DNA of 44,348 nucleotides. Origin: a virus. This document shows positions 1 to 44,348 of this stretch, piece by piece. The stretch spans positions 1 to 44,348 of IMG/VR virus record IMGVR_UViG_3300009183_000139; one strand, 5' to 3'. The first letter of the stretch is position 1; every line of letters begins with the position of its first letter. The translations under genes and the position numbers were made by a program. The notes beneath the pieces are model-generated. The model was not told the origin of the DNA. It ran no database searches and saw nothing but the letters and a program-made list of their open reading frames with translations.

Positions 1-98
1 AATATGCTGTCAACTGTTTTTTGTTTTTGTAAGTAGTTGGTGATGTAATCAAAATTGACCAGTGCATTGCTGAACCAGTCAGATGTGAATTGTGGCAT
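1..98 (-). CDS. Partial N-terminus, possible SAM methyltransferase
   Basis: A reading frame opens at an ATG at 98-96 and runs off the left edge, giving 32 visible residues. The ATG overlaps the TAA of the glutaredoxin gene (TAATG), so it is probably translated by coupling as the next gene of the nrd operon. The visible part begins MPQFTSDWFSNAL and is rich in aromatic residues. A DWFS motif followed by a short helix occurs at the N-terminus of phage class I methyltransferases just before the SAM-binding motif, but that motif would lie outside the window. The assignment is an inference; that it is a real gene is more secure. Confidence 0.45.
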   Translation of the reverse strand, partial: MPQFTSDWFSNALVNFDYITNYLQKQKTVDSI

Positions 99-319
99 TA
101 CATCAACCTTTGACGCAGTTCCTGAAATCCACCCACATACTCTTCATCCAAGAAGATCTGTGGCACTGATCGTGCAGTGGGCACTGACTCCAACAGTTGT
201 TCACGTGTCCAGTCTTGACTGATGTTGCGTACTTCATATTCTATGCCTTTCATTTCCAACAAGCCCTTGGCTTGTTCGCAGAAGGTGCATTGGTCTTTTG
301 ACCATACTATTGCTTTCAT
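98..319 (-). CDS. Glutaredoxin
   Basis: This 73-residue protein is a minimal glutaredoxin, a thiol-disulphide reductant. The CTFC active site is at residues 11-14 at the start of helix 1, and the cis-proline motif SVPQIFLD followed by a GG loop is near residues 51-65, all as expected for the fold. It probably re-reduces the C-terminal cysteines of the NrdA encoded in the same operon, the role T4 NrdC plays. Its ATG overlaps the stop codon of the upstream gene (ATGA) and its stop overlaps the next start (TAATG). An AAAGGAAA ribosome site lies about 8 nt before the start. At 73 aa it is at the short end of the family, but no core element is missing. Confidence 0.9.
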   Translation of the reverse strand: MKAIVWSKDQCTFCEQAKGLLEMKGIEYEVRNISQDWTREQLLESVPTARSVPQIFLDEEYVGGFQELRQRLM

Positions 320-543
320 TTTGTTTTTCCTTTGGAGTCTAGTTTAATAATACACGGTGAATCAATACGATCCGACATGGCTTTGACACCATCTGCCCAG
401 GTGTGCATTTTTGCTGACAACCAGTCTAAAAATTGCACTCGCAGACAGCGATTCTTTTCTTCAATGCGTTCAAACTTGCTCATTACATTGCGAATGTTTT
501 GAAAGTCTTCCGACTCTCGTATTGCAGGATTAGGTTTATACAT
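316..543 (-). CDS. Hypothetical small protein in nrd operon
   Basis: A 75-residue, charged, cytoplasmic-looking protein that I do not recognise. It has no signal peptide or membrane segment. The middle (EEKNRCLRVQFLDWLSAKMH) looks helical. It lies between nrdB and the glutaredoxin gene; its stop overlaps the glutaredoxin ATG by the ATGA arrangement and its own ATG is 9 bp after the nrdB stop, with an AAAGGAAAA ribosome site. The tight packing supports a real operon member. A role near ribonucleotide reduction is possible from position only. Confidence 0.7.
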   Translation of the reverse strand: MYKPNPAIRESEDFQNIRNVMSKFERIEEKNRCLRVQFLDWLSAKMHTWADGVKAMSDRIDSPCIIKLDSKGKTK

Positions 544-552
544 ATTTTCCTT

Positions 553-1656
553 TTATAAATTTGGTAATTCGTCGTAGTCTAACTGGTCAGACATCACGCC
601 AATAACATAGTTAGTTGATTCGTTCTCCTGCAAGGCAGTTTGTTTCTTGCTGGTGTCCACATGCTTCATAAACCAAGGAATGGGTGTGCTACGCGGTGCA
701 GGCTCCAAATACTTGACACCAATTTCTTTGAGTGCGCCCACTGCTGTGTAGTCCACAAAGTCCTTGAGAATGTTGGCATTGAGTCCAATCACAGGACCTT
801 TCTGGAACAAGTAGTCAGCCCAGGTCTTTTCCTCACAAATCACATCCAGGTACAACTGATATACTTCGGCTTCACATTCGGCCTTGGCAGCGGCAAAGCG
901 GGGATCTTCTTTGACCACTTGATTGATCATCCAAGCAGTCCAATCCCGGTGCAGGATTTCATCTTGCAGGATCAGGCTGATGATGTTGCCGTTACCAATA
1001 AAGATACGATTCTCAACCATGGCCAGGCTTGTGGCAAAGCTCACCATGAAGCGGAATGCTTCTAGTGCGTAACTGGCATTGAGTGCCAGCCAAATTGCCT
1101 TGATGTGTGCCTTTTCTGTCACGGACTCTGGATTGTTTTCTTTGTGGCAATTTATTCTGTGTAGTTCGTCGTAGTACTTGCCCACACTTGATGCCATGTC
1201 TACAATTTCTTTGGTGTCGTGAATGGTGTTGAACACATCCTTGGGCACGTTGTAGATATTGCGAATGATGTGACTGTATGAACGGCTATGGATGTTGGTT
1301 TCAAAGAAACTCCAGTTATACATCAGTGCTTCCAGTTCAGGAATGCCCACAACAGGAGTAAACACCTGTGCCGGGCCACGACCTTGCAAACTGTCCAAGG
1401 CTGTTTGGCGCAACAAGTTGCTGGTAAAGATGTGCCGCACAGTGTCTGACGCTTCCTTGAAGTCGTTGGCATCTTTGGTTAGCGATACTTCTTCAGGGAT
1501 CCAAAAGAAGCCACGTGCCTCTTGCTCAAATTTCACAAGTTTGTTGTACTTGACTTCTTCAAAGCGTTGGATGGTGACAGGTCCTGCAGGGTCAAGAAAC
1601 ATCTTGCGATGAAGATAATCAGTTTTGGTGGTAAGATTGTATTGTGCTTGGCTCAT
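553..1656 (-). CDS. nrdB: Ribonucleotide reductase class Ia, beta subunit
   Basis: This 367-residue protein is the radical-generating R2 subunit, which makes the tyrosyl radical passed to NrdA for dNTP synthesis. Visible features are the TALDSLQGR helix (first metal ligand), the HSRSY motif whose tyrosine matches the radical Tyr122 of E. coli, the ALEAFRFMVSFA helix (ligand Glu) and DEILH (Glu and His ligands). The C-terminal tail ends DQLDYDELPNL, acidic with a conserved-type tyrosine as needed to dock on R1. The Glu before the HSRSY motif is four residues from its histidine (ETNIH) instead of the three of E. coli NrdB (ETIH). The ATG at 1656 is preceded by AAAGGA and overlaps the upstream stop. 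Confidence 0.96.
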   Translation of the reverse strand: MSQAQYNLTTKTDYLHRKMFLDPAGPVTIQRFEEVKYNKLVKFEQEARGFFWIPEEVSLTKDANDFKEASDTVRHIFTSNLLRQTALDSLQGRGPAQVFTPVVGIPELEALMYNWSFFETNIHSRSYSHIIRNIYNVPKDVFNTIHDTKEIVDMASSVGKYYDELHRINCHKENNPESVTEKAHIKAIWLALNASYALEAFRFMVSFATSLAMVENRIFIGNGNIISLILQDEILHRDWTAWMINQVVKEDPRFAAAKAECEAEVYQLYLDVICEEKTWADYLFQKGPVIGLNANILKDFVDYTAVGALKEIGVKYLEPAPRSTPIPWFMKHVDTSKKQTALQENESTNYVIGVMSDQLDYDELPNL

Positions 1657-2567
1657 GTTTTTTCCTTTATTTTATATGAGATTTTTCCTGTACGGAAATC
1701 ATGTTCTACTGTGACTCTACTGTTGGGAGCATTTATCACAGCAGGGTTGGCTGGTGGTTTCCAATGCCCTGTGTCCAGGTAAAGACAGTTGCTGCCGTGT
1801 TGCATGCCGGCTCTGGGCACAATCAACACTGGTTGATCACTTGTGTCAACTTGCAATTCATGAACAGGTATATCCACAAAAGCTGCGTTGGCATCAACTG
1901 TGTATCTTCCAACACAGGTGCTGTTGGTGATCCAGTCTAGGTAGGTCAGCCCAGGAGTCAGTTGGTTTACTCCTGTGGGCAACACTGTTTTTGATTTGAT
2001 ACTTTTTTTGTATTTTTTTGACAGCAACAGGTTGATGTATGACACAAACCGAGATTCAACATCCACACCTGGAGAAAAATAATTTTCTTCATATGATTGC
2101 GTCAAACTGCTGGCAACATCTACAGATATTGGGATAGCATGTATTTCTAAAAAATACTCACCTGGTAAAAATCGTTGGCCAGGCTGCCTAGGCAAACTGT
2201 TGTAAAGGCCTTCGCCCCAGATATTGTCGTCCACAGTTTCTGTGAAAATTACTGGTCGAGCATGCTCACAAGAGTGATCATAGCGTTGATTGATCAGTGT
2301 GATGCGGTCTTGCAGACTGAGTAGTTTGATCATTTCACTACCCAGTTGATAACGATCCGGATCTGACTCATAGGCCACAATACTACGGGCACCGTGCTTC
2401 AAGGCCAGCATACTCAGTAGTCCTGTACCAAATCCAATTTCCACACAGTCTTGGTCTTGAACTTCGGTCAGTACATGATCGTAGAAATGGTTACGGGCAA
2501 CATCATTCAGCATGGAGAGATATACCCCATCGTGATTTTTAAAGTCCACGCGATCTAAAAAGTCCAT
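1653..2567 (-). CDS. SAM-dependent methyltransferase, PRMT-like
   Basis: This 304-residue protein has a Rossmann methyltransferase core in its first half: motif I VEIGFGTGLLSMLALKHGA at about residues 42-60, followed by an acidic end of strand 2 (VAYESDPDRYQ). A TETVDDNIWGEG segment occupies the place of the double-E loop of protein arginine methyltransferases, and the C-terminal half looks like the beta-barrel of that family. The substrate is unknown; protein methylation is an inference from layout. It sits between nrdA and nrdB, overlaps the nrdB start by ATGA, and begins 2 bp after the nrdA stop, so all three are probably co-translated. Confidence 0.75.
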   Translation of the reverse strand: MDFLDRVDFKNHDGVYLSMLNDVARNHFYDHVLTEVQDQDCVEIGFGTGLLSMLALKHGARSIVAYESDPDRYQLGSEMIKLLSLQDRITLINQRYDHSCEHARPVIFTETVDDNIWGEGLYNSLPRQPGQRFLPGEYFLEIHAIPISVDVASSLTQSYEENYFSPGVDVESRFVSYINLLLSKKYKKSIKSKTVLPTGVNQLTPGLTYLDWITNSTCVGRYTVDANAAFVDIPVHELQVDTSDQPVLIVPRAGMQHGSNCLYLDTGHWKPPANPAVINAPNSRVTVEHDFRTGKISYKIKEKT

Positions 2568-2569
2568 GA

Positions 2570-4891
2570 TTACAGTTTACAGCTTTCGCAGTCTTCCGCT
2601 GCATCAAAGTCTATTGCTTCCAGCGGTGCTGTTTCCTTTTCTGCTCTAGAACCCTGCTTGTTGATTAGACTGTAATAGAATGTCTTGATGCCCCAGTGAT
2701 GTGCCTGCATCAAGTTCTTGGCAATCAAGGTGGTGGGCACTTTGCGATCTGGCCAGTGTGCAGGATTGTAGAATGTGTTGGTTGAAATTGACTGATCAAT
2801 GTAGGCTGCCAACACAGCGGCTGTTTTCAAATAGCCAATGCAATCTTGTTGTGCCCACATCAATTGATATCGGTTCTTGAGTCTGTGATACTCGGGTACG
2901 ACCTGTGTGAGGCTGCCTGCTTTGGATTCTTTTACACTGATCAAGCTCATGGGCATTTCAATACCATTGGTTGAGTTGATCACCACACTTGAACTTTCAA
3001 CCGGTGCCACTGCCATTAGTGTGGCGTTGCGCACACCGTAGGCTCGCATGTTGCCACGCAGGGTATTCCAGTCCAGCGCAGGATCAGGTGTGAAGTCTGT
3101 GAGTTCATTCACACCTCTGGCACGTAGTTCCCAAGGGAAGATGCCTTGTCCGTAGCGTGTCTTATCACTGTCTTGGCAACGACCACGTTCCCGGGCCAGT
3201 TCTACTGTGGCTTCGGTCAAGTAGTAGGCTTGATGCTCCATCCACGTCTTGACTTCAGCCAAGGCGTCTCGTTCTCCGTATTTGAGACTGCGTTTGGCGT
3301 GCCAGTAGGCAAGGTTGGTGATTCCGATACCCAAGGGCTGGATCTCGTCGTTGGATAGTTGAGACTGGATGGAGAGAAAGTCTTGATAGTCAAGAATGTT
3401 ACACAGGCTACGCTGAAGTATACGACAAGCACGGCGCATGTCTTCTGGATTACGGAACGCACCCCAGTTGATTGAGCCCAGTGTGCAAAGAGCGATACGA
3501 CCATCACGGTCATCCAGACGTTTAAAGGGTTTAGTAGGAAGAAGAATTTCACAGCAAAGGTTACTCTGGTAAATGGTATGATATTCAGGATCAAATGGTC
3601 CTTGGCTCATGACATTGTCAATGAACACTAGATAGATACGTCCAGTATCGGTTCGTTCCTTGAGAATACCACTTTTGAAAACTTCCTCCGCAGCCATCGT
3701 TTTCTTACGGAGGCCGGGCGCTTTTTCATATTTGACATAAAGTTCTTCAAAGCGAGCGGTATCTTGATAAAATGCTTCATAAAGGTCAGGTACTTGGTTA
3801 GGATCAAAGAATGTGATGTTTTCTTTGTTCTTGAAACGTCTCCAAAAGAACGCACTCAGCACAACACCATAGTCCATGTGTCGCACACGAGTTTCTTCTG
3901 TGCCTTGATTGTTTTTCAGCACAATGAGATCATCAAACTGCAGGTGCCATATGGGATAGAACACAGTGGCCGATGCATTGCGAATACCGCCTTGTGAACA
4001 CGAGCGCAGGTCACCAAACCATTTCTTCAAGAATGGTATCATGCCTGTGTGCATGATCTCACCGCCGCGAATAGGTGATCCCAAGGGACGCAGTCGTCCA
4101 ATCTCTAAACCAATGCCAGCACGTTTGCTGGCATACTTGGCCATCATCTCACCGCTGGCAAATATACTATCGAGGTCATCATCGGATCGGATAAGAACAC
4201 AACTGCTAAATTGCTTAGTAGGAGTACCAAGGCCAGCAAGCACAGGAGTTGCCAAAGTGAAAAGCCCATCACTTGCGGCAGTGTAATACTCTTTGATATA
4301 ACGCATGCGAGCTGTGTTAGGTTCTTCTTTATGGAAAACAGTGGCCGCTGCCACCATGTATCTAACTTGCGGAGTTTCATATGTTTGTCCTGTTGATCGA
4401 TTCTTCACTAGGTATTTTTCAATCAGTTGTTCCACTGCGGCATAACTGTAACTTTCGTCCTTGGCATGATCAATCATGTCTTGCATGCGGTTCCAGTCAT
4501 CTTCTGAGTACCATTCTAAGAGTTCAGGAGTGTACAGGCCAGTGGCCACGTTGGTCTTTACAATGTCATACAAGTGAGGAGGATCGTATAAACCGTACAC
4601 ATCTTTGCGTAGCATTGATAAACGTTGTTTACCCGCCACGTACTGATAGTTGGTGTGCCCCACATCCGGATTTGATTCCACGTCAATCAAGTCCACAATG
4701 GCACGTAAGGTAATACCGTCAATCTCTTTGGTGGTAATACCATCATAAAAGTGCAACTGTGCCTTGATTTCCACCATGCTCTGACTTACGTCTGCTATGC
4801 CTGCGCATACTTTGGCAATTTGAGTTTGCCATTTCTCCAATGCCAGCGGCTCACGAAGGCCACTGCGCTTTACAACTGTAATGCTTTTCAT
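2570..4891 (-). CDS. nrdA: Ribonucleotide reductase class Ia, alpha subunit
   Basis: This 773-residue protein is the catalytic R1 subunit reducing ribonucleoside diphosphates. The N-terminus (about residues 1-90) is an ATP-cone-like regulatory domain. Catalytic elements are visible: FSSCVLI (first redox cysteine), SNLCCEI (Asn, thiyl Cys and Glu of the active site), ALCTLGS (second redox cysteine), KTFYYS (the tyrosine pair of the radical pathway) and the C-terminal CESCKL tail (CxxC) that glutaredoxin or thioredoxin re-reduces. Length matches the family. An AGGAAGAG ribosome site precedes the ATG. No intein or intron interrupts the gene, although phage nrd genes often carry them. Confidence 0.97.
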   Translation of the reverse strand: MKSITVVKRSGLREPLALEKWQTQIAKVCAGIADVSQSMVEIKAQLHFYDGITTKEIDGITLRAIVDLIDVESNPDVGHTNYQYVAGKQRLSMLRKDVYGLYDPPHLYDIVKTNVATGLYTPELLEWYSEDDWNRMQDMIDHAKDESYSYAAVEQLIEKYLVKNRSTGQTYETPQVRYMVAAATVFHKEEPNTARMRYIKEYYTAASDGLFTLATPVLAGLGTPTKQFSSCVLIRSDDDLDSIFASGEMMAKYASKRAGIGLEIGRLRPLGSPIRGGEIMHTGMIPFLKKWFGDLRSCSQGGIRNASATVFYPIWHLQFDDLIVLKNNQGTEETRVRHMDYGVVLSAFFWRRFKNKENITFFDPNQVPDLYEAFYQDTARFEELYVKYEKAPGLRKKTMAAEEVFKSGILKERTDTGRIYLVFIDNVMSQGPFDPEYHTIYQSNLCCEILLPTKPFKRLDDRDGRIALCTLGSINWGAFRNPEDMRRACRILQRSLCNILDYQDFLSIQSQLSNDEIQPLGIGITNLAYWHAKRSLKYGERDALAEVKTWMEHQAYYLTEATVELARERGRCQDSDKTRYGQGIFPWELRARGVNELTDFTPDPALDWNTLRGNMRAYGVRNATLMAVAPVESSSVVINSTNGIEMPMSLISVKESKAGSLTQVVPEYHRLKNRYQLMWAQQDCIGYLKTAAVLAAYIDQSISTNTFYNPAHWPDRKVPTTLIAKNLMQAHHWGIKTFYYSLINKQGSRAEKETAPLEAIDFDAAEDCESCKL

Positions 4892-4897
4892 CTCTTC

Positions 4898-5323
4898 CTA
4901 ACGAATTTTTTGTTTTATTTCTTCTTGATTGACACGCCGTCTGGGTTTTGACTTCTCCAGGCTGATATTTAACACTTGATCTGGGTCCCAATTCAATATA
5001 TATTTCTCATGGTCAACTAGGACTAAATTGTCCCCCAAATACTCAATCATGCAGACATCCTGCAGATCTTCACGATCCAACATTGCTATAGTATACAGGA
5101 TTCCCAGCCCTCGCGCAAGTGGACAATACATGTTGTCACTCAATAACTGCCAAGGATCCGGCCAGTCTGCCTGATCATCCCAGTGCAAATGGTAAGCGCA
5201 CCAGGGTGCCCGAAACCACCAGCGATTGATGGTGGACACTGTGGCGTCCACTGTGGTGGTTTGACATTGTTGTCTCAGCTGATTCCAAGACTCTAGCCTT
5301 TCGGCAAAACTAACAGGCCACAT
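4898..5323 (-). CDS. Hypothetical protein
   Basis: A 141-residue protein of unknown function, unusually rich in tryptophan (for example RWWFRAPWCAYHLHWDDQADWPDPW near residues 34-58). No signal peptide or membrane helix is present. It fills the space between the tail-fibre gene and nrdA, starting 9 bp after the fibre stop and ending 6 bp before the nrdA ATG. The basic C-terminus (SLEKSKPRRRVNQEEIKQKIR) could bind nucleic acid, but nothing specific supports that. The tight spacing argues that it is real. Confidence 0.6.
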   Translation of the reverse strand: MWPVSFAERLESWNQLRQQCQTTTVDATVSTINRWWFRAPWCAYHLHWDDQADWPDPWQLLSDNMYCPLARGLGILYTIAMLDREDLQDVCMIEYLGDNLVLVDHEKYILNWDPDQVLNISLEKSKPRRRVNQEEIKQKIR

Positions 5324-5332
5324 AAGATGCGA

Positions 5333-7084
5333 TTAAGAGCTTGGTCCTAGGTAGGTAATACTGTAGTAAATCAAACCAGATGGTCTAGTGCTGCTTGAGG
5401 TATATGTGACTGTGATTGTTGTGCCCACATCAGTCACAGCCAAACTAACGTCTGGGTCTGAATTTTGCACAAAGTCATCGCTGTAGCTCAATCCATCTCC
5501 TGCTGAATCGTCAGCATCATTGACCACTGTGAGTGTACCAGTTCTCACTGATGTTTCTCTCACAATTGTGTAATCCATTCTGAATGCTTTGATGTACACT
5601 GAGCTTTGATTGAACAATGTTGCACCACTGGCTCCCACATCCAGCGTGGCCTGAACACCAGTGTTTCTAACATAGCTTCCCAGTTGCGATCTTACTGCAC
5701 TGTCAACACCAATACTGGCAGGAATAGTTGAAGTGACCGAATTGTATAATTTTATTCTAGGATACACCACAGACTGAGTGGTACTGCGCTGAAACATGTC
5801 ACCGACGCTGATATTGTTGTCTGCATCAATACTGATAATTGCACTGGCAGGGATACTCACACCATTGAAGTGATTGCCTACGTCATAAAAAATATTATAT
5901 CCTGTGGCATTCAAACTCACATTGTTGATCACAACACCTTCCACATACACAGTGTCAAATTCATTGTGTAATACTTTGAATCCAGTGGCTCCACCATTGA
6001 CAGGACTGGTACCACCTAGTACTACGCCTTGATACAATGTGTCAAATCTACTGTTGCTGATCACTGCACCTTTGATCTGTTGATCAGTGTTGGTGCCGTA
6101 TGTGAACCCAGAAAATCTACAGTTGGTCCAATTGATTTGAGTACATGGCAAACTGGTGGTGCTGGCCCAGCGAATGGCCGCAATATCATCCGCCGCAGTA
6201 GTAAGATCACCGGTGTCAAGTGGACCCAGTAAATCCATGCTGTCAAAGTCACAATGAGTGGCATTTTCAATCAGTACAGCATTGATCATCTGATCAGAAC
6301 TGATACCTATACCACTCATTTGAATATTTGTGGGTGCTGTGGCACCATTGGTGCCAATGTTTACTCCAGTTTGTTGCAGACTATCTGCTGTTCTTACCAC
6401 ATAACTGGGCAACGATTCAGCAACCCAGTAACTGGCATTGGTAATTGCAATACCAGTAGCTGGCACAATGGCCAGACTACGATAGTAAGTGCTGGTACTG
6501 GTATAATACACCAATACACCTTGTGCATAACCAGTGTTGGCTGCCCAATTTTGTACTGAAAAATTGATAATTGAACTGTTGGCTCCTTCGCCATACAGCC
6601 TAGCCCAGGTGGGAACAAGAATGGTATCAGTTACTATGTATTTGCCAGCTGGAAAAAACAAACTGCGTCTAATTTGTGTGTTGGTTTGTACACAGTACAA
6701 TTGAAACAATGCACGATTGATAGCATCTGTGTCATCGGTTACCCCATCACCAACAGCGCCAAAGTCTGTGACCACTGCGTAGCTGTCTAGTCTGCTTTGA
6801 ATACTCTGTGTGACTGGTGTGCCTGATGTGGCACCAGTTTGCACGGTGTATCCAGCAGCATCTCCTCGGTAGGTGTATTGCCCGGCAAAACTCAAAATGT
6901 CTGAGAATTCTGTGAGCACTTCGGTGTTGCCCACAACCGGGGCACCGTCGGCCAGTTCGCCATTGCCAATGAACAGTCTACGTTCATCTATGGCCCAGCC
7001 CAATTCAGCGCCAGCCAAGGGCTGGGGCAGGTCTTCTAATAGGCCCTTGCGGGAGGTGATTCTTGAAACTTGTACAATTGCCAC
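5333..7084 (-). CDS. Tail fibre or tailspike, pectate-lyase-like beta-helix
   Basis: This 583-residue protein has an N-terminal attachment-type segment (residues 1-60, with RRLFIGNGE), resembling the N-terminal domain of phage hyaluronidase-like and tropism-determinant proteins. A right-handed beta-helix follows, starting at TDFGAVGDGVTDDTDAINRA near residue 107, the hallmark of pectate-lyase-like tailspikes. The rest is repetitive, Asn/Thr/Ser-rich beta structure with a short C-terminal sandwich. It probably binds or cleaves a host surface glycan; catalytic residues cannot be assigned. The start is GTG at 7084, supported by AAGGAA eight bases upstream and a late-type GCTAAATA box at 7109-7116. 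Confidence 0.88.
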   Translation of the reverse strand: MAIVQVSRITSRKGLLEDLPQPLAGAELGWAIDERRLFIGNGELADGAPVVGNTEVLTEFSDILSFAGQYTYRGDAAGYTVQTGATSGTPVTQSIQSRLDSYAVVTDFGAVGDGVTDDTDAINRALFQLYCVQTNTQIRRSLFFPAGKYIVTDTILVPTWARLYGEGANSSIINFSVQNWAANTGYAQGVLVYYTSTSTYYRSLAIVPATGIAITNASYWVAESLPSYVVRTADSLQQTGVNIGTNGATAPTNIQMSGIGISSDQMINAVLIENATHCDFDSMDLLGPLDTGDLTTAADDIAAIRWASTTSLPCTQINWTNCRFSGFTYGTNTDQQIKGAVISNSRFDTLYQGVVLGGTSPVNGGATGFKVLHNEFDTVYVEGVVINNVSLNATGYNIFYDVGNHFNGVSIPASAIISIDADNNISVGDMFQRSTTQSVVYPRIKLYNSVTSTIPASIGVDSAVRSQLGSYVRNTGVQATLDVGASGATLFNQSSVYIKAFRMDYTIVRETSVRTGTLTVVNDADDSAGDGLSYSDDFVQNSDPDVSLAVTDVGTTITVTYTSSSTRPSGLIYYSITYLGPSS

Positions 7085-7103
7085 AGTGTGATTCCTTGAG
7101 GTA

Positions 7104-7820
7104 TCACATATTTAGCAAGTAATACTGTTCGACCTTTTTCCACCACAAGTCACGATACCGATCAAACTCTTGCCCTTCCAGTACAAATTCCTGGTACTCA
7201 GGTGGAGAAATCATGTTCATTTGTTCGTCTAGGGTGGGTTTGACACACATCAAAACCACGCCTTTTCGGATGTTTGTGCCATGCAGTTCGTTGTGTGCTT
7301 CGGCATAGGCGCATAGCTGCACAAAGTAATCATCAATCCACTCGCGCTTTTTGGGCTTGTTGGTCTGCTTGTAATCTAATATAGCTTCTTCGTTTAAATG
7401 TATGCCCGCGCCATCTGTTGTGCCTGCGTACACCTTGGGGAAATACAGAGGAACTTCTATACCCCAAAACTCTGAAACATTCTTCAATCCGTGTTCCACA
7501 ACTTTTTGCGCCATAGCATGACTGGCCCAGGAAAACGGATTTGTGCCCCGATCTTTTATTGCACCGTCTCGAACATACTGTTCAAGATATGTGTGCATGC
7601 GTGTGCCACGATTGGCAGCTTCTGTTGTGATTTGTTGTGCCTGTTCATGTCCTACTCTATTACGCCAGTTCTGCAGAGCTTTCTTACTTTCTTCACTTTT
7701 GGTGGCATCAAGTATTGTGGTCACTGACGGTAATCGGTTGCCATCTGGTGTGGCATACAGTCTGCGGCCGTTGACGTTTTCCCGTGGTATGGCTTGATAG
7801 TTAAATTTTGGATTGTACAA
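7104..7820 (-). CDS. PD-(D/E)XK exonuclease, RecB/MGME1-like
   Basis: This 238-residue protein looks like a phage exonuclease of the RecB/Cas4/MGME1 type. An N-terminal LPSVTTILD motif is followed by NRGTRMHTYLEQY (helix with the metal-binding His) and the nuclease core TTDGAGIHLNEEAILDYKQTN, in which D at GxTDG and the D-Y-K triad give the PD-(D/E)XK site, then a downstream QLCAYAEA helix. It lacks the four-cysteine Fe-S cluster of Cas4, so it need not use the neighbouring Fe-S genes. The only plausible start is TTG at 7820, two bases after the IscA stop. A role in recombination or host DNA degradation is inferred. Confidence 0.8.
   Translation of the reverse strand: MYNPKFNYQAIPRENVNGRRLYATPDGNRLPSVTTILDATKSEESKKALQNWRNRVGHEQAQQITTEAANRGTRMHTYLEQYVRDGAIKDRGTNPFSWASHAMAQKVVEHGLKNVSEFWGIEVPLYFPKVYAGTTDGAGIHLNEEAILDYKQTNKPKKREWIDDYFVQLCAYAEAHNELHGTNIRKGVVLMCVKPTLDEQMNMISPPEYQEFVLEGQEFDRYRDLWWKKVEQYYLLNM
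7109..7116 (-). promoter_or_regulatory. Putative T4-type late promoter box
   Basis: The minus strand reads GCTAAATA 24 nt before the GTG start of the tail-fibre gene. The same octamer occurs 20-24 nt before two other late genes (boxes at 11560-11567 and 17001-17008). It departs from the T4 consensus TATAAATA at two positions, so the recurrence and spacing are the main support. Confidence 0.5.
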
Positions 7821-7822
7821 TG

Positions 7823-8146
7823 TTAAACTCTAAAACTTTCTCCACAACCGCAGCGGTCGCGTTCGTTGGGGTTGCTGAACTCAAAGCCTTCGTTGAGGCC
7901 TTGACGCACATAATCTACTTGTGTGCCACGCAAGTAGACATCATGTTTTTTGTCAACTATAACACAAAAATTTGGTTGAGCATAGTTTATGGTACTGTCA
8001 TCAGCACAGTATTCTTTCACGTATTCTAACACATAAGCCAGCCCTGAGCAACCGGTAGTTTTTACACCCAGTCGTATGCCGGCATAGCCTTTGGTTGTTA
8101 CCAATTTTTGTATTTTAGATTGTGCTTGATCAGTTATGGTTATCAT
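7823..8146 (-). CDS. iscA: A-type Fe-S cluster carrier, IscA/HesB family
   Basis: This 107-residue protein carries or inserts iron-sulphur clusters into target proteins. The three cluster-binding cysteines are in place: C33 in TTGCSGLAYVL and C99 and C101 in the CGCGESF tail. The length equals that of E. coli IscA. It lies between the radical SAM gene and the exonuclease gene. HesB-like genes are known in marine phages; what is unusual here is the pairing with an IscU-type scaffold and a client-type enzyme. An alternative name is ErpA- or SufA-like, since the family cannot be subdivided reliably by eye. Confidence 0.92.
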   Translation of the reverse strand: MITITDQAQSKIQKLVTTKGYAGIRLGVKTTGCSGLAYVLEYVKEYCADDSTINYAQPNFCVIVDKKHDVYLRGTQVDYVRQGLNEGFEFSNPNERDRCGCGESFRV

Positions 8147-8157
8147 GTTAGTATTTA

Positions 8158-9855
8158 CTAGTCAATCTCACTGCATAATTCACTTATGATTTGACTGATA
8201 TTGGGCTGCAATCTTAAATGAGCAAGTTTTCTTGATGTGTCTTTTGACAAGAATTTTGTAATGTATAAAATAAAATTTTTGTCTTTGGCCAATGTGATTC
8301 CATATGATATGGGCTCGCATGACAACACAACCGGCTGGTCAGAAAAATCTTTTGTGAAATAGAATTTTTGTTCGGTAGACCAGTTGATATAAAGATTATT
8401 GCATAAACTATGATACTGGTGGCTGGTCAAAAAGTCATCAATTATTGGCTCAATCTCTATGTGCGACCCGGCTTGTTGTGTCAGCACAAATTTTATCACA
8501 CTTAGTGCATTGTAGACTCCTGACAGCACTGTCATTTCTACCAGCTGTTTTTGATCAAAAGACACACACTTTTTAGGAATCTCGCTGGTGTAAAAATCAA
8601 AACCAGGATCAATACGTGTGGATTTTACATATTCAAATTGAAATCGGCGTTGATACTCAGGGTCGTACATGGCAGGACTGGCCGGCAATGGTTCATTCAA
8701 AAACACAATGGGCAATATGTTTGCCTCAGTTATCTGACGCAGTGTTTGCCGCCAGGTCAAGGGAGTTTGTCCAGGTAATCCGTAGATCAATTGTGCTTTT
8801 ACAATCAACTGAGGATGTTTGGTCACCAGTTCACGGGCCATGGCAGCATGAGTTTCCCAACCAACATCTGGACGATCAATGTTTTTTAATATTTCTTCAT
8901 TGGTGTCTTGTATGGAAAAATTTAATGTTTTTTGTACCAGGCCGCTTTCGGCCATGATGTTGAAAATTTTTAAATTTACATCTTTGCGTAGTTTGCTGTA
9001 GTTGCCGCTGATTTTGAATCCAGCATTTTGTTGCAGATTTTTTTGTGCAAAATACTCTATCATGGCAACATCTTCGTCGTACTGCCCAACGTTGGCATCT
9101 GACAGGTAAATTTGTTTGATTCCTAATTCGTAAAACAAATCAATTTCTTCCTGGTAGGTATTTTTTCGTCGCGATATTTTATTTCCTAGCCCGCTGTTCC
9201 AATCACAAAAGGTACACGAATAAGGGCAACCTCTTGTCAAGGTGTACGGCAGATATAAAACACCGTTGCGTTCCAGCAGAGTGCGAGTCATTTCAGCAAA
9301 CAGTTTTCTATTGTGCGTAAATGGACTTGTACTGATCATTTTTACAAACTTGTAATCTGCTGTGATTGTTTGCCCAGTGTTGGAATTTACCCATCCACAG
9401 TTGCTAGTGTTAAATGCTATCAACGGAGTTTTACCAACCAGACTTTTGATTATGTCTGCAAATGCCTGTTCGCCTGCGCCGTAAACTGCATAATCAATAT
9501 ATGGATTTTTTTCAAAAAATGCTGGGTCAAGGTTGATGTTGATACTGGGCCCACCGGCAATGATCTTGACACGTGCGGATAACTGTGGTTTGATTTTGCT
9601 CAGTTGATCGGTCAAGTAGTCATGATTCCACATGTAATGACTGGTACAAAGCACATCAGGTTTATGCTGTTCCACATAGTCCAGTAACTCTTTATTGGTC
9701 AATGTTTGTTGAATAGGAACCAACCATTCCAATTGATCAGCAATCTCTGGGTAGGTTACATCAACATAAGTTTTCAAATGTAACACCGCTGGATACAGCC
9801 AAGATTTTGTTCCACCAGCATGATACAGCAGTATACGAAATCGTTGACCCGTCAT
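8158..9855 (-). CDS. B12-binding-type radical SAM enzyme
   Basis: This 565-residue protein has an N-terminal Rossmann-like domain (about residues 1-150, with KIIAGGPSIN and a YGAGEQAFADII segment typical of cobalamin-binding radical SAM proteins). The radical SAM core carries CPYSCTFC with C210, C214 and C217 binding the 4Fe-4S cluster, followed by SDANVG and LIYGLPGQT strands. The canonical DxHxxG cobalamin loop is not evident, so B12 binding is doubtful. The substrate is unknown; a methylation or rearrangement is possible. It sits 3 bp after the IscU stop and is followed by IscA, a context suggesting that the two assembly proteins supply its cluster. Confidence 0.88.
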   Translation of the reverse strand: MTGQRFRILLYHAGGTKSWLYPAVLHLKTYVDVTYPEIADQLEWLVPIQQTLTNKELLDYVEQHKPDVLCTSHYMWNHDYLTDQLSKIKPQLSARVKIIAGGPSININLDPAFFEKNPYIDYAVYGAGEQAFADIIKSLVGKTPLIAFNTSNCGWVNSNTGQTITADYKFVKMISTSPFTHNRKLFAEMTRTLLERNGVLYLPYTLTRGCPYSCTFCDWNSGLGNKISRRKNTYQEEIDLFYELGIKQIYLSDANVGQYDEDVAMIEYFAQKNLQQNAGFKISGNYSKLRKDVNLKIFNIMAESGLVQKTLNFSIQDTNEEILKNIDRPDVGWETHAAMARELVTKHPQLIVKAQLIYGLPGQTPLTWRQTLRQITEANILPIVFLNEPLPASPAMYDPEYQRRFQFEYVKSTRIDPGFDFYTSEIPKKCVSFDQKQLVEMTVLSGVYNALSVIKFVLTQQAGSHIEIEPIIDDFLTSHQYHSLCNNLYINWSTEQKFYFTKDFSDQPVVLSCEPISYGITLAKDKNFILYITKFLSKDTSRKLAHLRLQPNISQIISELCSEID

Positions 9856-9858
9856 GAA

Positions 9859-10230
9859 TCAATGTTTCTTTCGATAGTCTTCCACTGCGGCTTTTATAGC
9901 ATCTTCAGCAAGAATAGAACAATGAATCTTGACTGGTGGCAGTGCGAGTTCCTGAGCAATCTCTGAATTTTTAAGAGCTGCTGCCTCGTCAAGTGTTCGT
10001 CCTTTAACCCACTCGGTAACAAGAGAGGATGAGGCAATGGCACTTCCGCATCCGTATGTTTTGAACCTGGCATCTGTGATAATTCCGTTTTCAACTTTGA
10101 TTTGCAATTTCATCACATCGCCGCAGGCCGGTGCTCCCACCATGCCTGTGCCAATGGTGTCGTCAAGTTCAAACTTGCCCACATTGCGTGGATTTTCGTA
10201 GTGATCAATTACTTTTTCTGAATAGGCCAT
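9859..10230 (-). CDS. iscU: Fe-S cluster scaffold, IscU family
   Basis: This 123-residue protein is an IscU-type scaffold on which 2Fe-2S clusters form before transfer. It begins with YSEKVIDHYENPRNVG, the family signature, and has all cluster ligands: C36 and D38 in ACGD, C61 in YGCGSA, and H103-C104 in KIHCSILAED. The LPPVK motif recognised by the HscA-type chaperone is conserved at residues 97-101, so it may work with the host chaperone. No cysteine desulphurase is in the window, so sulphur would come from the host IscS. A consensus sigma70 promoter lies 18 bp upstream of the start. Confidence 0.95.
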   Translation of the reverse strand: MAYSEKVIDHYENPRNVGKFELDDTIGTGMVGAPACGDVMKLQIKVENGIITDARFKTYGCGSAIASSSLVTEWVKGRTLDEAAALKNSEIAQELALPPVKIHCSILAEDAIKAAVEDYRKKH

Positions 10231-10247
10231 GTGATATTCCTTCGCTA

Positions 10248-10276
10248 ATTATAGCGTATTTACTAACAAGTGTCAA
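10248..10276 (-). promoter_or_regulatory. Sigma70 promoter of the iscU operon
   Basis: On the minus strand the -35 box is TTGACA (10276-10271), the spacer is exactly 17 bp, and the -10 box is TATAAT (10253-10248). Both boxes are full consensus. The promoter lies in the 55-bp gap between the 10286 gene stop and iscU, the only sizeable gap of this region. The spacer also contains AGTAAATA, which resembles a late box. Confidence 0.85.
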
Positions 10277-10285
10277 TGAGAATGG

Positions 10286-10639
10286 TTATACGCCGCGGTC
10301 TTTGCCGGCAGCTGATTTGGCCGAGGCGGCCACAATATCTTGTGCTTTGTTCACCGGCATCTCGGTTGCACCAGTGTTGGCACCTTTGTACATGATCACA
10401 CCAGGTTTGCTGGGATCAATTGGTTCTAACACACTGTCCAAGGGTGGCGTACTCACCACGCTGATAATATTACGTTGATTGACTGGAAATCCCAAACTTT
10501 GTGCGGCACTTATAAATGCATCAGTACTGATTTGCTTTTGTGCATTTTCGTCATCTGCGCGGCCTGAAAGAAAATTCACCAAACCCATCAGTTTGTTTGG
10601 GTCTAGTGAATTTGAATTTTCGACTTCGTCGATTCTCAT
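10286..10639 (-). CDS. Hypothetical protein
   Basis: A 117-residue soluble protein that I do not recognise. The first part (DEVENSNSLDPNKLMGLVNFLSGR) resembles short conserved phage proteins with a helical N-terminus; the C-terminus is low-complexity Ala/Lys-rich. A segment LGFPVNQRNIISVVSTPPLDSVLEPID is the most structured-looking part. Its ATG overlaps the stop of the upstream gene (TAATG), so it is translated with the structural-type genes from about 10.6 to 12 kb. A virion or assembly role is inferred from position only. Confidence 0.65.
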   Translation of the reverse strand: MRIDEVENSNSLDPNKLMGLVNFLSGRADDENAQKQISTDAFISAAQSLGFPVNQRNIISVVSTPPLDSVLEPIDPSKPGVIMYKGANTGATEMPVNKAQDIVAASAKSAAGKDRGV

Positions 10640-11535
10640 TATCTACGTGCTCGGCCCAGTGCGGCTCCGGCTGGTGCAGGTTCTTCAGCACCCATTTCAG
10701 CACCCATTTCAGCACCCATTTCAGCACCTAGATCAGCGCCAACATCGGCACCCATTTCAGCACCAGGTACTGGGGCAGGTGCAGCACCTGGCATGCCACT
10801 GGCGGCCATGCTGGTGTCTAGTGCGGCAGGTTGACCTGTTACCACACCCAAGGCTGTTTCTAACTGTTGTTTGGAACCTTGCAAGTTTTGCACAAGGCCT
10901 TGCAATGCCGCAGTTACATCACTGTTGAATTGTGTGGCTTGTTCCATGCCAATTTGATTACGGATTGAGTCAACCAAGGCAGGCAGTTCTTTGAATTGCA
11001 TCTCTGTGGTGTCTTCCAGCATTGATTGCATTTTGTCCACCATGTCTTGTGCAGCCAACACCACTTGTGCCTGCTGAACTTCGGATTCTTTCAAGAACTG
11101 GTATGCTCTACGCAAACGGCTTTCGGCAGTCAGTGTGGCCTGTGCATTGATTAGTTCTTGTTCTTCAGGGGAAGGCTCCTGACCTTTAGCCAGTTTGTCT
11201 TTGGCTGCCTTGAGCTTGGCCGCGGCTGCTGGATCAGCTGCCACGTTGCCTGTTGGCTTCATCGCGGCACCTGCTGGTGGTACCATGTCTTCGCTCACGC
11301 GGTGAGCCAGTGCCTGTTCCATCATGACCAGTTTCAAATACGCAGGGTTGCGTTCACTGGTGTGACGACCGGTGCCACGCTGATGTTCAGCAATCACGCC
11401 ACGCACACGTTTCAACATGGCCTGTGCTTCACGCACTGTGAGCCGGTTCACAGGCATTTTTGTACCAAAATAACTTTCAAATACTTGGGCTACTTGGCGG
11501 CTCTTTTTTGGTGTGGCCAGTTCGGTTAATTTCAT
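10639..11535 (-). CDS. Hypothetical structural-region protein with GAEM repeats
   Basis: This 298-residue protein has three parts: a basic helical N-terminus (residues 1-85, including VAQVFESYFGTKMP), a long helical or coiled-coil middle (about 120-230), and a low-complexity C-terminus of Gly-Ala-Glu-Met repeats encoded by a 12-nt tandem repeat. The first part resembles a conserved protein of marine T4-like phages that lies among virion genes; I cannot give it a function. It has an AGAGGA ribosome site and a late-type box GCTAAATA 24 nt before the ATG. It is coupled to the 10286 gene downstream. Confidence 0.7.
   Translation of the reverse strand: MKLTELATPKKSRQVAQVFESYFGTKMPVNRLTVREAQAMLKRVRGVIAEHQRGTGRHTSERNPAYLKLVMMEQALAHRVSEDMVPPAGAAMKPTGNVAADPAAAAKLKAAKDKLAKGQEPSPEEQELINAQATLTAESRLRRAYQFLKESEVQQAQVVLAAQDMVDKMQSMLEDTTEMQFKELPALVDSIRNQIGMEQATQFNSDVTAALQGLVQNLQGSKQQLETALGVVTGQPAALDTSMAASGMPGAAPAPVPGAEMGADVGADLGAEMGAEMGAEMGAEEPAPAGAALGRARR
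10687..10728. repeat. 12-nt tandem repeat coding GAEM units
   Basis: Three and a half exact copies of agcacccatttc run from 10687 to 10728 inside the 10639-11535 gene, each coding Gly-Ala-Glu-Met on the minus strand. A degenerate continuation (GADV, GADL) extends to about 10765. The unit is in frame, so copy-number change would alter protein length without a frameshift. Confidence 0.85.
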
Positions 11536-11984
11536 TTGGCAAATCCTCTTAGTTGTAGATATTTAGCCGAATTTAAACATTTTTCAAGTTCTTGATTCAG
11601 CAGTGTAAGGTTCTCAATTTTGGGTGCAAGTTTGGTGTGCACCATTTCACGGAATTCAGGGCGACTACTACCATCTGCTTGCCCGCGTCGGCAATGGATA
11701 TCAGCAGTGAGCGTTTGTTTTTTGTTGTCCAGTATGCGGATGTTTTGTGCTAGTCTGTACTGTTGTAAATGATCAGCCACACACCAAGACATGGCTGTTC
11801 GTTTACTGCTGAATGTGCTCACCAGATCATCATTGTGGTACACAGCAAAACCTGCTGATTGTGGTTTTACATGATAACGTCCAAACGCTACATATCCACC
11901 TTGTTCGTCATCAATTATGAGTTCGGTGTACACACGCTTGAGCTCGCGTTCAGCAAAGCGTTCTAATTTTTGATCACGGGTCAT
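11532..11984 (-). CDS. Hypothetical protein
   Basis: A 150-residue protein that I do not recognise. The start is taken as the ATG at 11984, which overlaps the stop of the upstream gene (ATGA); a longer reading from 12014 would run back through that gene. The protein is charged, with an N-terminal ERFAERELKRVYTELIIDD helix, a central small beta region (GGYVAFGRYHVKPQSAGFAVYHNDDLV) and a C-terminal helix. Its stop overlaps the next ATG. It lies in the late transcription unit that starts near 12273. Confidence 0.65.
   Translation of the reverse strand: MTRDQKLERFAERELKRVYTELIIDDEQGGYVAFGRYHVKPQSAGFAVYHNDDLVSTFSSKRTAMSWCVADHLQQYRLAQNIRILDNKKQTLTADIHCRRGQADGSSRPEFREMVHTKLAPKIENLTLLNQELEKCLNSAKYLQLRGFAK
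11560..11567 (-). promoter_or_regulatory. Putative T4-type late promoter box
   Basis: GCTAAATA on the minus strand, 24 nt upstream of the ATG at 11535, inside the 3' end of the preceding gene. Identical to the boxes at 7109-7116 and 17001-17008 and at the same distance from a start codon. Confidence 0.5.
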
Positions 11985-12247
11985 AGTGTTTTTACATAGT
12001 GAGTGGCCAGCCACCCCACGATGCCTAGCAGCACACCAATGATGCCTATGCCCCAGGTAATGATTTGATCGTTGCGTTTTTCGCCCATCTTGCGCACAAT
12101 GCCATGCACTTCAGTGACCATGTGTTTGACGTGACCAACTTCTTGTTCCACTGTTTCTATCTTGAGTTCCAGCATGCGGTAACGTTCAGCACATAACTCC
12201 ACGTGGGCTTCGAGGCTTTTCTTTTCAATGTCAGTAGTATCAACCAT
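11981..12247 (-). CDS. Small membrane protein, XhlA or holin-accessory-like
   Basis: This 88-residue protein has an N-terminal coiled coil (residues 5-58, heptads such as LELKIETVEQEVGHVKHMV) and one C-terminal transmembrane helix (IITWGIGIIGVLLGIVGWLA, about residues 63-82) with a short basic tail. This layout matches haemolysin XhlA-like or holin-accessory proteins of phages, so a role in lysis or membrane anchoring is plausible but not shown. A GGAG ribosome site lies 9 nt before the ATG, and a late-type box CATAAATA sits 18 nt upstream. It overlaps both neighbouring genes by 4-8 nt. Confidence 0.7.
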   Translation of the reverse strand: MVDTTDIEKKSLEAHVELCAERYRMLELKIETVEQEVGHVKHMVTEVHGIVRKMGEKRNDQIITWGIGIIGVLLGIVGWLATHYVKTL

Positions 12248-12683
12248 GGTCAGGCTCCAATGACGTATTTATGGCAGTAAACCAAATGTTCTGATTGGTT
12301 CCTTGAGCATGCAGTGTGGCGGTGACCGCTTCTGCTTCATCCAGGCCTGTGACCATGGGCACAGCTTCACAGTCTGCCACCAGCCCTGCTAGATCACTGC
12401 TGCCAAACTCACTGCTGAGAACCCCTTCTGCTTCTACTTCAAACGCAAAGTGCCAACCATCCGTGTGCTTGGTAGGCGGTACAACATTCATGGGCTGTGT
12501 TCTTAAGCTGACAATTTGCAATAGGCTTTCCCAGTTGCGTTGTTGATTACGACTGCGGTTCCACTGTTCAGGCGTGTCAATTGTGAGTCCTGTTTTTGTG
12601 ACAAAAGGCAACTGTTGTGGTCGGAGATGTCCTGTGACACCAGTATGGGTACAATCAAAAAGGGTACGGCACAAGACTTTCAT
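12240..12683 (-). CDS. Hypothetical protein
   Basis: A 147-residue protein without a recognisable family. I take the start at the ATG at 12683 (MKVLCRTLFDCTHTGVTGH); an ATG at 12692 and a TTG at 12704 are possible. A run of small, regularly spaced beta-like segments and an acidic region (GSSDLAGLVADCEAVPMVTG) are visible, with no membrane segment. It lies just after the terminator of the 12755-13162 gene, and its stop overlaps the start of the XhlA-like gene by 8 nt. Upstream GTTAAATA at 12692-12699 resembles a late box but would leave almost no leader. Confidence 0.6.
   Translation of the reverse strand: MKVLCRTLFDCTHTGVTGHLRPQQLPFVTKTGLTIDTPEQWNRSRNQQRNWESLLQIVSLRTQPMNVVPPTKHTDGWHFAFEVEAEGVLSSEFGSSDLAGLVADCEAVPMVTGLDEAEAVTATLHAQGTNQNIWFTAINTSLEPDHG
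12266..12273 (-). promoter_or_regulatory. Putative T4-type late promoter
   Basis: The minus strand reads CATAAATA, one mismatch from the T4 late consensus TATAAATA, within the longer word CATAAATACGT that is repeated exactly at the promoter near 21984. It lies 18 nt before the ATG of the XhlA-like gene. Confidence 0.65.
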
Positions 12684-12702
12684 TATGTGCATATTTAACG
12701 CC

Positions 12703-12737
12703 AAAAAGAAACCCTGGATTTTTTACGTCCAGGGTTT
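12703..12737 (-). terminator. Rho-independent terminator of the 12755 gene
   Basis: A perfect 10-bp inverted repeat, AAACCCTGGA (12709-12718) and TCCAGGGTTT (12728-12737), encloses a 9-nt loop. Reading on the minus strand the stem is followed by TTTCTTTTT. It begins 18 bp after the stop codon of the small late gene 12755-13162. Confidence 0.85.
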
Positions 12738-12754
12738 GGTTGGAACTAAACTGA

Positions 12755-13162
12755 TTACAGGTTAGTAAATGTTGCACTAGCAGCAACGTTGCCGGTTGGG
12801 ATACCAATGTTCAAGCCGCCTGTGGCATTGGCTGTTTGAGCAGCGGCAACCAAGGTAGCTGTGGTGTAAGCACCTGTTGGGTAGATAGCCAAGTTGATTG
12901 TGCCAGCTGTTGCACCTGCTTGGTACATAGCAATAGTGCCAGTTTGTTGGATTGCTGTCAACACATTGTTTAAGTAACCGTTGACGTTACCAGCATTGGT
13001 AAGGGCAGCGTTGGCTGTGAGTGAGAAGAAGTCCAGTTTTGGACCAGCAACTTGTACTGGGCCTTGTGCCGCAACGTTGGCTGTGCCAGATATACTGCCA
13101 TTAGCAACGTCCAGTGCAAATACTGGTTGTGTAGTTCCATTTACTTTTGTAAATTGTGCCAT
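12755..13162 (-). CDS. Small virion-type protein, monocistronic late gene
   Basis: This 135-residue protein is Ala/Thr/Gly/Asn-rich, has no cysteine and few charged residues, and looks like an all-beta structural protein (AQFTKVNGTTQPVFALDVANG at the start). It is the only gene in its unit: an exact TATAAATA late box lies 44 nt before its ATG, an AAAGGAAA ribosome site follows, and a strong terminator closes it. This arrangement suggests high late expression, as for a head decoration or fibre component. The family is not identified. Confidence 0.75.
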   Translation of the reverse strand: MAQFTKVNGTTQPVFALDVANGSISGTANVAAQGPVQVAGPKLDFFSLTANAALTNAGNVNGYLNNVLTAIQQTGTIAMYQAGATAGTINLAIYPTGAYTTATLVAAAQTANATGGLNIGIPTGNVAASATFTNL

Positions 13163-13206
13163 GATAAATTTCCTTTAGGGTTAAGTGGTCTCGGTGGACC
13201 TGCTTT

Positions 13207-13214
13207 TATTTATA
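13207..13214 (-). promoter_or_regulatory. Consensus T4-type late promoter
   Basis: TATAAATA on the minus strand, an exact match to the T4 late -10 box, 44 nt upstream of the ATG at 13162 and within a short gene-free gap (13163-13227). No -35 element is expected for this class. Confidence 0.8.
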
Positions 13215-13227
13215 CCTTTGGTAAAAA

Positions 13228-15141
13228 TTACCCCGGTTGTGGATTATTTCTAGCCGCATTTCTTGCTGTAAAGTCAAATCTATTTACCGCTTTGCCATAA
13301 CCTGCAGGGGTGGCCATGACCCAGCCCTCGTGCCCAGGATCCTTTAAATCCAGCTGGCGTAGCACACCTAATTTTAAATCATGCAACATTATAAACAAGG
13401 TAAATGCCGCTGCCATGCCTTGTGTGTTTGAAGTAGGGCTCTGCAAGTATTCCACAATGTTAGCAAATTTACGTGGGCTTACCTTGGTTTGTAACCATTC
13501 ACCAAATCCTGGCAGCAAATTGTCAAAGTTGCCACTGCTTTTAATTCTGTAGTTGATGTAGTCCACACACAGTTTTGCTAAATCTGTGATCTGTTGTGCT
13601 CGCAGTTCTGCAGGATTAAACAAGGTATCAATGGCAGAACCGTGGCTGGCAATCAAAGATTTGATTTGTTTGACTTGTTCAATGTCAGGAGTCATTTCTT
13701 TGGCAAATATGGGTTCAATCAACAACAAGCCCGGAACATCGTTAAACTTCACCCGTTTCAGTGGCTGCTTGGGTTCACCTGCATCTGAGTACATGGTGTG
13801 CATGGCAATTCCAATTTCGCTGTTGCCTATGCGCTGTCCTAGAGAACTTTTTGCAGGAATACGATATTGTACAGTGTTGGGTTTGAACACATAGTTTCCG
13901 GATTCCAAAGGCGGAGTATTTTGATACAACAAGTCGCCTTGTACATAGCCACGAAAGTTTGTGGGCAATGCTGCTTCTAATGCAGGGAACAATCTAGCAT
14001 AGGTCTGAATTAATGCACTTCTATCACCCGAACGTGTGCGCTGTATCTGCGCCATCATTTCTGGCGAAGTGGCCAGTCCATCATACCCTTTGGCTTCAAA
14101 CCCTGATCCGTCTGTGAGTACAAACTCTCCGGTGTCGGGCTTGCGTCCAAAGTATACAGCAGGCATGCCGTCCCATTTGACACTGGTTGTAGTGCCAGGA
14201 CTAACAGCGGCATGATCAAGTATGCTCAATGCTTCTGTCGCACCGCGCGAACCTTTGCGAAAGATTAAATCTTCCAAGTGTTCAATGCCCTTGGCTCTGC
14301 CGCCCACATTGCCTTCATCAGCTTCGTAGATTCTATAGGGATTGGCTGCTTCGCGTTCTACCAAGGGCTGCATGCCTTGGTTCACAATCCTATCACGTAG
14401 GCGTGCCAGGAAGTAGGTGTCTGTATTTTCTGTCACAGCGTCAGGCTGTGGTAAACCTTCTTTGGTCAAGTACTCACGGAAGTCTCGGATCTTGACTTCC
14501 CGATCTTTGTCTCGAGTCAAGGCAGCAAATATGGTTTCCACTGTGCTGAGATTGGCTCGTGTGGCACTGGGTCCAAGGATCATACGTGCTGCCTCGTCAG
14601 GATCCATGGTCAACAATTCATTACTGGTCCTACTGAACACACCATTGGCGCCTATTTTGAGTCCCAGTTGTTTGGCAATGCTTGACATCAACACAGCACG
14701 GTTCATGCCTTTGTAGGCTGATCCTGCGCCTTGGTTGTAGTAGAATGTGCCCCAGTCCAGGTTGGGGAAGAACATGAAGTCTGTTTGCACATAGCCCAGT
14801 TCGGGACGTCCTTGAATGGGTGTGCGCAGGTGTACTTCGCCGCCTTTTTTGATCCACTCTGCAGGAGGCAGTTTGTGACTGGCAATCCACTGTGTGAGTT
14901 TGGCAGCCAATTGATCTTTGGAAATTTCACCAGCGTCCACAGCCAGGTCCATGTCACCAGATGTGGCGGCCTTGCCGGTTGAGCCCAACCAACGCTCGCG
15001 TGGAAATTGCAAACCTGTGAGCTGTTCCAGCCAGGCCACAGTGGCAGGTACATCGCTTTGGTTGATACGTTGTGTGAGTGGTTGGCCATCTGCATCTTTG
15101 AATACATTGCCACCTTCTAATAACATGCGTAGGCTTTTCAT
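13228..15141 (-). CDS. Putative two-domain nucleotidyltransferase
   Basis: This 637-residue protein appears to join two nucleotidyltransferase modules. The N-terminal part has a pol-beta-type site: G53-S54, then D63-x-D65 in SGDMDLAVD, and a third Asp at D121 in GYVQTDFMFF. The C-terminal half has SVKWDGMPAVYF with K322-W-D-G, the motif I pattern of ATP-dependent ligases and capping enzymes, followed by FRGYVQGDLLY near residue 390 as a possible motif III. Function is not known; RNA or DNA end modification is possible. It overlaps the preceding gene by ATGA and lies among structural genes, which is an odd place for such an enzyme. Confidence 0.65.
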   Translation of the reverse strand: MKSLRMLLEGGNVFKDADGQPLTQRINQSDVPATVAWLEQLTGLQFPRERWLGSTGKAATSGDMDLAVDAGEISKDQLAAKLTQWIASHKLPPAEWIKKGGEVHLRTPIQGRPELGYVQTDFMFFPNLDWGTFYYNQGAGSAYKGMNRAVLMSSIAKQLGLKIGANGVFSRTSNELLTMDPDEAARMILGPSATRANLSTVETIFAALTRDKDREVKIRDFREYLTKEGLPQPDAVTENTDTYFLARLRDRIVNQGMQPLVEREAANPYRIYEADEGNVGGRAKGIEHLEDLIFRKGSRGATEALSILDHAAVSPGTTTSVKWDGMPAVYFGRKPDTGEFVLTDGSGFEAKGYDGLATSPEMMAQIQRTRSGDRSALIQTYARLFPALEAALPTNFRGYVQGDLLYQNTPPLESGNYVFKPNTVQYRIPAKSSLGQRIGNSEIGIAMHTMYSDAGEPKQPLKRVKFNDVPGLLLIEPIFAKEMTPDIEQVKQIKSLIASHGSAIDTLFNPAELRAQQITDLAKLCVDYINYRIKSSGNFDNLLPGFGEWLQTKVSPRKFANIVEYLQSPTSNTQGMAAAFTLFIMLHDLKLGVLRQLDLKDPGHEGWVMATPAGYGKAVNRFDFTARNAARNNPQPG

Positions 15142-16745
15142 AGTTGTCTAATTTTTTTCAATAGTGTTCGGCTAGGGTCAAAATTGCCACTCCAGATCAA
15201 GGATTCGTTAAGTTTACCTGCAAGTCCTAATTTTATAGCATCTTGTTCACTTGTGCCTGGTGGAACTTTGGCTGCCATGGCCGCAGCTTGTGGAACTGTG
15301 AACCCCATCTTTATCAGCGCCTGTGCTATATCAGATGGTTGTTGAGCAGCTGGTCCAGGCGCAACTGGTGCTTGCTGTTGTTTCTTCTGAGGTGCAGCAA
15401 CTTGATTTAAATCACTAGTTTGTTGCTTGATAATTTTTACTGCTTTTGCCTCGGCACCAGCAGCTAGATTAAGTTCATGGTTGCCAATTTGGTATGTGCC
15501 TTTAGGTCCGATTGAAATGTTGGGTAGTTTGCCATCTTTGAACTGATCTTTAATAATGTTACCAATCAGTTTGTCTGTGGTGTCCTGCATGTTTAATGGG
15601 TAATTTCCAATTTTAAATGCTCCGCCAGGAATGCTTGTAATAAGTGGCATTTTTTTACCAGCACCATGTTCTATGGTTTTGGGGTAGAACTCCAATAACG
15701 ATCGCATGTCGTAGGTGGCCTGTGACAGATCTTGCCAACGTTGTAATTCAGCAGCCGGAGCACTTTTGGGTGCATTAAAATTCAATATGGCTTTTATGGC
15801 ATTATTTAATTTGGCCACTTGTGCGGCTGCTTCTTGTGTGGCTTTGCCATTGACATATTCTGGAAGTTTTTTGTAATCTTTGCCTAATTTGCCTTGCAAG
15901 AAGTTGGTGTATATTTGATTCATTAGACTTTGGGCCAAGGCTTGTTTGGTCGGGGTGGGCAATTTTGCAGGGCTAGCCACGCCGTTCTGTTGCAATGCTG
16001 CGGCCATGGCCTGATTCCACTTGGCTAGTTCTTGGCGGGCCTGTTGACTGATGAGTGGTCCAGCAGCCTTGGCGGCGGCAGCACGTTGGTCACCGTAAGC
16101 ATTGTTGTCGCCAGTATCAGGTACACTAAGTCCAACTGATGCGGCATTGTGTGCTGCCAATTTGTTGCCCAAGGAACCCACTATGGCAGCCATTCTGGAC
16201 CCTTGCACACCAGGTGTGCTGGGAGCTGCTGCCACGGGAGTTACTTTTGATTTTTGAGTAGGGTCTACTGAACTTGCCGGGGAAGGTTGTGGCACTGGTA
16301 TAGCAGCCGTATTTTGGTAGCTTTGTATACCTTGAGATGCTTGCCTAGCAGAGGGCACTGTTGCTGAATCCACAGCAGGAGTTTCTGTAGGCGCTGGCAA
16401 TGTTGGTGCAGAAGATGTATTTGATTTCTCTTTGGCCACAACATCAGTTACATCAGACGTGTCCGTACCAAATTGTTTTGTGGCAGCTGGTCCTGTCAAT
16501 TGTGCTGGTGCATCAATTGTTTGTAGTTCAGGAGCAGTAGTAGTGTTAGCCACTGCATTGGTTGCAGGTGCTGCCAGCCTTGGTGTCGCGGCGGCCTGCG
16601 GGGCTCCTTTTATTCTGGGAGTCCCAGTCATTTGTGGTTGCACACCTGGACCCACGCCTGTGCCATAGTCTTTTTTGGGTGGGGGTCTGCTGGGATCGTA
16701 TTCTTTTAAATTTCTTTTGCTAGAGGTAAGTTCAAATATCTGCAT
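15138..16745 (-). CDS. Large low-complexity late-region protein
   Basis: This 535-residue protein starts MQIFELTSSKRNLKEYDPS at the ATG at 16745, chosen over upstream codons because a good TTAGGAG ribosome site lies 5-11 nt before it. Residues 20-200 are Pro/Ala/Thr-rich and probably disordered. The middle (about 230-380) is helical, and the C-terminus contains a UBA-like segment (IAQALIKMGFTVPQAAAMAA). I do not recognise the family. It is coupled to the nucleotidyltransferase gene by ATGA and to the 16732 gene by a 14-nt overlap. A scaffold or virion-associated role is only suggested by context. Confidence 0.65.
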   Translation of the reverse strand: MQIFELTSSKRNLKEYDPSRPPPKKDYGTGVGPGVQPQMTGTPRIKGAPQAAATPRLAAPATNAVANTTTAPELQTIDAPAQLTGPAATKQFGTDTSDVTDVVAKEKSNTSSAPTLPAPTETPAVDSATVPSARQASQGIQSYQNTAAIPVPQPSPASSVDPTQKSKVTPVAAAPSTPGVQGSRMAAIVGSLGNKLAAHNAASVGLSVPDTGDNNAYGDQRAAAAKAAGPLISQQARQELAKWNQAMAAALQQNGVASPAKLPTPTKQALAQSLMNQIYTNFLQGKLGKDYKKLPEYVNGKATQEAAAQVAKLNNAIKAILNFNAPKSAPAAELQRWQDLSQATYDMRSLLEFYPKTIEHGAGKKMPLITSIPGGAFKIGNYPLNMQDTTDKLIGNIIKDQFKDGKLPNISIGPKGTYQIGNHELNLAAGAEAKAVKIIKQQTSDLNQVAAPQKKQQQAPVAPGPAAQQPSDIAQALIKMGFTVPQAAAMAAKVPPGTSEQDAIKLGLAGKLNESLIWSGNFDPSRTLLKKIRQL

Positions 16746-16980
16746 TGGTTCTCCTAACACTCCGTGAGAACTTGCCAGTATCTCTATGACGTATGGCATT
16801 GAGTAATTTACGTTGTAGATTTTCAGCCTGTTCAACAGAAAATTCTGCATCAATCTGTTCCATCAAGCGAATAGCACTCTCGATTAGATTGCTGGCACGA
16901 GTTTCAATGACCGCACGACGATCACGTTCTATGTACAAACTATCTAGTTCTTCTAAGATGCTGCGTGTTTTCTTTTGCAT
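16732..16980 (-). CDS. Hypothetical small helical protein
   Basis: An 82-residue, highly charged, all-helical protein (MQKKTRSILEELDSLYIERDRRAVIETR) with no recognisable family and no membrane segment. It is the first gene of the minus-strand late unit leading into the 15138 and 13228 genes, and its 3' end contains the ribosome site and start of the next gene. A GCTAAATA late-type box is located 20 nt upstream of the ATG. Confidence 0.65.
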   Translation of the reverse strand: MQKKTRSILEELDSLYIERDRRAVIETRASNLIESAIRLMEQIDAEFSVEQAENLQRKLLNAIRHRDTGKFSRSVRRTNADI

Positions 16981-17000
16981 TTGTTCACGGGCCTTTGGAT

Positions 17001-17008
17001 TATTTAGC
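17001..17008 (-). promoter_or_regulatory. Putative late promoter box, minus strand
   Basis: GCTAAATA on the minus strand, 20 nt before the ATG at 16980. It is back to back with the plus-strand box at 17023-17030 in the 69-bp gap between divergent genes. Confidence 0.5.
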
Positions 17009-17022
17009 GGAAATGCTGTTGC

Positions 17023-17030
17023 AATAAATA
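17023..17030 (+). promoter_or_regulatory. Putative late promoter box, plus strand
   Basis: AATAAATA on the plus strand, one mismatch from TATAAATA, 19 nt upstream of the ATG at 17050. An AAGGAA ribosome site follows at about 17039-17044. Confidence 0.6.
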
Positions 17031-17049
17031 TCTAATACAAGGAACACTT

Positions 17050-18471
17050 ATGACCAGTCAGATCAATCCCAACAACATTGATGGTAATTATCCCATAGCC
17101 GGTGTGTCAAACAACACCCAAGGCATGCGTGACAATTTTACCAACATCAAACAGAATTTTCAATACGCAGAGAATGAAATAGATGATTTGCAATCCAAAG
17201 TTGTGTTAAAATCTGCACTGACTGGCACTACATTGGACAATAACTTGGGCAACAATCTGGTGTACAATGCTCAAGTGCAAGGCATATCTGGCACTCTTGT
17301 GCAAATTGCCAACACATCAGGGGCAATTACCCTTGATGCCAGTGCAGGACCGTTTCAAAGCATTGTGATGGCCGGCAACATAAGCCTGGGATTCGTGGCC
17401 AATACTTGGCCCATTGCCGGAACTGCTGGCAAGGTTCGATTACAAATCACTGGCACTTCAGGACAAACTATCACACTGCCATCTGCGGTGAACAATGGGA
17501 TAACAGGAGTTCAGGGCATTAGTGGCAATGTGATTACTCTGGCCTCAACTGGCACCTATCAATTTGATTTTTCGACCACAGATGGTGGTACCACTGTCAC
17601 CTTTTTTGATCTAAATCGTCCGCTGAATTATTATACCAATCCAGTGACCATTGCCAGCACCGCGGTGAGCAGCAGCAGTGGGTCTGGTGCATTGATAGTT
17701 GCTGGCGGAGTTGGCATTAGTGGCAATCTGTATGTTAGTGGTAATATTGTGGGCAGTGTTGTGGCAACCGGCAACACTTTTGTGGGCAATACCACAGTGG
17801 GCAATTTGTTGACTTCGGGATTTGTTTCGGCTACAGCCAACGTCACTGGTGGCAACATAGCAACTGGTGGTGTTGTTTTGGCCACAGGCAACATCACAGG
17901 TGGCAATTTAAATGCTGCTGGACTCAGCTTGAGCGGCAATGTGGTCAGTGCCGTTAATCTCACAGCAAACATCACAACCACTGCCAACATAGCAGGAGGC
18001 AACTTAAAATCATCCGGCATCATGAGTGCCACTGCCAATGTCACAGGTGGAAACATACTCACAGGTGGATTGATTTCGGCAACTTCTACGATCACAAGTA
18101 CAGCCAACATCACGGGCGGTAATATATTAACTGGTGGATTGGTTTCAGTCACAGGCAACATCACAGGTGGCAACATCGTCACTGGCGGCAACGTAACTGG
18201 TATCAATTTGTTGTCTAGTGCAGTAATATCTGCAGTGGGTGCAGCCACCATACTTTCTGGAACTGCTGTGCCTGCAGGTGGTACCACAGGTTCAGGTTAC
18301 AAATTCTCCAGTACTACTAATCTTGGCGTATTCTTTGGTTCTGGTGTGCCAACGCTGAGTGCGGCACAAGGATCATTATACCTGCGTACAGATGGCAGCT
18401 CAACCAGCACCAGAATGTACATCAACACCAATGGCGCAACAACCTGGACTGCTGTGACCACAGCGGCTTAA
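17050..18471 (+). CDS. Repeat-containing tail fibre or virion fibre protein
   Basis: This 473-residue protein begins with an N-terminal segment (GVSNNTQGMRDNFTNIKQNF) typical of phage fibre-like proteins of marine T4-like phages, followed by a coiled coil. Residues about 255-390 form a repeat region with seven Asn-(Val/Ile)-(Thr/Ala)-Gly-x-Asn units separated by short beta segments, which suggests a triple-stranded or beta-helical shaft. The C-terminus (GVFFGSGVPTLSAAQGSLYL to WTAVTTAA) matches the tip-like domain common in phage fibres. It lies alone on the plus strand and ends in a 3-bp convergent overlap with the helicase gene. Confidence 0.8.
   Translation: MTSQINPNNIDGNYPIAGVSNNTQGMRDNFTNIKQNFQYAENEIDDLQSKVVLKSALTGTTLDNNLGNNLVYNAQVQGISGTLVQIANTSGAITLDASAGPFQSIVMAGNISLGFVANTWPIAGTAGKVRLQITGTSGQTITLPSAVNNGITGVQGISGNVITLASTGTYQFDFSTTDGGTTVTFFDLNRPLNYYTNPVTIASTAVSSSSGSGALIVAGGVGISGNLYVSGNIVGSVVATGNTFVGNTTVGNLLTSGFVSATANVTGGNIATGGVVLATGNITGGNLNAAGLSLSGNVVSAVNLTANITTTANIAGGNLKSSGIMSATANVTGGNILTGGLISATSTITSTANITGGNILTGGLVSVTGNITGGNIVTGGNVTGINLLSSAVISAVGAATILSGTAVPAGGTTGSGYKFSSTTNLGVFFGSGVPTLSAAQGSLYLRTDGSSTSTRMYINTNGATTWTAVTTAA
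17840..18200 (+). repeat. Degenerate repeats coding N-[VI]-[TA]-G-x-N units
   Basis: About seven diverged copies of a segment coding Asn-(Val/Ile)-(Thr/Ala)-Gly-(Gly/Ile)-Asn, mostly followed by Thr-Gly-Gly, occur at irregular spacing in the fibre gene. Copies differ in synonymous positions, so they look old instead of recently amplified. Confidence 0.75.
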
Positions 18472-19886
18472 CCAGTTTTGATCTTGCCCAGCAGTTGTTT
18501 TAGTTTTGCACTTTGAACATCTGCTGTGACTTTGCCTGGTTCCGCACTGTCCCATGGAGGTGTGTTTGCGTTATCACTAGCCGGGCTAACTTGACTGCGG
18601 GCCTTGATTGAGTCCATGATGGATACAGATGGTTTCTTCGAATAAGCATCTCCATCTTCTCCGCCTTCATCAGTAATGCGCATGGTTTCAATATTGTACT
18701 CCAAATCAATTTTTTGACCAACGCCGGTCGAGCTTCGAGACTTCATACACTGTATCTGATACTTGCCACGCTCTTTCATGGCGCGACTAGTAAAGATACC
18801 AAACACGTTATCTGCTGTGTTGATTTTAGATATACCACCTGAAATATGACTGTGATCAAATTCAATTTCTTCCACAGCTGATCGATTCAACTGCGAAGCT
18901 GTTACCATCAAGAATCCCAGTTCTTTGGCCAAGTTACGCAGTTCTTCACTCACATACTTGTCTTTCACAAACAGGTCATTGGGTGAAACTTTGGCACTCA
19001 CTGGCATCAACAGGTCCAAGTAGTCAATCATCACAAAGTCCACACGCTTGCCTGTTTGTATTTGGTACTCTTTCAAGTACGCACGTATGTCATTGATGTT
19101 GCTCTGTGCCGGCAAACCTTTCACTTGATAGTTGCCCGACTTCTTGGCCACCAGTTTGACCTTTAGTTCTGTTGTGTCAATGTCCTTGCGAATATCCTTG
19201 GTGCTCATGTTGGTTAGCATAGCATCTGTTCGCAAACTTGTGAGTTCTTCACTCAGTTCCAGTGTGATGTACACACCACTGAGTCCTTGTTGCAACCAGT
19301 TCAGCGCAATGTTCATCATCACAAGTGATTTACCCGAGCCTGATCCACCGGCAAAGATGTTGAGTTCTCCGCGGCTGAATCCACCATACAACAATCTGTC
19401 CAGCTGTGGCCACCCTGTTGACACTTGCCCGCCACTGTTGAAATATTTTTCAATACGTGCCTTGGGATCACTGAAGTAGTCTGTGCCCATGTCCTTAGTC
19501 AAACTGATCTGTACAGCATCTTTGATCAGTTTCTCCACCGGTTCAAAGTCGCCTTTTTCCAGCATGTCTGCTGCTTTTAAAATAGCACGTTCCAGTTCTT
19601 GACGTTTGGTAAACTGTTCAAACTCACCCATGAACCAATCAAAATGACCTTGGTTCAAGTCAGGTACTGCTTGCAGTTTGATGCCTGTGGTGGCTGCAAT
19701 CTGTGTACGGTCTGGCAATGTCTTGTGTTTGTCACTGTGTTCTTTTATGAACTCAGCCGCAGGTCTCAAACTCTTGTCAAAGTTCTGGGGATTGTAGATA
19801 TTTTGAACACGCACATAACTCTGTGCATCTTCCAACATCATTTCTAGAAATAATCGTTGAACGTCAAGTCCGTATTCTTTTAACAA
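18468..19886 (-). CDS. Replicative DNA helicase, gp41/DnaB-like
   Basis: This 472-residue protein unwinds DNA at the replication fork and loads with the primase encoded just upstream. The C-terminal RecA-like domain has Walker A GGSGSGKS near residue 180, Walker B-type VMIDYLDLL, and the SQLNRS motif of DnaB-family helicases. The N-terminal part is helical. The only suitable start is TTG at 19886, seven bases after an AAGGAAG ribosome site; the gene overlaps the primase 3' end by 23 nt. It ends convergently against the fibre gene with a shared TTAA. Confidence 0.93.
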   Translation of the reverse strand: MLKEYGLDVQRLFLEMMLEDAQSYVRVQNIYNPQNFDKSLRPAAEFIKEHSDKHKTLPDRTQIAATTGIKLQAVPDLNQGHFDWFMGEFEQFTKRQELERAILKAADMLEKGDFEPVEKLIKDAVQISLTKDMGTDYFSDPKARIEKYFNSGGQVSTGWPQLDRLLYGGFSRGELNIFAGGSGSGKSLVMMNIALNWLQQGLSGVYITLELSEELTSLRTDAMLTNMSTKDIRKDIDTTELKVKLVAKKSGNYQVKGLPAQSNINDIRAYLKEYQIQTGKRVDFVMIDYLDLLMPVSAKVSPNDLFVKDKYVSEELRNLAKELGFLMVTASQLNRSAVEEIEFDHSHISGGISKINTADNVFGIFTSRAMKERGKYQIQCMKSRSSTGVGQKIDLEYNIETMRITDEGGEDGDAYSKKPSVSIMDSIKARSQVSPASDNANTPPWDSAEPGKVTADVQSAKLKQLLGKIKTG

Positions 19887-20850
19887 GTGCTTTCTTCCTT
19901 AGTTCTATCTTGATCTTGCTGGTTTCTCTTGATTGCATTATAGTTAGTAAGGCTCCTAATCGTCCCAACTTTATCACAGCATCGTTGACATCCTTGCAGC
20001 CCTCTGGCCAGTCAGGTATGCTCACTGCCCAGCCCAGTTCTAATGCACGGTCAACTAGTTCAACACCAGCCCGGTCTTGGTCTGGCACCACAGTTATTGA
20101 TTTATCTAGACTGCGTATCAGTCTAACTTGTGCATCGCTGACAGTGTTGTGCATCACTGCCACACCACCTATGCTGAGTGCATCAAATATGCCTTCTGTT
20201 ACAATCACATGCTGCCAATCTGCCGGCTGTAAGTCTACGCCAAACACATAACCTGGTTGACTATCACTGATGAACTTGGGCTGTCGGTCATCTAAAAATC
20301 TACAGGTGTATCCCACAATCTTGTTGTCGTAAGTGAATGGGATGACCACGTGCGATCTTGTCCAGTGGACCCCGTCATTTTGTATCTGCACCATAACTGG
20401 AAAGTCTTCTGGCACATGTCTGCCACGCACATAGTTCCAATAGAATTCATGCTCGGGAGTCAGCAACTCAGCAAACGGTGGCAAGTCTCGTTCTTCAAAT
20501 GTAACACCACTCAGTGTGTTCCACAGTTGTTGCCGATCTTGTATTATGCCATGTATGCTTCGATGTCGCAGACTTTCAAGATTCAACATCTCTATTTCTA
20601 CTTCAGGAACATTCATCCAGCCCAGAAGTTTACGTGCTTTGTAACTTACACTACGACCCAATATAAAACTGGCTGTGTAACTGCAATTGAAGCAGTGATA
20701 ACTCCAGCCTGCTTCGGTGGCTTTGAGTCCACCGCGCCCTCGACGATCCTGTGTGCCGCCCGTGTGCTGGCAGCACACCGCATTGAAACTCAACCAACCC
20801 GAGGGTGTTTGTTTCTTTTTTGCAGGTAGATAAGCAAGGATGTCAAGCAT
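19864..20850 (-). CDS. DNA primase, gp61-like
   Basis: This 328-residue protein makes RNA primers for lagging-strand synthesis. An N-terminal zinc-binding module is visible (C26, C27, H29, then H52, C53 and C56 in YHCFNCSY), followed by a TOPRIM domain with VTEGIFDALS (catalytic Glu) and VPDQDRAGVE (DxD-type metal site). The length is close to T4 gp61. It is translated together with the helicase. I saw no clear promoter in the 38-bp gap upstream of the ATG at 20850. Confidence 0.92.
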   Translation of the reverse strand: MLDILAYLPAKKKQTPSGWLSFNAVCCQHTGGTQDRRGRGGLKATEAGWSYHCFNCSYTASFILGRSVSYKARKLLGWMNVPEVEIEMLNLESLRHRSIHGIIQDRQQLWNTLSGVTFEERDLPPFAELLTPEHEFYWNYVRGRHVPEDFPVMVQIQNDGVHWTRSHVVIPFTYDNKIVGYTCRFLDDRQPKFISDSQPGYVFGVDLQPADWQHVIVTEGIFDALSIGGVAVMHNTVSDAQVRLIRSLDKSITVVPDQDRAGVELVDRALELGWAVSIPDWPEGCKDVNDAVIKLGRLGALLTIMQSRETSKIKIELRKKALVKRIRT

Positions 20851-20888
20851 CTGTACAGTGTAGCAGATTTGTCACACAAATGCAATGC

Positions 20889-21968
20889 TTAACGATAAAA
20901 GATATTGGTAACGTAGCCAGTTGTGATCAGCACAGTCACAGCCTGTGCTTCGGTGCCACCGTAATTTAACGGCAAGTATCCCGAACCACCATTGGTCACT
21001 GTAATTTGACCAATGCCACTTGGGCCGACAAATGGTTCACCAATGGCAGTTGCACCAGCACCATTGCCTAGAATTTGAACACAGGGCGCAGCCATGTATC
21101 CCGAACCGGCGTTGTTTACAGCAATGCCAGTCACAACTCCATCAACTACAGTGGCAGTTGCACTTGCCCCATAACCTTGGCTGTTGTTCAATCCCAGACG
21201 CAACAAGGGATGGAAGCCCACAACATTGATGTAAAAAGTGCCGGACTCGTCAAAATACTCACGGCTCTCAGTAACATCCACCCAAACGGCTTCATAGTCT
21301 TGCGCTGCCTGTACTTTGAGTGTGCCAGTGTAATGCACCAGATCATACTTGATTGTGGTCAAGCTGGCACCTGTGGTATCAATATGGCTTGAATAGTATT
21401 CAGTTAGATAATGAGTACTCAATGGCTGTGGGTTCAGAGCCCAGTCTGGCCATGAACTTGGTCCTGCCTGTGGCCAGGAGTTTTTGCCATTTATTGTGGG
21501 AATTGTGACAGGTTGGCTGGCTATAAATTCAGGCAAGACTGAGTCCACAATGTCACAGTCAGCTCTGGCACCGGCATTGTCGTCTGTGAATGCTGCTTGT
21601 ACATAATTGCCTTGTGTGCGCTCGATGCTGTAACTGCCTGGTTGTGCTAGAATATTGATAGTGTCAGCAGTGTCCAAAACAACTTTGACCCGGCCCAAAC
21701 TGGCACTGAGTACAGTCATGTCTTTTTCAAGTAATAATTCATCACCAGTTTGGTTTAGCAATCTAAAGCGGAATGTGCTGCCTGTGATATTCACAGGTTT
21801 TTGGTCTTGGTTGATGAATTCAAAGAGCAGAACGTTGTCTACACCTTTGTTAACAGTTAAAGTTTTTGCGTACACAGGGTCGTACCTCGCAGTAAAGTAT
21901 CCACCACTGGTGTCAATCAATAATACCCTAATGATTTGTTGATATAAGTAAATGGTGGTTGAATACAT
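20889..21968 (-). CDS. Virion-type protein with GSGY repeats
   Basis: This 359-residue protein appears to be a structural protein. Residues 30-140 form a beta-sandwich-like domain (LLFEFINQDQKPVNITG and TFRFRLLNQTGDELLLEKD), similar in style to baseplate or receptor-binding adaptor domains. The C-terminus has repeats with NNAGSGY and TNGGSGY near residues 290-340 that recur in phage structural proteins. A GAGGATCC ribosome site and a CATAAATA late box 15 nt upstream of the ATG support late expression. It lies beside the plus-strand gene 21989 in a divergent pair. Confidence 0.75.
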   Translation of the reverse strand: MYSTTIYLYQQIIRVLLIDTSGGYFTARYDPVYAKTLTVNKGVDNVLLFEFINQDQKPVNITGSTFRFRLLNQTGDELLLEKDMTVLSASLGRVKVVLDTADTINILAQPGSYSIERTQGNYVQAAFTDDNAGARADCDIVDSVLPEFIASQPVTIPTINGKNSWPQAGPSSWPDWALNPQPLSTHYLTEYYSSHIDTTGASLTTIKYDLVHYTGTLKVQAAQDYEAVWVDVTESREYFDESGTFYINVVGFHPLLRLGLNNSQGYGASATATVVDGVVTGIAVNNAGSGYMAAPCVQILGNGAGATAIGEPFVGPSGIGQITVTNGGSGYLPLNYGGTEAQAVTVLITTGYVTNIFYR

Positions 21969-21983
21969 AGGATCCTCAAAACG

Positions 21984-21991
21984 TATTTATG
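21984..21991 (-). promoter_or_regulatory. Putative T4-type late promoter
   Basis: CATAAATA on the minus strand within CATAAATACGT, the same 11-mer as the promoter at 12266. It is 15 nt from the ATG at 21968 and overlaps the start codon of the plus-strand gene at 21989. Confidence 0.65.
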
Positions 21992-22366
21992 GGCAATAAC
22001 ATCTTTGAAAAACTGGCGGAAAAATACCCGTTTATAACTCTTTGCATCTACGCCAGCAATGAGTATATTGGCATAGTCCAGAACAGGGATGATGCTGTCA
22101 CAACCATCTACGACTTTGGTGCTGTGCTTGTACAAGATGACAAGCTGGAATTCTTAGAATTGGCCAACACTTGGTGGTGGGAAAGCAATAGAAGTATTCC
22201 TATCAACATATTCTTACGCAGAGACTGGGACAAGTTCAAGTTCACTCTACGCACATTCAGCAACAAAGATCTTGAAATACTGCACGGGCCAGTTTGCAGT
22301 CTAATAGATATCAGCCGCAAAAAAAGCAAAAGAAAATCAATTACCCTGGTCCGTCGTATTGAGTAA
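21989..22366 (+). CDS. Conserved hypothetical protein
   Basis: A 125-residue protein beginning MGNNIFEKLAEKYPFITLC, with a tryptophan-rich centre (ANTWWWESNRSIPINIFLR) and a basic C-terminus (ISRKKSKRKSITLVRRIE). I recall similar small proteins in marine T4-like phages but no function. No good ribosome site is visible before the ATG. Its 3' end overlaps the convergent Pol III alpha-like gene by 30 bp. The plus orientation inside a minus-strand region is unusual, but the sequence has the composition of a real protein. Confidence 0.65.
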   Translation: MGNNIFEKLAEKYPFITLCIYASNEYIGIVQNRDDAVTTIYDFGAVLVQDDKLEFLELANTWWWESNRSIPINIFLRRDWDKFKFTLRTFSNKDLEILHGPVCSLIDISRKKSKRKSITLVRRIE

Positions 22367-22915
22367 GTTCATGTGCAGGGCCACCAAGGCTGCATAGCTC
22401 ACAGCGTGTGACTTCTTGAACGTGTACCCACGCGATTCATCACCGTCCCATACTTCTGCAAATACTTGATCCCAGGGCTTTCGCTGTAGATGTGCCTTGC
22501 CCGGTCTAATGATTGATATAAAAGCAGCCATCCTGGGTATGGAGTCAGGTTGCATAGCCACCATCAAATCCACGTAGTTGCCCACGTGTACCAACTGAGA
22601 GGCCCAGGGTCTGTCTGTCCACAGTCGACTCCATGGAGGTACGGCTGACAACATGGCATCGTAATGTGCAGGATCCCGGATCAACTGATACACACTCATG
22701 TTCAACAAGTCAATTTTGAAGTAGCCACGCTGTTCTGCTGACTCATAGTCTATGGCAGCACATCCATGCTCTGGATCCTGCGGAATGTCTGTGACGTAGA
22801 TGCCAGAATTATGACGACGTGGTCGACCATCAACAACCTGTCTAGCAGGTGTGTGCCGGATCACTTCCAATATCTTGCTACGATCCGGAACGTCAATATC
22901 AATGTCTGCACTCAT
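22337..22915 (-). CDS. Mini DNA polymerase III alpha-like protein
   Basis: This 192-residue protein carries, in order and compressed, the conserved motifs of bacterial DNA polymerase III alpha (DnaE). ADIDIDVPDRSKILEVI matches the palm block holding D401 and D403 (here D6 and D8). RHNSGIYVTDIP matches RHAGGVVIAP. GYFKIDLLNMS matches VKFDFLGL with D555 (here D69). IIRPGKAHL matches the fingers RPGP block, and GYTFKKSHAVSYAALV matches GYGFNKSHSAAYALV. The PHP, beta-binding and OB domains of the roughly 1,160-residue DnaE are absent. Activity cannot be predicted. The ATG at 22915 overlaps the upstream stop (ATGA). Confidence 0.8.
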   Translation of the reverse strand: MSADIDIDVPDRSKILEVIRHTPARQVVDGRPRRHNSGIYVTDIPQDPEHGCAAIDYESAEQRGYFKIDLLNMSVYQLIRDPAHYDAMLSAVPPWSRLWTDRPWASQLVHVGNYVDLMVAMQPDSIPRMAAFISIIRPGKAHLQRKPWDQVFAEVWDGDESRGYTFKKSHAVSYAALVALHMNLLNTTDQGN

Positions 22916-23271
22916 GTTCTGCACAGCGCCACAACCATTTTCAATTGCTGTTCGGCCTCACGAACAGCACCCATGGCATCAGCCACAGCAGGATACTGTT
23001 CAGCCATGCGTCGGGCTTCCCTTTCTTGTTCCATTTTGTCCAGTGCCCAGTCAATTGCTGTTTCAGCTGCGCCAGTGAGCCCCACAGTGGCCTGTGCCAT
23101 AATAAATATTTGCCAGTTCTGACCGTTGTAGAATTCAATTTGCTGAGTGCTGGTGTTGAATCGTAGGTCACCCACACCCATCATGCCAGCACCGGTGTTG
23201 ATGTAGTTGCTGGCACTGTTGCCACCACCTACTATGACGTGTTTGCCCATGGACATTATTGAGTTGATCAT
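22912..23271 (-). CDS. Hypothetical protein, possible virion component
   Basis: This 119-residue protein starts at the ATG at 23271 (MINSIMSMGKHVIVGGGNSAS), immediately after the stop of the SGNH-hydrolase gene; a 9-residue longer form would overlap that gene. The first half (GAGMMGVGDLRFNTSTQQIEFYNGQNW) resembles the repeated beta units of phage fibre and tip proteins, and the second half is a charged helix (LDKMEQEREARRMAEQYPAV). A fibre-associated or chaperone-like role is possible. Its stop overlaps the Pol III alpha-like start. Confidence 0.6.
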   Translation of the reverse strand: MINSIMSMGKHVIVGGGNSASNYINTGAGMMGVGDLRFNTSTQQIEFYNGQNWQIFIMAQATVGLTGAAETAIDWALDKMEQEREARRMAEQYPAVADAMGAVREAEQQLKMVVALCRT

Positions 23272-23272
23272 A

Positions 23273-24226
23273 TTAGTCTTTATTATAGATGGTTTCAATA
23301 TATTTTACTAGCGTATTGGCAATAAACTTATTAGATTCTACACCTGGATGTAAATTATCAGTTGCACAATCCATATTATAATTTTTCATCCAACTGGCTG
23401 GAACAAACTCAGGCATGTCATAAAAGTATGTTTGATCTATTTTAGAATACACCAACTCATTTTTATAATTTATTAACCAAAAAACTAGTTTCAACTGCCT
23501 TGCTCTAGCAATCGCAACCATGGCTCTTATCTTGGCCAGTAGTTCATAAAATAAAAAATCTTTGTGATAAACTTCTACCATTTTTTGATTTAGATTCGCA
23601 TTGGCAGCATGTGCAAACAGTATTTTTTCTAACTGTTGATTCTGTTTACAATAATGTAATCTATCCAGTGTGGTAAGTTGCACCACAACAATCTGTCCTG
23701 GAAAAAAATCCAGTTGTGTAAAGCGATCAAATATTAAACTATTACTGCCGCCACCTGTTCCTAAATTTAATAACTCTTTGTTGAAATATTTTGCCACTTG
23801 GGTAGAATATCTTGTTTCAACATCCGGCAACCCAACTCCGGCTGTGAAGCTACAACCTAAAAAAACAGCATGATTCTTTTTGACAATCGAATGATGATTC
23901 CATTTGTATACATCAAATTTAATTTTGTCAAGGTTTACAACATTGTTATATTTTAAGTTGTAGTCTTTTAACCAGTTAAGAAAATCATAATAACTGTCTA
24001 CGTTGGCAAATTCTTCAATGGTAGATTCTGCCCAGTACACAGATTTTGCCTGACTTAGAATACATTCAAGTTCTTGTAAATCTGGAACATCACCTACTGA
24101 CGTGTGTGCTACTGGCTGATTATGATATTGATTAGTAATTAACACACTTGGCGGGGCACCAAGCTGTTTGTAATACTCCGAAGTCTTAACATTGGTACTT
24201 CCTACAATAATAATTGATTTTACCAT
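23273..24226 (-). CDS. SGNH/GDSL-like hydrolase
   Basis: This 317-residue protein has the SGNH blocks in its second half: the nucleophile block VFLGCSFTAGVG (S127), the Gly-Asn block NLGTGGGSN (Asn162) and the C-terminal D290-x-x-H293 pair in TDNLHPG. The first 110 residues have a Rossmann-like start (SIIIVGSTNVK). Enzymes of this fold remove acetyl or acyl groups from glycans or lipids, so modification of a surface glycan is possible. Base composition is more AT-rich than the neighbouring genes, which may mean recent acquisition. It overlaps the upstream gene by 7 nt. Confidence 0.75.
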   Translation of the reverse strand: MVKSIIIVGSTNVKTSEYYKQLGAPPSVLITNQYHNQPVAHTSVGDVPDLQELECILSQAKSVYWAESTIEEFANVDSYYDFLNWLKDYNLKYNNVVNLDKIKFDVYKWNHHSIVKKNHAVFLGCSFTAGVGLPDVETRYSTQVAKYFNKELLNLGTGGGSNSLIFDRFTQLDFFPGQIVVVQLTTLDRLHYCKQNQQLEKILFAHAANANLNQKMVEVYHKDFLFYELLAKIRAMVAIARARQLKLVFWLINYKNELVYSKIDQTYFYDMPEFVPASWMKNYNMDCATDNLHPGVESNKFIANTLVKYIETIYNKD

Positions 24227-24909
24227 CCTGCTTGCTTCAATATTAGTTTTGCGTATTCAGCGTCAGCGGCATAGTCTGCAAACCGTTTCTGCCATATGTC
24301 TGAGTCTATATAGGGCCATATCATGGACACTTGGTCAGCTGTGAGTTCACCCAGGAACTTCTGTCCTGACTCTGAGTTGTATATCACCCAAGGACTAATG
24401 CGTCCGGTTGTGACAGCATGACACATGGCATGTGTGCTGCCATAACGCAAACAATCATGTGGCGATGCTGAGTGTCGCTCACTCCAGTCTATGCCAAACT
24501 CCACTGCACGGGCCAGTGCATCTGCCACTGCTTCTACCTTCAAATAGTCCAACAAATACTCAGTGTAGATTTTGTCACTACCCCAGTTGTCGATCTTTTT
24601 GTTGTGTTTTAACAACCACTCTGTGAACTGTCTAGGATTGATTGCTCGTGTGTTGTGGCAGTATCTACCAAATTTTACAAAGGCTCGATAGTAAGGTGAG
24701 TCTGCAAAGTCATCAAATGTTTTGAGTCTGGCCGAACCTTGTGCAATCTCATAAAATCTCAAGTAGGATTGAAAGCCCAGTTCAACACCACGCTCTGACC
24801 GTTCTGATCTGCGGCGCTTGGGCTCACACATGTGAACCACAAGACTTTCTGCACGACGAAATGTTTTCTTGCAGTAGCCGCAAGTGAGTTCACTTAGTGT
24901 CTCGGCCAT
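24220..24909 (-). CDS. Zinc-finger protein, conserved in T4-like phages
   Basis: This 229-residue protein begins with a C2HC-type zinc finger, C10-x2-C13 then H26-x-C28, in TCGYCKKTFRRAESLVVHMC, followed by a basic stretch (EPKRRRSERSERG). The rest is a mainly helical domain. I recall homologous proteins of unknown function in marine T4-like phages. DNA or RNA binding is inferred from the finger. The start is taken at the ATG at 24909, within the 3' end of the preceding gene; a TTG at 24930 is less likely. It sits between the hydrolase and the clamp-loader-like gene. Confidence 0.7.
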   Translation of the reverse strand: MAETLSELTCGYCKKTFRRAESLVVHMCEPKRRRSERSERGVELGFQSYLRFYEIAQGSARLKTFDDFADSPYYRAFVKFGRYCHNTRAINPRQFTEWLLKHNKKIDNWGSDKIYTEYLLDYLKVEAVADALARAVEFGIDWSERHSASPHDCLRYGSTHAMCHAVTTGRISPWVIYNSESGQKFLGELTADQVSMIWPYIDSDIWQKRFADYAADAEYAKLILKQAGW

Positions 24910-25342
24910 GGTCTCTGAGGTATTGATCAAGTTCTTTCTTTGTGGTCATTGAGGCCAGCAAGGCTATCTCATCTTCTTTGTGTGTGGGAAATAACTCTGC
25001 CAGTTGTTTTTTGATAGCACTTGTACCCGCACCTGTTTCTTTTTTCTTGGGAGAGATCCAGTTGTGTCTGGAGGTGCCCATGTTTGGACTCACAGTGGTA
25101 GCACACAACCATTGCAGTTCAGGATGCCGACTGATGTTGAAGAAGTGTTTGTTGAGTCGCTCGTTGGTGGCAATCAAATAAAACTCTTGCAAGTCTCTTG
25201 AGCCTTCCACACATGACGCCCAACGAATCATAAGATAGTTTGAAAACTTCTTGCGTTCCTCGTCTGTGAGGTCACGATAAAAACTTCTGTTCTTGCGATC
25301 CAGTTGTCGCATCTCATTAGCAATGTTTAGTTTGTCGCTCAC
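24890..25342 (-). CDS. Possible clamp-loader small subunit, gp62-like
   Basis: This 150-residue protein begins at a GTG (25342) that overlaps the preceding stop (GTGA), with AAGG 11 nt upstream; a longer upstream reading only traverses the preceding gene. It has a pattern similar to phage gp62 proteins: FSNYLMIRWASC at residues 34-45 (compare the F/YxxFMINRGLS segment), followed by an N-rich helix (ATNERLNKH), a basic SRHNWISPKKKE segment and a C-terminal helix ending in TTKKELDQYLRDHG. gp62 works with gp44 to load the gp45 clamp. The match is by pattern only, and gp44 and gp45 are not in the window. Confidence 0.5.
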   Translation of the reverse strand: MSDKLNIANEMRQLDRKNRSFYRDLTDEERKKFSNYLMIRWASCVEGSRDLQEFYLIATNERLNKHFFNISRHPELQWLCATTVSPNMGTSRHNWISPKKKETGAGTSAIKKQLAELFPTHKEDEIALLASMTTKKELDQYLRDHGRDTK

Positions 25343-25659
25343 TTGTTTACCTTGATCAGTCGATATATCATTATAACACGGTCCACAGCATCTTGTAAAG
25401 TGGGATTGGTCCGGGCCAGGCGGCGTATTTCGCCCCACATTTTGTCTTCCTGCAGACGATCAAACAAACTATCTCCAGTTGATGTTTGTTTAGTGTAATC
25501 AATTTGATGTCCGGTCACAGGATCGTAACTGTAGCCCATGAGTTGTCGGGTACTGGGATCGGCACCTGCTTCACGTGCATATACCTCATTGCCCACACGT
25601 TCGTAGATAAGGGTAGCGCCGGGTTTAAGTGTTCCCATATTTGTAACCATATTGGGCAT
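25339..25659 (-). CDS. Conserved hypothetical protein
   Basis: A 106-residue protein with a beta-rich N-terminus (GTLKPGATLIYERVGNEVYAREAG) and a helical C-terminus (LARTNPTLQDAVDRVIMIYRLIK). I recall similar small proteins in marine T4-like phages but no function. The start could be the ATG at 25659, 25650 or 25638; the last fits the conserved beginning MGTLKPG best. The 5' end overlaps the 48-residue gene 25625-25771, and the 3' end overlaps the GTG of the gp62-like gene. Confidence 0.65.
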   Translation of the reverse strand: MPNMVTNMGTLKPGATLIYERVGNEVYAREAGADPSTRQLMGYSYDPVTGHQIDYTKQTSTGDSLFDRLQEDKMWGEIRRLARTNPTLQDAVDRVIMIYRLIKVNK

Positions 25660-25771
25660 GCGCCCAGCGCAGGAATCGTTCTAGGCCCTCCTGATCTTCT
25701 GGATAACTTTCCAAGTAGATCTTGGCCAAACGATTGACTATTTCAAATATTTCGGGTTCGGTGTATGCCAT
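25625..25771 (-). CDS. Very small hypothetical protein (48 aa)
   Basis: A 48-residue frame begins at the ATG at 25771, one base after the stop of the preceding gene (TAATATG), and ends with TAA at 25625. It codes an amphipathic helical peptide beginning MAYTEPEIFEIVNRLAKIYL with ESYPEDQEGLERFLRWAHAQ after it. It explains an otherwise empty gap of about 110 bp and has the coding style of its neighbours. Function unknown; whether it is expressed is inferred from the coupling. Confidence 0.55.
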   Translation of the reverse strand: MAYTEPEIFEIVNRLAKIYLESYPEDQEGLERFLRWAHAQYGYKYGNT

Positions 25772-25772
25772 A

Positions 25773-26273
25773 TTACCAGGCCTTGTTGTAGTCTACTATC
25801 TCACAGTTGCGACTGATGTCTTTCACAAAGTACACACAGTCAGGATCTGGATTGTCATTTAGCGGCACAGCCAGTAGTTGTCCATTCTTTAGTTTGGGTG
25901 CATACCACGACACCTCATGATACACATCCAAGATTTCAATGTCAGGAAAGCTGGGACGGAAACTTGTGAGTGGATTGAACTGAAACACTTTGAATCCACG
26001 ATCATTTATGGATGTCAGTGGTAACACTTCCAAGTCACCTACTTCCGGCTCGCCTATGAGTATTTGCCAGTCCATGGGCATCTTGACTGTGTTCTCACCA
26101 ATGCGTAATACCAAGGCAGGTGCATTAAAACTTTCCAAAAAGATCAAGGGAATGAAATGATAGTCTGGCTCTTGTGGGTTTGAGTTGTCTAATATGGCAA
26201 ATCGCATGTCATCTACTTCTTCGGGCAAATGATCTAGGTCGTAATGAATGTTGTCTAATGTTAATATTCGCAT
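25773..26273 (-). CDS. Conserved hypothetical protein
   Basis: A 166-residue acidic protein that I recall as a conserved hypothetical in marine T4-like phages. It has alternating strands (RFAILDNSNPQEPDYHFIPLIFLESF), a motif KMPMDWQILIGEPEVGDLEVLPL in the middle, and a proline-rich turn near FRPSFPD. No cofactor motif, signal peptide or membrane helix is present. It heads a transcription unit running toward 24.2 kb and has a sigma70 promoter 7 bp upstream of its ATG. Confidence 0.7.
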   Translation of the reverse strand: MRILTLDNIHYDLDHLPEEVDDMRFAILDNSNPQEPDYHFIPLIFLESFNAPALVLRIGENTVKMPMDWQILIGEPEVGDLEVLPLTSINDRGFKVFQFNPLTSFRPSFPDIEILDVYHEVSWYAPKLKNGQLLAVPLNDNPDPDCVYFVKDISRNCEIVDYNKAW

Positions 26274-26279
26274 GTTGTT

Positions 26280-26308
26280 ATAATATACTGTTGCGTGATA
26301 AAAGTCAA
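26280..26308 (-). promoter_or_regulatory. Sigma70 promoter before the 25773 gene
   Basis: Minus-strand -35 TTGACT (26308-26303), 17-bp spacer, -10 TATTAT (26285-26280). It lies in the 31-bp gap after uvsW and overlaps the uvsW stop region. The -10 is only about 7 bp from the ATG at 26273, so the leader would be extremely short. Confidence 0.6.
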
Positions 26309-27774
26309 CCTAATTTCATCCAATCAAGTTTTTCTTGTGTAAAGGGATAGTTGGCCTCTTTATAGAATTGCTTGCGCTTGGTCAAATGACGTTTGGCAAA
26401 TTTACAGGTGCTGGTCAAGTCCCAGATTTGAACATGATCCTTGTCTTCTGCTTTGCGTATTCCACGACCGATTGACTGAATGACACGCACAAAACTCTTG
26501 CCAGGTTCAACAAGCACAAGATTAAAAATCCTGGGAATATTGATACCCACAGCAGCCACACCATATGTGGCCACAATAATTTTGTCTGTTGCTTCGGCCA
26601 CTTCATCATATTCTGCTTGCCGATTTTTTGTTTTGGTTGCACCTGACACAAACACTGCACGGTCGCCCAGTCGTTCCACCAGTTGTCTACCGCACTCGGT
26701 ACGGTCTACCAGCACCAAGGTATTGCCGGTTTCGTTTACTTGCCGCACAAGATCTGCCATGGTGTCCAGGCGCCCTGACTCTTCCAGCAGGTACTTGAGT
26801 TCGCTTTGATAGTCTTTGTATTCTACATGATCGATCAGTTGTACAATGTTCACATGGCAGTTGGCTAATACGCCTTGTTGTTGCAGTTCACTGGCACTGA
26901 GACGACCAATAACAGGACCAAGACTTACTAGTAGTGCTTGACTTTCAAACTTCTCTTTAGGCACAGTTCCGGTTAGCCCCCAGCGAATTGGCACTCTCGA
27001 CATCACACCTGTGAGCAAGGTTTTTAATGCATCTGCCTTGGCCATGTGTACTTCGTCTACAATAACGCACACAACATCTTCCAAAAACTCACCAATGGTA
27101 CAGTCACCCACTCCTGCCTTGGTATTTTTCAACAAATTGTTTAGGCTCTGCCATGTGCATATGGTGTGCTGACGCCCGTATTCTTTTCTGTCACCAAAGT
27201 ATACACCAACATCCTGCTCCATGTTCTTGTAGTCTGCTTCGGTTTGTGTGACCAAGCTCTTGTTGGGCACAATCACAATGCTCCGACCATAAGGTGTGAC
27301 AGCATTGCTCAAGGCTGCTGTCATTATGGTCTTGCCTGCACCTGTGGCCACTTCTTGTATGCACTGCGGGTTGGCTAAAAAGTTGTTGACAATCTCCACT
27401 TGGTAGTCACGTAACATGATGGACTCGCCTGCGGCAGGATGTGTCTTGGGCCATTTCACGTGCTCAAAACTTGTTTCAGTTACTTGTTCAAACGTGAACG
27501 TGTTTGAGTAGTCGCGCTGATCATCCAATTCAACATCATAGTCAAGCCGTTCAAGTATGGGCACGATCTCTGGCAACAGGTTCACATAAGTTGATCCGCC
27601 CAGTTGGAAGTATGCTACCTTGCCATCCCATCGTCCCAGTCGCACTGCTGGCAAATAACGTGCGGCAGGGTTTTCATATTTGAAAGCATTGACCAAGGCC
27701 TTGCGAGCATCCAGGTCCAGGCCTTCTATCTTGATGTTTACTTCGTCTTTGATTACTATTGTTGCTTGTTTCAT
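26305..27774 (-). CDS. uvsW: DNA helicase UvsW
   Basis: This 489-residue superfamily 2 helicase promotes branch migration and the switch from origin to recombination-dependent replication. Motifs seen are Q/I EVATGAGKTIMTAALS (Walker A), IVDEVHMAKAD (DEVH box), LTGTVPKEK (motif III), VIVATYGVAAVGI (motif V) and VIQSIGRGIRKA (motif VI). The N-terminal domain (about residues 1-110) is the double-stranded DNA-binding part of UvsW. Length is close to T4 UvsW. Its ATG overlaps the preceding stop by ATGA, so it is coupled to the unknown gene 27771-28589. Confidence 0.95.
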   Translation of the reverse strand: MKQATIVIKDEVNIKIEGLDLDARKALVNAFKYENPAARYLPAVRLGRWDGKVAYFQLGGSTYVNLLPEIVPILERLDYDVELDDQRDYSNTFTFEQVTETSFEHVKWPKTHPAAGESIMLRDYQVEIVNNFLANPQCIQEVATGAGKTIMTAALSNAVTPYGRSIVIVPNKSLVTQTEADYKNMEQDVGVYFGDRKEYGRQHTICTWQSLNNLLKNTKAGVGDCTIGEFLEDVVCVIVDEVHMAKADALKTLLTGVMSRVPIRWGLTGTVPKEKFESQALLVSLGPVIGRLSASELQQQGVLANCHVNIVQLIDHVEYKDYQSELKYLLEESGRLDTMADLVRQVNETGNTLVLVDRTECGRQLVERLGDRAVFVSGATKTKNRQAEYDEVAEATDKIIVATYGVAAVGINIPRIFNLVLVEPGKSFVRVIQSIGRGIRKAEDKDHVQIWDLTSTCKFAKRHLTKRKQFYKEANYPFTQEKLDWMKLG

Positions 27775-28589
27775 ATTTTATATATTAATTGTTTCATGTG
27801 ATTGGAGTCTTTGGGAAATTGGTCAAGTCCATTACAACGAATTTCATATCCGTGCTCTCGCAGTTTCGCCTGTACATAAATTTCATCTAAAAATGTCCTG
27901 CAAGGATTAGCAGTTACGGTCGTGTTGTGGGTGACAAGATCTTGTATCCATTGATCAATTGCCAATTGAGTATTATGGTATATTTGTCTTTGCAAAAACG
28001 TTTCATGTGTATTGAGTAGCTCAGTTACATCAAGATCTAAATTCAGTAGTCGACAAAGATTTTCCAGCACCGGAACAAAATTTACAAAAAAATCTTGTGC
28101 AGAAATTGCTGCCACGCATTCACTATCTATATAAGTTTGTCTATTGTAATTTTTTTCTAGAAAATCTAAAAACACAAAAGAATGATATTCTCTCAAAATC
28201 CATAGAGGAATTGGCTGCTCTTGATTTTGAATATTCCATACCGTGTGTAATTTTGATTTCAAATCTTGGTGCCACCATTTATCTTGTAAAAATTTATCAA
28301 AATCGTAGTTGTAAAATTTACAGTACTGGTTGTTGATGTAATCAAGATAGTGATCTGGTTCGGGAATGATTGTGACAGTAGTTGTAGGTCCGTCATACTT
28401 GTCGCCACCACCAAAACAGTGTTGATTTATAATTTTTGTTTTGCAATCACTGTGATTCCAAAATACATGACTACTGCCATTGTTATCCAGTGCAAATTCA
28501 AAATTGGTAGTGTTGAGATTGGTGTAACTGTACAAACAACCAGTCAAATAATGACCATAGCATCCTGGCGGAAATAAAACTCTAATCAT
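27771..28589 (-). CDS. Hypothetical protein, Tyr/Asn-rich
   Basis: A 272-residue protein that I do not recognise. It begins IRVLFPPGCYGHYLTGCLYSY, which looks like a P-loop-like or sulphotransferase-type first strand, but no PAPS-binding motif can be confirmed. It is rich in Asn, Tyr, His and Cys, and its gene is more AT-rich than the neighbours. A segment PIPLWILREYHSFVFLDFLEK near residue 125-145 may be a helix pair. It is coupled to uvsW downstream and overlaps the 28582 gene upstream. Confidence 0.6.
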   Translation of the reverse strand: MIRVLFPPGCYGHYLTGCLYSYTNLNTTNFEFALDNNGSSHVFWNHSDCKTKIINQHCFGGGDKYDGPTTTVTIIPEPDHYLDYINNQYCKFYNYDFDKFLQDKWWHQDLKSKLHTVWNIQNQEQPIPLWILREYHSFVFLDFLEKNYNRQTYIDSECVAAISAQDFFVNFVPVLENLCRLLNLDLDVTELLNTHETFLQRQIYHNTQLAIDQWIQDLVTHNTTVTANPCRTFLDEIYVQAKLREHGYEIRCNGLDQFPKDSNHMKQLIYKI

Positions 28590-29445
28590 ATTCTATCATC
28601 ACATTGTGAACATATTGTCGTGACTGCATTTGTGATATTAACATGTCCTGGGTACCGGTGTATTGCATATCTGCTACAGGAAACACAAACGGCAGAGCCT
28701 GTGTGTCATGCACTGTTTCAATGCCACGATCATGAAAAAATTCAGCATGCTGATTGATGTAATCTTGCATGCCTGCCAGTTTGGGTCTTAGATCTTGATC
28801 ATACATGGTTACATTGAAGTCAGCACTGTAGTAACCAAACGGGCGAAACGCATCATCACCTATGTATGTATCATTGTCGTGTGCAAGATGTTCTAGAGTT
28901 TTTCCTATTTCACAATAATTGAGATATACAGTGCCAAATTTGATCTCAAGCTCACCATGCTCACGCATGATTTCTGAATTTAACCATTTGGTTTTTGGCA
29001 TGCCAAACCAAGTACAAACGAATCTAGGACAAGGTGAATTCAGTGCAGTTTCACATCTGTGAACTGCCAAATTCAAATTGGCCAATGCTGTGCGTACTTC
29101 GACCGGAGCATCAAGCCAATACTGTGATGTTTGTTGGTCTAGCAAACCGTGATACTGTTCAAAAATATTGTGCAAATAGTTTAAACAATCTTGTGTGTAT
29201 TCAAATTCGCGATCAACTATTGGCTGGTGTTGATTGATCGTAGCAATGCATTGTTGAATCATATCAACTGCTCGATCTTGCTCTTGTTGGGCGGTGCCAA
29301 ATCCATAAAATCTATCCGGATTGTCCATGGGCCAAGCATGTCGTTGGCTCATGCGCTCAAGCCACAGTTTGGCCAAGGGTGTTTGTCTTATGTTAAAACA
29401 CAATTCAAAATTGTCGGCCAATGTAATTACAAGATGCTGAGACAT
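28582..29445 (-). CDS. Hypothetical protein
   Basis: A 287-residue protein, taken to start at the ATG at 29445 because the nine-residue extension to 29472 runs into the promoter. It is helical in the first half, with ERMSQRHAWPMDNPDRFYGFG near residue 31 and EFEYTQDCLNYLHNIFEQYH; the second half has many Tyr, Asp and His residues (DAFRPFGYYSADFNVTMYDQD). I recall loosely similar proteins of unknown function in aquatic phages. It heads an operon with 27771 and uvsW under the promoter at 29451-29479. Confidence 0.6.
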   Translation of the reverse strand: MSQHLVITLADNFELCFNIRQTPLAKLWLERMSQRHAWPMDNPDRFYGFGTAQQEQDRAVDMIQQCIATINQHQPIVDREFEYTQDCLNYLHNIFEQYHGLLDQQTSQYWLDAPVEVRTALANLNLAVHRCETALNSPCPRFVCTWFGMPKTKWLNSEIMREHGELEIKFGTVYLNYCEIGKTLEHLAHDNDTYIGDDAFRPFGYYSADFNVTMYDQDLRPKLAGMQDYINQHAEFFHDRGIETVHDTQALPFVFPVADMQYTGTQDMLISQMQSRQYVHNVMIEYD

Positions 29446-29450
29446 AACAC

Positions 29451-29479
29451 AGTATATACTCTTGCAAAACAAAAGTCAA
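29451..29479 (-). promoter_or_regulatory. Sigma70 promoter embedded in terminator tail
   Basis: Minus-strand -35 TTGACT (29479-29474), 17-bp spacer, -10 TATACT (29456-29451), ending 5 bp before the ATG at 29445. The -35 box begins within the T-run of the terminator hairpin at 29483-29504, so termination of one unit and initiation of the next share the same bases. Confidence 0.7.
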
Positions 29480-29504
29480 AAAAACAGGCTCCGAAGAGCC
29501 TGTT
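29475..29504 (-). terminator. Rho-independent terminator with UUCG loop
   Basis: Perfect 9-bp inverted repeat, aacaggctc (29483-29491) and gagcctgtt (29496-29504), with loop cgaa, read on the minus strand as C(TTCG)G, the stable tetraloop favoured in terminators. On the minus strand it is followed by seven T. It terminates the AAA+ ATPase unit. Confidence 0.92.
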
Positions 29505-29506
29505 GT

Positions 29507-29539
29507 AAAAACCCGGGGCGGAGCCAACCAATCCCCGGG
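29507..29539 (-). terminator. Second, tandem rho-independent terminator
   Basis: Inverted repeat cccgggg (29512-29518) and ccccggg (29532-29538) with a 13-nt loop, followed on the minus strand by TTTTT. It lies immediately upstream (for transcription) of the first hairpin, so termination is doubled. Confidence 0.8.
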
Positions 29540-29546
29540 GTAAAAC

Positions 29547-29639
29547 TCAATCAGTGAATATTAATAGCAGTACAGTTAAGAACAGTGCCCACCACAGTTC
29601 ACCTAACAGTACTAAGATGAGCACTCCAATCCAAGCCAT
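29547..29639 (-). CDS. 30-aa single-pass membrane micro-protein
   Basis: A 30-residue frame begins at an ATG (29639) one base after the stop of the AAA+ ATPase gene (TAACATG) and ends with TGA at 29547, just before the terminators. The peptide is almost entirely hydrophobic (AWIGVLILVLLGELW then WALFLTVLLLIF), a single membrane helix with one Glu in the middle. An identical TAACATG junction precedes another membrane micro-protein at 41277-41390. Expression is inferred from coupling and position; function unknown. Confidence 0.55.
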   Translation of the reverse strand: MAWIGVLILVLLGELWWALFLTVLLLIFTD

Positions 29640-29640
29640 G

Positions 29641-30669
29641 TTAGGCACTCTTCATACAAGTTGTCTCAGCCATGCGCTTCCAATTGCCTGCAAAGCTCTT
29701 GCGCAAGTCTGCAATCTTCAGGGCCATGCGCAAGCTCATCTCACGCAAGCGATTCTGATTTGCTTCCATGAACTCCACAATCTCGTCCTGTACTACAGGC
29801 TCAAAATCGTAATCTGAAAACAGCACACCGTCCTTGGCAATCTGCTTGATACGCAACACCTTGTCACGCATGGTGTCAAGTGTCAAGTCCAGGTAGTGAC
29901 AGCGTGATTGCAGTGCATCCAAGTGATCACGCAACTTTTGCGATTTCATTGTGTCAAACTTCAAGTTGGTGATAAAAATCACACTGCCTTTGAACTCGAA
30001 ACGATCTGGGATGCCTTCACGACGCAGAGCACTAGACTCTGACAACCATGAAATTGTGCGCTTCTTGCCTGAGTCCAAGGCACCCTTCAGCAAGTTCAAG
30101 GCTACGTCATCAAGCAAAATGCTGTCACAGTCATCAAACACCAACACACAATTGGCATCTGAATACTTGTACAGTGTCTGATACAAGCCAATAGGCGTTG
30201 CACTACCTTTCACAACTTCAGCACGGAGGCGCTTGCCTGCCAACTTGTCAAACAAGGTGGCCTTTTCGATCTCACGCTCGACGCCAAAGCTCTTGCCAAC
30301 TCCAGGAGGGCCGCTCACAATCATGGCACGGATGTCACCGTTCACACAAGCCTTTGTCATCTCATTCAAGATGTCAAAACGCTCGCGAATGCGAGTCATA
30401 ATTTGATCTTCAGTTTCAGTTTCAGTCTGTGCGGCAACAAAGGCCACGGTGTTGTCATTACTCACTGCTTCTCCATTGACATACTCGATGTCGCTAATGT
30501 TGTTGACTTTGATACGAACTACATCAAACTCGGGACCAAAGTAGCCTGCGCTTTGTACAGTCACAAAGCCACCCTTGGCACCAGTTTGAAATCCTTTTAC
30601 AAGATTGAATGTTGCATTCTTAACTGGGTTGTTGCGATACACACCATTAATCACTCGAATTGCACTCAT
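29641..30669 (-). CDS. AAA+ ATPase
   Basis: This 342-residue protein has an N-terminal domain of about 80 residues with small-barrel character (GGFVTVQSAGYFGPEFDVVRI), then an AAA+ module: Walker A GPPGVGKS (120-127), Walker B VLVFDDCD, sensor-1-like VIFITN and a QSRCHYL segment resembling the arginine-finger SRC motif of clamp loaders. A helical lid follows. It may act on DNA or protein complexes, but it is not a clear gp44. It is transcribed from its own sigma70 promoter (30715-30743) with an AGGAGCCAACAATG leader and is followed by the micro-protein and twin terminators. Confidence 0.85.
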   Translation of the reverse strand: MSAIRVINGVYRNNPVKNATFNLVKGFQTGAKGGFVTVQSAGYFGPEFDVVRIKVNNISDIEYVNGEAVSNDNTVAFVAAQTETETEDQIMTRIRERFDILNEMTKACVNGDIRAMIVSGPPGVGKSFGVEREIEKATLFDKLAGKRLRAEVVKGSATPIGLYQTLYKYSDANCVLVFDDCDSILLDDVALNLLKGALDSGKKRTISWLSESSALRREGIPDRFEFKGSVIFITNLKFDTMKSQKLRDHLDALQSRCHYLDLTLDTMRDKVLRIKQIAKDGVLFSDYDFEPVVQDEIVEFMEANQNRLREMSLRMALKIADLRKSFAGNWKRMAETTCMKSA

Positions 30670-30714
30670 TGTTGGCTCCTTTGAAATGCGTTGTTGTTTA
30701 CTGTTTATGTTTCT

Positions 30715-30743
30715 ATTATAGCAAAAGTTGAATTAATGGTCAA
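30715..30743 (-). promoter_or_regulatory. Early sigma70 promoter P1 (AAA+ ATPase)
   Basis: Minus-strand -35 TTGACC (30743-30738), 17-bp spacer, -10 TATAAT (30720-30715). The -35 box overlaps the last codons of the 30733 gene (Val-Asp-His-stop). The transcript leader carries AGGAGCCAACAATG, nearly the same as in P2 and P4. Confidence 0.85.
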
Positions 30744-30915
30744 CCGGGGCAAACAGTTCTTGCCCTTGTTGCACAAAAACAACAAACGCTTCCATTGTGC
30801 GTTCACTGTAGATCATGAGACCATGTTGTTTGATGTCTTGTAAAACTTCCAACAGGCCCATGCCCTGAAAGTCTGCTTCTTTTTGTATTTGTTTGACTGC
30901 TGTTGCAATCTGCAT
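30733..30915 (-). CDS. Small early protein (60 aa)
   Basis: A 60-residue protein (MQIATAVKQIQKEADFQGMG), starting at the ATG at 30915 behind AGGAGCCAGCA. The longer reading from 30963 would run through the promoter and is rejected. The sequence is amphipathic helical (LLEVLQDIKQH, TMEAFVVFVQQG) without a known family. Position behind a consensus host-type promoter suggests early expression. Small early phage proteins often bind host enzymes; no target can be named here. Confidence 0.7.
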   Translation of the reverse strand: MQIATAVKQIQKEADFQGMGLLEVLQDIKQHGLMIYSERTMEAFVVFVQQGQELFAPVDH

Positions 30916-30945
30916 TGCTGGCTCCTTTTTGCTTTGTATGTGGTT

Positions 30946-30974
30946 ATTATAGCATTTTGGCAATTATTGGTCAA
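30946..30974 (-). promoter_or_regulatory. Early sigma70 promoter P2
   Basis: Minus-strand -35 TTGACC (30974-30969), 17-bp spacer, -10 TATAAT (30951-30946). The -35 box codes the last residues of the upstream gene (Leu-Asp-Gln-stop). Part of the 41-bp repeat family, degenerate copy at 30952-30992. Confidence 0.88.
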
Positions 30975-30992
30975 GTGCTACAAAAGTGTTAC
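30952..30992. repeat. Promoter-repeat copy 1 (degenerate)
   Basis: Related to the two copies at 31261-31301 and 31543-31583 over 41 bp, with changes at about five positions clustered in the acaaa segment. It contains the -35 and spacer of P2 and the stop codon of the 30964 gene. Confidence 0.75.
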
Positions 30993-31224
30993 TTTTTGTT
31001 TTCTCAGCGCCAACAATTTCCCAATGACTTCCGTCACACTTGACAAAAATCTTACGACCAAAAACCGTCACAAAACCATACTCACCGTCTTGATACACAT
31101 TGACCGGATCAGGAATAATGGTCACTGTACGGGGCGTCTCACAGTAATCCCAGCGTCTGGTGGGCAGTTTATTTTTGAAGTACATGTAATTTTGACTACC
31201 TGTAACAAAAAGTTTTACCTTCAT
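30964..31224 (-). CDS. Small early protein (86 aa)
   Basis: An 86-residue basic protein with beta-strand character (MKVKLFVTGSQNYMYFKNKL, VTIIPDPVNVYQDGEYGFVTVFG), ending in FVALDQ. It looks like a small barrel fold, without a recognised family. An AGAGGG ribosome site precedes its ATG; the leader differs from the AGGAGCCA type of the other early genes. It is read from P3 (31255-31283). Its last codons and stop form part of promoter P2. Confidence 0.7.
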   Translation of the reverse strand: MKVKLFVTGSQNYMYFKNKLPTRRWDYCETPRTVTIIPDPVNVYQDGEYGFVTVFGRKIFVKCDGSHWEIVGAEKTKSNTFVALDQ

Positions 31225-31254
31225 AATCTGCCCTCTTTTGCGTTGTATGTCCGT

Positions 31255-31283
31255 ATTATAGCATTTTGGGAATTATTGGTCAA
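31255..31283 (-). promoter_or_regulatory. Early sigma70 promoter P3
   Basis: Minus-strand -35 TTGACC (31283-31278), 17-bp spacer, -10 TATAAT (31260-31255). Spacer bases are nearly identical to those of P2 and P4. Confidence 0.88.
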
Positions 31284-31301
31284 GTACTACTAGAGTGTTA
31301 C
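31261..31301. repeat. Promoter-repeat copy 2
   Basis: 41-bp repeat matching 31543-31583 with two differences (a g/a change at position 9 and another at 37). It covers the -35 and spacer of P3 plus the stop codon of the 31298 gene. Confidence 0.9.
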
Positions 31302-31507
31302 TTTTTAAAAGCTTCAAAGAAACGAGTATTTATTTCGTCCATTTCTGCTTGCTCCACATAGAAGTCAGTAGTAGGATCGTAGTACTGGCCCTCTTTGTTG
31401 TCATAATACAACACACGGCCACTAAAGTTAAACGGGCCTTCCAGTCCTGCACGAGCACTGTATCGGTCACGCATGACGTCTTGGGTGTCAACCACACGAT
31501 ATCCCAT
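31298..31507 (-). CDS. Small early protein (69 aa)
   Basis: A 69-residue protein starting at the ATG at 31507 behind AGGAGCCAGCA, the same leader as the 30733 gene. It is charged and rich in Tyr and Asp (VLYYDNKEGQYYDPTTDFYV), with a C-terminal helix (AEMDEINTRFFEAFKK). Not recognised. Its stop lies within repeat copy 2. Early expression from P4 is inferred. Confidence 0.7.
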   Translation of the reverse strand: MGYRVVDTQDVMRDRYSARAGLEGPFNFSGRVLYYDNKEGQYYDPTTDFYVEQAEMDEINTRFFEAFKK

Positions 31508-31536
31508 TGCTGGCTCCTGTTTGTTTGTAAGCCACA

Positions 31537-31565
31537 ATTATAGCATTTTGAGAATTATTGGTCAA
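31537..31565 (-). promoter_or_regulatory. Early sigma70 promoter P4
   Basis: Minus-strand -35 TTGACC (31565-31560), 17-bp spacer, -10 TATAAT (31542-31537). It lies between the glycosyltransferase stop (31580) and the 31298 gene. Confidence 0.88.
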
Positions 31566-31583
31566 GTACTACTAGAGTATTAC
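31543..31583. repeat. Promoter-repeat copy 3
   Basis: Near-identical to 31261-31301. It carries the -35 and spacer of P4 and the stop codon of the glycosyltransferase gene, so the unit spans a gene end plus the next gene's promoter. Confidence 0.9.
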
Positions 31584-32320
31584 TGCCAAAAATTGGCTAT
31601 TATGGGGTCATTGATTTCGTGTGGCTTGGGACGACCGTGGAATACTAGTACACTGGTGCCTGGATTAAGTTTAGCCCCGGACCCAGGATTGATAGCCTGC
31701 CGGCGTTGAAAATTGTATCCACCATCTGCCACTTGCCAACGCCAACTTTGAATATATTGTTGATCAAAATTTCTTCTCTGCCGGTGATCAATTACTGCAC
31801 CCAAGTAGTCTTGATCGCCTTGATATCTACGCACAGTGTCATCAATGTTGAGTCGATCAAAATCTGTCCAAACGTGTGCAAATCGTTCGGTGTTCCAATA
31901 CATTATGCTTGAATTCATTCCTGAAAAAGAAGCCTGTTGCAAATATCTAAAATCTCGTATGGTCCAAAAATAATCAAGATGACAGTCTAACATCCAATCC
32001 AGTTGATCTATTATAACCACGTCAAGATCCATGTACAACAAATTGCCTGAATGATGCTCGGGATTGAACAACTGCATCTTGTACCACCATTCACGTTTGG
32101 GTCCTGAAATGCCGGGCCATTCTTTCACCACATGTTTGATCATGTGCGAGGGCACTGACCTGTCTGCTTCAGTGTACACATGAAAACGTATACCATCTTG
32201 CAAATTACGGCTCAGCATGTTGTACAGTTTTTCCACATACTGCCAGTCATAACCTGTACCGTGAATAACACAAGCACAGTCAGTTATGCTGTCAGGGCGG
32301 GCGCGATTCTTTTTAGCCAT
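31580..32320 (-). CDS. Glycosyltransferase, GT8-like with DxD
   Basis: A 246-residue protein with GT-A features: an opening strand (CACVIHGTGYDW), a central LLYMDLDVVIID segment whose D-L-D is the nucleotide-sugar metal motif, and a late RYQGDQDYLG segment matching the acceptor-side aspartates of GT8-like enzymes. It probably transfers a sugar in the cytoplasm. The donor is unknown. It overlaps the 32284 gene by 37 nt, long for this genome, so the real start might lie slightly downstream. It is the first of the glycan cassette genes. Confidence 0.75.
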   Translation of the reverse strand: MAKKNRARPDSITDCACVIHGTGYDWQYVEKLYNMLSRNLQDGIRFHVYTEADRSVPSHMIKHVVKEWPGISGPKREWWYKMQLFNPEHHSGNLLYMDLDVVIIDQLDWMLDCHLDYFWTIRDFRYLQQASFSGMNSSIMYWNTERFAHVWTDFDRLNIDDTVRRYQGDQDYLGAVIDHRQRRNFDQQYIQSWRWQVADGGYNFQRRQAINPGSGAKLNPGTSVLVFHGRPKPHEINDPIIANFWQ

Positions 32321-33135
32321 AGTCCTTGTCTCAATTCTTCCACAGTGTATTCAGTGTGGCATATTTTAGCCAGCCATAATTCTCTATCAATATCATAAGG
32401 TTGTTCAATGTCAGGCATGCCCACTGCCACGGGATATGCCAGACTGCTGTGTGCCACAATGGGCCTGCAGCCTGCAATGCCTGCTTGGATGCCTGGTCCT
32501 GAGTTGTGATTTACCACAGCATGACAATTGAAGTGCATGTCAAAACTGTCGTAGGTGTTGGCCATGGGTTTAGCAACTTCCATTGTAACGTTGTCAGGCA
32601 GGTGTGGCATGCGTAATGGTGAACGTGGGTGAGCACGAATGCGTATGGGACGGTCAGTGGAGTTGCGTAACTGTTGAATTTGCATCAACACCCATGATTC
32701 CATGCTGTCAATGCCAGCAACTTGCAAACTGTTTCGATGTTGTGCGGCAATAATAATTTCGGGACCTGGATTCACCTGTTGGGCTAAACTTATTTGCAGA
32801 TGCCGTGGACGACCTAGATCTAAATTGTGCTCATGACCGTAATAGCCATCTCTGGTGATGTGATTAACTGCCAGTTTCCAGGTTGTGCCACGATACAGCG
32901 CACCAATGTCTATCACAATCACCGGCCGGTTTTGGCTGCGATAATGTTCGTACACGGCTTGGTTAGGCCGCATTCTGCCATTCCACAGCACTGACCAAAT
33001 CACTGCGGCATCTGCGGTCATGGAGTTTTCTTGTGTTTGTATGCCTGCGGCTTGGCAGCAGTCCAAAAACGCCGACATCACAGGTTTACTGTTCAATGCA
33101 CATTGGGCAGGAAAATAGGCTATGGTTTTGATCAA
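32284..33135 (-). CDS. GT-B-like glycan transferase (KpsC/S-like)
   Basis: A 283-residue protein of the GT-B type seen in capsule-type transferases. The C-terminal part has DRPIRIRAHPRSPLR (compare TDRPIVIRERNKSR in the 33950 gene) and VVNHNSGPGIQAGIAGCRPIVAHSS, the conserved N-S-x-x-G-x-E/Q-A segment near the donor site. It is one of four paralogues in this region. The start appears to be TTG at 33135, only 14 bp from the divergent gene at 33150. Sugar and acceptor are unknown. Confidence 0.7.
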   Translation of the reverse strand: MIKTIAYFPAQCALNSKPVMSAFLDCCQAAGIQTQENSMTADAAVIWSVLWNGRMRPNQAVYEHYRSQNRPVIVIDIGALYRGTTWKLAVNHITRDGYYGHEHNLDLGRPRHLQISLAQQVNPGPEIIIAAQHRNSLQVAGIDSMESWVLMQIQQLRNSTDRPIRIRAHPRSPLRMPHLPDNVTMEVAKPMANTYDSFDMHFNCHAVVNHNSGPGIQAGIAGCRPIVAHSSLAYPVAVGMPDIEQPYDIDRELWLAKICHTEYTVEELRQGLWLKRIAPALTA

Positions 33136-33149
33136 CTGTAAATACTCTT

Positions 33150-33953
33150 ATGAAATACACTGTAGTTACCACTTTTAATGCTGATGGATACAAGACCTAT
33201 GGATCCAGAATGATTGATACTTTTTTGCGCACTTGGCCCAAAGAAGTGCAACTACAAGTGTACGCCGAAGGTTGTGTTGTCAATCAGACTGCACCCAATT
33301 TACAAGTGTTAAGTTTAGAAGGGTCAAGCCCTAAACTTGTGGCATTTAAAAATACCTGGCGTGATGTGCCCAAGGCCAATGGTGATGTTTCTGCAGATCT
33401 TGTTAGATCAAAAAGAAAAGATGCAGGCAAAGGATTCAAATGGCATGCTGTGAGATTTGCTCACAAGGTGTATGCTATATTTCATGCCGCCCAGCATGCC
33501 ACAACAGATTGGTTGATCTGGATGGATGCTGATATGATTTGCCATAGTCCCATGACAGTGGCAAAACTATCCGAGTTTTTTCCAGACTCCGCAGATCTTT
33601 GTTTTGCTGGACGCAGTAGAAAATTCACCGAATGTGGCCTGTACGGCATGCGCATAACCGAGCCTACAATCAAATCCTGGTTGTCAGATTTCCAACACAT
33701 GTATGATCATGCTGAATCAGGTATATTTGCCCTGGATGAATGGCATGACAGTTATGTATTTGACGCCGTAAGAAAACGTCATGCCTTGCGTGAACTCAAC
33801 TGGACGGCACACCTGCAAATGGGCGAAGGTCATCCACTAATCAATTGCGAATGGGGTGCATATATTGATCACCTCAAGGGTGAGAGAAAAAGTCTTGGCC
33901 GTAGCCGGTCATCAGACATACGAGTCAAAAGAAACGAAAGTTACTGGAGATGA
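33150..33953 (+). CDS. Glycosyltransferase-like protein with DxD
   Basis: A 267-residue protein with an initial beta strand (MKYTVVTTFNADGY), a DWLIWMDADMICHSP segment near residues 123-137 whose D-A-D acts as a metal/nucleotide-sugar motif, and an AGRSRKFTECGLYGMR loop. It resembles GT-A enzymes of aquatic phages. It begins the plus-strand half of the glycan cassette and overlaps the next start by ATGA. A TGTAAATA box precedes it at 33137-33144, too near the ATG to be an ordinary late promoter. Confidence 0.7.
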   Translation: MKYTVVTTFNADGYKTYGSRMIDTFLRTWPKEVQLQVYAEGCVVNQTAPNLQVLSLEGSSPKLVAFKNTWRDVPKANGDVSADLVRSKRKDAGKGFKWHAVRFAHKVYAIFHAAQHATTDWLIWMDADMICHSPMTVAKLSEFFPDSADLCFAGRSRKFTECGLYGMRITEPTIKSWLSDFQHMYDHAESGIFALDEWHDSYVFDAVRKRHALRELNWTAHLQMGEGHPLINCEWGAYIDHLKGERKSLGRSRSSDIRVKRNESYWR

Positions 33954-34753
33954 TATTTCTCAGCAAGAACGGTGATGACGAGTACATTGATATGTATGCA
34001 CAAGGACTTGGACTTGAGCCCACACCGTTGGAGTCATGGCGTTATGAGGACAGCACAGAGCCACTCATGCTACGTGGCATCATGAAACACAAGATCATCA
34101 AACAGTGCTGGGCAGATAACCGACCGTTTAGATACATGGATTCAGGTTACCTGGGTAATCGTCCCAGTTTTAAAAATCCACATGGCTGGAAGCACTGGCA
34201 TAGGATTGTGCCCAACAACCTACAACATGATCAAGTGATACCACGACCCAGTGATCGATGGAATCAACTGGGACTAGAAGCGGCCAATCGCCGACGTGGC
34301 AGTGCAATACTGATTGTGGCACCAGATGAAAAGCCTTGCAAGTTTTATGACATAGAATTAGACACCTGGCTGGCAGAAACTGTGGCCACTATCAAACAAC
34401 ATACTGATAGACCCATCGTCATACGTGAACGCAACAAGAGTCGTACTGATAGAAAAATCAATCGTGTGGAACATGCACTAAATGATGTGCATGCAGTTGT
34501 GACCTTTAACAGCATAGCAGGTACTGAAGCCATATTGGCAGGTACCCCAGTATTTGCCATGGCACCATCAAACGCTGCCAGACCAGTCAGCAACACAGAC
34601 TTGAGTTGCATAGACAATCCATGGTTTCCAGATCGGGATCAGGTGTTGGCCTGGGCATATCATTTGGCCTATGCGCAGTTTCACATAGACGAATTCAAGA
34701 ACGGACGAGCAGAACGTATAATTAAACAAACTGAGGAGATACTGAATGGTTGA
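33950..34753 (+). CDS. GT-B-like glycan transferase (KpsC/S-like)
   Basis: A 267-residue paralogue of the genes at 32284, 37923 and 38857. Shared landmarks are the MLRGIMKHKIIKQCW opening, YMDSGYLGN, VIPRPSDRWNQ, the FYDIELDTWLAETVATIKQHTDRPIVIRER segment and VVTFNSIAGTEAILAGTPVFA. The last segment is the donor-site loop typical of capsule-like GT-B enzymes. The closest relative here is the 38857 gene, with about the same spacing of motifs. It is coupled to its neighbours by ATGA and by an overlap with the FkbM gene. Confidence 0.75.
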   Translation: MIFLSKNGDDEYIDMYAQGLGLEPTPLESWRYEDSTEPLMLRGIMKHKIIKQCWADNRPFRYMDSGYLGNRPSFKNPHGWKHWHRIVPNNLQHDQVIPRPSDRWNQLGLEAANRRRGSAILIVAPDEKPCKFYDIELDTWLAETVATIKQHTDRPIVIRERNKSRTDRKINRVEHALNDVHAVVTFNSIAGTEAILAGTPVFAMAPSNAARPVSNTDLSCIDNPWFPDRDQVLAWAYHLAYAQFHIDEFKNGRAERIIKQTEEILNG

Positions 34754-35393
34754 GCATTATGGATGGAAATTCCCGGACTTTGAAACACACCTTCCGCGAA
34801 TGTTGAAGAAAAGTGTGGACAAAGGTCTCTCAGCTGAATATCAAGTTGCTGTGCGACGCCGAAGTATTGAACTGTGTAAAAATCGGGACCTGGCTCTGGA
34901 CATTGGCGCTAATGTGGGCTTGTGGAGTCGTGACTTTGTTGGCAGTTTTGCTCGTGTGATAGCATTTGAACCAGTGGCTGTGTTCAGAGAATGTTTAGAA
35001 CACAATGTGCAAGGCACAAATTTTGAAGTTCAACCAATTGCCTTGGGCGATCAAGACACCCAAGGCACCATGATCATCACAGAAGATAATTCTGGTCACA
35101 GTCACCTGGACCCTGCTACCATGGGCACAGGCAACGTGCAAGTTGTTCGATTGGACACACTGAATTTTCATGATGTCAGTTATATCAAAATTGACTGCGA
35201 AGGATATGAGTATCGTATTTTGCAAGGTGCAGAACAAACCATTCGCCGTTGTAGGCCTGTGATAGTGATAGAGCAAAAACCACATGATGCCTACAGCAAA
35301 CAATACGGGCAGTTTGCGGCAGTGAAACTGTTGCAAGAATGGGGCATGATCAAACTAGATCAAGTACGTGATGACTGGATCATGGGGTGGTAA
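34746..35393 (+). CDS. FkbM-family methyltransferase
   Basis: A 215-residue SAM-dependent methyltransferase. Motif I LALDIGANVGLWSRDF is near residues 49-64, followed by the acidic VIAFEPVAVFRE strand, and DVSYIKIDCEGYEYRILQGAE, the defining FkbM segment. FkbM enzymes mostly methylate hydroxyl groups of sugars or polyketides, which fits the surrounding glycan genes. A GAGGAG ribosome site lies within the 3' end of the previous gene, and the stop overlaps the next ATG (TAATG). Confidence 0.87.
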   Translation: MVEHYGWKFPDFETHLPRMLKKSVDKGLSAEYQVAVRRRSIELCKNRDLALDIGANVGLWSRDFVGSFARVIAFEPVAVFRECLEHNVQGTNFEVQPIALGDQDTQGTMIITEDNSGHSHLDPATMGTGNVQVVRLDTLNFHDVSYIKIDCEGYEYRILQGAEQTIRRCRPVIVIEQKPHDAYSKQYGQFAAVKLLQEWGMIKLDQVRDDWIMGW

Positions 35394-36043
35394 TGACTGC
35401 ACTTGATCTAGTAGAAATTAAACAAGGATGGTATTGGCCAAAAGATGATACCAATACTTGGAAATTTTTATTAGAAAATTTTGATTTGCCCGGCCGAATA
35501 TCCAGTTATGTTGATGACAAAAAAGTTGTGGTACAAGCTGGCGGCAACTGCGGTATGTATCCAAAACAATATTCAAAAATTTTTGATGCTGTTTATACTT
35601 TTGAACCAGACTGGCTAAATTTTTATTGTTTAGCAATGAATTGCCCTGAAGAAAATATAGTTAAATCTCAAGGATGTCTTGGTAGTGATCCTGGATTGGT
35701 CGATCTTCATATCAAATCTAAGAGTAGAGGAAAAAGTTTTATCAACGGTGATGGTCTTTATCCAATCTATCTGATAGATAATTTGGGACTGACAGCATGT
35801 GATTTGATACACTTGGACATAGAAGGCTATGAATATTTTGCTCTTAGCGGTGCTGTGTCTACTATCAAAAAATTCCAACCAATCATAGCCATCGAAATGT
35901 GGGATCCACCTCCAAATAAATATCTAAATAGATTTGGGGACAACATCAATCAAAAAACCAAAGACCTACTGGCATCATTGGGGTACTCACATGTTGATAC
36001 ACTGAACGAATCTGATTGGATATACACATGCAAACAAAAATAA
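35393..36043 (+). CDS. FkbM-family methyltransferase, second copy
   Basis: A 216-residue protein related to the preceding one: KKVVVQAGGNCGMYPKQYSKIF holds a modified motif I (A-G-G-N-C-G instead of D-I-G-A-N-V-G), YTFEPDWLNFY the acidic strand, and DLIHLDIEGYEYFALSGAV the FkbM segment. The loss of the usual Asp at the start of motif I is worth noting, but many phage members show it. I use the ATG at 35393 (TAATG with the previous stop). The gene is more AT-rich than its neighbour, which suggests separate origins for the two copies. Confidence 0.82.
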   Translation: MTALDLVEIKQGWYWPKDDTNTWKFLLENFDLPGRISSYVDDKKVVVQAGGNCGMYPKQYSKIFDAVYTFEPDWLNFYCLAMNCPEENIVKSQGCLGSDPGLVDLHIKSKSRGKSFINGDGLYPIYLIDNLGLTACDLIHLDIEGYEYFALSGAVSTIKKFQPIIAIEMWDPPPNKYLNRFGDNINQKTKDLLASLGYSHVDTLNESDWIYTCKQK

Positions 36044-36714
36044 TTGTGTTACAAAATAATCAGCTGTCGCAAACAGTGGCACAGGATTGCATAGAACAGG
36101 CCGCAAAATTTGGAATCACTGCTGAAGTGTTTGATGCTGTAAACGGATTTGATGCGCCAAGACATTTGGAATTATTAAACATCAAACCACTGGGAAAATT
36201 CAAAAAAGGGCGAGTGGGGATAATTGGCTGTTTTTTAAGTCATTATTACTTGTGGCTTGATTGTGTCAAACACAATGTTCCGTATCTTGTGCTAGAACAC
36301 GATGGATATTTAATCAAACCACTGCCAGACAACATTTTAGACTTGTTTGATGATGTTATAAAATTAGATTCTGGAAATCCTTACAGCAATTTGTATGAAC
36401 ACTGGTTGGCCACACACTCAAATGATTCATCATCAATTTGGACCATTCGAGATGGTGAACACGGCAGAGGTAATCACGAAACTGCTGCTGGCTGGAATAC
36501 CATGGGAGCCTATGCCTACATCATCAAACCACATGCCGCAGTCAAGCTGATTGACTGGGTCAAAGACCATGGTTTTCTTCCAACTGACTGGTTGATAGGT
36601 ACAAAAATTGTGTCGGTGAGCCATCACTGTCCCTCTATTGCAAGATTACATCCACTGTATGCAAAAGATGGTAATATTAAAAAATTATCTACCACAATGA
36701 ATCTGGAGAAATAA
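36028..36714 (+). CDS. Glycosyltransferase family 25-like
   Basis: A 228-residue protein resembling LPS-biosynthesis GT25 enzymes. It has KIIVLQNNQLSQTVAQDC at the start, DAVNGFDAP, VGIIGCFLSHYYLWLDCV (compare GCxLSHxxxW) and YLVLEHDGYLI, with E-H-D as the donor-site motif. Such enzymes usually add galactose or glucose to lipooligosaccharide. The start is the ATG at 36028; the longer reading from a TTG at 36016 lies in the previous gene. The stop is two bases from the unusual start of the next gene. Confidence 0.8.
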   Translation: MQTKIIVLQNNQLSQTVAQDCIEQAAKFGITAEVFDAVNGFDAPRHLELLNIKPLGKFKKGRVGIIGCFLSHYYLWLDCVKHNVPYLVLEHDGYLIKPLPDNILDLFDDVIKLDSGNPYSNLYEHWLATHSNDSSSIWTIRDGEHGRGNHETAAGWNTMGAYAYIIKPHAAVKLIDWVKDHGFLPTDWLIGTKIVSVSHHCPSIARLHPLYAKDGNIKKLSTTMNLEK

Positions 36715-36715
36715 A

Positions 36716-37396
36716 ATTACAAGCCCTAGCCAATATTATGAAGAATCAGTACGACTGGGTCGTGAGTTTCAACTTAGCAACAAAAATTGGGCTGGATATG
36801 ATGTTGTAAAATATCAAAAGCTCATCAAGGACCTGGTGACTCGATACAATGCTAAAACTCTATTAGACTATGGCTGCGGCAAAGGACAACAATACCAAGA
36901 CCCACTGCCATATGGCATGTTGTCTGGTGAGGCTATGCCTGAAAGTCAGTGGCAAACTTTTGATCAATATCTTGGTGTCACTGTGTATCGTTACGATCCT
37001 TGTGTGGCAGAATTTGAAACCCCACCGCCTACAGATGCCAAATTTGATGGTGTGATATGTACACAGGTATTGAACAGCATACCCGATGATGACATGACCT
37101 GGGTGCGTGAGAAACTTGAGTATCATGCTGAAAAGTTTTGTTTTGTTGGCATAAATTTTCAACGTGCTGCCAAGGGCAAAAAAATCATATACGATTCTGA
37201 CTATTTTCGTGTGCCACGCACTAGAGAATTTTTCCGCAGCTACTATCAAGATTGGACCGGAAGTGACTTGTTTTGGTGGTTCAAAGATCGTCCATACTAC
37301 GCGGAGTGGGCCGACGATCAATTGAGCGGCACCTGGCATGATGTACCAGAAACATTTGTTGGTAAGTATGAGTTTGTGGAAGTGAACCATCGATGA
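36716..37396 (+). CDS. SAM methyltransferase, apparent ATT start
   Basis: A class I methyltransferase of 226 residues: TLLDYGCGKGQQYQ is motif I, and a FDGVICTQVLNSIPDDD motif follows. An ATG/GTG-based reading starts only at GTG 36836, 7 residues before motif I, and loses the helical N-terminus. The in-frame sequence from ATT at 36716 (TSPSQYYEESVRLGREFQLSNKNWAGYD...) looks like a normal methyltransferase N-terminus, has no stop, and is preceded by GGAG 7 nt upstream. An in-frame TGA at 36698-36700 closes the frame before it. Either ATT is used, or a start base has mutated or was misread. Confidence 0.75.
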   Translation: MTSPSQYYEESVRLGREFQLSNKNWAGYDVVKYQKLIKDLVTRYNAKTLLDYGCGKGQQYQDPLPYGMLSGEAMPESQWQTFDQYLGVTVYRYDPCVAEFETPPPTDAKFDGVICTQVLNSIPDDDMTWVREKLEYHAEKFCFVGINFQRAAKGKKIIYDSDYFRVPRTREFFRSYYQDWTGSDLFWWFKDRPYYAEWADDQLSGTWHDVPETFVGKYEFVEVNHR

Positions 37397-37950
37397 TAAT
37401 TGATCCTGAATATCAAGCCCAACTGGCTGACATGCACAGTCAAGGAAAATTTACTAACGGCAGTAAAGTTATTAAAAACATAAAGAGATTTCTAAATCAA
37501 TATAATTTGACTAGTGTGTTAGATTTTGGATGTGGTCATGGTGCCCTGATGGCTAGTATCAATCAAGCATATCCCAACATAGCAATAGATGGCTATGACC
37601 CCGGCAATCCCAAACACAATCGCATGCCTCAACGATCATTTGATGCAGTGGTCAGTGCTGATGTATTTGAACACATAGAGCCTGAACACCTAGCCAGCAC
37701 GTTGCAGTTGATCAGTAGTAAGATACAAGTTGCAGGATGGTTTAGAATTGCCTGCTATCCTGCAAAAAAACACCTGCCCGACGGACGCAATGCTCACTTG
37801 ATTGTACAATCACCCACGTGGTGGCGCCAACAACTGTTGGCCAACATGAATGTGACCATAGTTGCGGAAGAGATTGCTGTGTTTGACAAAAGCCACAAAT
37901 GGCCAGGCATTGTGGGCGAAGTTTACGACGTCACTGTAGAAGTCAAGTAA
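37393..37950 (+). CDS. SAM-dependent methyltransferase
   Basis: A 185-residue class I methyltransferase with motif I SVLDFGCGHGALMASIN near residues 40-56, an acidic second strand (DGYDPGN) and SFDAVVSADVFEHIEPEHL. The last is typical of small-molecule or sugar methyltransferases. The ATG overlaps the previous stop (ATGA). Its 3' end overlaps the convergent gene at 37923 by 28 bp. Substrate unknown; a sugar or lipid carrier in the same cassette is plausible. Confidence 0.85.
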   Translation: MIIDPEYQAQLADMHSQGKFTNGSKVIKNIKRFLNQYNLTSVLDFGCGHGALMASINQAYPNIAIDGYDPGNPKHNRMPQRSFDAVVSADVFEHIEPEHLASTLQLISSKIQVAGWFRIACYPAKKHLPDGRNAHLIVQSPTWWRQQLLANMNVTIVAEEIAVFDKSHKWPGIVGEVYDVTVEVK

Positions 37951-38891
37951 GGCAAAAATTTTTGATAGACACGACCTTGGCTGGCATCTGCATCACTCCA
38001 GTGTGCGGCTGCTAGATCATAAATCCACTGTTGCCTTTTAAATTCAACAGGAGATTCAATAGTTAGAATATCATGATTGGCCACTGCCCATGCCACACAA
38101 CTGCAATCATCCACAAACACCGGTATGCCAGCACACACCGCTGCCACACTGGCCGAGCTGTTGAAAAACACCGCTGAGTGTGCATTTTGCAAATTGTCTA
38201 CTAGTCGGCTGTGGCTGGGATCAATCAATTTGATGTTTTGTCGTTTAGCGTGTTTTTCAGTATAAGCACTGAATTCCAGCATGTCATACTTGCCTGGATG
38301 TGGTCTAACGTGTATGGCACGTTGTGTCACAGTTCTAATTTGATTTATTTTGTCTCGTAGCCAATCCATGGGATTCAAAGTTTTCATTGCAAATCCACCA
38401 TCGCGTTGCATGCAAATCAAGATATGCCCATGCTCGTTATGTTGTGTTGGTTGCAAACTCACGCCTAAATTGTGACTGATCTCTTGCCACTTGGCATCAG
38501 TACTGCTGTGATTGGCGTATTCTGCACGATCATAAAATGGTCCGCCAAGGCTGTATCGCAAGTAGCTGCCGTGGTTGTCAAGATATTTCCAACAACTGGC
38601 ATCAATACACATGGTGTGATTGCCAAGTCTTCGTTGATCAGCAATGATTTGTTTGCGCAAGGTGATATTGCGACCACCGGTGTTTGTTGTGGCCCATCCT
38701 AACATCACGGCTAGTCGGCTGGGGGTGTATTGATGTTCCCATTCTACCACAACCGAATCTCCGGTGGCACGTACACCTTGGGCAAAGCTCTCTAAACACT
38801 CAATTTTCCTTGTGTGTTTTCGAGCATTGGCCACACTACTGATGTACACCACAACGTCAACCACCTTGCAAGATTCTCCAGGCTGTGCCAT
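37923..38891 (-). CDS. GT-B-like glycan transferase (KpsC/S-like)
   Basis: A 322-residue paralogue of the 32284, 33950 and 38857 genes. It has RAIHVRPHPGKYDMLEF (compare RPIRIRAHPRSPLR), and AVFFNSSASVAAVCAGIPVFVDDCS, the donor-site segment. The start at the ATG 38891 overlaps the 38857 gene by 35 nt; alternative GTG codons at about 38864 and 38849 would shorten the overlap. The N-terminal half (LAVMLGWATTNTGGRN) binds the acceptor in this fold. Activity on a surface polysaccharide is inferred. Confidence 0.7.
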   Translation of the reverse strand: MAQPGESCKVVDVVVYISSVANARKHTRKIECLESFAQGVRATGDSVVVEWEHQYTPSRLAVMLGWATTNTGGRNITLRKQIIADQRRLGNHTMCIDASCWKYLDNHGSYLRYSLGGPFYDRAEYANHSSTDAKWQEISHNLGVSLQPTQHNEHGHILICMQRDGGFAMKTLNPMDWLRDKINQIRTVTQRAIHVRPHPGKYDMLEFSAYTEKHAKRQNIKLIDPSHSRLVDNLQNAHSAVFFNSSASVAAVCAGIPVFVDDCSCVAWAVANHDILTIESPVEFKRQQWIYDLAAAHWSDADASQGRVYQKFLPYLTSTVTS

Positions 38892-39819
38892 CGCGCATTT
38901 CTACTTCGGTGAATTGGCAGTAGGCCATATGATGTGCCCAGGCTCTAATTTCGTCAAGACTGGGTCGTCGAATTTTTTCTATATCTGCAATAGAAGTACT
39001 ACACACCGCGGCTGCGGCGTTGGGCCCAAGTGTGATGGCTGGTTTGCCATGCAGTATGGCTTCGCCGGCAGCAATGCTGGAGTAAGTTATCAAACAATAT
39101 ATGTCTTGATCCAAGGCCATTTCTATTGTGTCGTCATTGATTCGAACACTGCGCCCTTGTTTGCGACGAATCACCACTTCCCTATCAGTATGAGCACTAA
39201 TTTCTGCTAATGTCTGTTTCAACCATGTTTCAAGATCTATGTCGTACAGATTCAATAGTTTTTGACTGGGTGGTGCCAACAGTATCTTACTGCCATCCGC
39301 ACGTACTTTTTTAAGTTGAACTCCTGTGCAATCAAATCTATCACTAGGACGAGCAATCACGGGCCCAAAGTTTTGTACATCATTTTTTGTAATTCTGTGA
39401 TAGAGTTTTTTCTTGCCATTGCCAAAGTAACCAGTGTCAATATAGTAAAAGTCTTTGCCCAGGGCTCGACACGCATCCATTTGTTTACGTTTGGTAATAC
39501 CACGCAACACCACAGGAGTAGGCGTTGATTCAGTTTTACTCCAGGTAGTTATTTGTCCGCCACAACCGCGCACAAAACTTTCTAATGTAGGATCGTACAT
39601 ATATCCTTTTCTTTCATATCTATATTCGCTGTCTATGGCGTGTACTGCCTGTGTGTCCAACGCACAAATTTTTGCCGACAATGTGTCAAAGTTCATACCA
39701 TAATAATCGCCTGCAGGATCCACACGATATTTTATTATGTCGTAAAATATATCACGAACTTCGGCTGGCAGTAAATCAAATTCGTGTTGTTCAAATGGTA
39801 TTAGTTCTTCATCATCCAT
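38857..39819 (-). CDS. GT-B-like glycan transferase (KpsC/S-like)
   Basis: A 320-residue protein, the nearest relative of the 33950 gene in this window: VLRGITKRKQMDACRALGK, YYIDTGYFGNGK, VIARPSDRFDC, LYDIDLETWLKQTLAEISAHTDREVVIRRK and LITYSSIAAGEAILHGKPAITLG line up in order. The start is the ATG at 39819, overlapping the preceding stop by 8 nt; a reading from 39906 extends into the preceding gene. A duplication with strand inversion inside the cassette is suggested. Sugar and acceptor are unknown. Confidence 0.75.
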   Translation of the reverse strand: MDDEELIPFEQHEFDLLPAEVRDIFYDIIKYRVDPAGDYYGMNFDTLSAKICALDTQAVHAIDSEYRYERKGYMYDPTLESFVRGCGGQITTWSKTESTPTPVVLRGITKRKQMDACRALGKDFYYIDTGYFGNGKKKLYHRITKNDVQNFGPVIARPSDRFDCTGVQLKKVRADGSKILLAPPSQKLLNLYDIDLETWLKQTLAEISAHTDREVVIRRKQGRSVRINDDTIEMALDQDIYCLITYSSIAAGEAILHGKPAITLGPNAAAAVCSTSIADIEKIRRPSLDEIRAWAHHMAYCQFTEVEMRDGTAWRILQGG

Positions 39820-40504
39820 TATGTGTTCTTTGCTGACAGTGGTCGGTAAGTGTGCGTTCGTGATGCCAGTCTGGTGCAAAGTCACCAGCTGTAGCAAATT
39901 CATCAAAGCAGGGCGTTCCCAAAGTGTAGTGTACTAATTTTGCTAGAGGATTCCATTCATACTCAACATCCAGCCAATTCCACTCAGGCGGTAGTTCACC
40001 TATGCGTTCATCTTCTATCCAGGAGAATCTGTGCAGTTCGGCACCTGTTGATTTTTGCACAAACTCAGGAGTTAGTTTGCGGTTAGGAAAACTGTTGCAG
40101 TTCCACAGTATCACACTTGACCAATTTTTGCGTGGATAGTCTTCGTTTGGGCTGCCAAGATATTTCACAGGCATGCGAGTTTTGTAGTCGTGTTTGACCA
40201 CCATGACGTCTTTGGAGACATCGCGCAAGTTCCACAGTTTCACAATGTCGTCACGCAGGATCATGTCACCGTCAATGAATATGGCCCAGCCCGAATAGCC
40301 CATTAGATGCGGCACAAGGAAACGGCTGTAGATAAATTGGTTGCTGCCGTCAGTGTGCGTTTCGTCATAATCTCGAAACAGGTTCAAGGCCACAGGGATA
40401 ATGGCCACTGGCTGGCTGGCATGTCTAATAATTGAGTTTACACACACATGATAGGCCACTGCTTCTCTAGGATCGTAGCCCACAAAGATTGGTATAGGGG
40501 TCAT
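39812..40504 (-). CDS. Glycosyltransferase, GT8-like
   Basis: A 230-residue protein with the fold features of GT8-type enzymes found in marine phages: FVGYDPREAVAYHVCVNSI at the start (residues 7-25), WAIFIDGDMILRDDI with D-G-D as the metal site near residues 74-78, and a C-terminal LVHYTLGTPCF where the His commonly ligates the metal. It is coupled to the cytidylyltransferase-cupin gene by ATGA and to the next gene by overlap. It probably transfers a hexose. The acceptor is unknown. Confidence 0.82.
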   Translation of the reverse strand: MTPIPIFVGYDPREAVAYHVCVNSIIRHASQPVAIIPVALNLFRDYDETHTDGSNQFIYSRFLVPHLMGYSGWAIFIDGDMILRDDIVKLWNLRDVSKDVMVVKHDYKTRMPVKYLGSPNEDYPRKNWSSVILWNCNSFPNRKLTPEFVQKSTGAELHRFSWIEDERIGELPPEWNWLDVEYEWNPLAKLVHYTLGTPCFDEFATAGDFAPDWHHERTLTDHCQQRTHNG

Positions 40505-41268
40505 GTCTTGCGCTCTATATCTTCCTCAACACAGTGTTCACCGTATTGTATTTCAATCAATTTGAGTGGTTGATCACTTTCGTTGCAAAGTTGATGCCAT
40601 TCATTCACAGCAATAAAAGTGTTCTCATGCACAGTCAAGTGGCATTTGATTTCTTGATCAGTGCTGGCTTCGTCCAAGGTGTACACAGTAGCGTCACCTT
40701 CGGCCACAAACCAAAACTCTGCACGACTATTATGGCGTTGCATACTCAAGCATGTGTTAGGCATGACTGTGAGTTCTTTTAGTTTGGTACTTGGTGGCAC
40801 CTCATGCAACACTCGATAGTAACCCCAGGTGCGTTCAGTCTTGGGTTTTTTCCAATCTTCAAGTATCCAAGAGCTGGAATTCTTTTTGTTCTTGCCTCCT
40901 ACCCCAAACGCAAATTCTACATCGGGTTCGGTCATTTCGGGAATGTTGTCCTGAGTCCTGTCGCCGCCATTGGCAAAGATAAATTTAGAGCCAGGCATGG
41001 GATAGTACAACTTGGCCAGGCGGATGGCATCTCGAGCACTGTCATCAGAGTCGTCAAACTCAATCACTCGATCTACCATGGAGAGATTTTCCACAATGGC
41101 TCTACGCTCGGTCATGGGCATGAAAGGTCTGCCCTTTTTGCGTATCAACCAGTCGTCGGAATTAAGTCCAACAACCAGTCTGTGCCCCAAGGCCTTGGCT
41201 GCTTGGAAGTAGGCTATGTGCCCGGAATGTAGTGGGTCAAATCCACCCGTGACAATTATGATTTTCAT
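40501..41268 (-). CDS. Cytidylyltransferase-cupin fusion
   Basis: A 255-residue fused protein. Residues 1-135 form a nucleotidyltransferase of the TagD/RfaE type: VTGGFDPLHSGHIAYF with HSGH at 14-17, VVGLNSDDWLIRKKGRPF and ANGGDRTQDNIPE. Residues 140-250 form a cupin similar to the ManC C-terminal (mannose-6-phosphate isomerase) domain, with WGYYRVLHEVP, KELTVMPNTCLSMQRHNSRAE and FWFVAEGDATV; the cupin His/Glu ligands are present. It could activate and epimerise a sugar for the adjacent transferases. The start is the ATG at 41268, where the catalytic motif begins. Confidence 0.85.
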   Translation of the reverse strand: MKIIIVTGGFDPLHSGHIAYFQAAKALGHRLVVGLNSDDWLIRKKGRPFMPMTERRAIVENLSMVDRVIEFDDSDDSARDAIRLAKLYYPMPGSKFIFANGGDRTQDNIPEMTEPDVEFAFGVGGKNKKNSSSWILEDWKKPKTERTWGYYRVLHEVPPSTKLKELTVMPNTCLSMQRHNSRAEFWFVAEGDATVYTLDEASTDQEIKCHLTVHENTFIAVNEWHQLCNESDQPLKLIEIQYGEHCVEEDIERKT

Positions 41269-41276
41269 GTGGATAT

Positions 41277-41390
41277 TTAACTGACATGACTCACACACCA
41301 CCAAAAAGCTGTCCAGGCCTCAATGAACAATATCAGCAGAAAGAATTCCATTTCTGCCAGATCTCTTTGCCAACGTTCTTGATCAGTCAT
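41277..41390 (-). CDS. 37-aa single-pass membrane micro-protein
   Basis: A 37-residue frame begins at an ATG (41390) one base after the UvsY-like stop (TAACATG) and ends with TAA at 41277, 8 bp before the start of the cytidylyltransferase gene. The peptide has a short soluble head (TDQERWQRDLAEM) and one membrane helix (EFFLLILFIEAWTAFWW). It shares the E-x-W-x-A-x-x motif with the micro-protein at 29547-29639 (ELWWALF against EAWTAFW). This region is otherwise unexplained. Expression is inferred. Confidence 0.55.
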   Translation of the reverse strand: MTDQERWQRDLAEMEFFLLILFIEAWTAFWWCVSHVS

Positions 41391-41391
41391 G

Positions 41392-41844
41392 TTATACTGT
41401 GATGTCTTCCATGCCGGCTGTGCGCAGTCTGACCACGTGACCCATTTGCCACTGCTTGGTGTCCAGGCCCTTCATGATGCCTAACCAACGATTACGTAGT
41501 AATGCCACTTCGTTGATGATGGTTTCAAAGTCCACAACTTCTTCTTCACCATCCACGTACTTTTCAGCATCTCGTGCTGTGAGCGCACGAGCATAGCCTT
41601 CAAGATATTTCTTGAAGTGCCGAGTACGTATCTTGCGCAGTTGGATGTTGAGAAAGTTTAGCACAGCCTCGATCTCTTGTAACTGATTGAATCTGTGCTC
41701 GGTTATACCCGGCAAGGCAGTGATGTTCTTTTCTACTAGGCCGCCAATTTTGCAGTCACGCTTGGCATCAGTCAATTCTGATTCAAAGTGTGCAATGAAA
41801 TCAGGTATGTTGCCAAGATCAGCGACTACTCGGCTGTACCACAT
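41392..41844 (-). CDS. uvsY: Recombination mediator, UvsY-like
   Basis: A 150-residue, helical, charged protein in the place where T4-like phages carry the recombination mediator that loads UvsX onto gp32-covered DNA. Features are the KNITALPGITEHRFNQLQEIE segment, a long helix (EAVLNFLNIQLRKIRTRHFKKYLE), a DGEEEVVDFETIINEVALL segment and RNRWLGIMKGLDTKQW. These resemble UvsY of marine phages by pattern and length but not by clear identity to T4. The placement after uvsX and the acidic gene supports the call. The ATG at 41844 overlaps the acidic gene stop. Confidence 0.7.
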   Translation of the reverse strand: MWYSRVVADLGNIPDFIAHFESELTDAKRDCKIGGLVEKNITALPGITEHRFNQLQEIEAVLNFLNIQLRKIRTRHFKKYLEGYARALTARDAEKYVDGEEEVVDFETIINEVALLRNRWLGIMKGLDTKQWQMGHVVRLRTAGMEDITV

Positions 41845-42107
41845 CAGTAGTCATCTTCTTGGTTGTAGTTGTCCTCTTCGTCCAAATCTTCTTCTTCCTC
41901 TTCTGCGTAGTCTTTGTCGTTGTCCAAATATGCAGTCAAGGCTTTCTTGATGTCCGAATCACCTTTAAATGCGTTTCGAATTTCTTCAACATCATGATCG
42001 TGATCAATCAGGATAGACACAATGCTTTCGGCAGCATCTATACGATCCACCACATTGACATATCTTTTTAATTCGCCCCAAATTTCGCTTGCTACTTCTG
42101 CTGACAT
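41844..42107 (-). CDS. Small acidic hypothetical protein
   Basis: An 87-residue protein with an ordinary helical N-terminus (SEIWGELKRYVNVVDRIDAAE) and an extremely acidic C-terminus (about residues 66-87, many Glu and Asp). Similar small proteins next to uvsX occur in marine T4-like phages; the function is not known. A DNA-mimic or protein-binding tail is a possibility. A strong CGGAGGAATAAA ribosome site precedes the ATG, suggesting high translation. Confidence 0.75.
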   Translation of the reverse strand: MSAEVASEIWGELKRYVNVVDRIDAAESIVSILIDHDHDVEEIRNAFKGDSDIKKALTAYLDNDKDYAEEEEEDLDEEDNYNQEDDY

Positions 42108-42108
42108 T

Positions 42109-43164
42109 TTATTCCTCCGTTGTGTCGGCTGTACTTACCTCAGTCTTGATATTCTTGAAGTCAATCATCACCTTGTCCAAGCAACCATCATCATTCTTTT
42201 CCCATGCTTTGCGAAACTTCTTGATAACTTCGCCATCACTTGTGGTAAACACCAGACTGTTGCCTTCACGCTTGAGCATTTCTTTTTTCTCAATCAAGTC
42301 CACCAGGCCTGAGTAAGGACTCATGCCTGTTGTGTAAGGAATCTTGACCTGCACACCTTCAAACGGTTTGGCATAGCGTGTTTTCATGACTTTGCAGCCT
42401 GCACGAATACCGTTTACGTCACTCACCTTGTTGCCATCCTCGTCCTCTTTCAGCTTCATCTTCTTCATGGCCACAACAATTGAGCTGGCGTAAATGAAAC
42501 CTTGACCGCCGGAGATCTTGTCATCTGGATCAAACATATCCTGGCTGGCGTAGGTGTGGTTGGTACAAACCAAACCTACGTTGTATGAACCAAACATGTT
42601 CACACAGTTACGCACCAAGGCAGTGAGAGCTTTGGGTTTACGACCCAAGTCGCCCTTCATTTCACCTGCATCAAATTGGTTCACGTCTGTGGGAGTTAAC
42701 AACATGCCCAATGAGTCAATCACAAACATGACCTTGGGACGTTCGCCTTCGGGCAGAGCTTTGTAGTCGCTCATGAATGTGGAGATGGTCTTGGCCACGT
42801 CATCTATCATGGCCATGCTCAACTTCAACAGTTTGTTTTCACTAGTGTCCACACCCAAGGCTTTGAGCCAATCTTCGTCTAGTGCGTTCTCCGAATCAAT
42901 CAACACCACAAAGATGCCTTGCTCTTGTGCGTTCTTGATAATGTTGCCTGAACAGATGTAGCTTTTGCCTGCACCTGAGTCGCCAGCAAATACTGTGACC
43001 TTGCCCAGGGGAATGCCACGATTGAAGTCACCGCTGATCAAATAGTTCAAAGCGTAGTTGCCTGTTGAGATCCAGTCTGTTGGATCGTTGAAACCGATGC
43101 TTAATCCATCGATTGATTTTGTAATTTCTTTACGGAATTTTGAAACGTCAAAGGGTTTGCCCAT
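42109..43164 (-). CDS. uvsX: RecA-like recombinase UvsX
   Basis: A 351-residue strand-exchange protein of the RecA family, the centre of recombination-dependent replication. Walker A GDSGAGKS, the VVLIDSENALDEDW strand, VMFVIDSLGMLL (Walker B) and VGLVCTNHTY with the disordered DNA-binding loop region are visible in order. The acidic C-terminus (STADTTEE) may modulate filament formation. An AGGTGA ribosome site precedes the ATG. The gene follows gp32 after a 10-bp hairpin and precedes the acidic gene and uvsY-like gene. Confidence 0.95.
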   Translation of the reverse strand: MGKPFDVSKFRKEITKSIDGLSIGFNDPTDWISTGNYALNYLISGDFNRGIPLGKVTVFAGDSGAGKSYICSGNIIKNAQEQGIFVVLIDSENALDEDWLKALGVDTSENKLLKLSMAMIDDVAKTISTFMSDYKALPEGERPKVMFVIDSLGMLLTPTDVNQFDAGEMKGDLGRKPKALTALVRNCVNMFGSYNVGLVCTNHTYASQDMFDPDDKISGGQGFIYASSIVVAMKKMKLKEDEDGNKVSDVNGIRAGCKVMKTRYAKPFEGVQVKIPYTTGMSPYSGLVDLIEKKEMLKREGNSLVFTTSDGEVIKKFRKAWEKNDDGCLDKVMIDFKNIKTEVSTADTTEE

Positions 43165-43189
43165 GAATCACCTATTATTTTTTTAAAGA

Positions 43190-43214
43190 ACACAGAGGGA
43201 GAGCCCCTCTGTGT
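43190..43214 (-). terminator. Hairpin between gp32 and uvsX
   Basis: Perfect 10-bp inverted repeat, acacagaggg (43190-43199) and ccctctgtgt (43205-43214), with a 5-nt loop. On the minus strand it is followed only by TCTTTAAA, so the T-tract is weak; partial termination or mRNA stabilisation of the gp32 message is more likely than full termination. Confidence 0.6.
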
Positions 43215-43225
43215 AGTATTGTCAA

Positions 43226-44218
43226 TTACTTGGCTTGACGGCTACGGATCATGGCCAAGATGTCCTGGGCATTTTGTCCACTGGCTGCAGGCCTGGCAAC
43301 TGGTGCGGCTGCTACCGGAACATCGTCCTCGTCAAAGTCACTTGCTGGCGCAGGTGTTGTCTTGATCGTGGGCTTGGCTGCTGGTGCAGGTGTGTCCTCA
43401 TCCACCGGTGCGGCTCCAGCTCCACCCGGTGTTTGAACACCAGCAGGACGGAAGTACTGACCCCAACGTTCTGTGTCGTAAGGTTGTCCATCCACGCTTG
43501 CCTCAAACATCTCTTTGATCACCTTCAACTCAACATCGCCTGGCTTCTTGGGCAGGAATGTGCTCAAGTCAAATGCGCCATGCGTGGCAACAGCGGCTTG
43601 TTCGGCTTCGGTCAATGCGGATTCTTTACGTGCCCACTTTGAAGTGCTGTAGTCAGCGTAGCCACCTTTGGATGTCTTGGTGATACGGAAGTCCAAGCCA
43701 CGCAGGGTGTCTGTGGGCATTTCTTCCAGCTCAGGGTCCATCAGTGCCCCTTTGATGGTGGCAAAGATTTGTGGTCCAATGATGAAACGTCGGATGGGAT
43801 TCTCTGGAGTCTTGTCTTCACTCAGGGGGTTCTCACGCACAAAGCCTTGAAAGATGTATGAACGTTTCTTCCAATACTTGCGACCCATTTCTTCAAGGCT
43901 CTTGTCCTTGAACCAGGTGCGTACTTCTGCCAAGATGGGACAGGCTTCGCCCCACATTTCCACACAAGGCACTTGCACGTACACCTGTTTGCTATCGCCT
44001 TCGCCCCGGATGCCAGCAAAAGGCAAACGAATCATTGCTCGTTCTTGCCAGAAAAATGTGTTTTTGGTATTTGCATCGGGAAGGAATCGCAGTGTTGCAC
44101 TTTGTCCTTCTTCCATGTTCCAGTGAGCGTAAATGGAATTGTCTCCACCTGTTTGTCCGCCACCTTTGTTGCCTTCTGCTGCCTGTAGTCGTGCTCTGAT
44201 TTCTGCTAATGATGCCAT
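43226..44218 (-). CDS. Single-stranded DNA-binding protein, gp32-like
   Basis: A 330-residue protein starting at the ATG at 44218, with a strong AAGGAG ribosome site; the 27-residue longer reading crosses the leader repeats and is rejected. It has a basic N-terminus (MASLAEIRARLQAAEGNKGG, the cooperative binding part), an OB-like core with WNMEEGQSATLRFLPDAN and a C-x7-C pair (VPCVEMWGEACP) in the region where gp32 binds zinc, and an acidic Pro/Ala-rich C-terminus that contacts other replication proteins. The position just before uvsX fits. Confidence 0.9.
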   Translation of the reverse strand: MASLAEIRARLQAAEGNKGGGQTGGDNSIYAHWNMEEGQSATLRFLPDANTKNTFFWQERAMIRLPFAGIRGEGDSKQVYVQVPCVEMWGEACPILAEVRTWFKDKSLEEMGRKYWKKRSYIFQGFVRENPLSEDKTPENPIRRFIIGPQIFATIKGALMDPELEEMPTDTLRGLDFRITKTSKGGYADYSTSKWARKESALTEAEQAAVATHGAFDLSTFLPKKPGDVELKVIKEMFEASVDGQPYDTERWGQYFRPAGVQTPGGAGAAPVDEDTPAPAAKPTIKTTPAPASDFDEDDVPVAAAPVARPAASGQNAQDILAMIRSRQAK

Positions 44219-44237
44219 AGTTTTTCTCCTTAGTAAG

Positions 44238-44286
44238 TTGCCTATGTTATGTTGCCTATCTAAATGTTTAGATCTTGGTTGCCTGT
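44238..44286. repeat. Direct repeats and palindrome in the gp32 leader
   Basis: The octamer ttgcctat occurs at 44238-44245 and 44252-44259, with ttgcctgt at 44279-44286. Between them a 16-bp near-perfect palindrome, atctaaatgtttagat (44258-44273), is formed. T4 gp32 represses its own translation by binding a structured leader; these elements could serve a similar purpose. No clear promoter was found. Confidence 0.5.
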
Positions 44287-44298
44287 GACTCACAAACA

Positions 44299-44335
44299 AA
44301 AAAGCGCAAACACTGTAGTAGTATATGCGCTTTTT
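44299..44335. terminator. Bidirectional-type terminator upstream of gp32
   Basis: A 10-bp perfect stem, aaaaagcgca (44299-44308) and tgcgcttttt (44326-44335), with a 17-nt loop. The A-run and T-run flank the GC core on both sides, so it could work in either direction. It separates gp32 from whatever lies to the right of the window. Confidence 0.75.
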
Positions 44336-44348
44336 GTCTACGTGTCAA

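Follow-up and report, generated by a model that had tools for sequence, protein, structure and literature searches.

A virus gene of an uncultivated IMG/VR clade encoding the probable C-terminal half of a split minimal DNA polymerase III alpha

The C-half gene and its surroundings

The window, that is, the whole stretch of viral DNA analyzed here (44,348 nucleotides), carries at 22337-22915 a gene for the putative C-terminal half (C-half) of a split minimal DNA polymerase III alpha (Pol III alpha). Translation of this interval placed a 192-aa open reading frame on the minus strand, with the stop codon at 22337-22339 and the coding sequence at 22340-22915; the protein is 195 aa long when read from a GTG and 192 aa from the ATG at 22915. 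In the plus-strand frame that was tried, stop codons are present. The preliminary description, which gave no strand, had reported 192 residues bearing the motifs of Pol III alpha in a given order, and the same frame and order were recovered. The motifs are ADIDID (D4, D6 and D8), RHxxG (R34-H35-x-x-G38), K67-x-D69, which reads KID (67-69), the RPGK block of the fingers (R137-P138-G139-K140, RPxK in general form), and the block G163-Y-x-F-x-K-S-H170-x-x-x-Y174, which reads GYTFKKSHAVSY (163-174) and includes KSH at 168-170.

Alignment with the motif P-D401-F-D403-V-D405 of Escherichia coli DnaE sets D4, D6 and D8 equal to D401, D403 and D405. By the same kind of motif register, D69 corresponds to D555, K67 to K553, H35 to H511 within K510-H511, R137-P138 to R639-P640, and K168-S169-H170 to K758-S759-H760. 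D401, D403 and D555 are absolutely conserved in the C-family, D405 is conserved in all three DnaE groups (PMC3919608), and H760 has been modelled as the steric gate (PMC8485763). The catalytic pair had first been named as D6 and D8; in this register the homologues of D401 and D403 are D4 and D6, and D8 matches D405. The third catalytic Asp was correctly given as D69. The 'RPG' fingers block is present in the window protein, but the family-wide form is RP-x-K.

The spacing from D8 to H35 is 26 residues, compared with 105 between D405 and H511 in E. coli. The thumb of DnaE falls in this interval; the short spacing suggests that most or all of the thumb is missing. The C-half starts at the DxD motif and therefore lacks the palm segment that bears the GRGS loop.

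A gene for a 125-aa protein converges on the C-half gene (21989-22366, plus strand), and their 3' ends overlap by 30 b. It belongs to phrog_11637, which has no assigned function (E=4.8e-30), and Pfam gave no match for its protein. A homologue was found by tblastn at 151 of the 153 C-half loci with at least 450 b downstream; in 122 of these 151 it lies on the opposite strand and 200 b or less from the C-half end, the other 29 being outside that criterion. The phrog_11637 protein is a candidate functional partner. Two further conserved neighbors on the minus strand are a gp61-like DNA primase (19864-20850; phrog_47, E=5e-29), with homologues at 111 of 114 loci with at least 3 kb downstream, and a gp41/DnaB-like replicative helicase (18468-19886; phrog_19, E=1e-70), with homologues at 42 of 43 loci with at least 4.5 kb downstream. 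Matches were lacking at L225, L090 (XacN1) and L089 (Slicko01) for the primase, at L090 and L089 for the convergent gene, and at L090 for the helicase. The XacN1 locus stands apart, with one gene intervening and with primase, helicase and convergent-gene matches all lacking.

A UvsW-like helicase gene (26305-27774, minus strand; phrog_16, E=5e-73) stands in the same block in reference jumbo phages, where a gene order resembling that of the C-half locus of the window is visible. The T4-like replication set of the window includes gp41, gp61, UvsW, UvsX and gp32. The upstream gene for a 128-aa protein (22912-23298) was considered as a conserved partner and rejected, homologues being found at only 69 of 163 loci. 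The same block as the C-half gene also holds a phrog_11058 member (24220-24930, minus strand) whose start resembles a C2H2 zinc finger (PF00096, E=2e-4, just below cut-off).

Elsewhere in the window, an Fe-S cluster set is found at 7823-10230 (minus strand), with adjoining genes for an IscA-like protein (PF01521), a B12-binding radical SAM protein (PF02310 and PF04055), and a NifU_N/IscU-like protein (PF01592). Ribonucleotide reductase genes, for the small subunit (553-1656) and the large one (2570-4891), flank a gene for a methyltransferase-like protein (1653-2567, minus strand), with a weak PrmA match below cut-off. A block at 31580-41304 was judged by eye to consist of sugar or glycan genes; in it, Pfam identified a cytidylyltransferase fused to a cupin of the mannose-phosphate-isomerase type (40501-41304) and gave no match for 38857-39906.

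The C-half family and its N-half partner

In PHROGs v4, the window protein matches phrog_11778 'DNA polymerase' over residues 3-187 of 192 (E=1.7e-50), and longer 'DNA polymerase' profiles match it at 5e-7 and weaker. Of 50,697 phage records, 63 gave relatives in tblastn that align over 80% of the query or more. Identity to the window protein is 29-43% in the 60 of these 63 that were listed, the closest isolate among them being 43% identical, and 56 of the 60 are over 280 kb. At least 593 IMG/VR stretches encode relatives as well. The relatives in both kinds of record, together with the phrog_11778 match, argue that the order of the motifs is not due to chance. Homologues of the same length, for which a search had been proposed at the outset, thus exist in phage records and in IMG/VR, where 148 copies measure 185-208 aa; 12 of 160 C-half loci and 1 of 80 N-half loci were dropped from the length set for want of a usable complete open reading frame.

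Twelve residues are identical in all 159 aligned C-half sequences: D4, D6, D8, H35, G38, K67, D69, R137, P138, K140, H170 and Y174. The 159 C-half rows, like the 92 rows of the N-half alignment, include near-identical sequences and a few duplicates. Values of dN/dS are 0.04-0.17 in the 9 of 12 pairs that allowed a computation, the remaining 3 having saturated dS.

Profile evidence for kinship with bacterial DnaE is weak for the C-half alone and significant for its partner half. The preliminary description had taken the lack of any significant profile match to Pol III alpha as refuting, and on this point the outcome is mixed. Pfam gave no significant match for the window protein, and phmmer with this single protein against PDB sequences returned nothing at E up to 1. 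A profile of 12 C-half rows reaches DnaE chains in the PDB at E=0.08 to 0.23. With hhalign, the families gave only partial alignments to the single E. coli DnaE, at probabilities of 10-64% and, for one pair, at E values between 3e-3 and 7e-5, an outcome consistent with DnaE kinship and not decisive by itself. In view of the absent Pfam and weak PDB matches, what supports the kinship of the C-half is the order of its motifs, its PHROG profiles, its predicted fold and the partner half. Two scans of genome contigs yielded no bacterial relatives; each used short patterns from one protein, which distant copies could escape. Among the records listed, both genes carry varying names, such as 'hypothetical protein', 'putative membrane protein' or, singly, 'DNA polymerase (III alpha)'.

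In 13 of 15 records, a second open reading frame elsewhere in the genome matches PF07733 (DNA_pol3_alpha) over cut-off; the two records without it are contigs of 99.6 and 113.6 kb. The product of this frame, the N-half, has about 170 aa (open frames of 164-213 codons). It ends in ...GVGRGSSxASYxLYLIGxHxxxSxxYxLDxxEFL(K/R) or a few residues from it, which corresponds to the ...FERFLN of DnaE that directly precedes PDFDVDF, and each of the first 13 distinct N-half sequences gathered stops no more than a few residues from the position just before PDFDVDF. The split point thus lies where the N-half stops, at the equivalent of DnaE residue 393, and the C-half starts at about 399. A profile of the N-half matches E. 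coli Pol III alpha in the PDB over residues 218-392 (E=2e-6), two partner N-halves match phrog_11127 'DNA polymerase' (E=2e-40 and 2e-50), and none of the 92 N-half rows departs from GRGS. By sequence, the C-half carries only half of an active site; the part of the palm that binds dNTP, with GRGS, comes from a separate gene.

No N-half match was found in the 44-kb window or in G001, an IMG/VR contig of 99.6 kb encoding an identical C-half protein; such an absence would be expected of fragments, which both are. In another IMG/VR contig, G002, the C-half is 93% identical to that of the window and an N-half lies about 98 kb away. Searches of 16 records with TIGR00594 and PF17657 returned the two halves, one weak stray match and nothing else. 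PF17657 gave 9 matches in 8 of the 16 records, of which 8 are the C-half (one over cut-off) and one is the stray (W06 201372-201467, E=0.016). Weak stray matches to PF07733 occurred in W06 at 56579 (E=0.008) and in W04 at 123058 (E=0.06).

The two halves largely occur in the same genomes. Among the 60 phage records listed by tblastn for each half, 58 are common to both; the totals are 71 records for the N-half (11 outside the listed 60) and 63 for the C-half (3 outside), and Listeria records are counted in the 71 and absent from the listed rows. Four listed records are unshared: OQ508956, in which PF07733 finds the N-half; OP752703, in which a C-half was found; PP728206, a 109-kb record; and OP883945. 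RAS14 appears with the N-half only among the listed rows, yet its C-half was found by profile. The 16 IMG/VR contigs over 200 kb comprise 13 with both halves, 2 with only the N-half and 1 with only the C-half; they were picked for carrying one half, so that only the other half is informative, and G004 and G017 among them are apparently near-duplicates. Both halves are present in all 9 of these contigs that measure at least 299 kb. Distances between sequences of one half correlate with those of the other over 24 genomes (r=0.78; 0 of 2000 permutations), as would be expected here for any two vertically inherited genes.

Other replication genes accompany the pair. A clamp-loader match is located 0.7-2.5 kb (median 1.3) downstream of the N-half in 64 of 66 cases. 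Family B polymerase was detected in 12 of 15 and 11 of 13 records of two overlapping sets, both of which include G002 and G004. By PF00136, each of the 12 named phages examined, RAS14 among them, has one, as do 9 of 9 contigs of at least 299 kb. It was not found in G001, G002, G003 and G008, each about 213 kb or less; G002, the closest contig with both halves, has none in its 213 kb. In Atu_ph07 (L107), Slicko01 (L103) and Paride (88906-92683), the family B match is spread over two open frames, which may mean a divided or interrupted main replicase in these phages as well. A DnaQ-like exonuclease was recorded in 10 of 12 named phages (9 over cut-off), in 1 of 10 long IMG/VR contigs, and with no match in the window. 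A DnaQ-like partner was accordingly rejected as a general part of the system; given the 1 in 10 among the long contigs, epsilon does not generally accompany the Pol III core.

Predicted folds and comparison with known systems

Structures were predicted from alignments freed of near-duplicates (56 and 63 rows left). AlphaFold2 gave a pLDDT of 89.4 for the C-half, with four of five models at 86 or more and one poor (68.3), and 87.4 for the N-half. In VIA-align, residues 1-192 of the C-half model align to residues 398/399-784 of E. coli Pol III alpha in six chains (Z 6.4-7.9). The comparison with DnaE structures that had been called for thus yields a match over the whole length, which, at 192 aa, agrees with the claim that PHP, beta-binding and OB domains are missing from the window protein. 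Pol III alpha and PolC fill the first 15 of 31 rows in the structural list for the C-half, at Z 5.1-8.9 and with an rmsd of 5.9-7.1 A; three of these rows are titled only 'DNA polymerase' and are taken as PolC from the residue range. The next row has Z 3.4. The Z values of the C-half overlap 7-8, a level that models without a clear match can reach.

The N-half model aligns from residue 73/76 to 172 with E. coli 278/279-393 in four chains (Z 8.5-10.1), and in its structural list Pol III alpha and PolC occupy the first 11 of 13 rows, at Z 6.5-10.8 and with an rmsd of 2.1-3.0 A, before a row with Z 2.3. Residues 1-70 or so of the N-half (L142 4001-4210 and relatives) are confidently folded and lie outside the listed structural alignments. 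Foldseek matches are weak in both cases, with a best E of 2.5e-3 and Pol III alpha in the first 13 matches for the C-half, and a best E of 0.34 and Pol III alpha in the first 4 matches for the N-half, unrelated proteins being mixed in after rank 4. Because the aligned ranges abut, the predicted halves would tile DnaE with about 5 residues between them and no overlap.

Iyer et al. (2021; Viruses 13:63, PMC7824862) used comparative genomics to describe a split minimal Pol III of this kind in the "group 2.2" jumbo phages. In that account, two standalone proteins from distant genes exist beside a family B polymerase and without other Pol III domains, the N-terminal one being the NTP-binding part and the C-terminal one the metal- and template-binding part. 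The authors expect the two parts to reconstitute an enzyme, propose synthesis of one strand or repair, and regard the split pair as a model of the ancestral enzyme (PMC7824862). The C-half described here, with its length near 190 aa and its motifs D-x-D-x-D, KxD, RPxK and KSH, is no different in kind; it belongs to an uncultivated IMG/VR clade. Relative to the available text of that account, the neighboring primase and helicase, the convergent phrog_11637 gene, and the clamp loader beside the N-half are additions. PHROGs v4 holds the halves as two separate families, phrog_11778 and phrog_11127, which are unlinked in its output.

Other works on individual phages list Pol III subunits. Before that account, the paper on phage CBB gave only an alpha of 172 aa, which in its words 'appears to be truncated' (PMC5259590), and that on Atu_ph07 listed one alpha and one epsilon subunit (PMC6102473); that of 2024 on a Sinorhizobium jumbo phage reports two Pol III subunits, its available text mentioning no split (PMC11242549). 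A literature search, mostly at the level of titles and abstracts and with few subscription journals or preprints, recognized no experiment on the split pair.

Like bacterial DnaE (1160 aa in E. coli), the window protein has palm and fingers motifs in order and keeps the equivalents of D401, D403 and D555, of D405, K553 and H511, and of the steric-gate residue H760. Unlike it, the phage enzyme is divided over two genes, cut at 393|399, with no single chain holding the whole palm. Neither half has a PHP, beta-binding or OB domain, and TIGR00594 and PF17657 over 16 records brought up nothing beyond the two halves but one weak stray match. The motifs are spaced far more closely, with most or all of the thumb gone by this spacing.

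In cyanobacteria, dnaE is also divided into two genes, and the halves are spliced to the full-length enzyme by a split intein. The phage system is similar in that DnaE would be made from two genes. Assembly here would be non-covalent, because the N-half ends at about ...EFL(K/R) and leaves no room for an intein.

A proposed two-protein polymerase and its alternatives

The best explanation of the gene in the window is that it encodes the C-half of a minimal family C polymerase (Pol III alpha type) which T4-like jumbo phages would build from two proteins and which would work beside their own family B replicase; this reading has a probability of roughly 0.8. The analysis shows homology, complementarity, co-occurrence, an invariant active site and the gene neighborhood. 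Since the halves complement each other and the active site never varies, it is likely that the two assemble physically and act as a polymerase. The window protein would supply the metal-binding aspartates, the adjoining conserved Lys and His, and the motifs of the fingers, among them the steric-gate histidine; the N-half would supply the GRGS dNTP-binding part of the palm. The two proteins would bind each other without covalent joining and re-form the palm and fingers of DnaE across the break 393|399.

An earlier view took the window protein as a minimal polymerase-like nucleotidyltransferase in its own right. The aspartates and fingers motifs in one chain, as well as the confident single-chain model, would suit such an enzyme. 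The GRGS palm segment is absent from it, however, and is kept in a separate partner in nearly the same records, so that "polymerase-like" stands and the protein is a half whose GRGS part is in a second gene; action alone is very improbable. Somewhat less improbable, and still unlikely, is that the halves assemble and catalysis has been lost, leaving a scaffold of the replisome, a regulator of the family B polymerase, or a decoy that binds host replication proteins. A family B polymerase is indeed present in these phages (12 of 15 and 11 of 13 records), and the pair has neither the C-terminal domains nor most or all of the thumb, which processivity needs. But a scaffold does not require invariant metal ligands or invariant equivalents of D405, K553, H511, H760 and GRGS (159 of 159 and 92 of 92 rows), and a decoy does not require a co-inherited N-half. 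The regulator and decoy put forward in the preliminary description are weakened by the co-occurring partner, the invariant catalytic and steric-gate residues, and the position of the genes among replication genes.

Decay of a captured host dnaE could be suspected from the size of the protein (192 vs 1160 aa) and from the early annotation of an N-half as one that 'appears to be truncated' (PMC5259590). The conserved length (185-208 aa in 148 IMG/VR copies), gene order and active site speak against it. This conservation also holds in listed isolates only 29-43% identical to the window protein, and dN/dS is low (0.04-0.17 in the 9 computable pairs of 12). By these comparisons a remnant appears already contradicted, and its likelihood is close to nil.

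Returning to the two-protein polymerase, the complex would have little or none of the thumb and no PHP, OB or C-terminal clamp-binding domain, and would for this reason be a short-patch enzyme of poor processivity. It may extend primers from the neighboring primase-helicase, or it may fill gaps and serve in repair. Because of the gene neighborhood, primer extension is tentatively preferred, as a preference only. A more specific and doubtful proposal is that the two proteins form a 'Pol alpha-like' primer extender that hands over from the primase-helicase to a clamp-bound family B replicase. Primers would then come from the primase-helicase encoded beside the C-half and pass to the replicase, whose clamp loader is encoded beside the N-half.

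If the main reading is true, the pair would represent a very small polymerase core of the C-family and a natural case of one active site built by two separately encoded proteins. The split pair, which is widespread in giant phages, would help to tell on which parts of Pol III catalysis depends.
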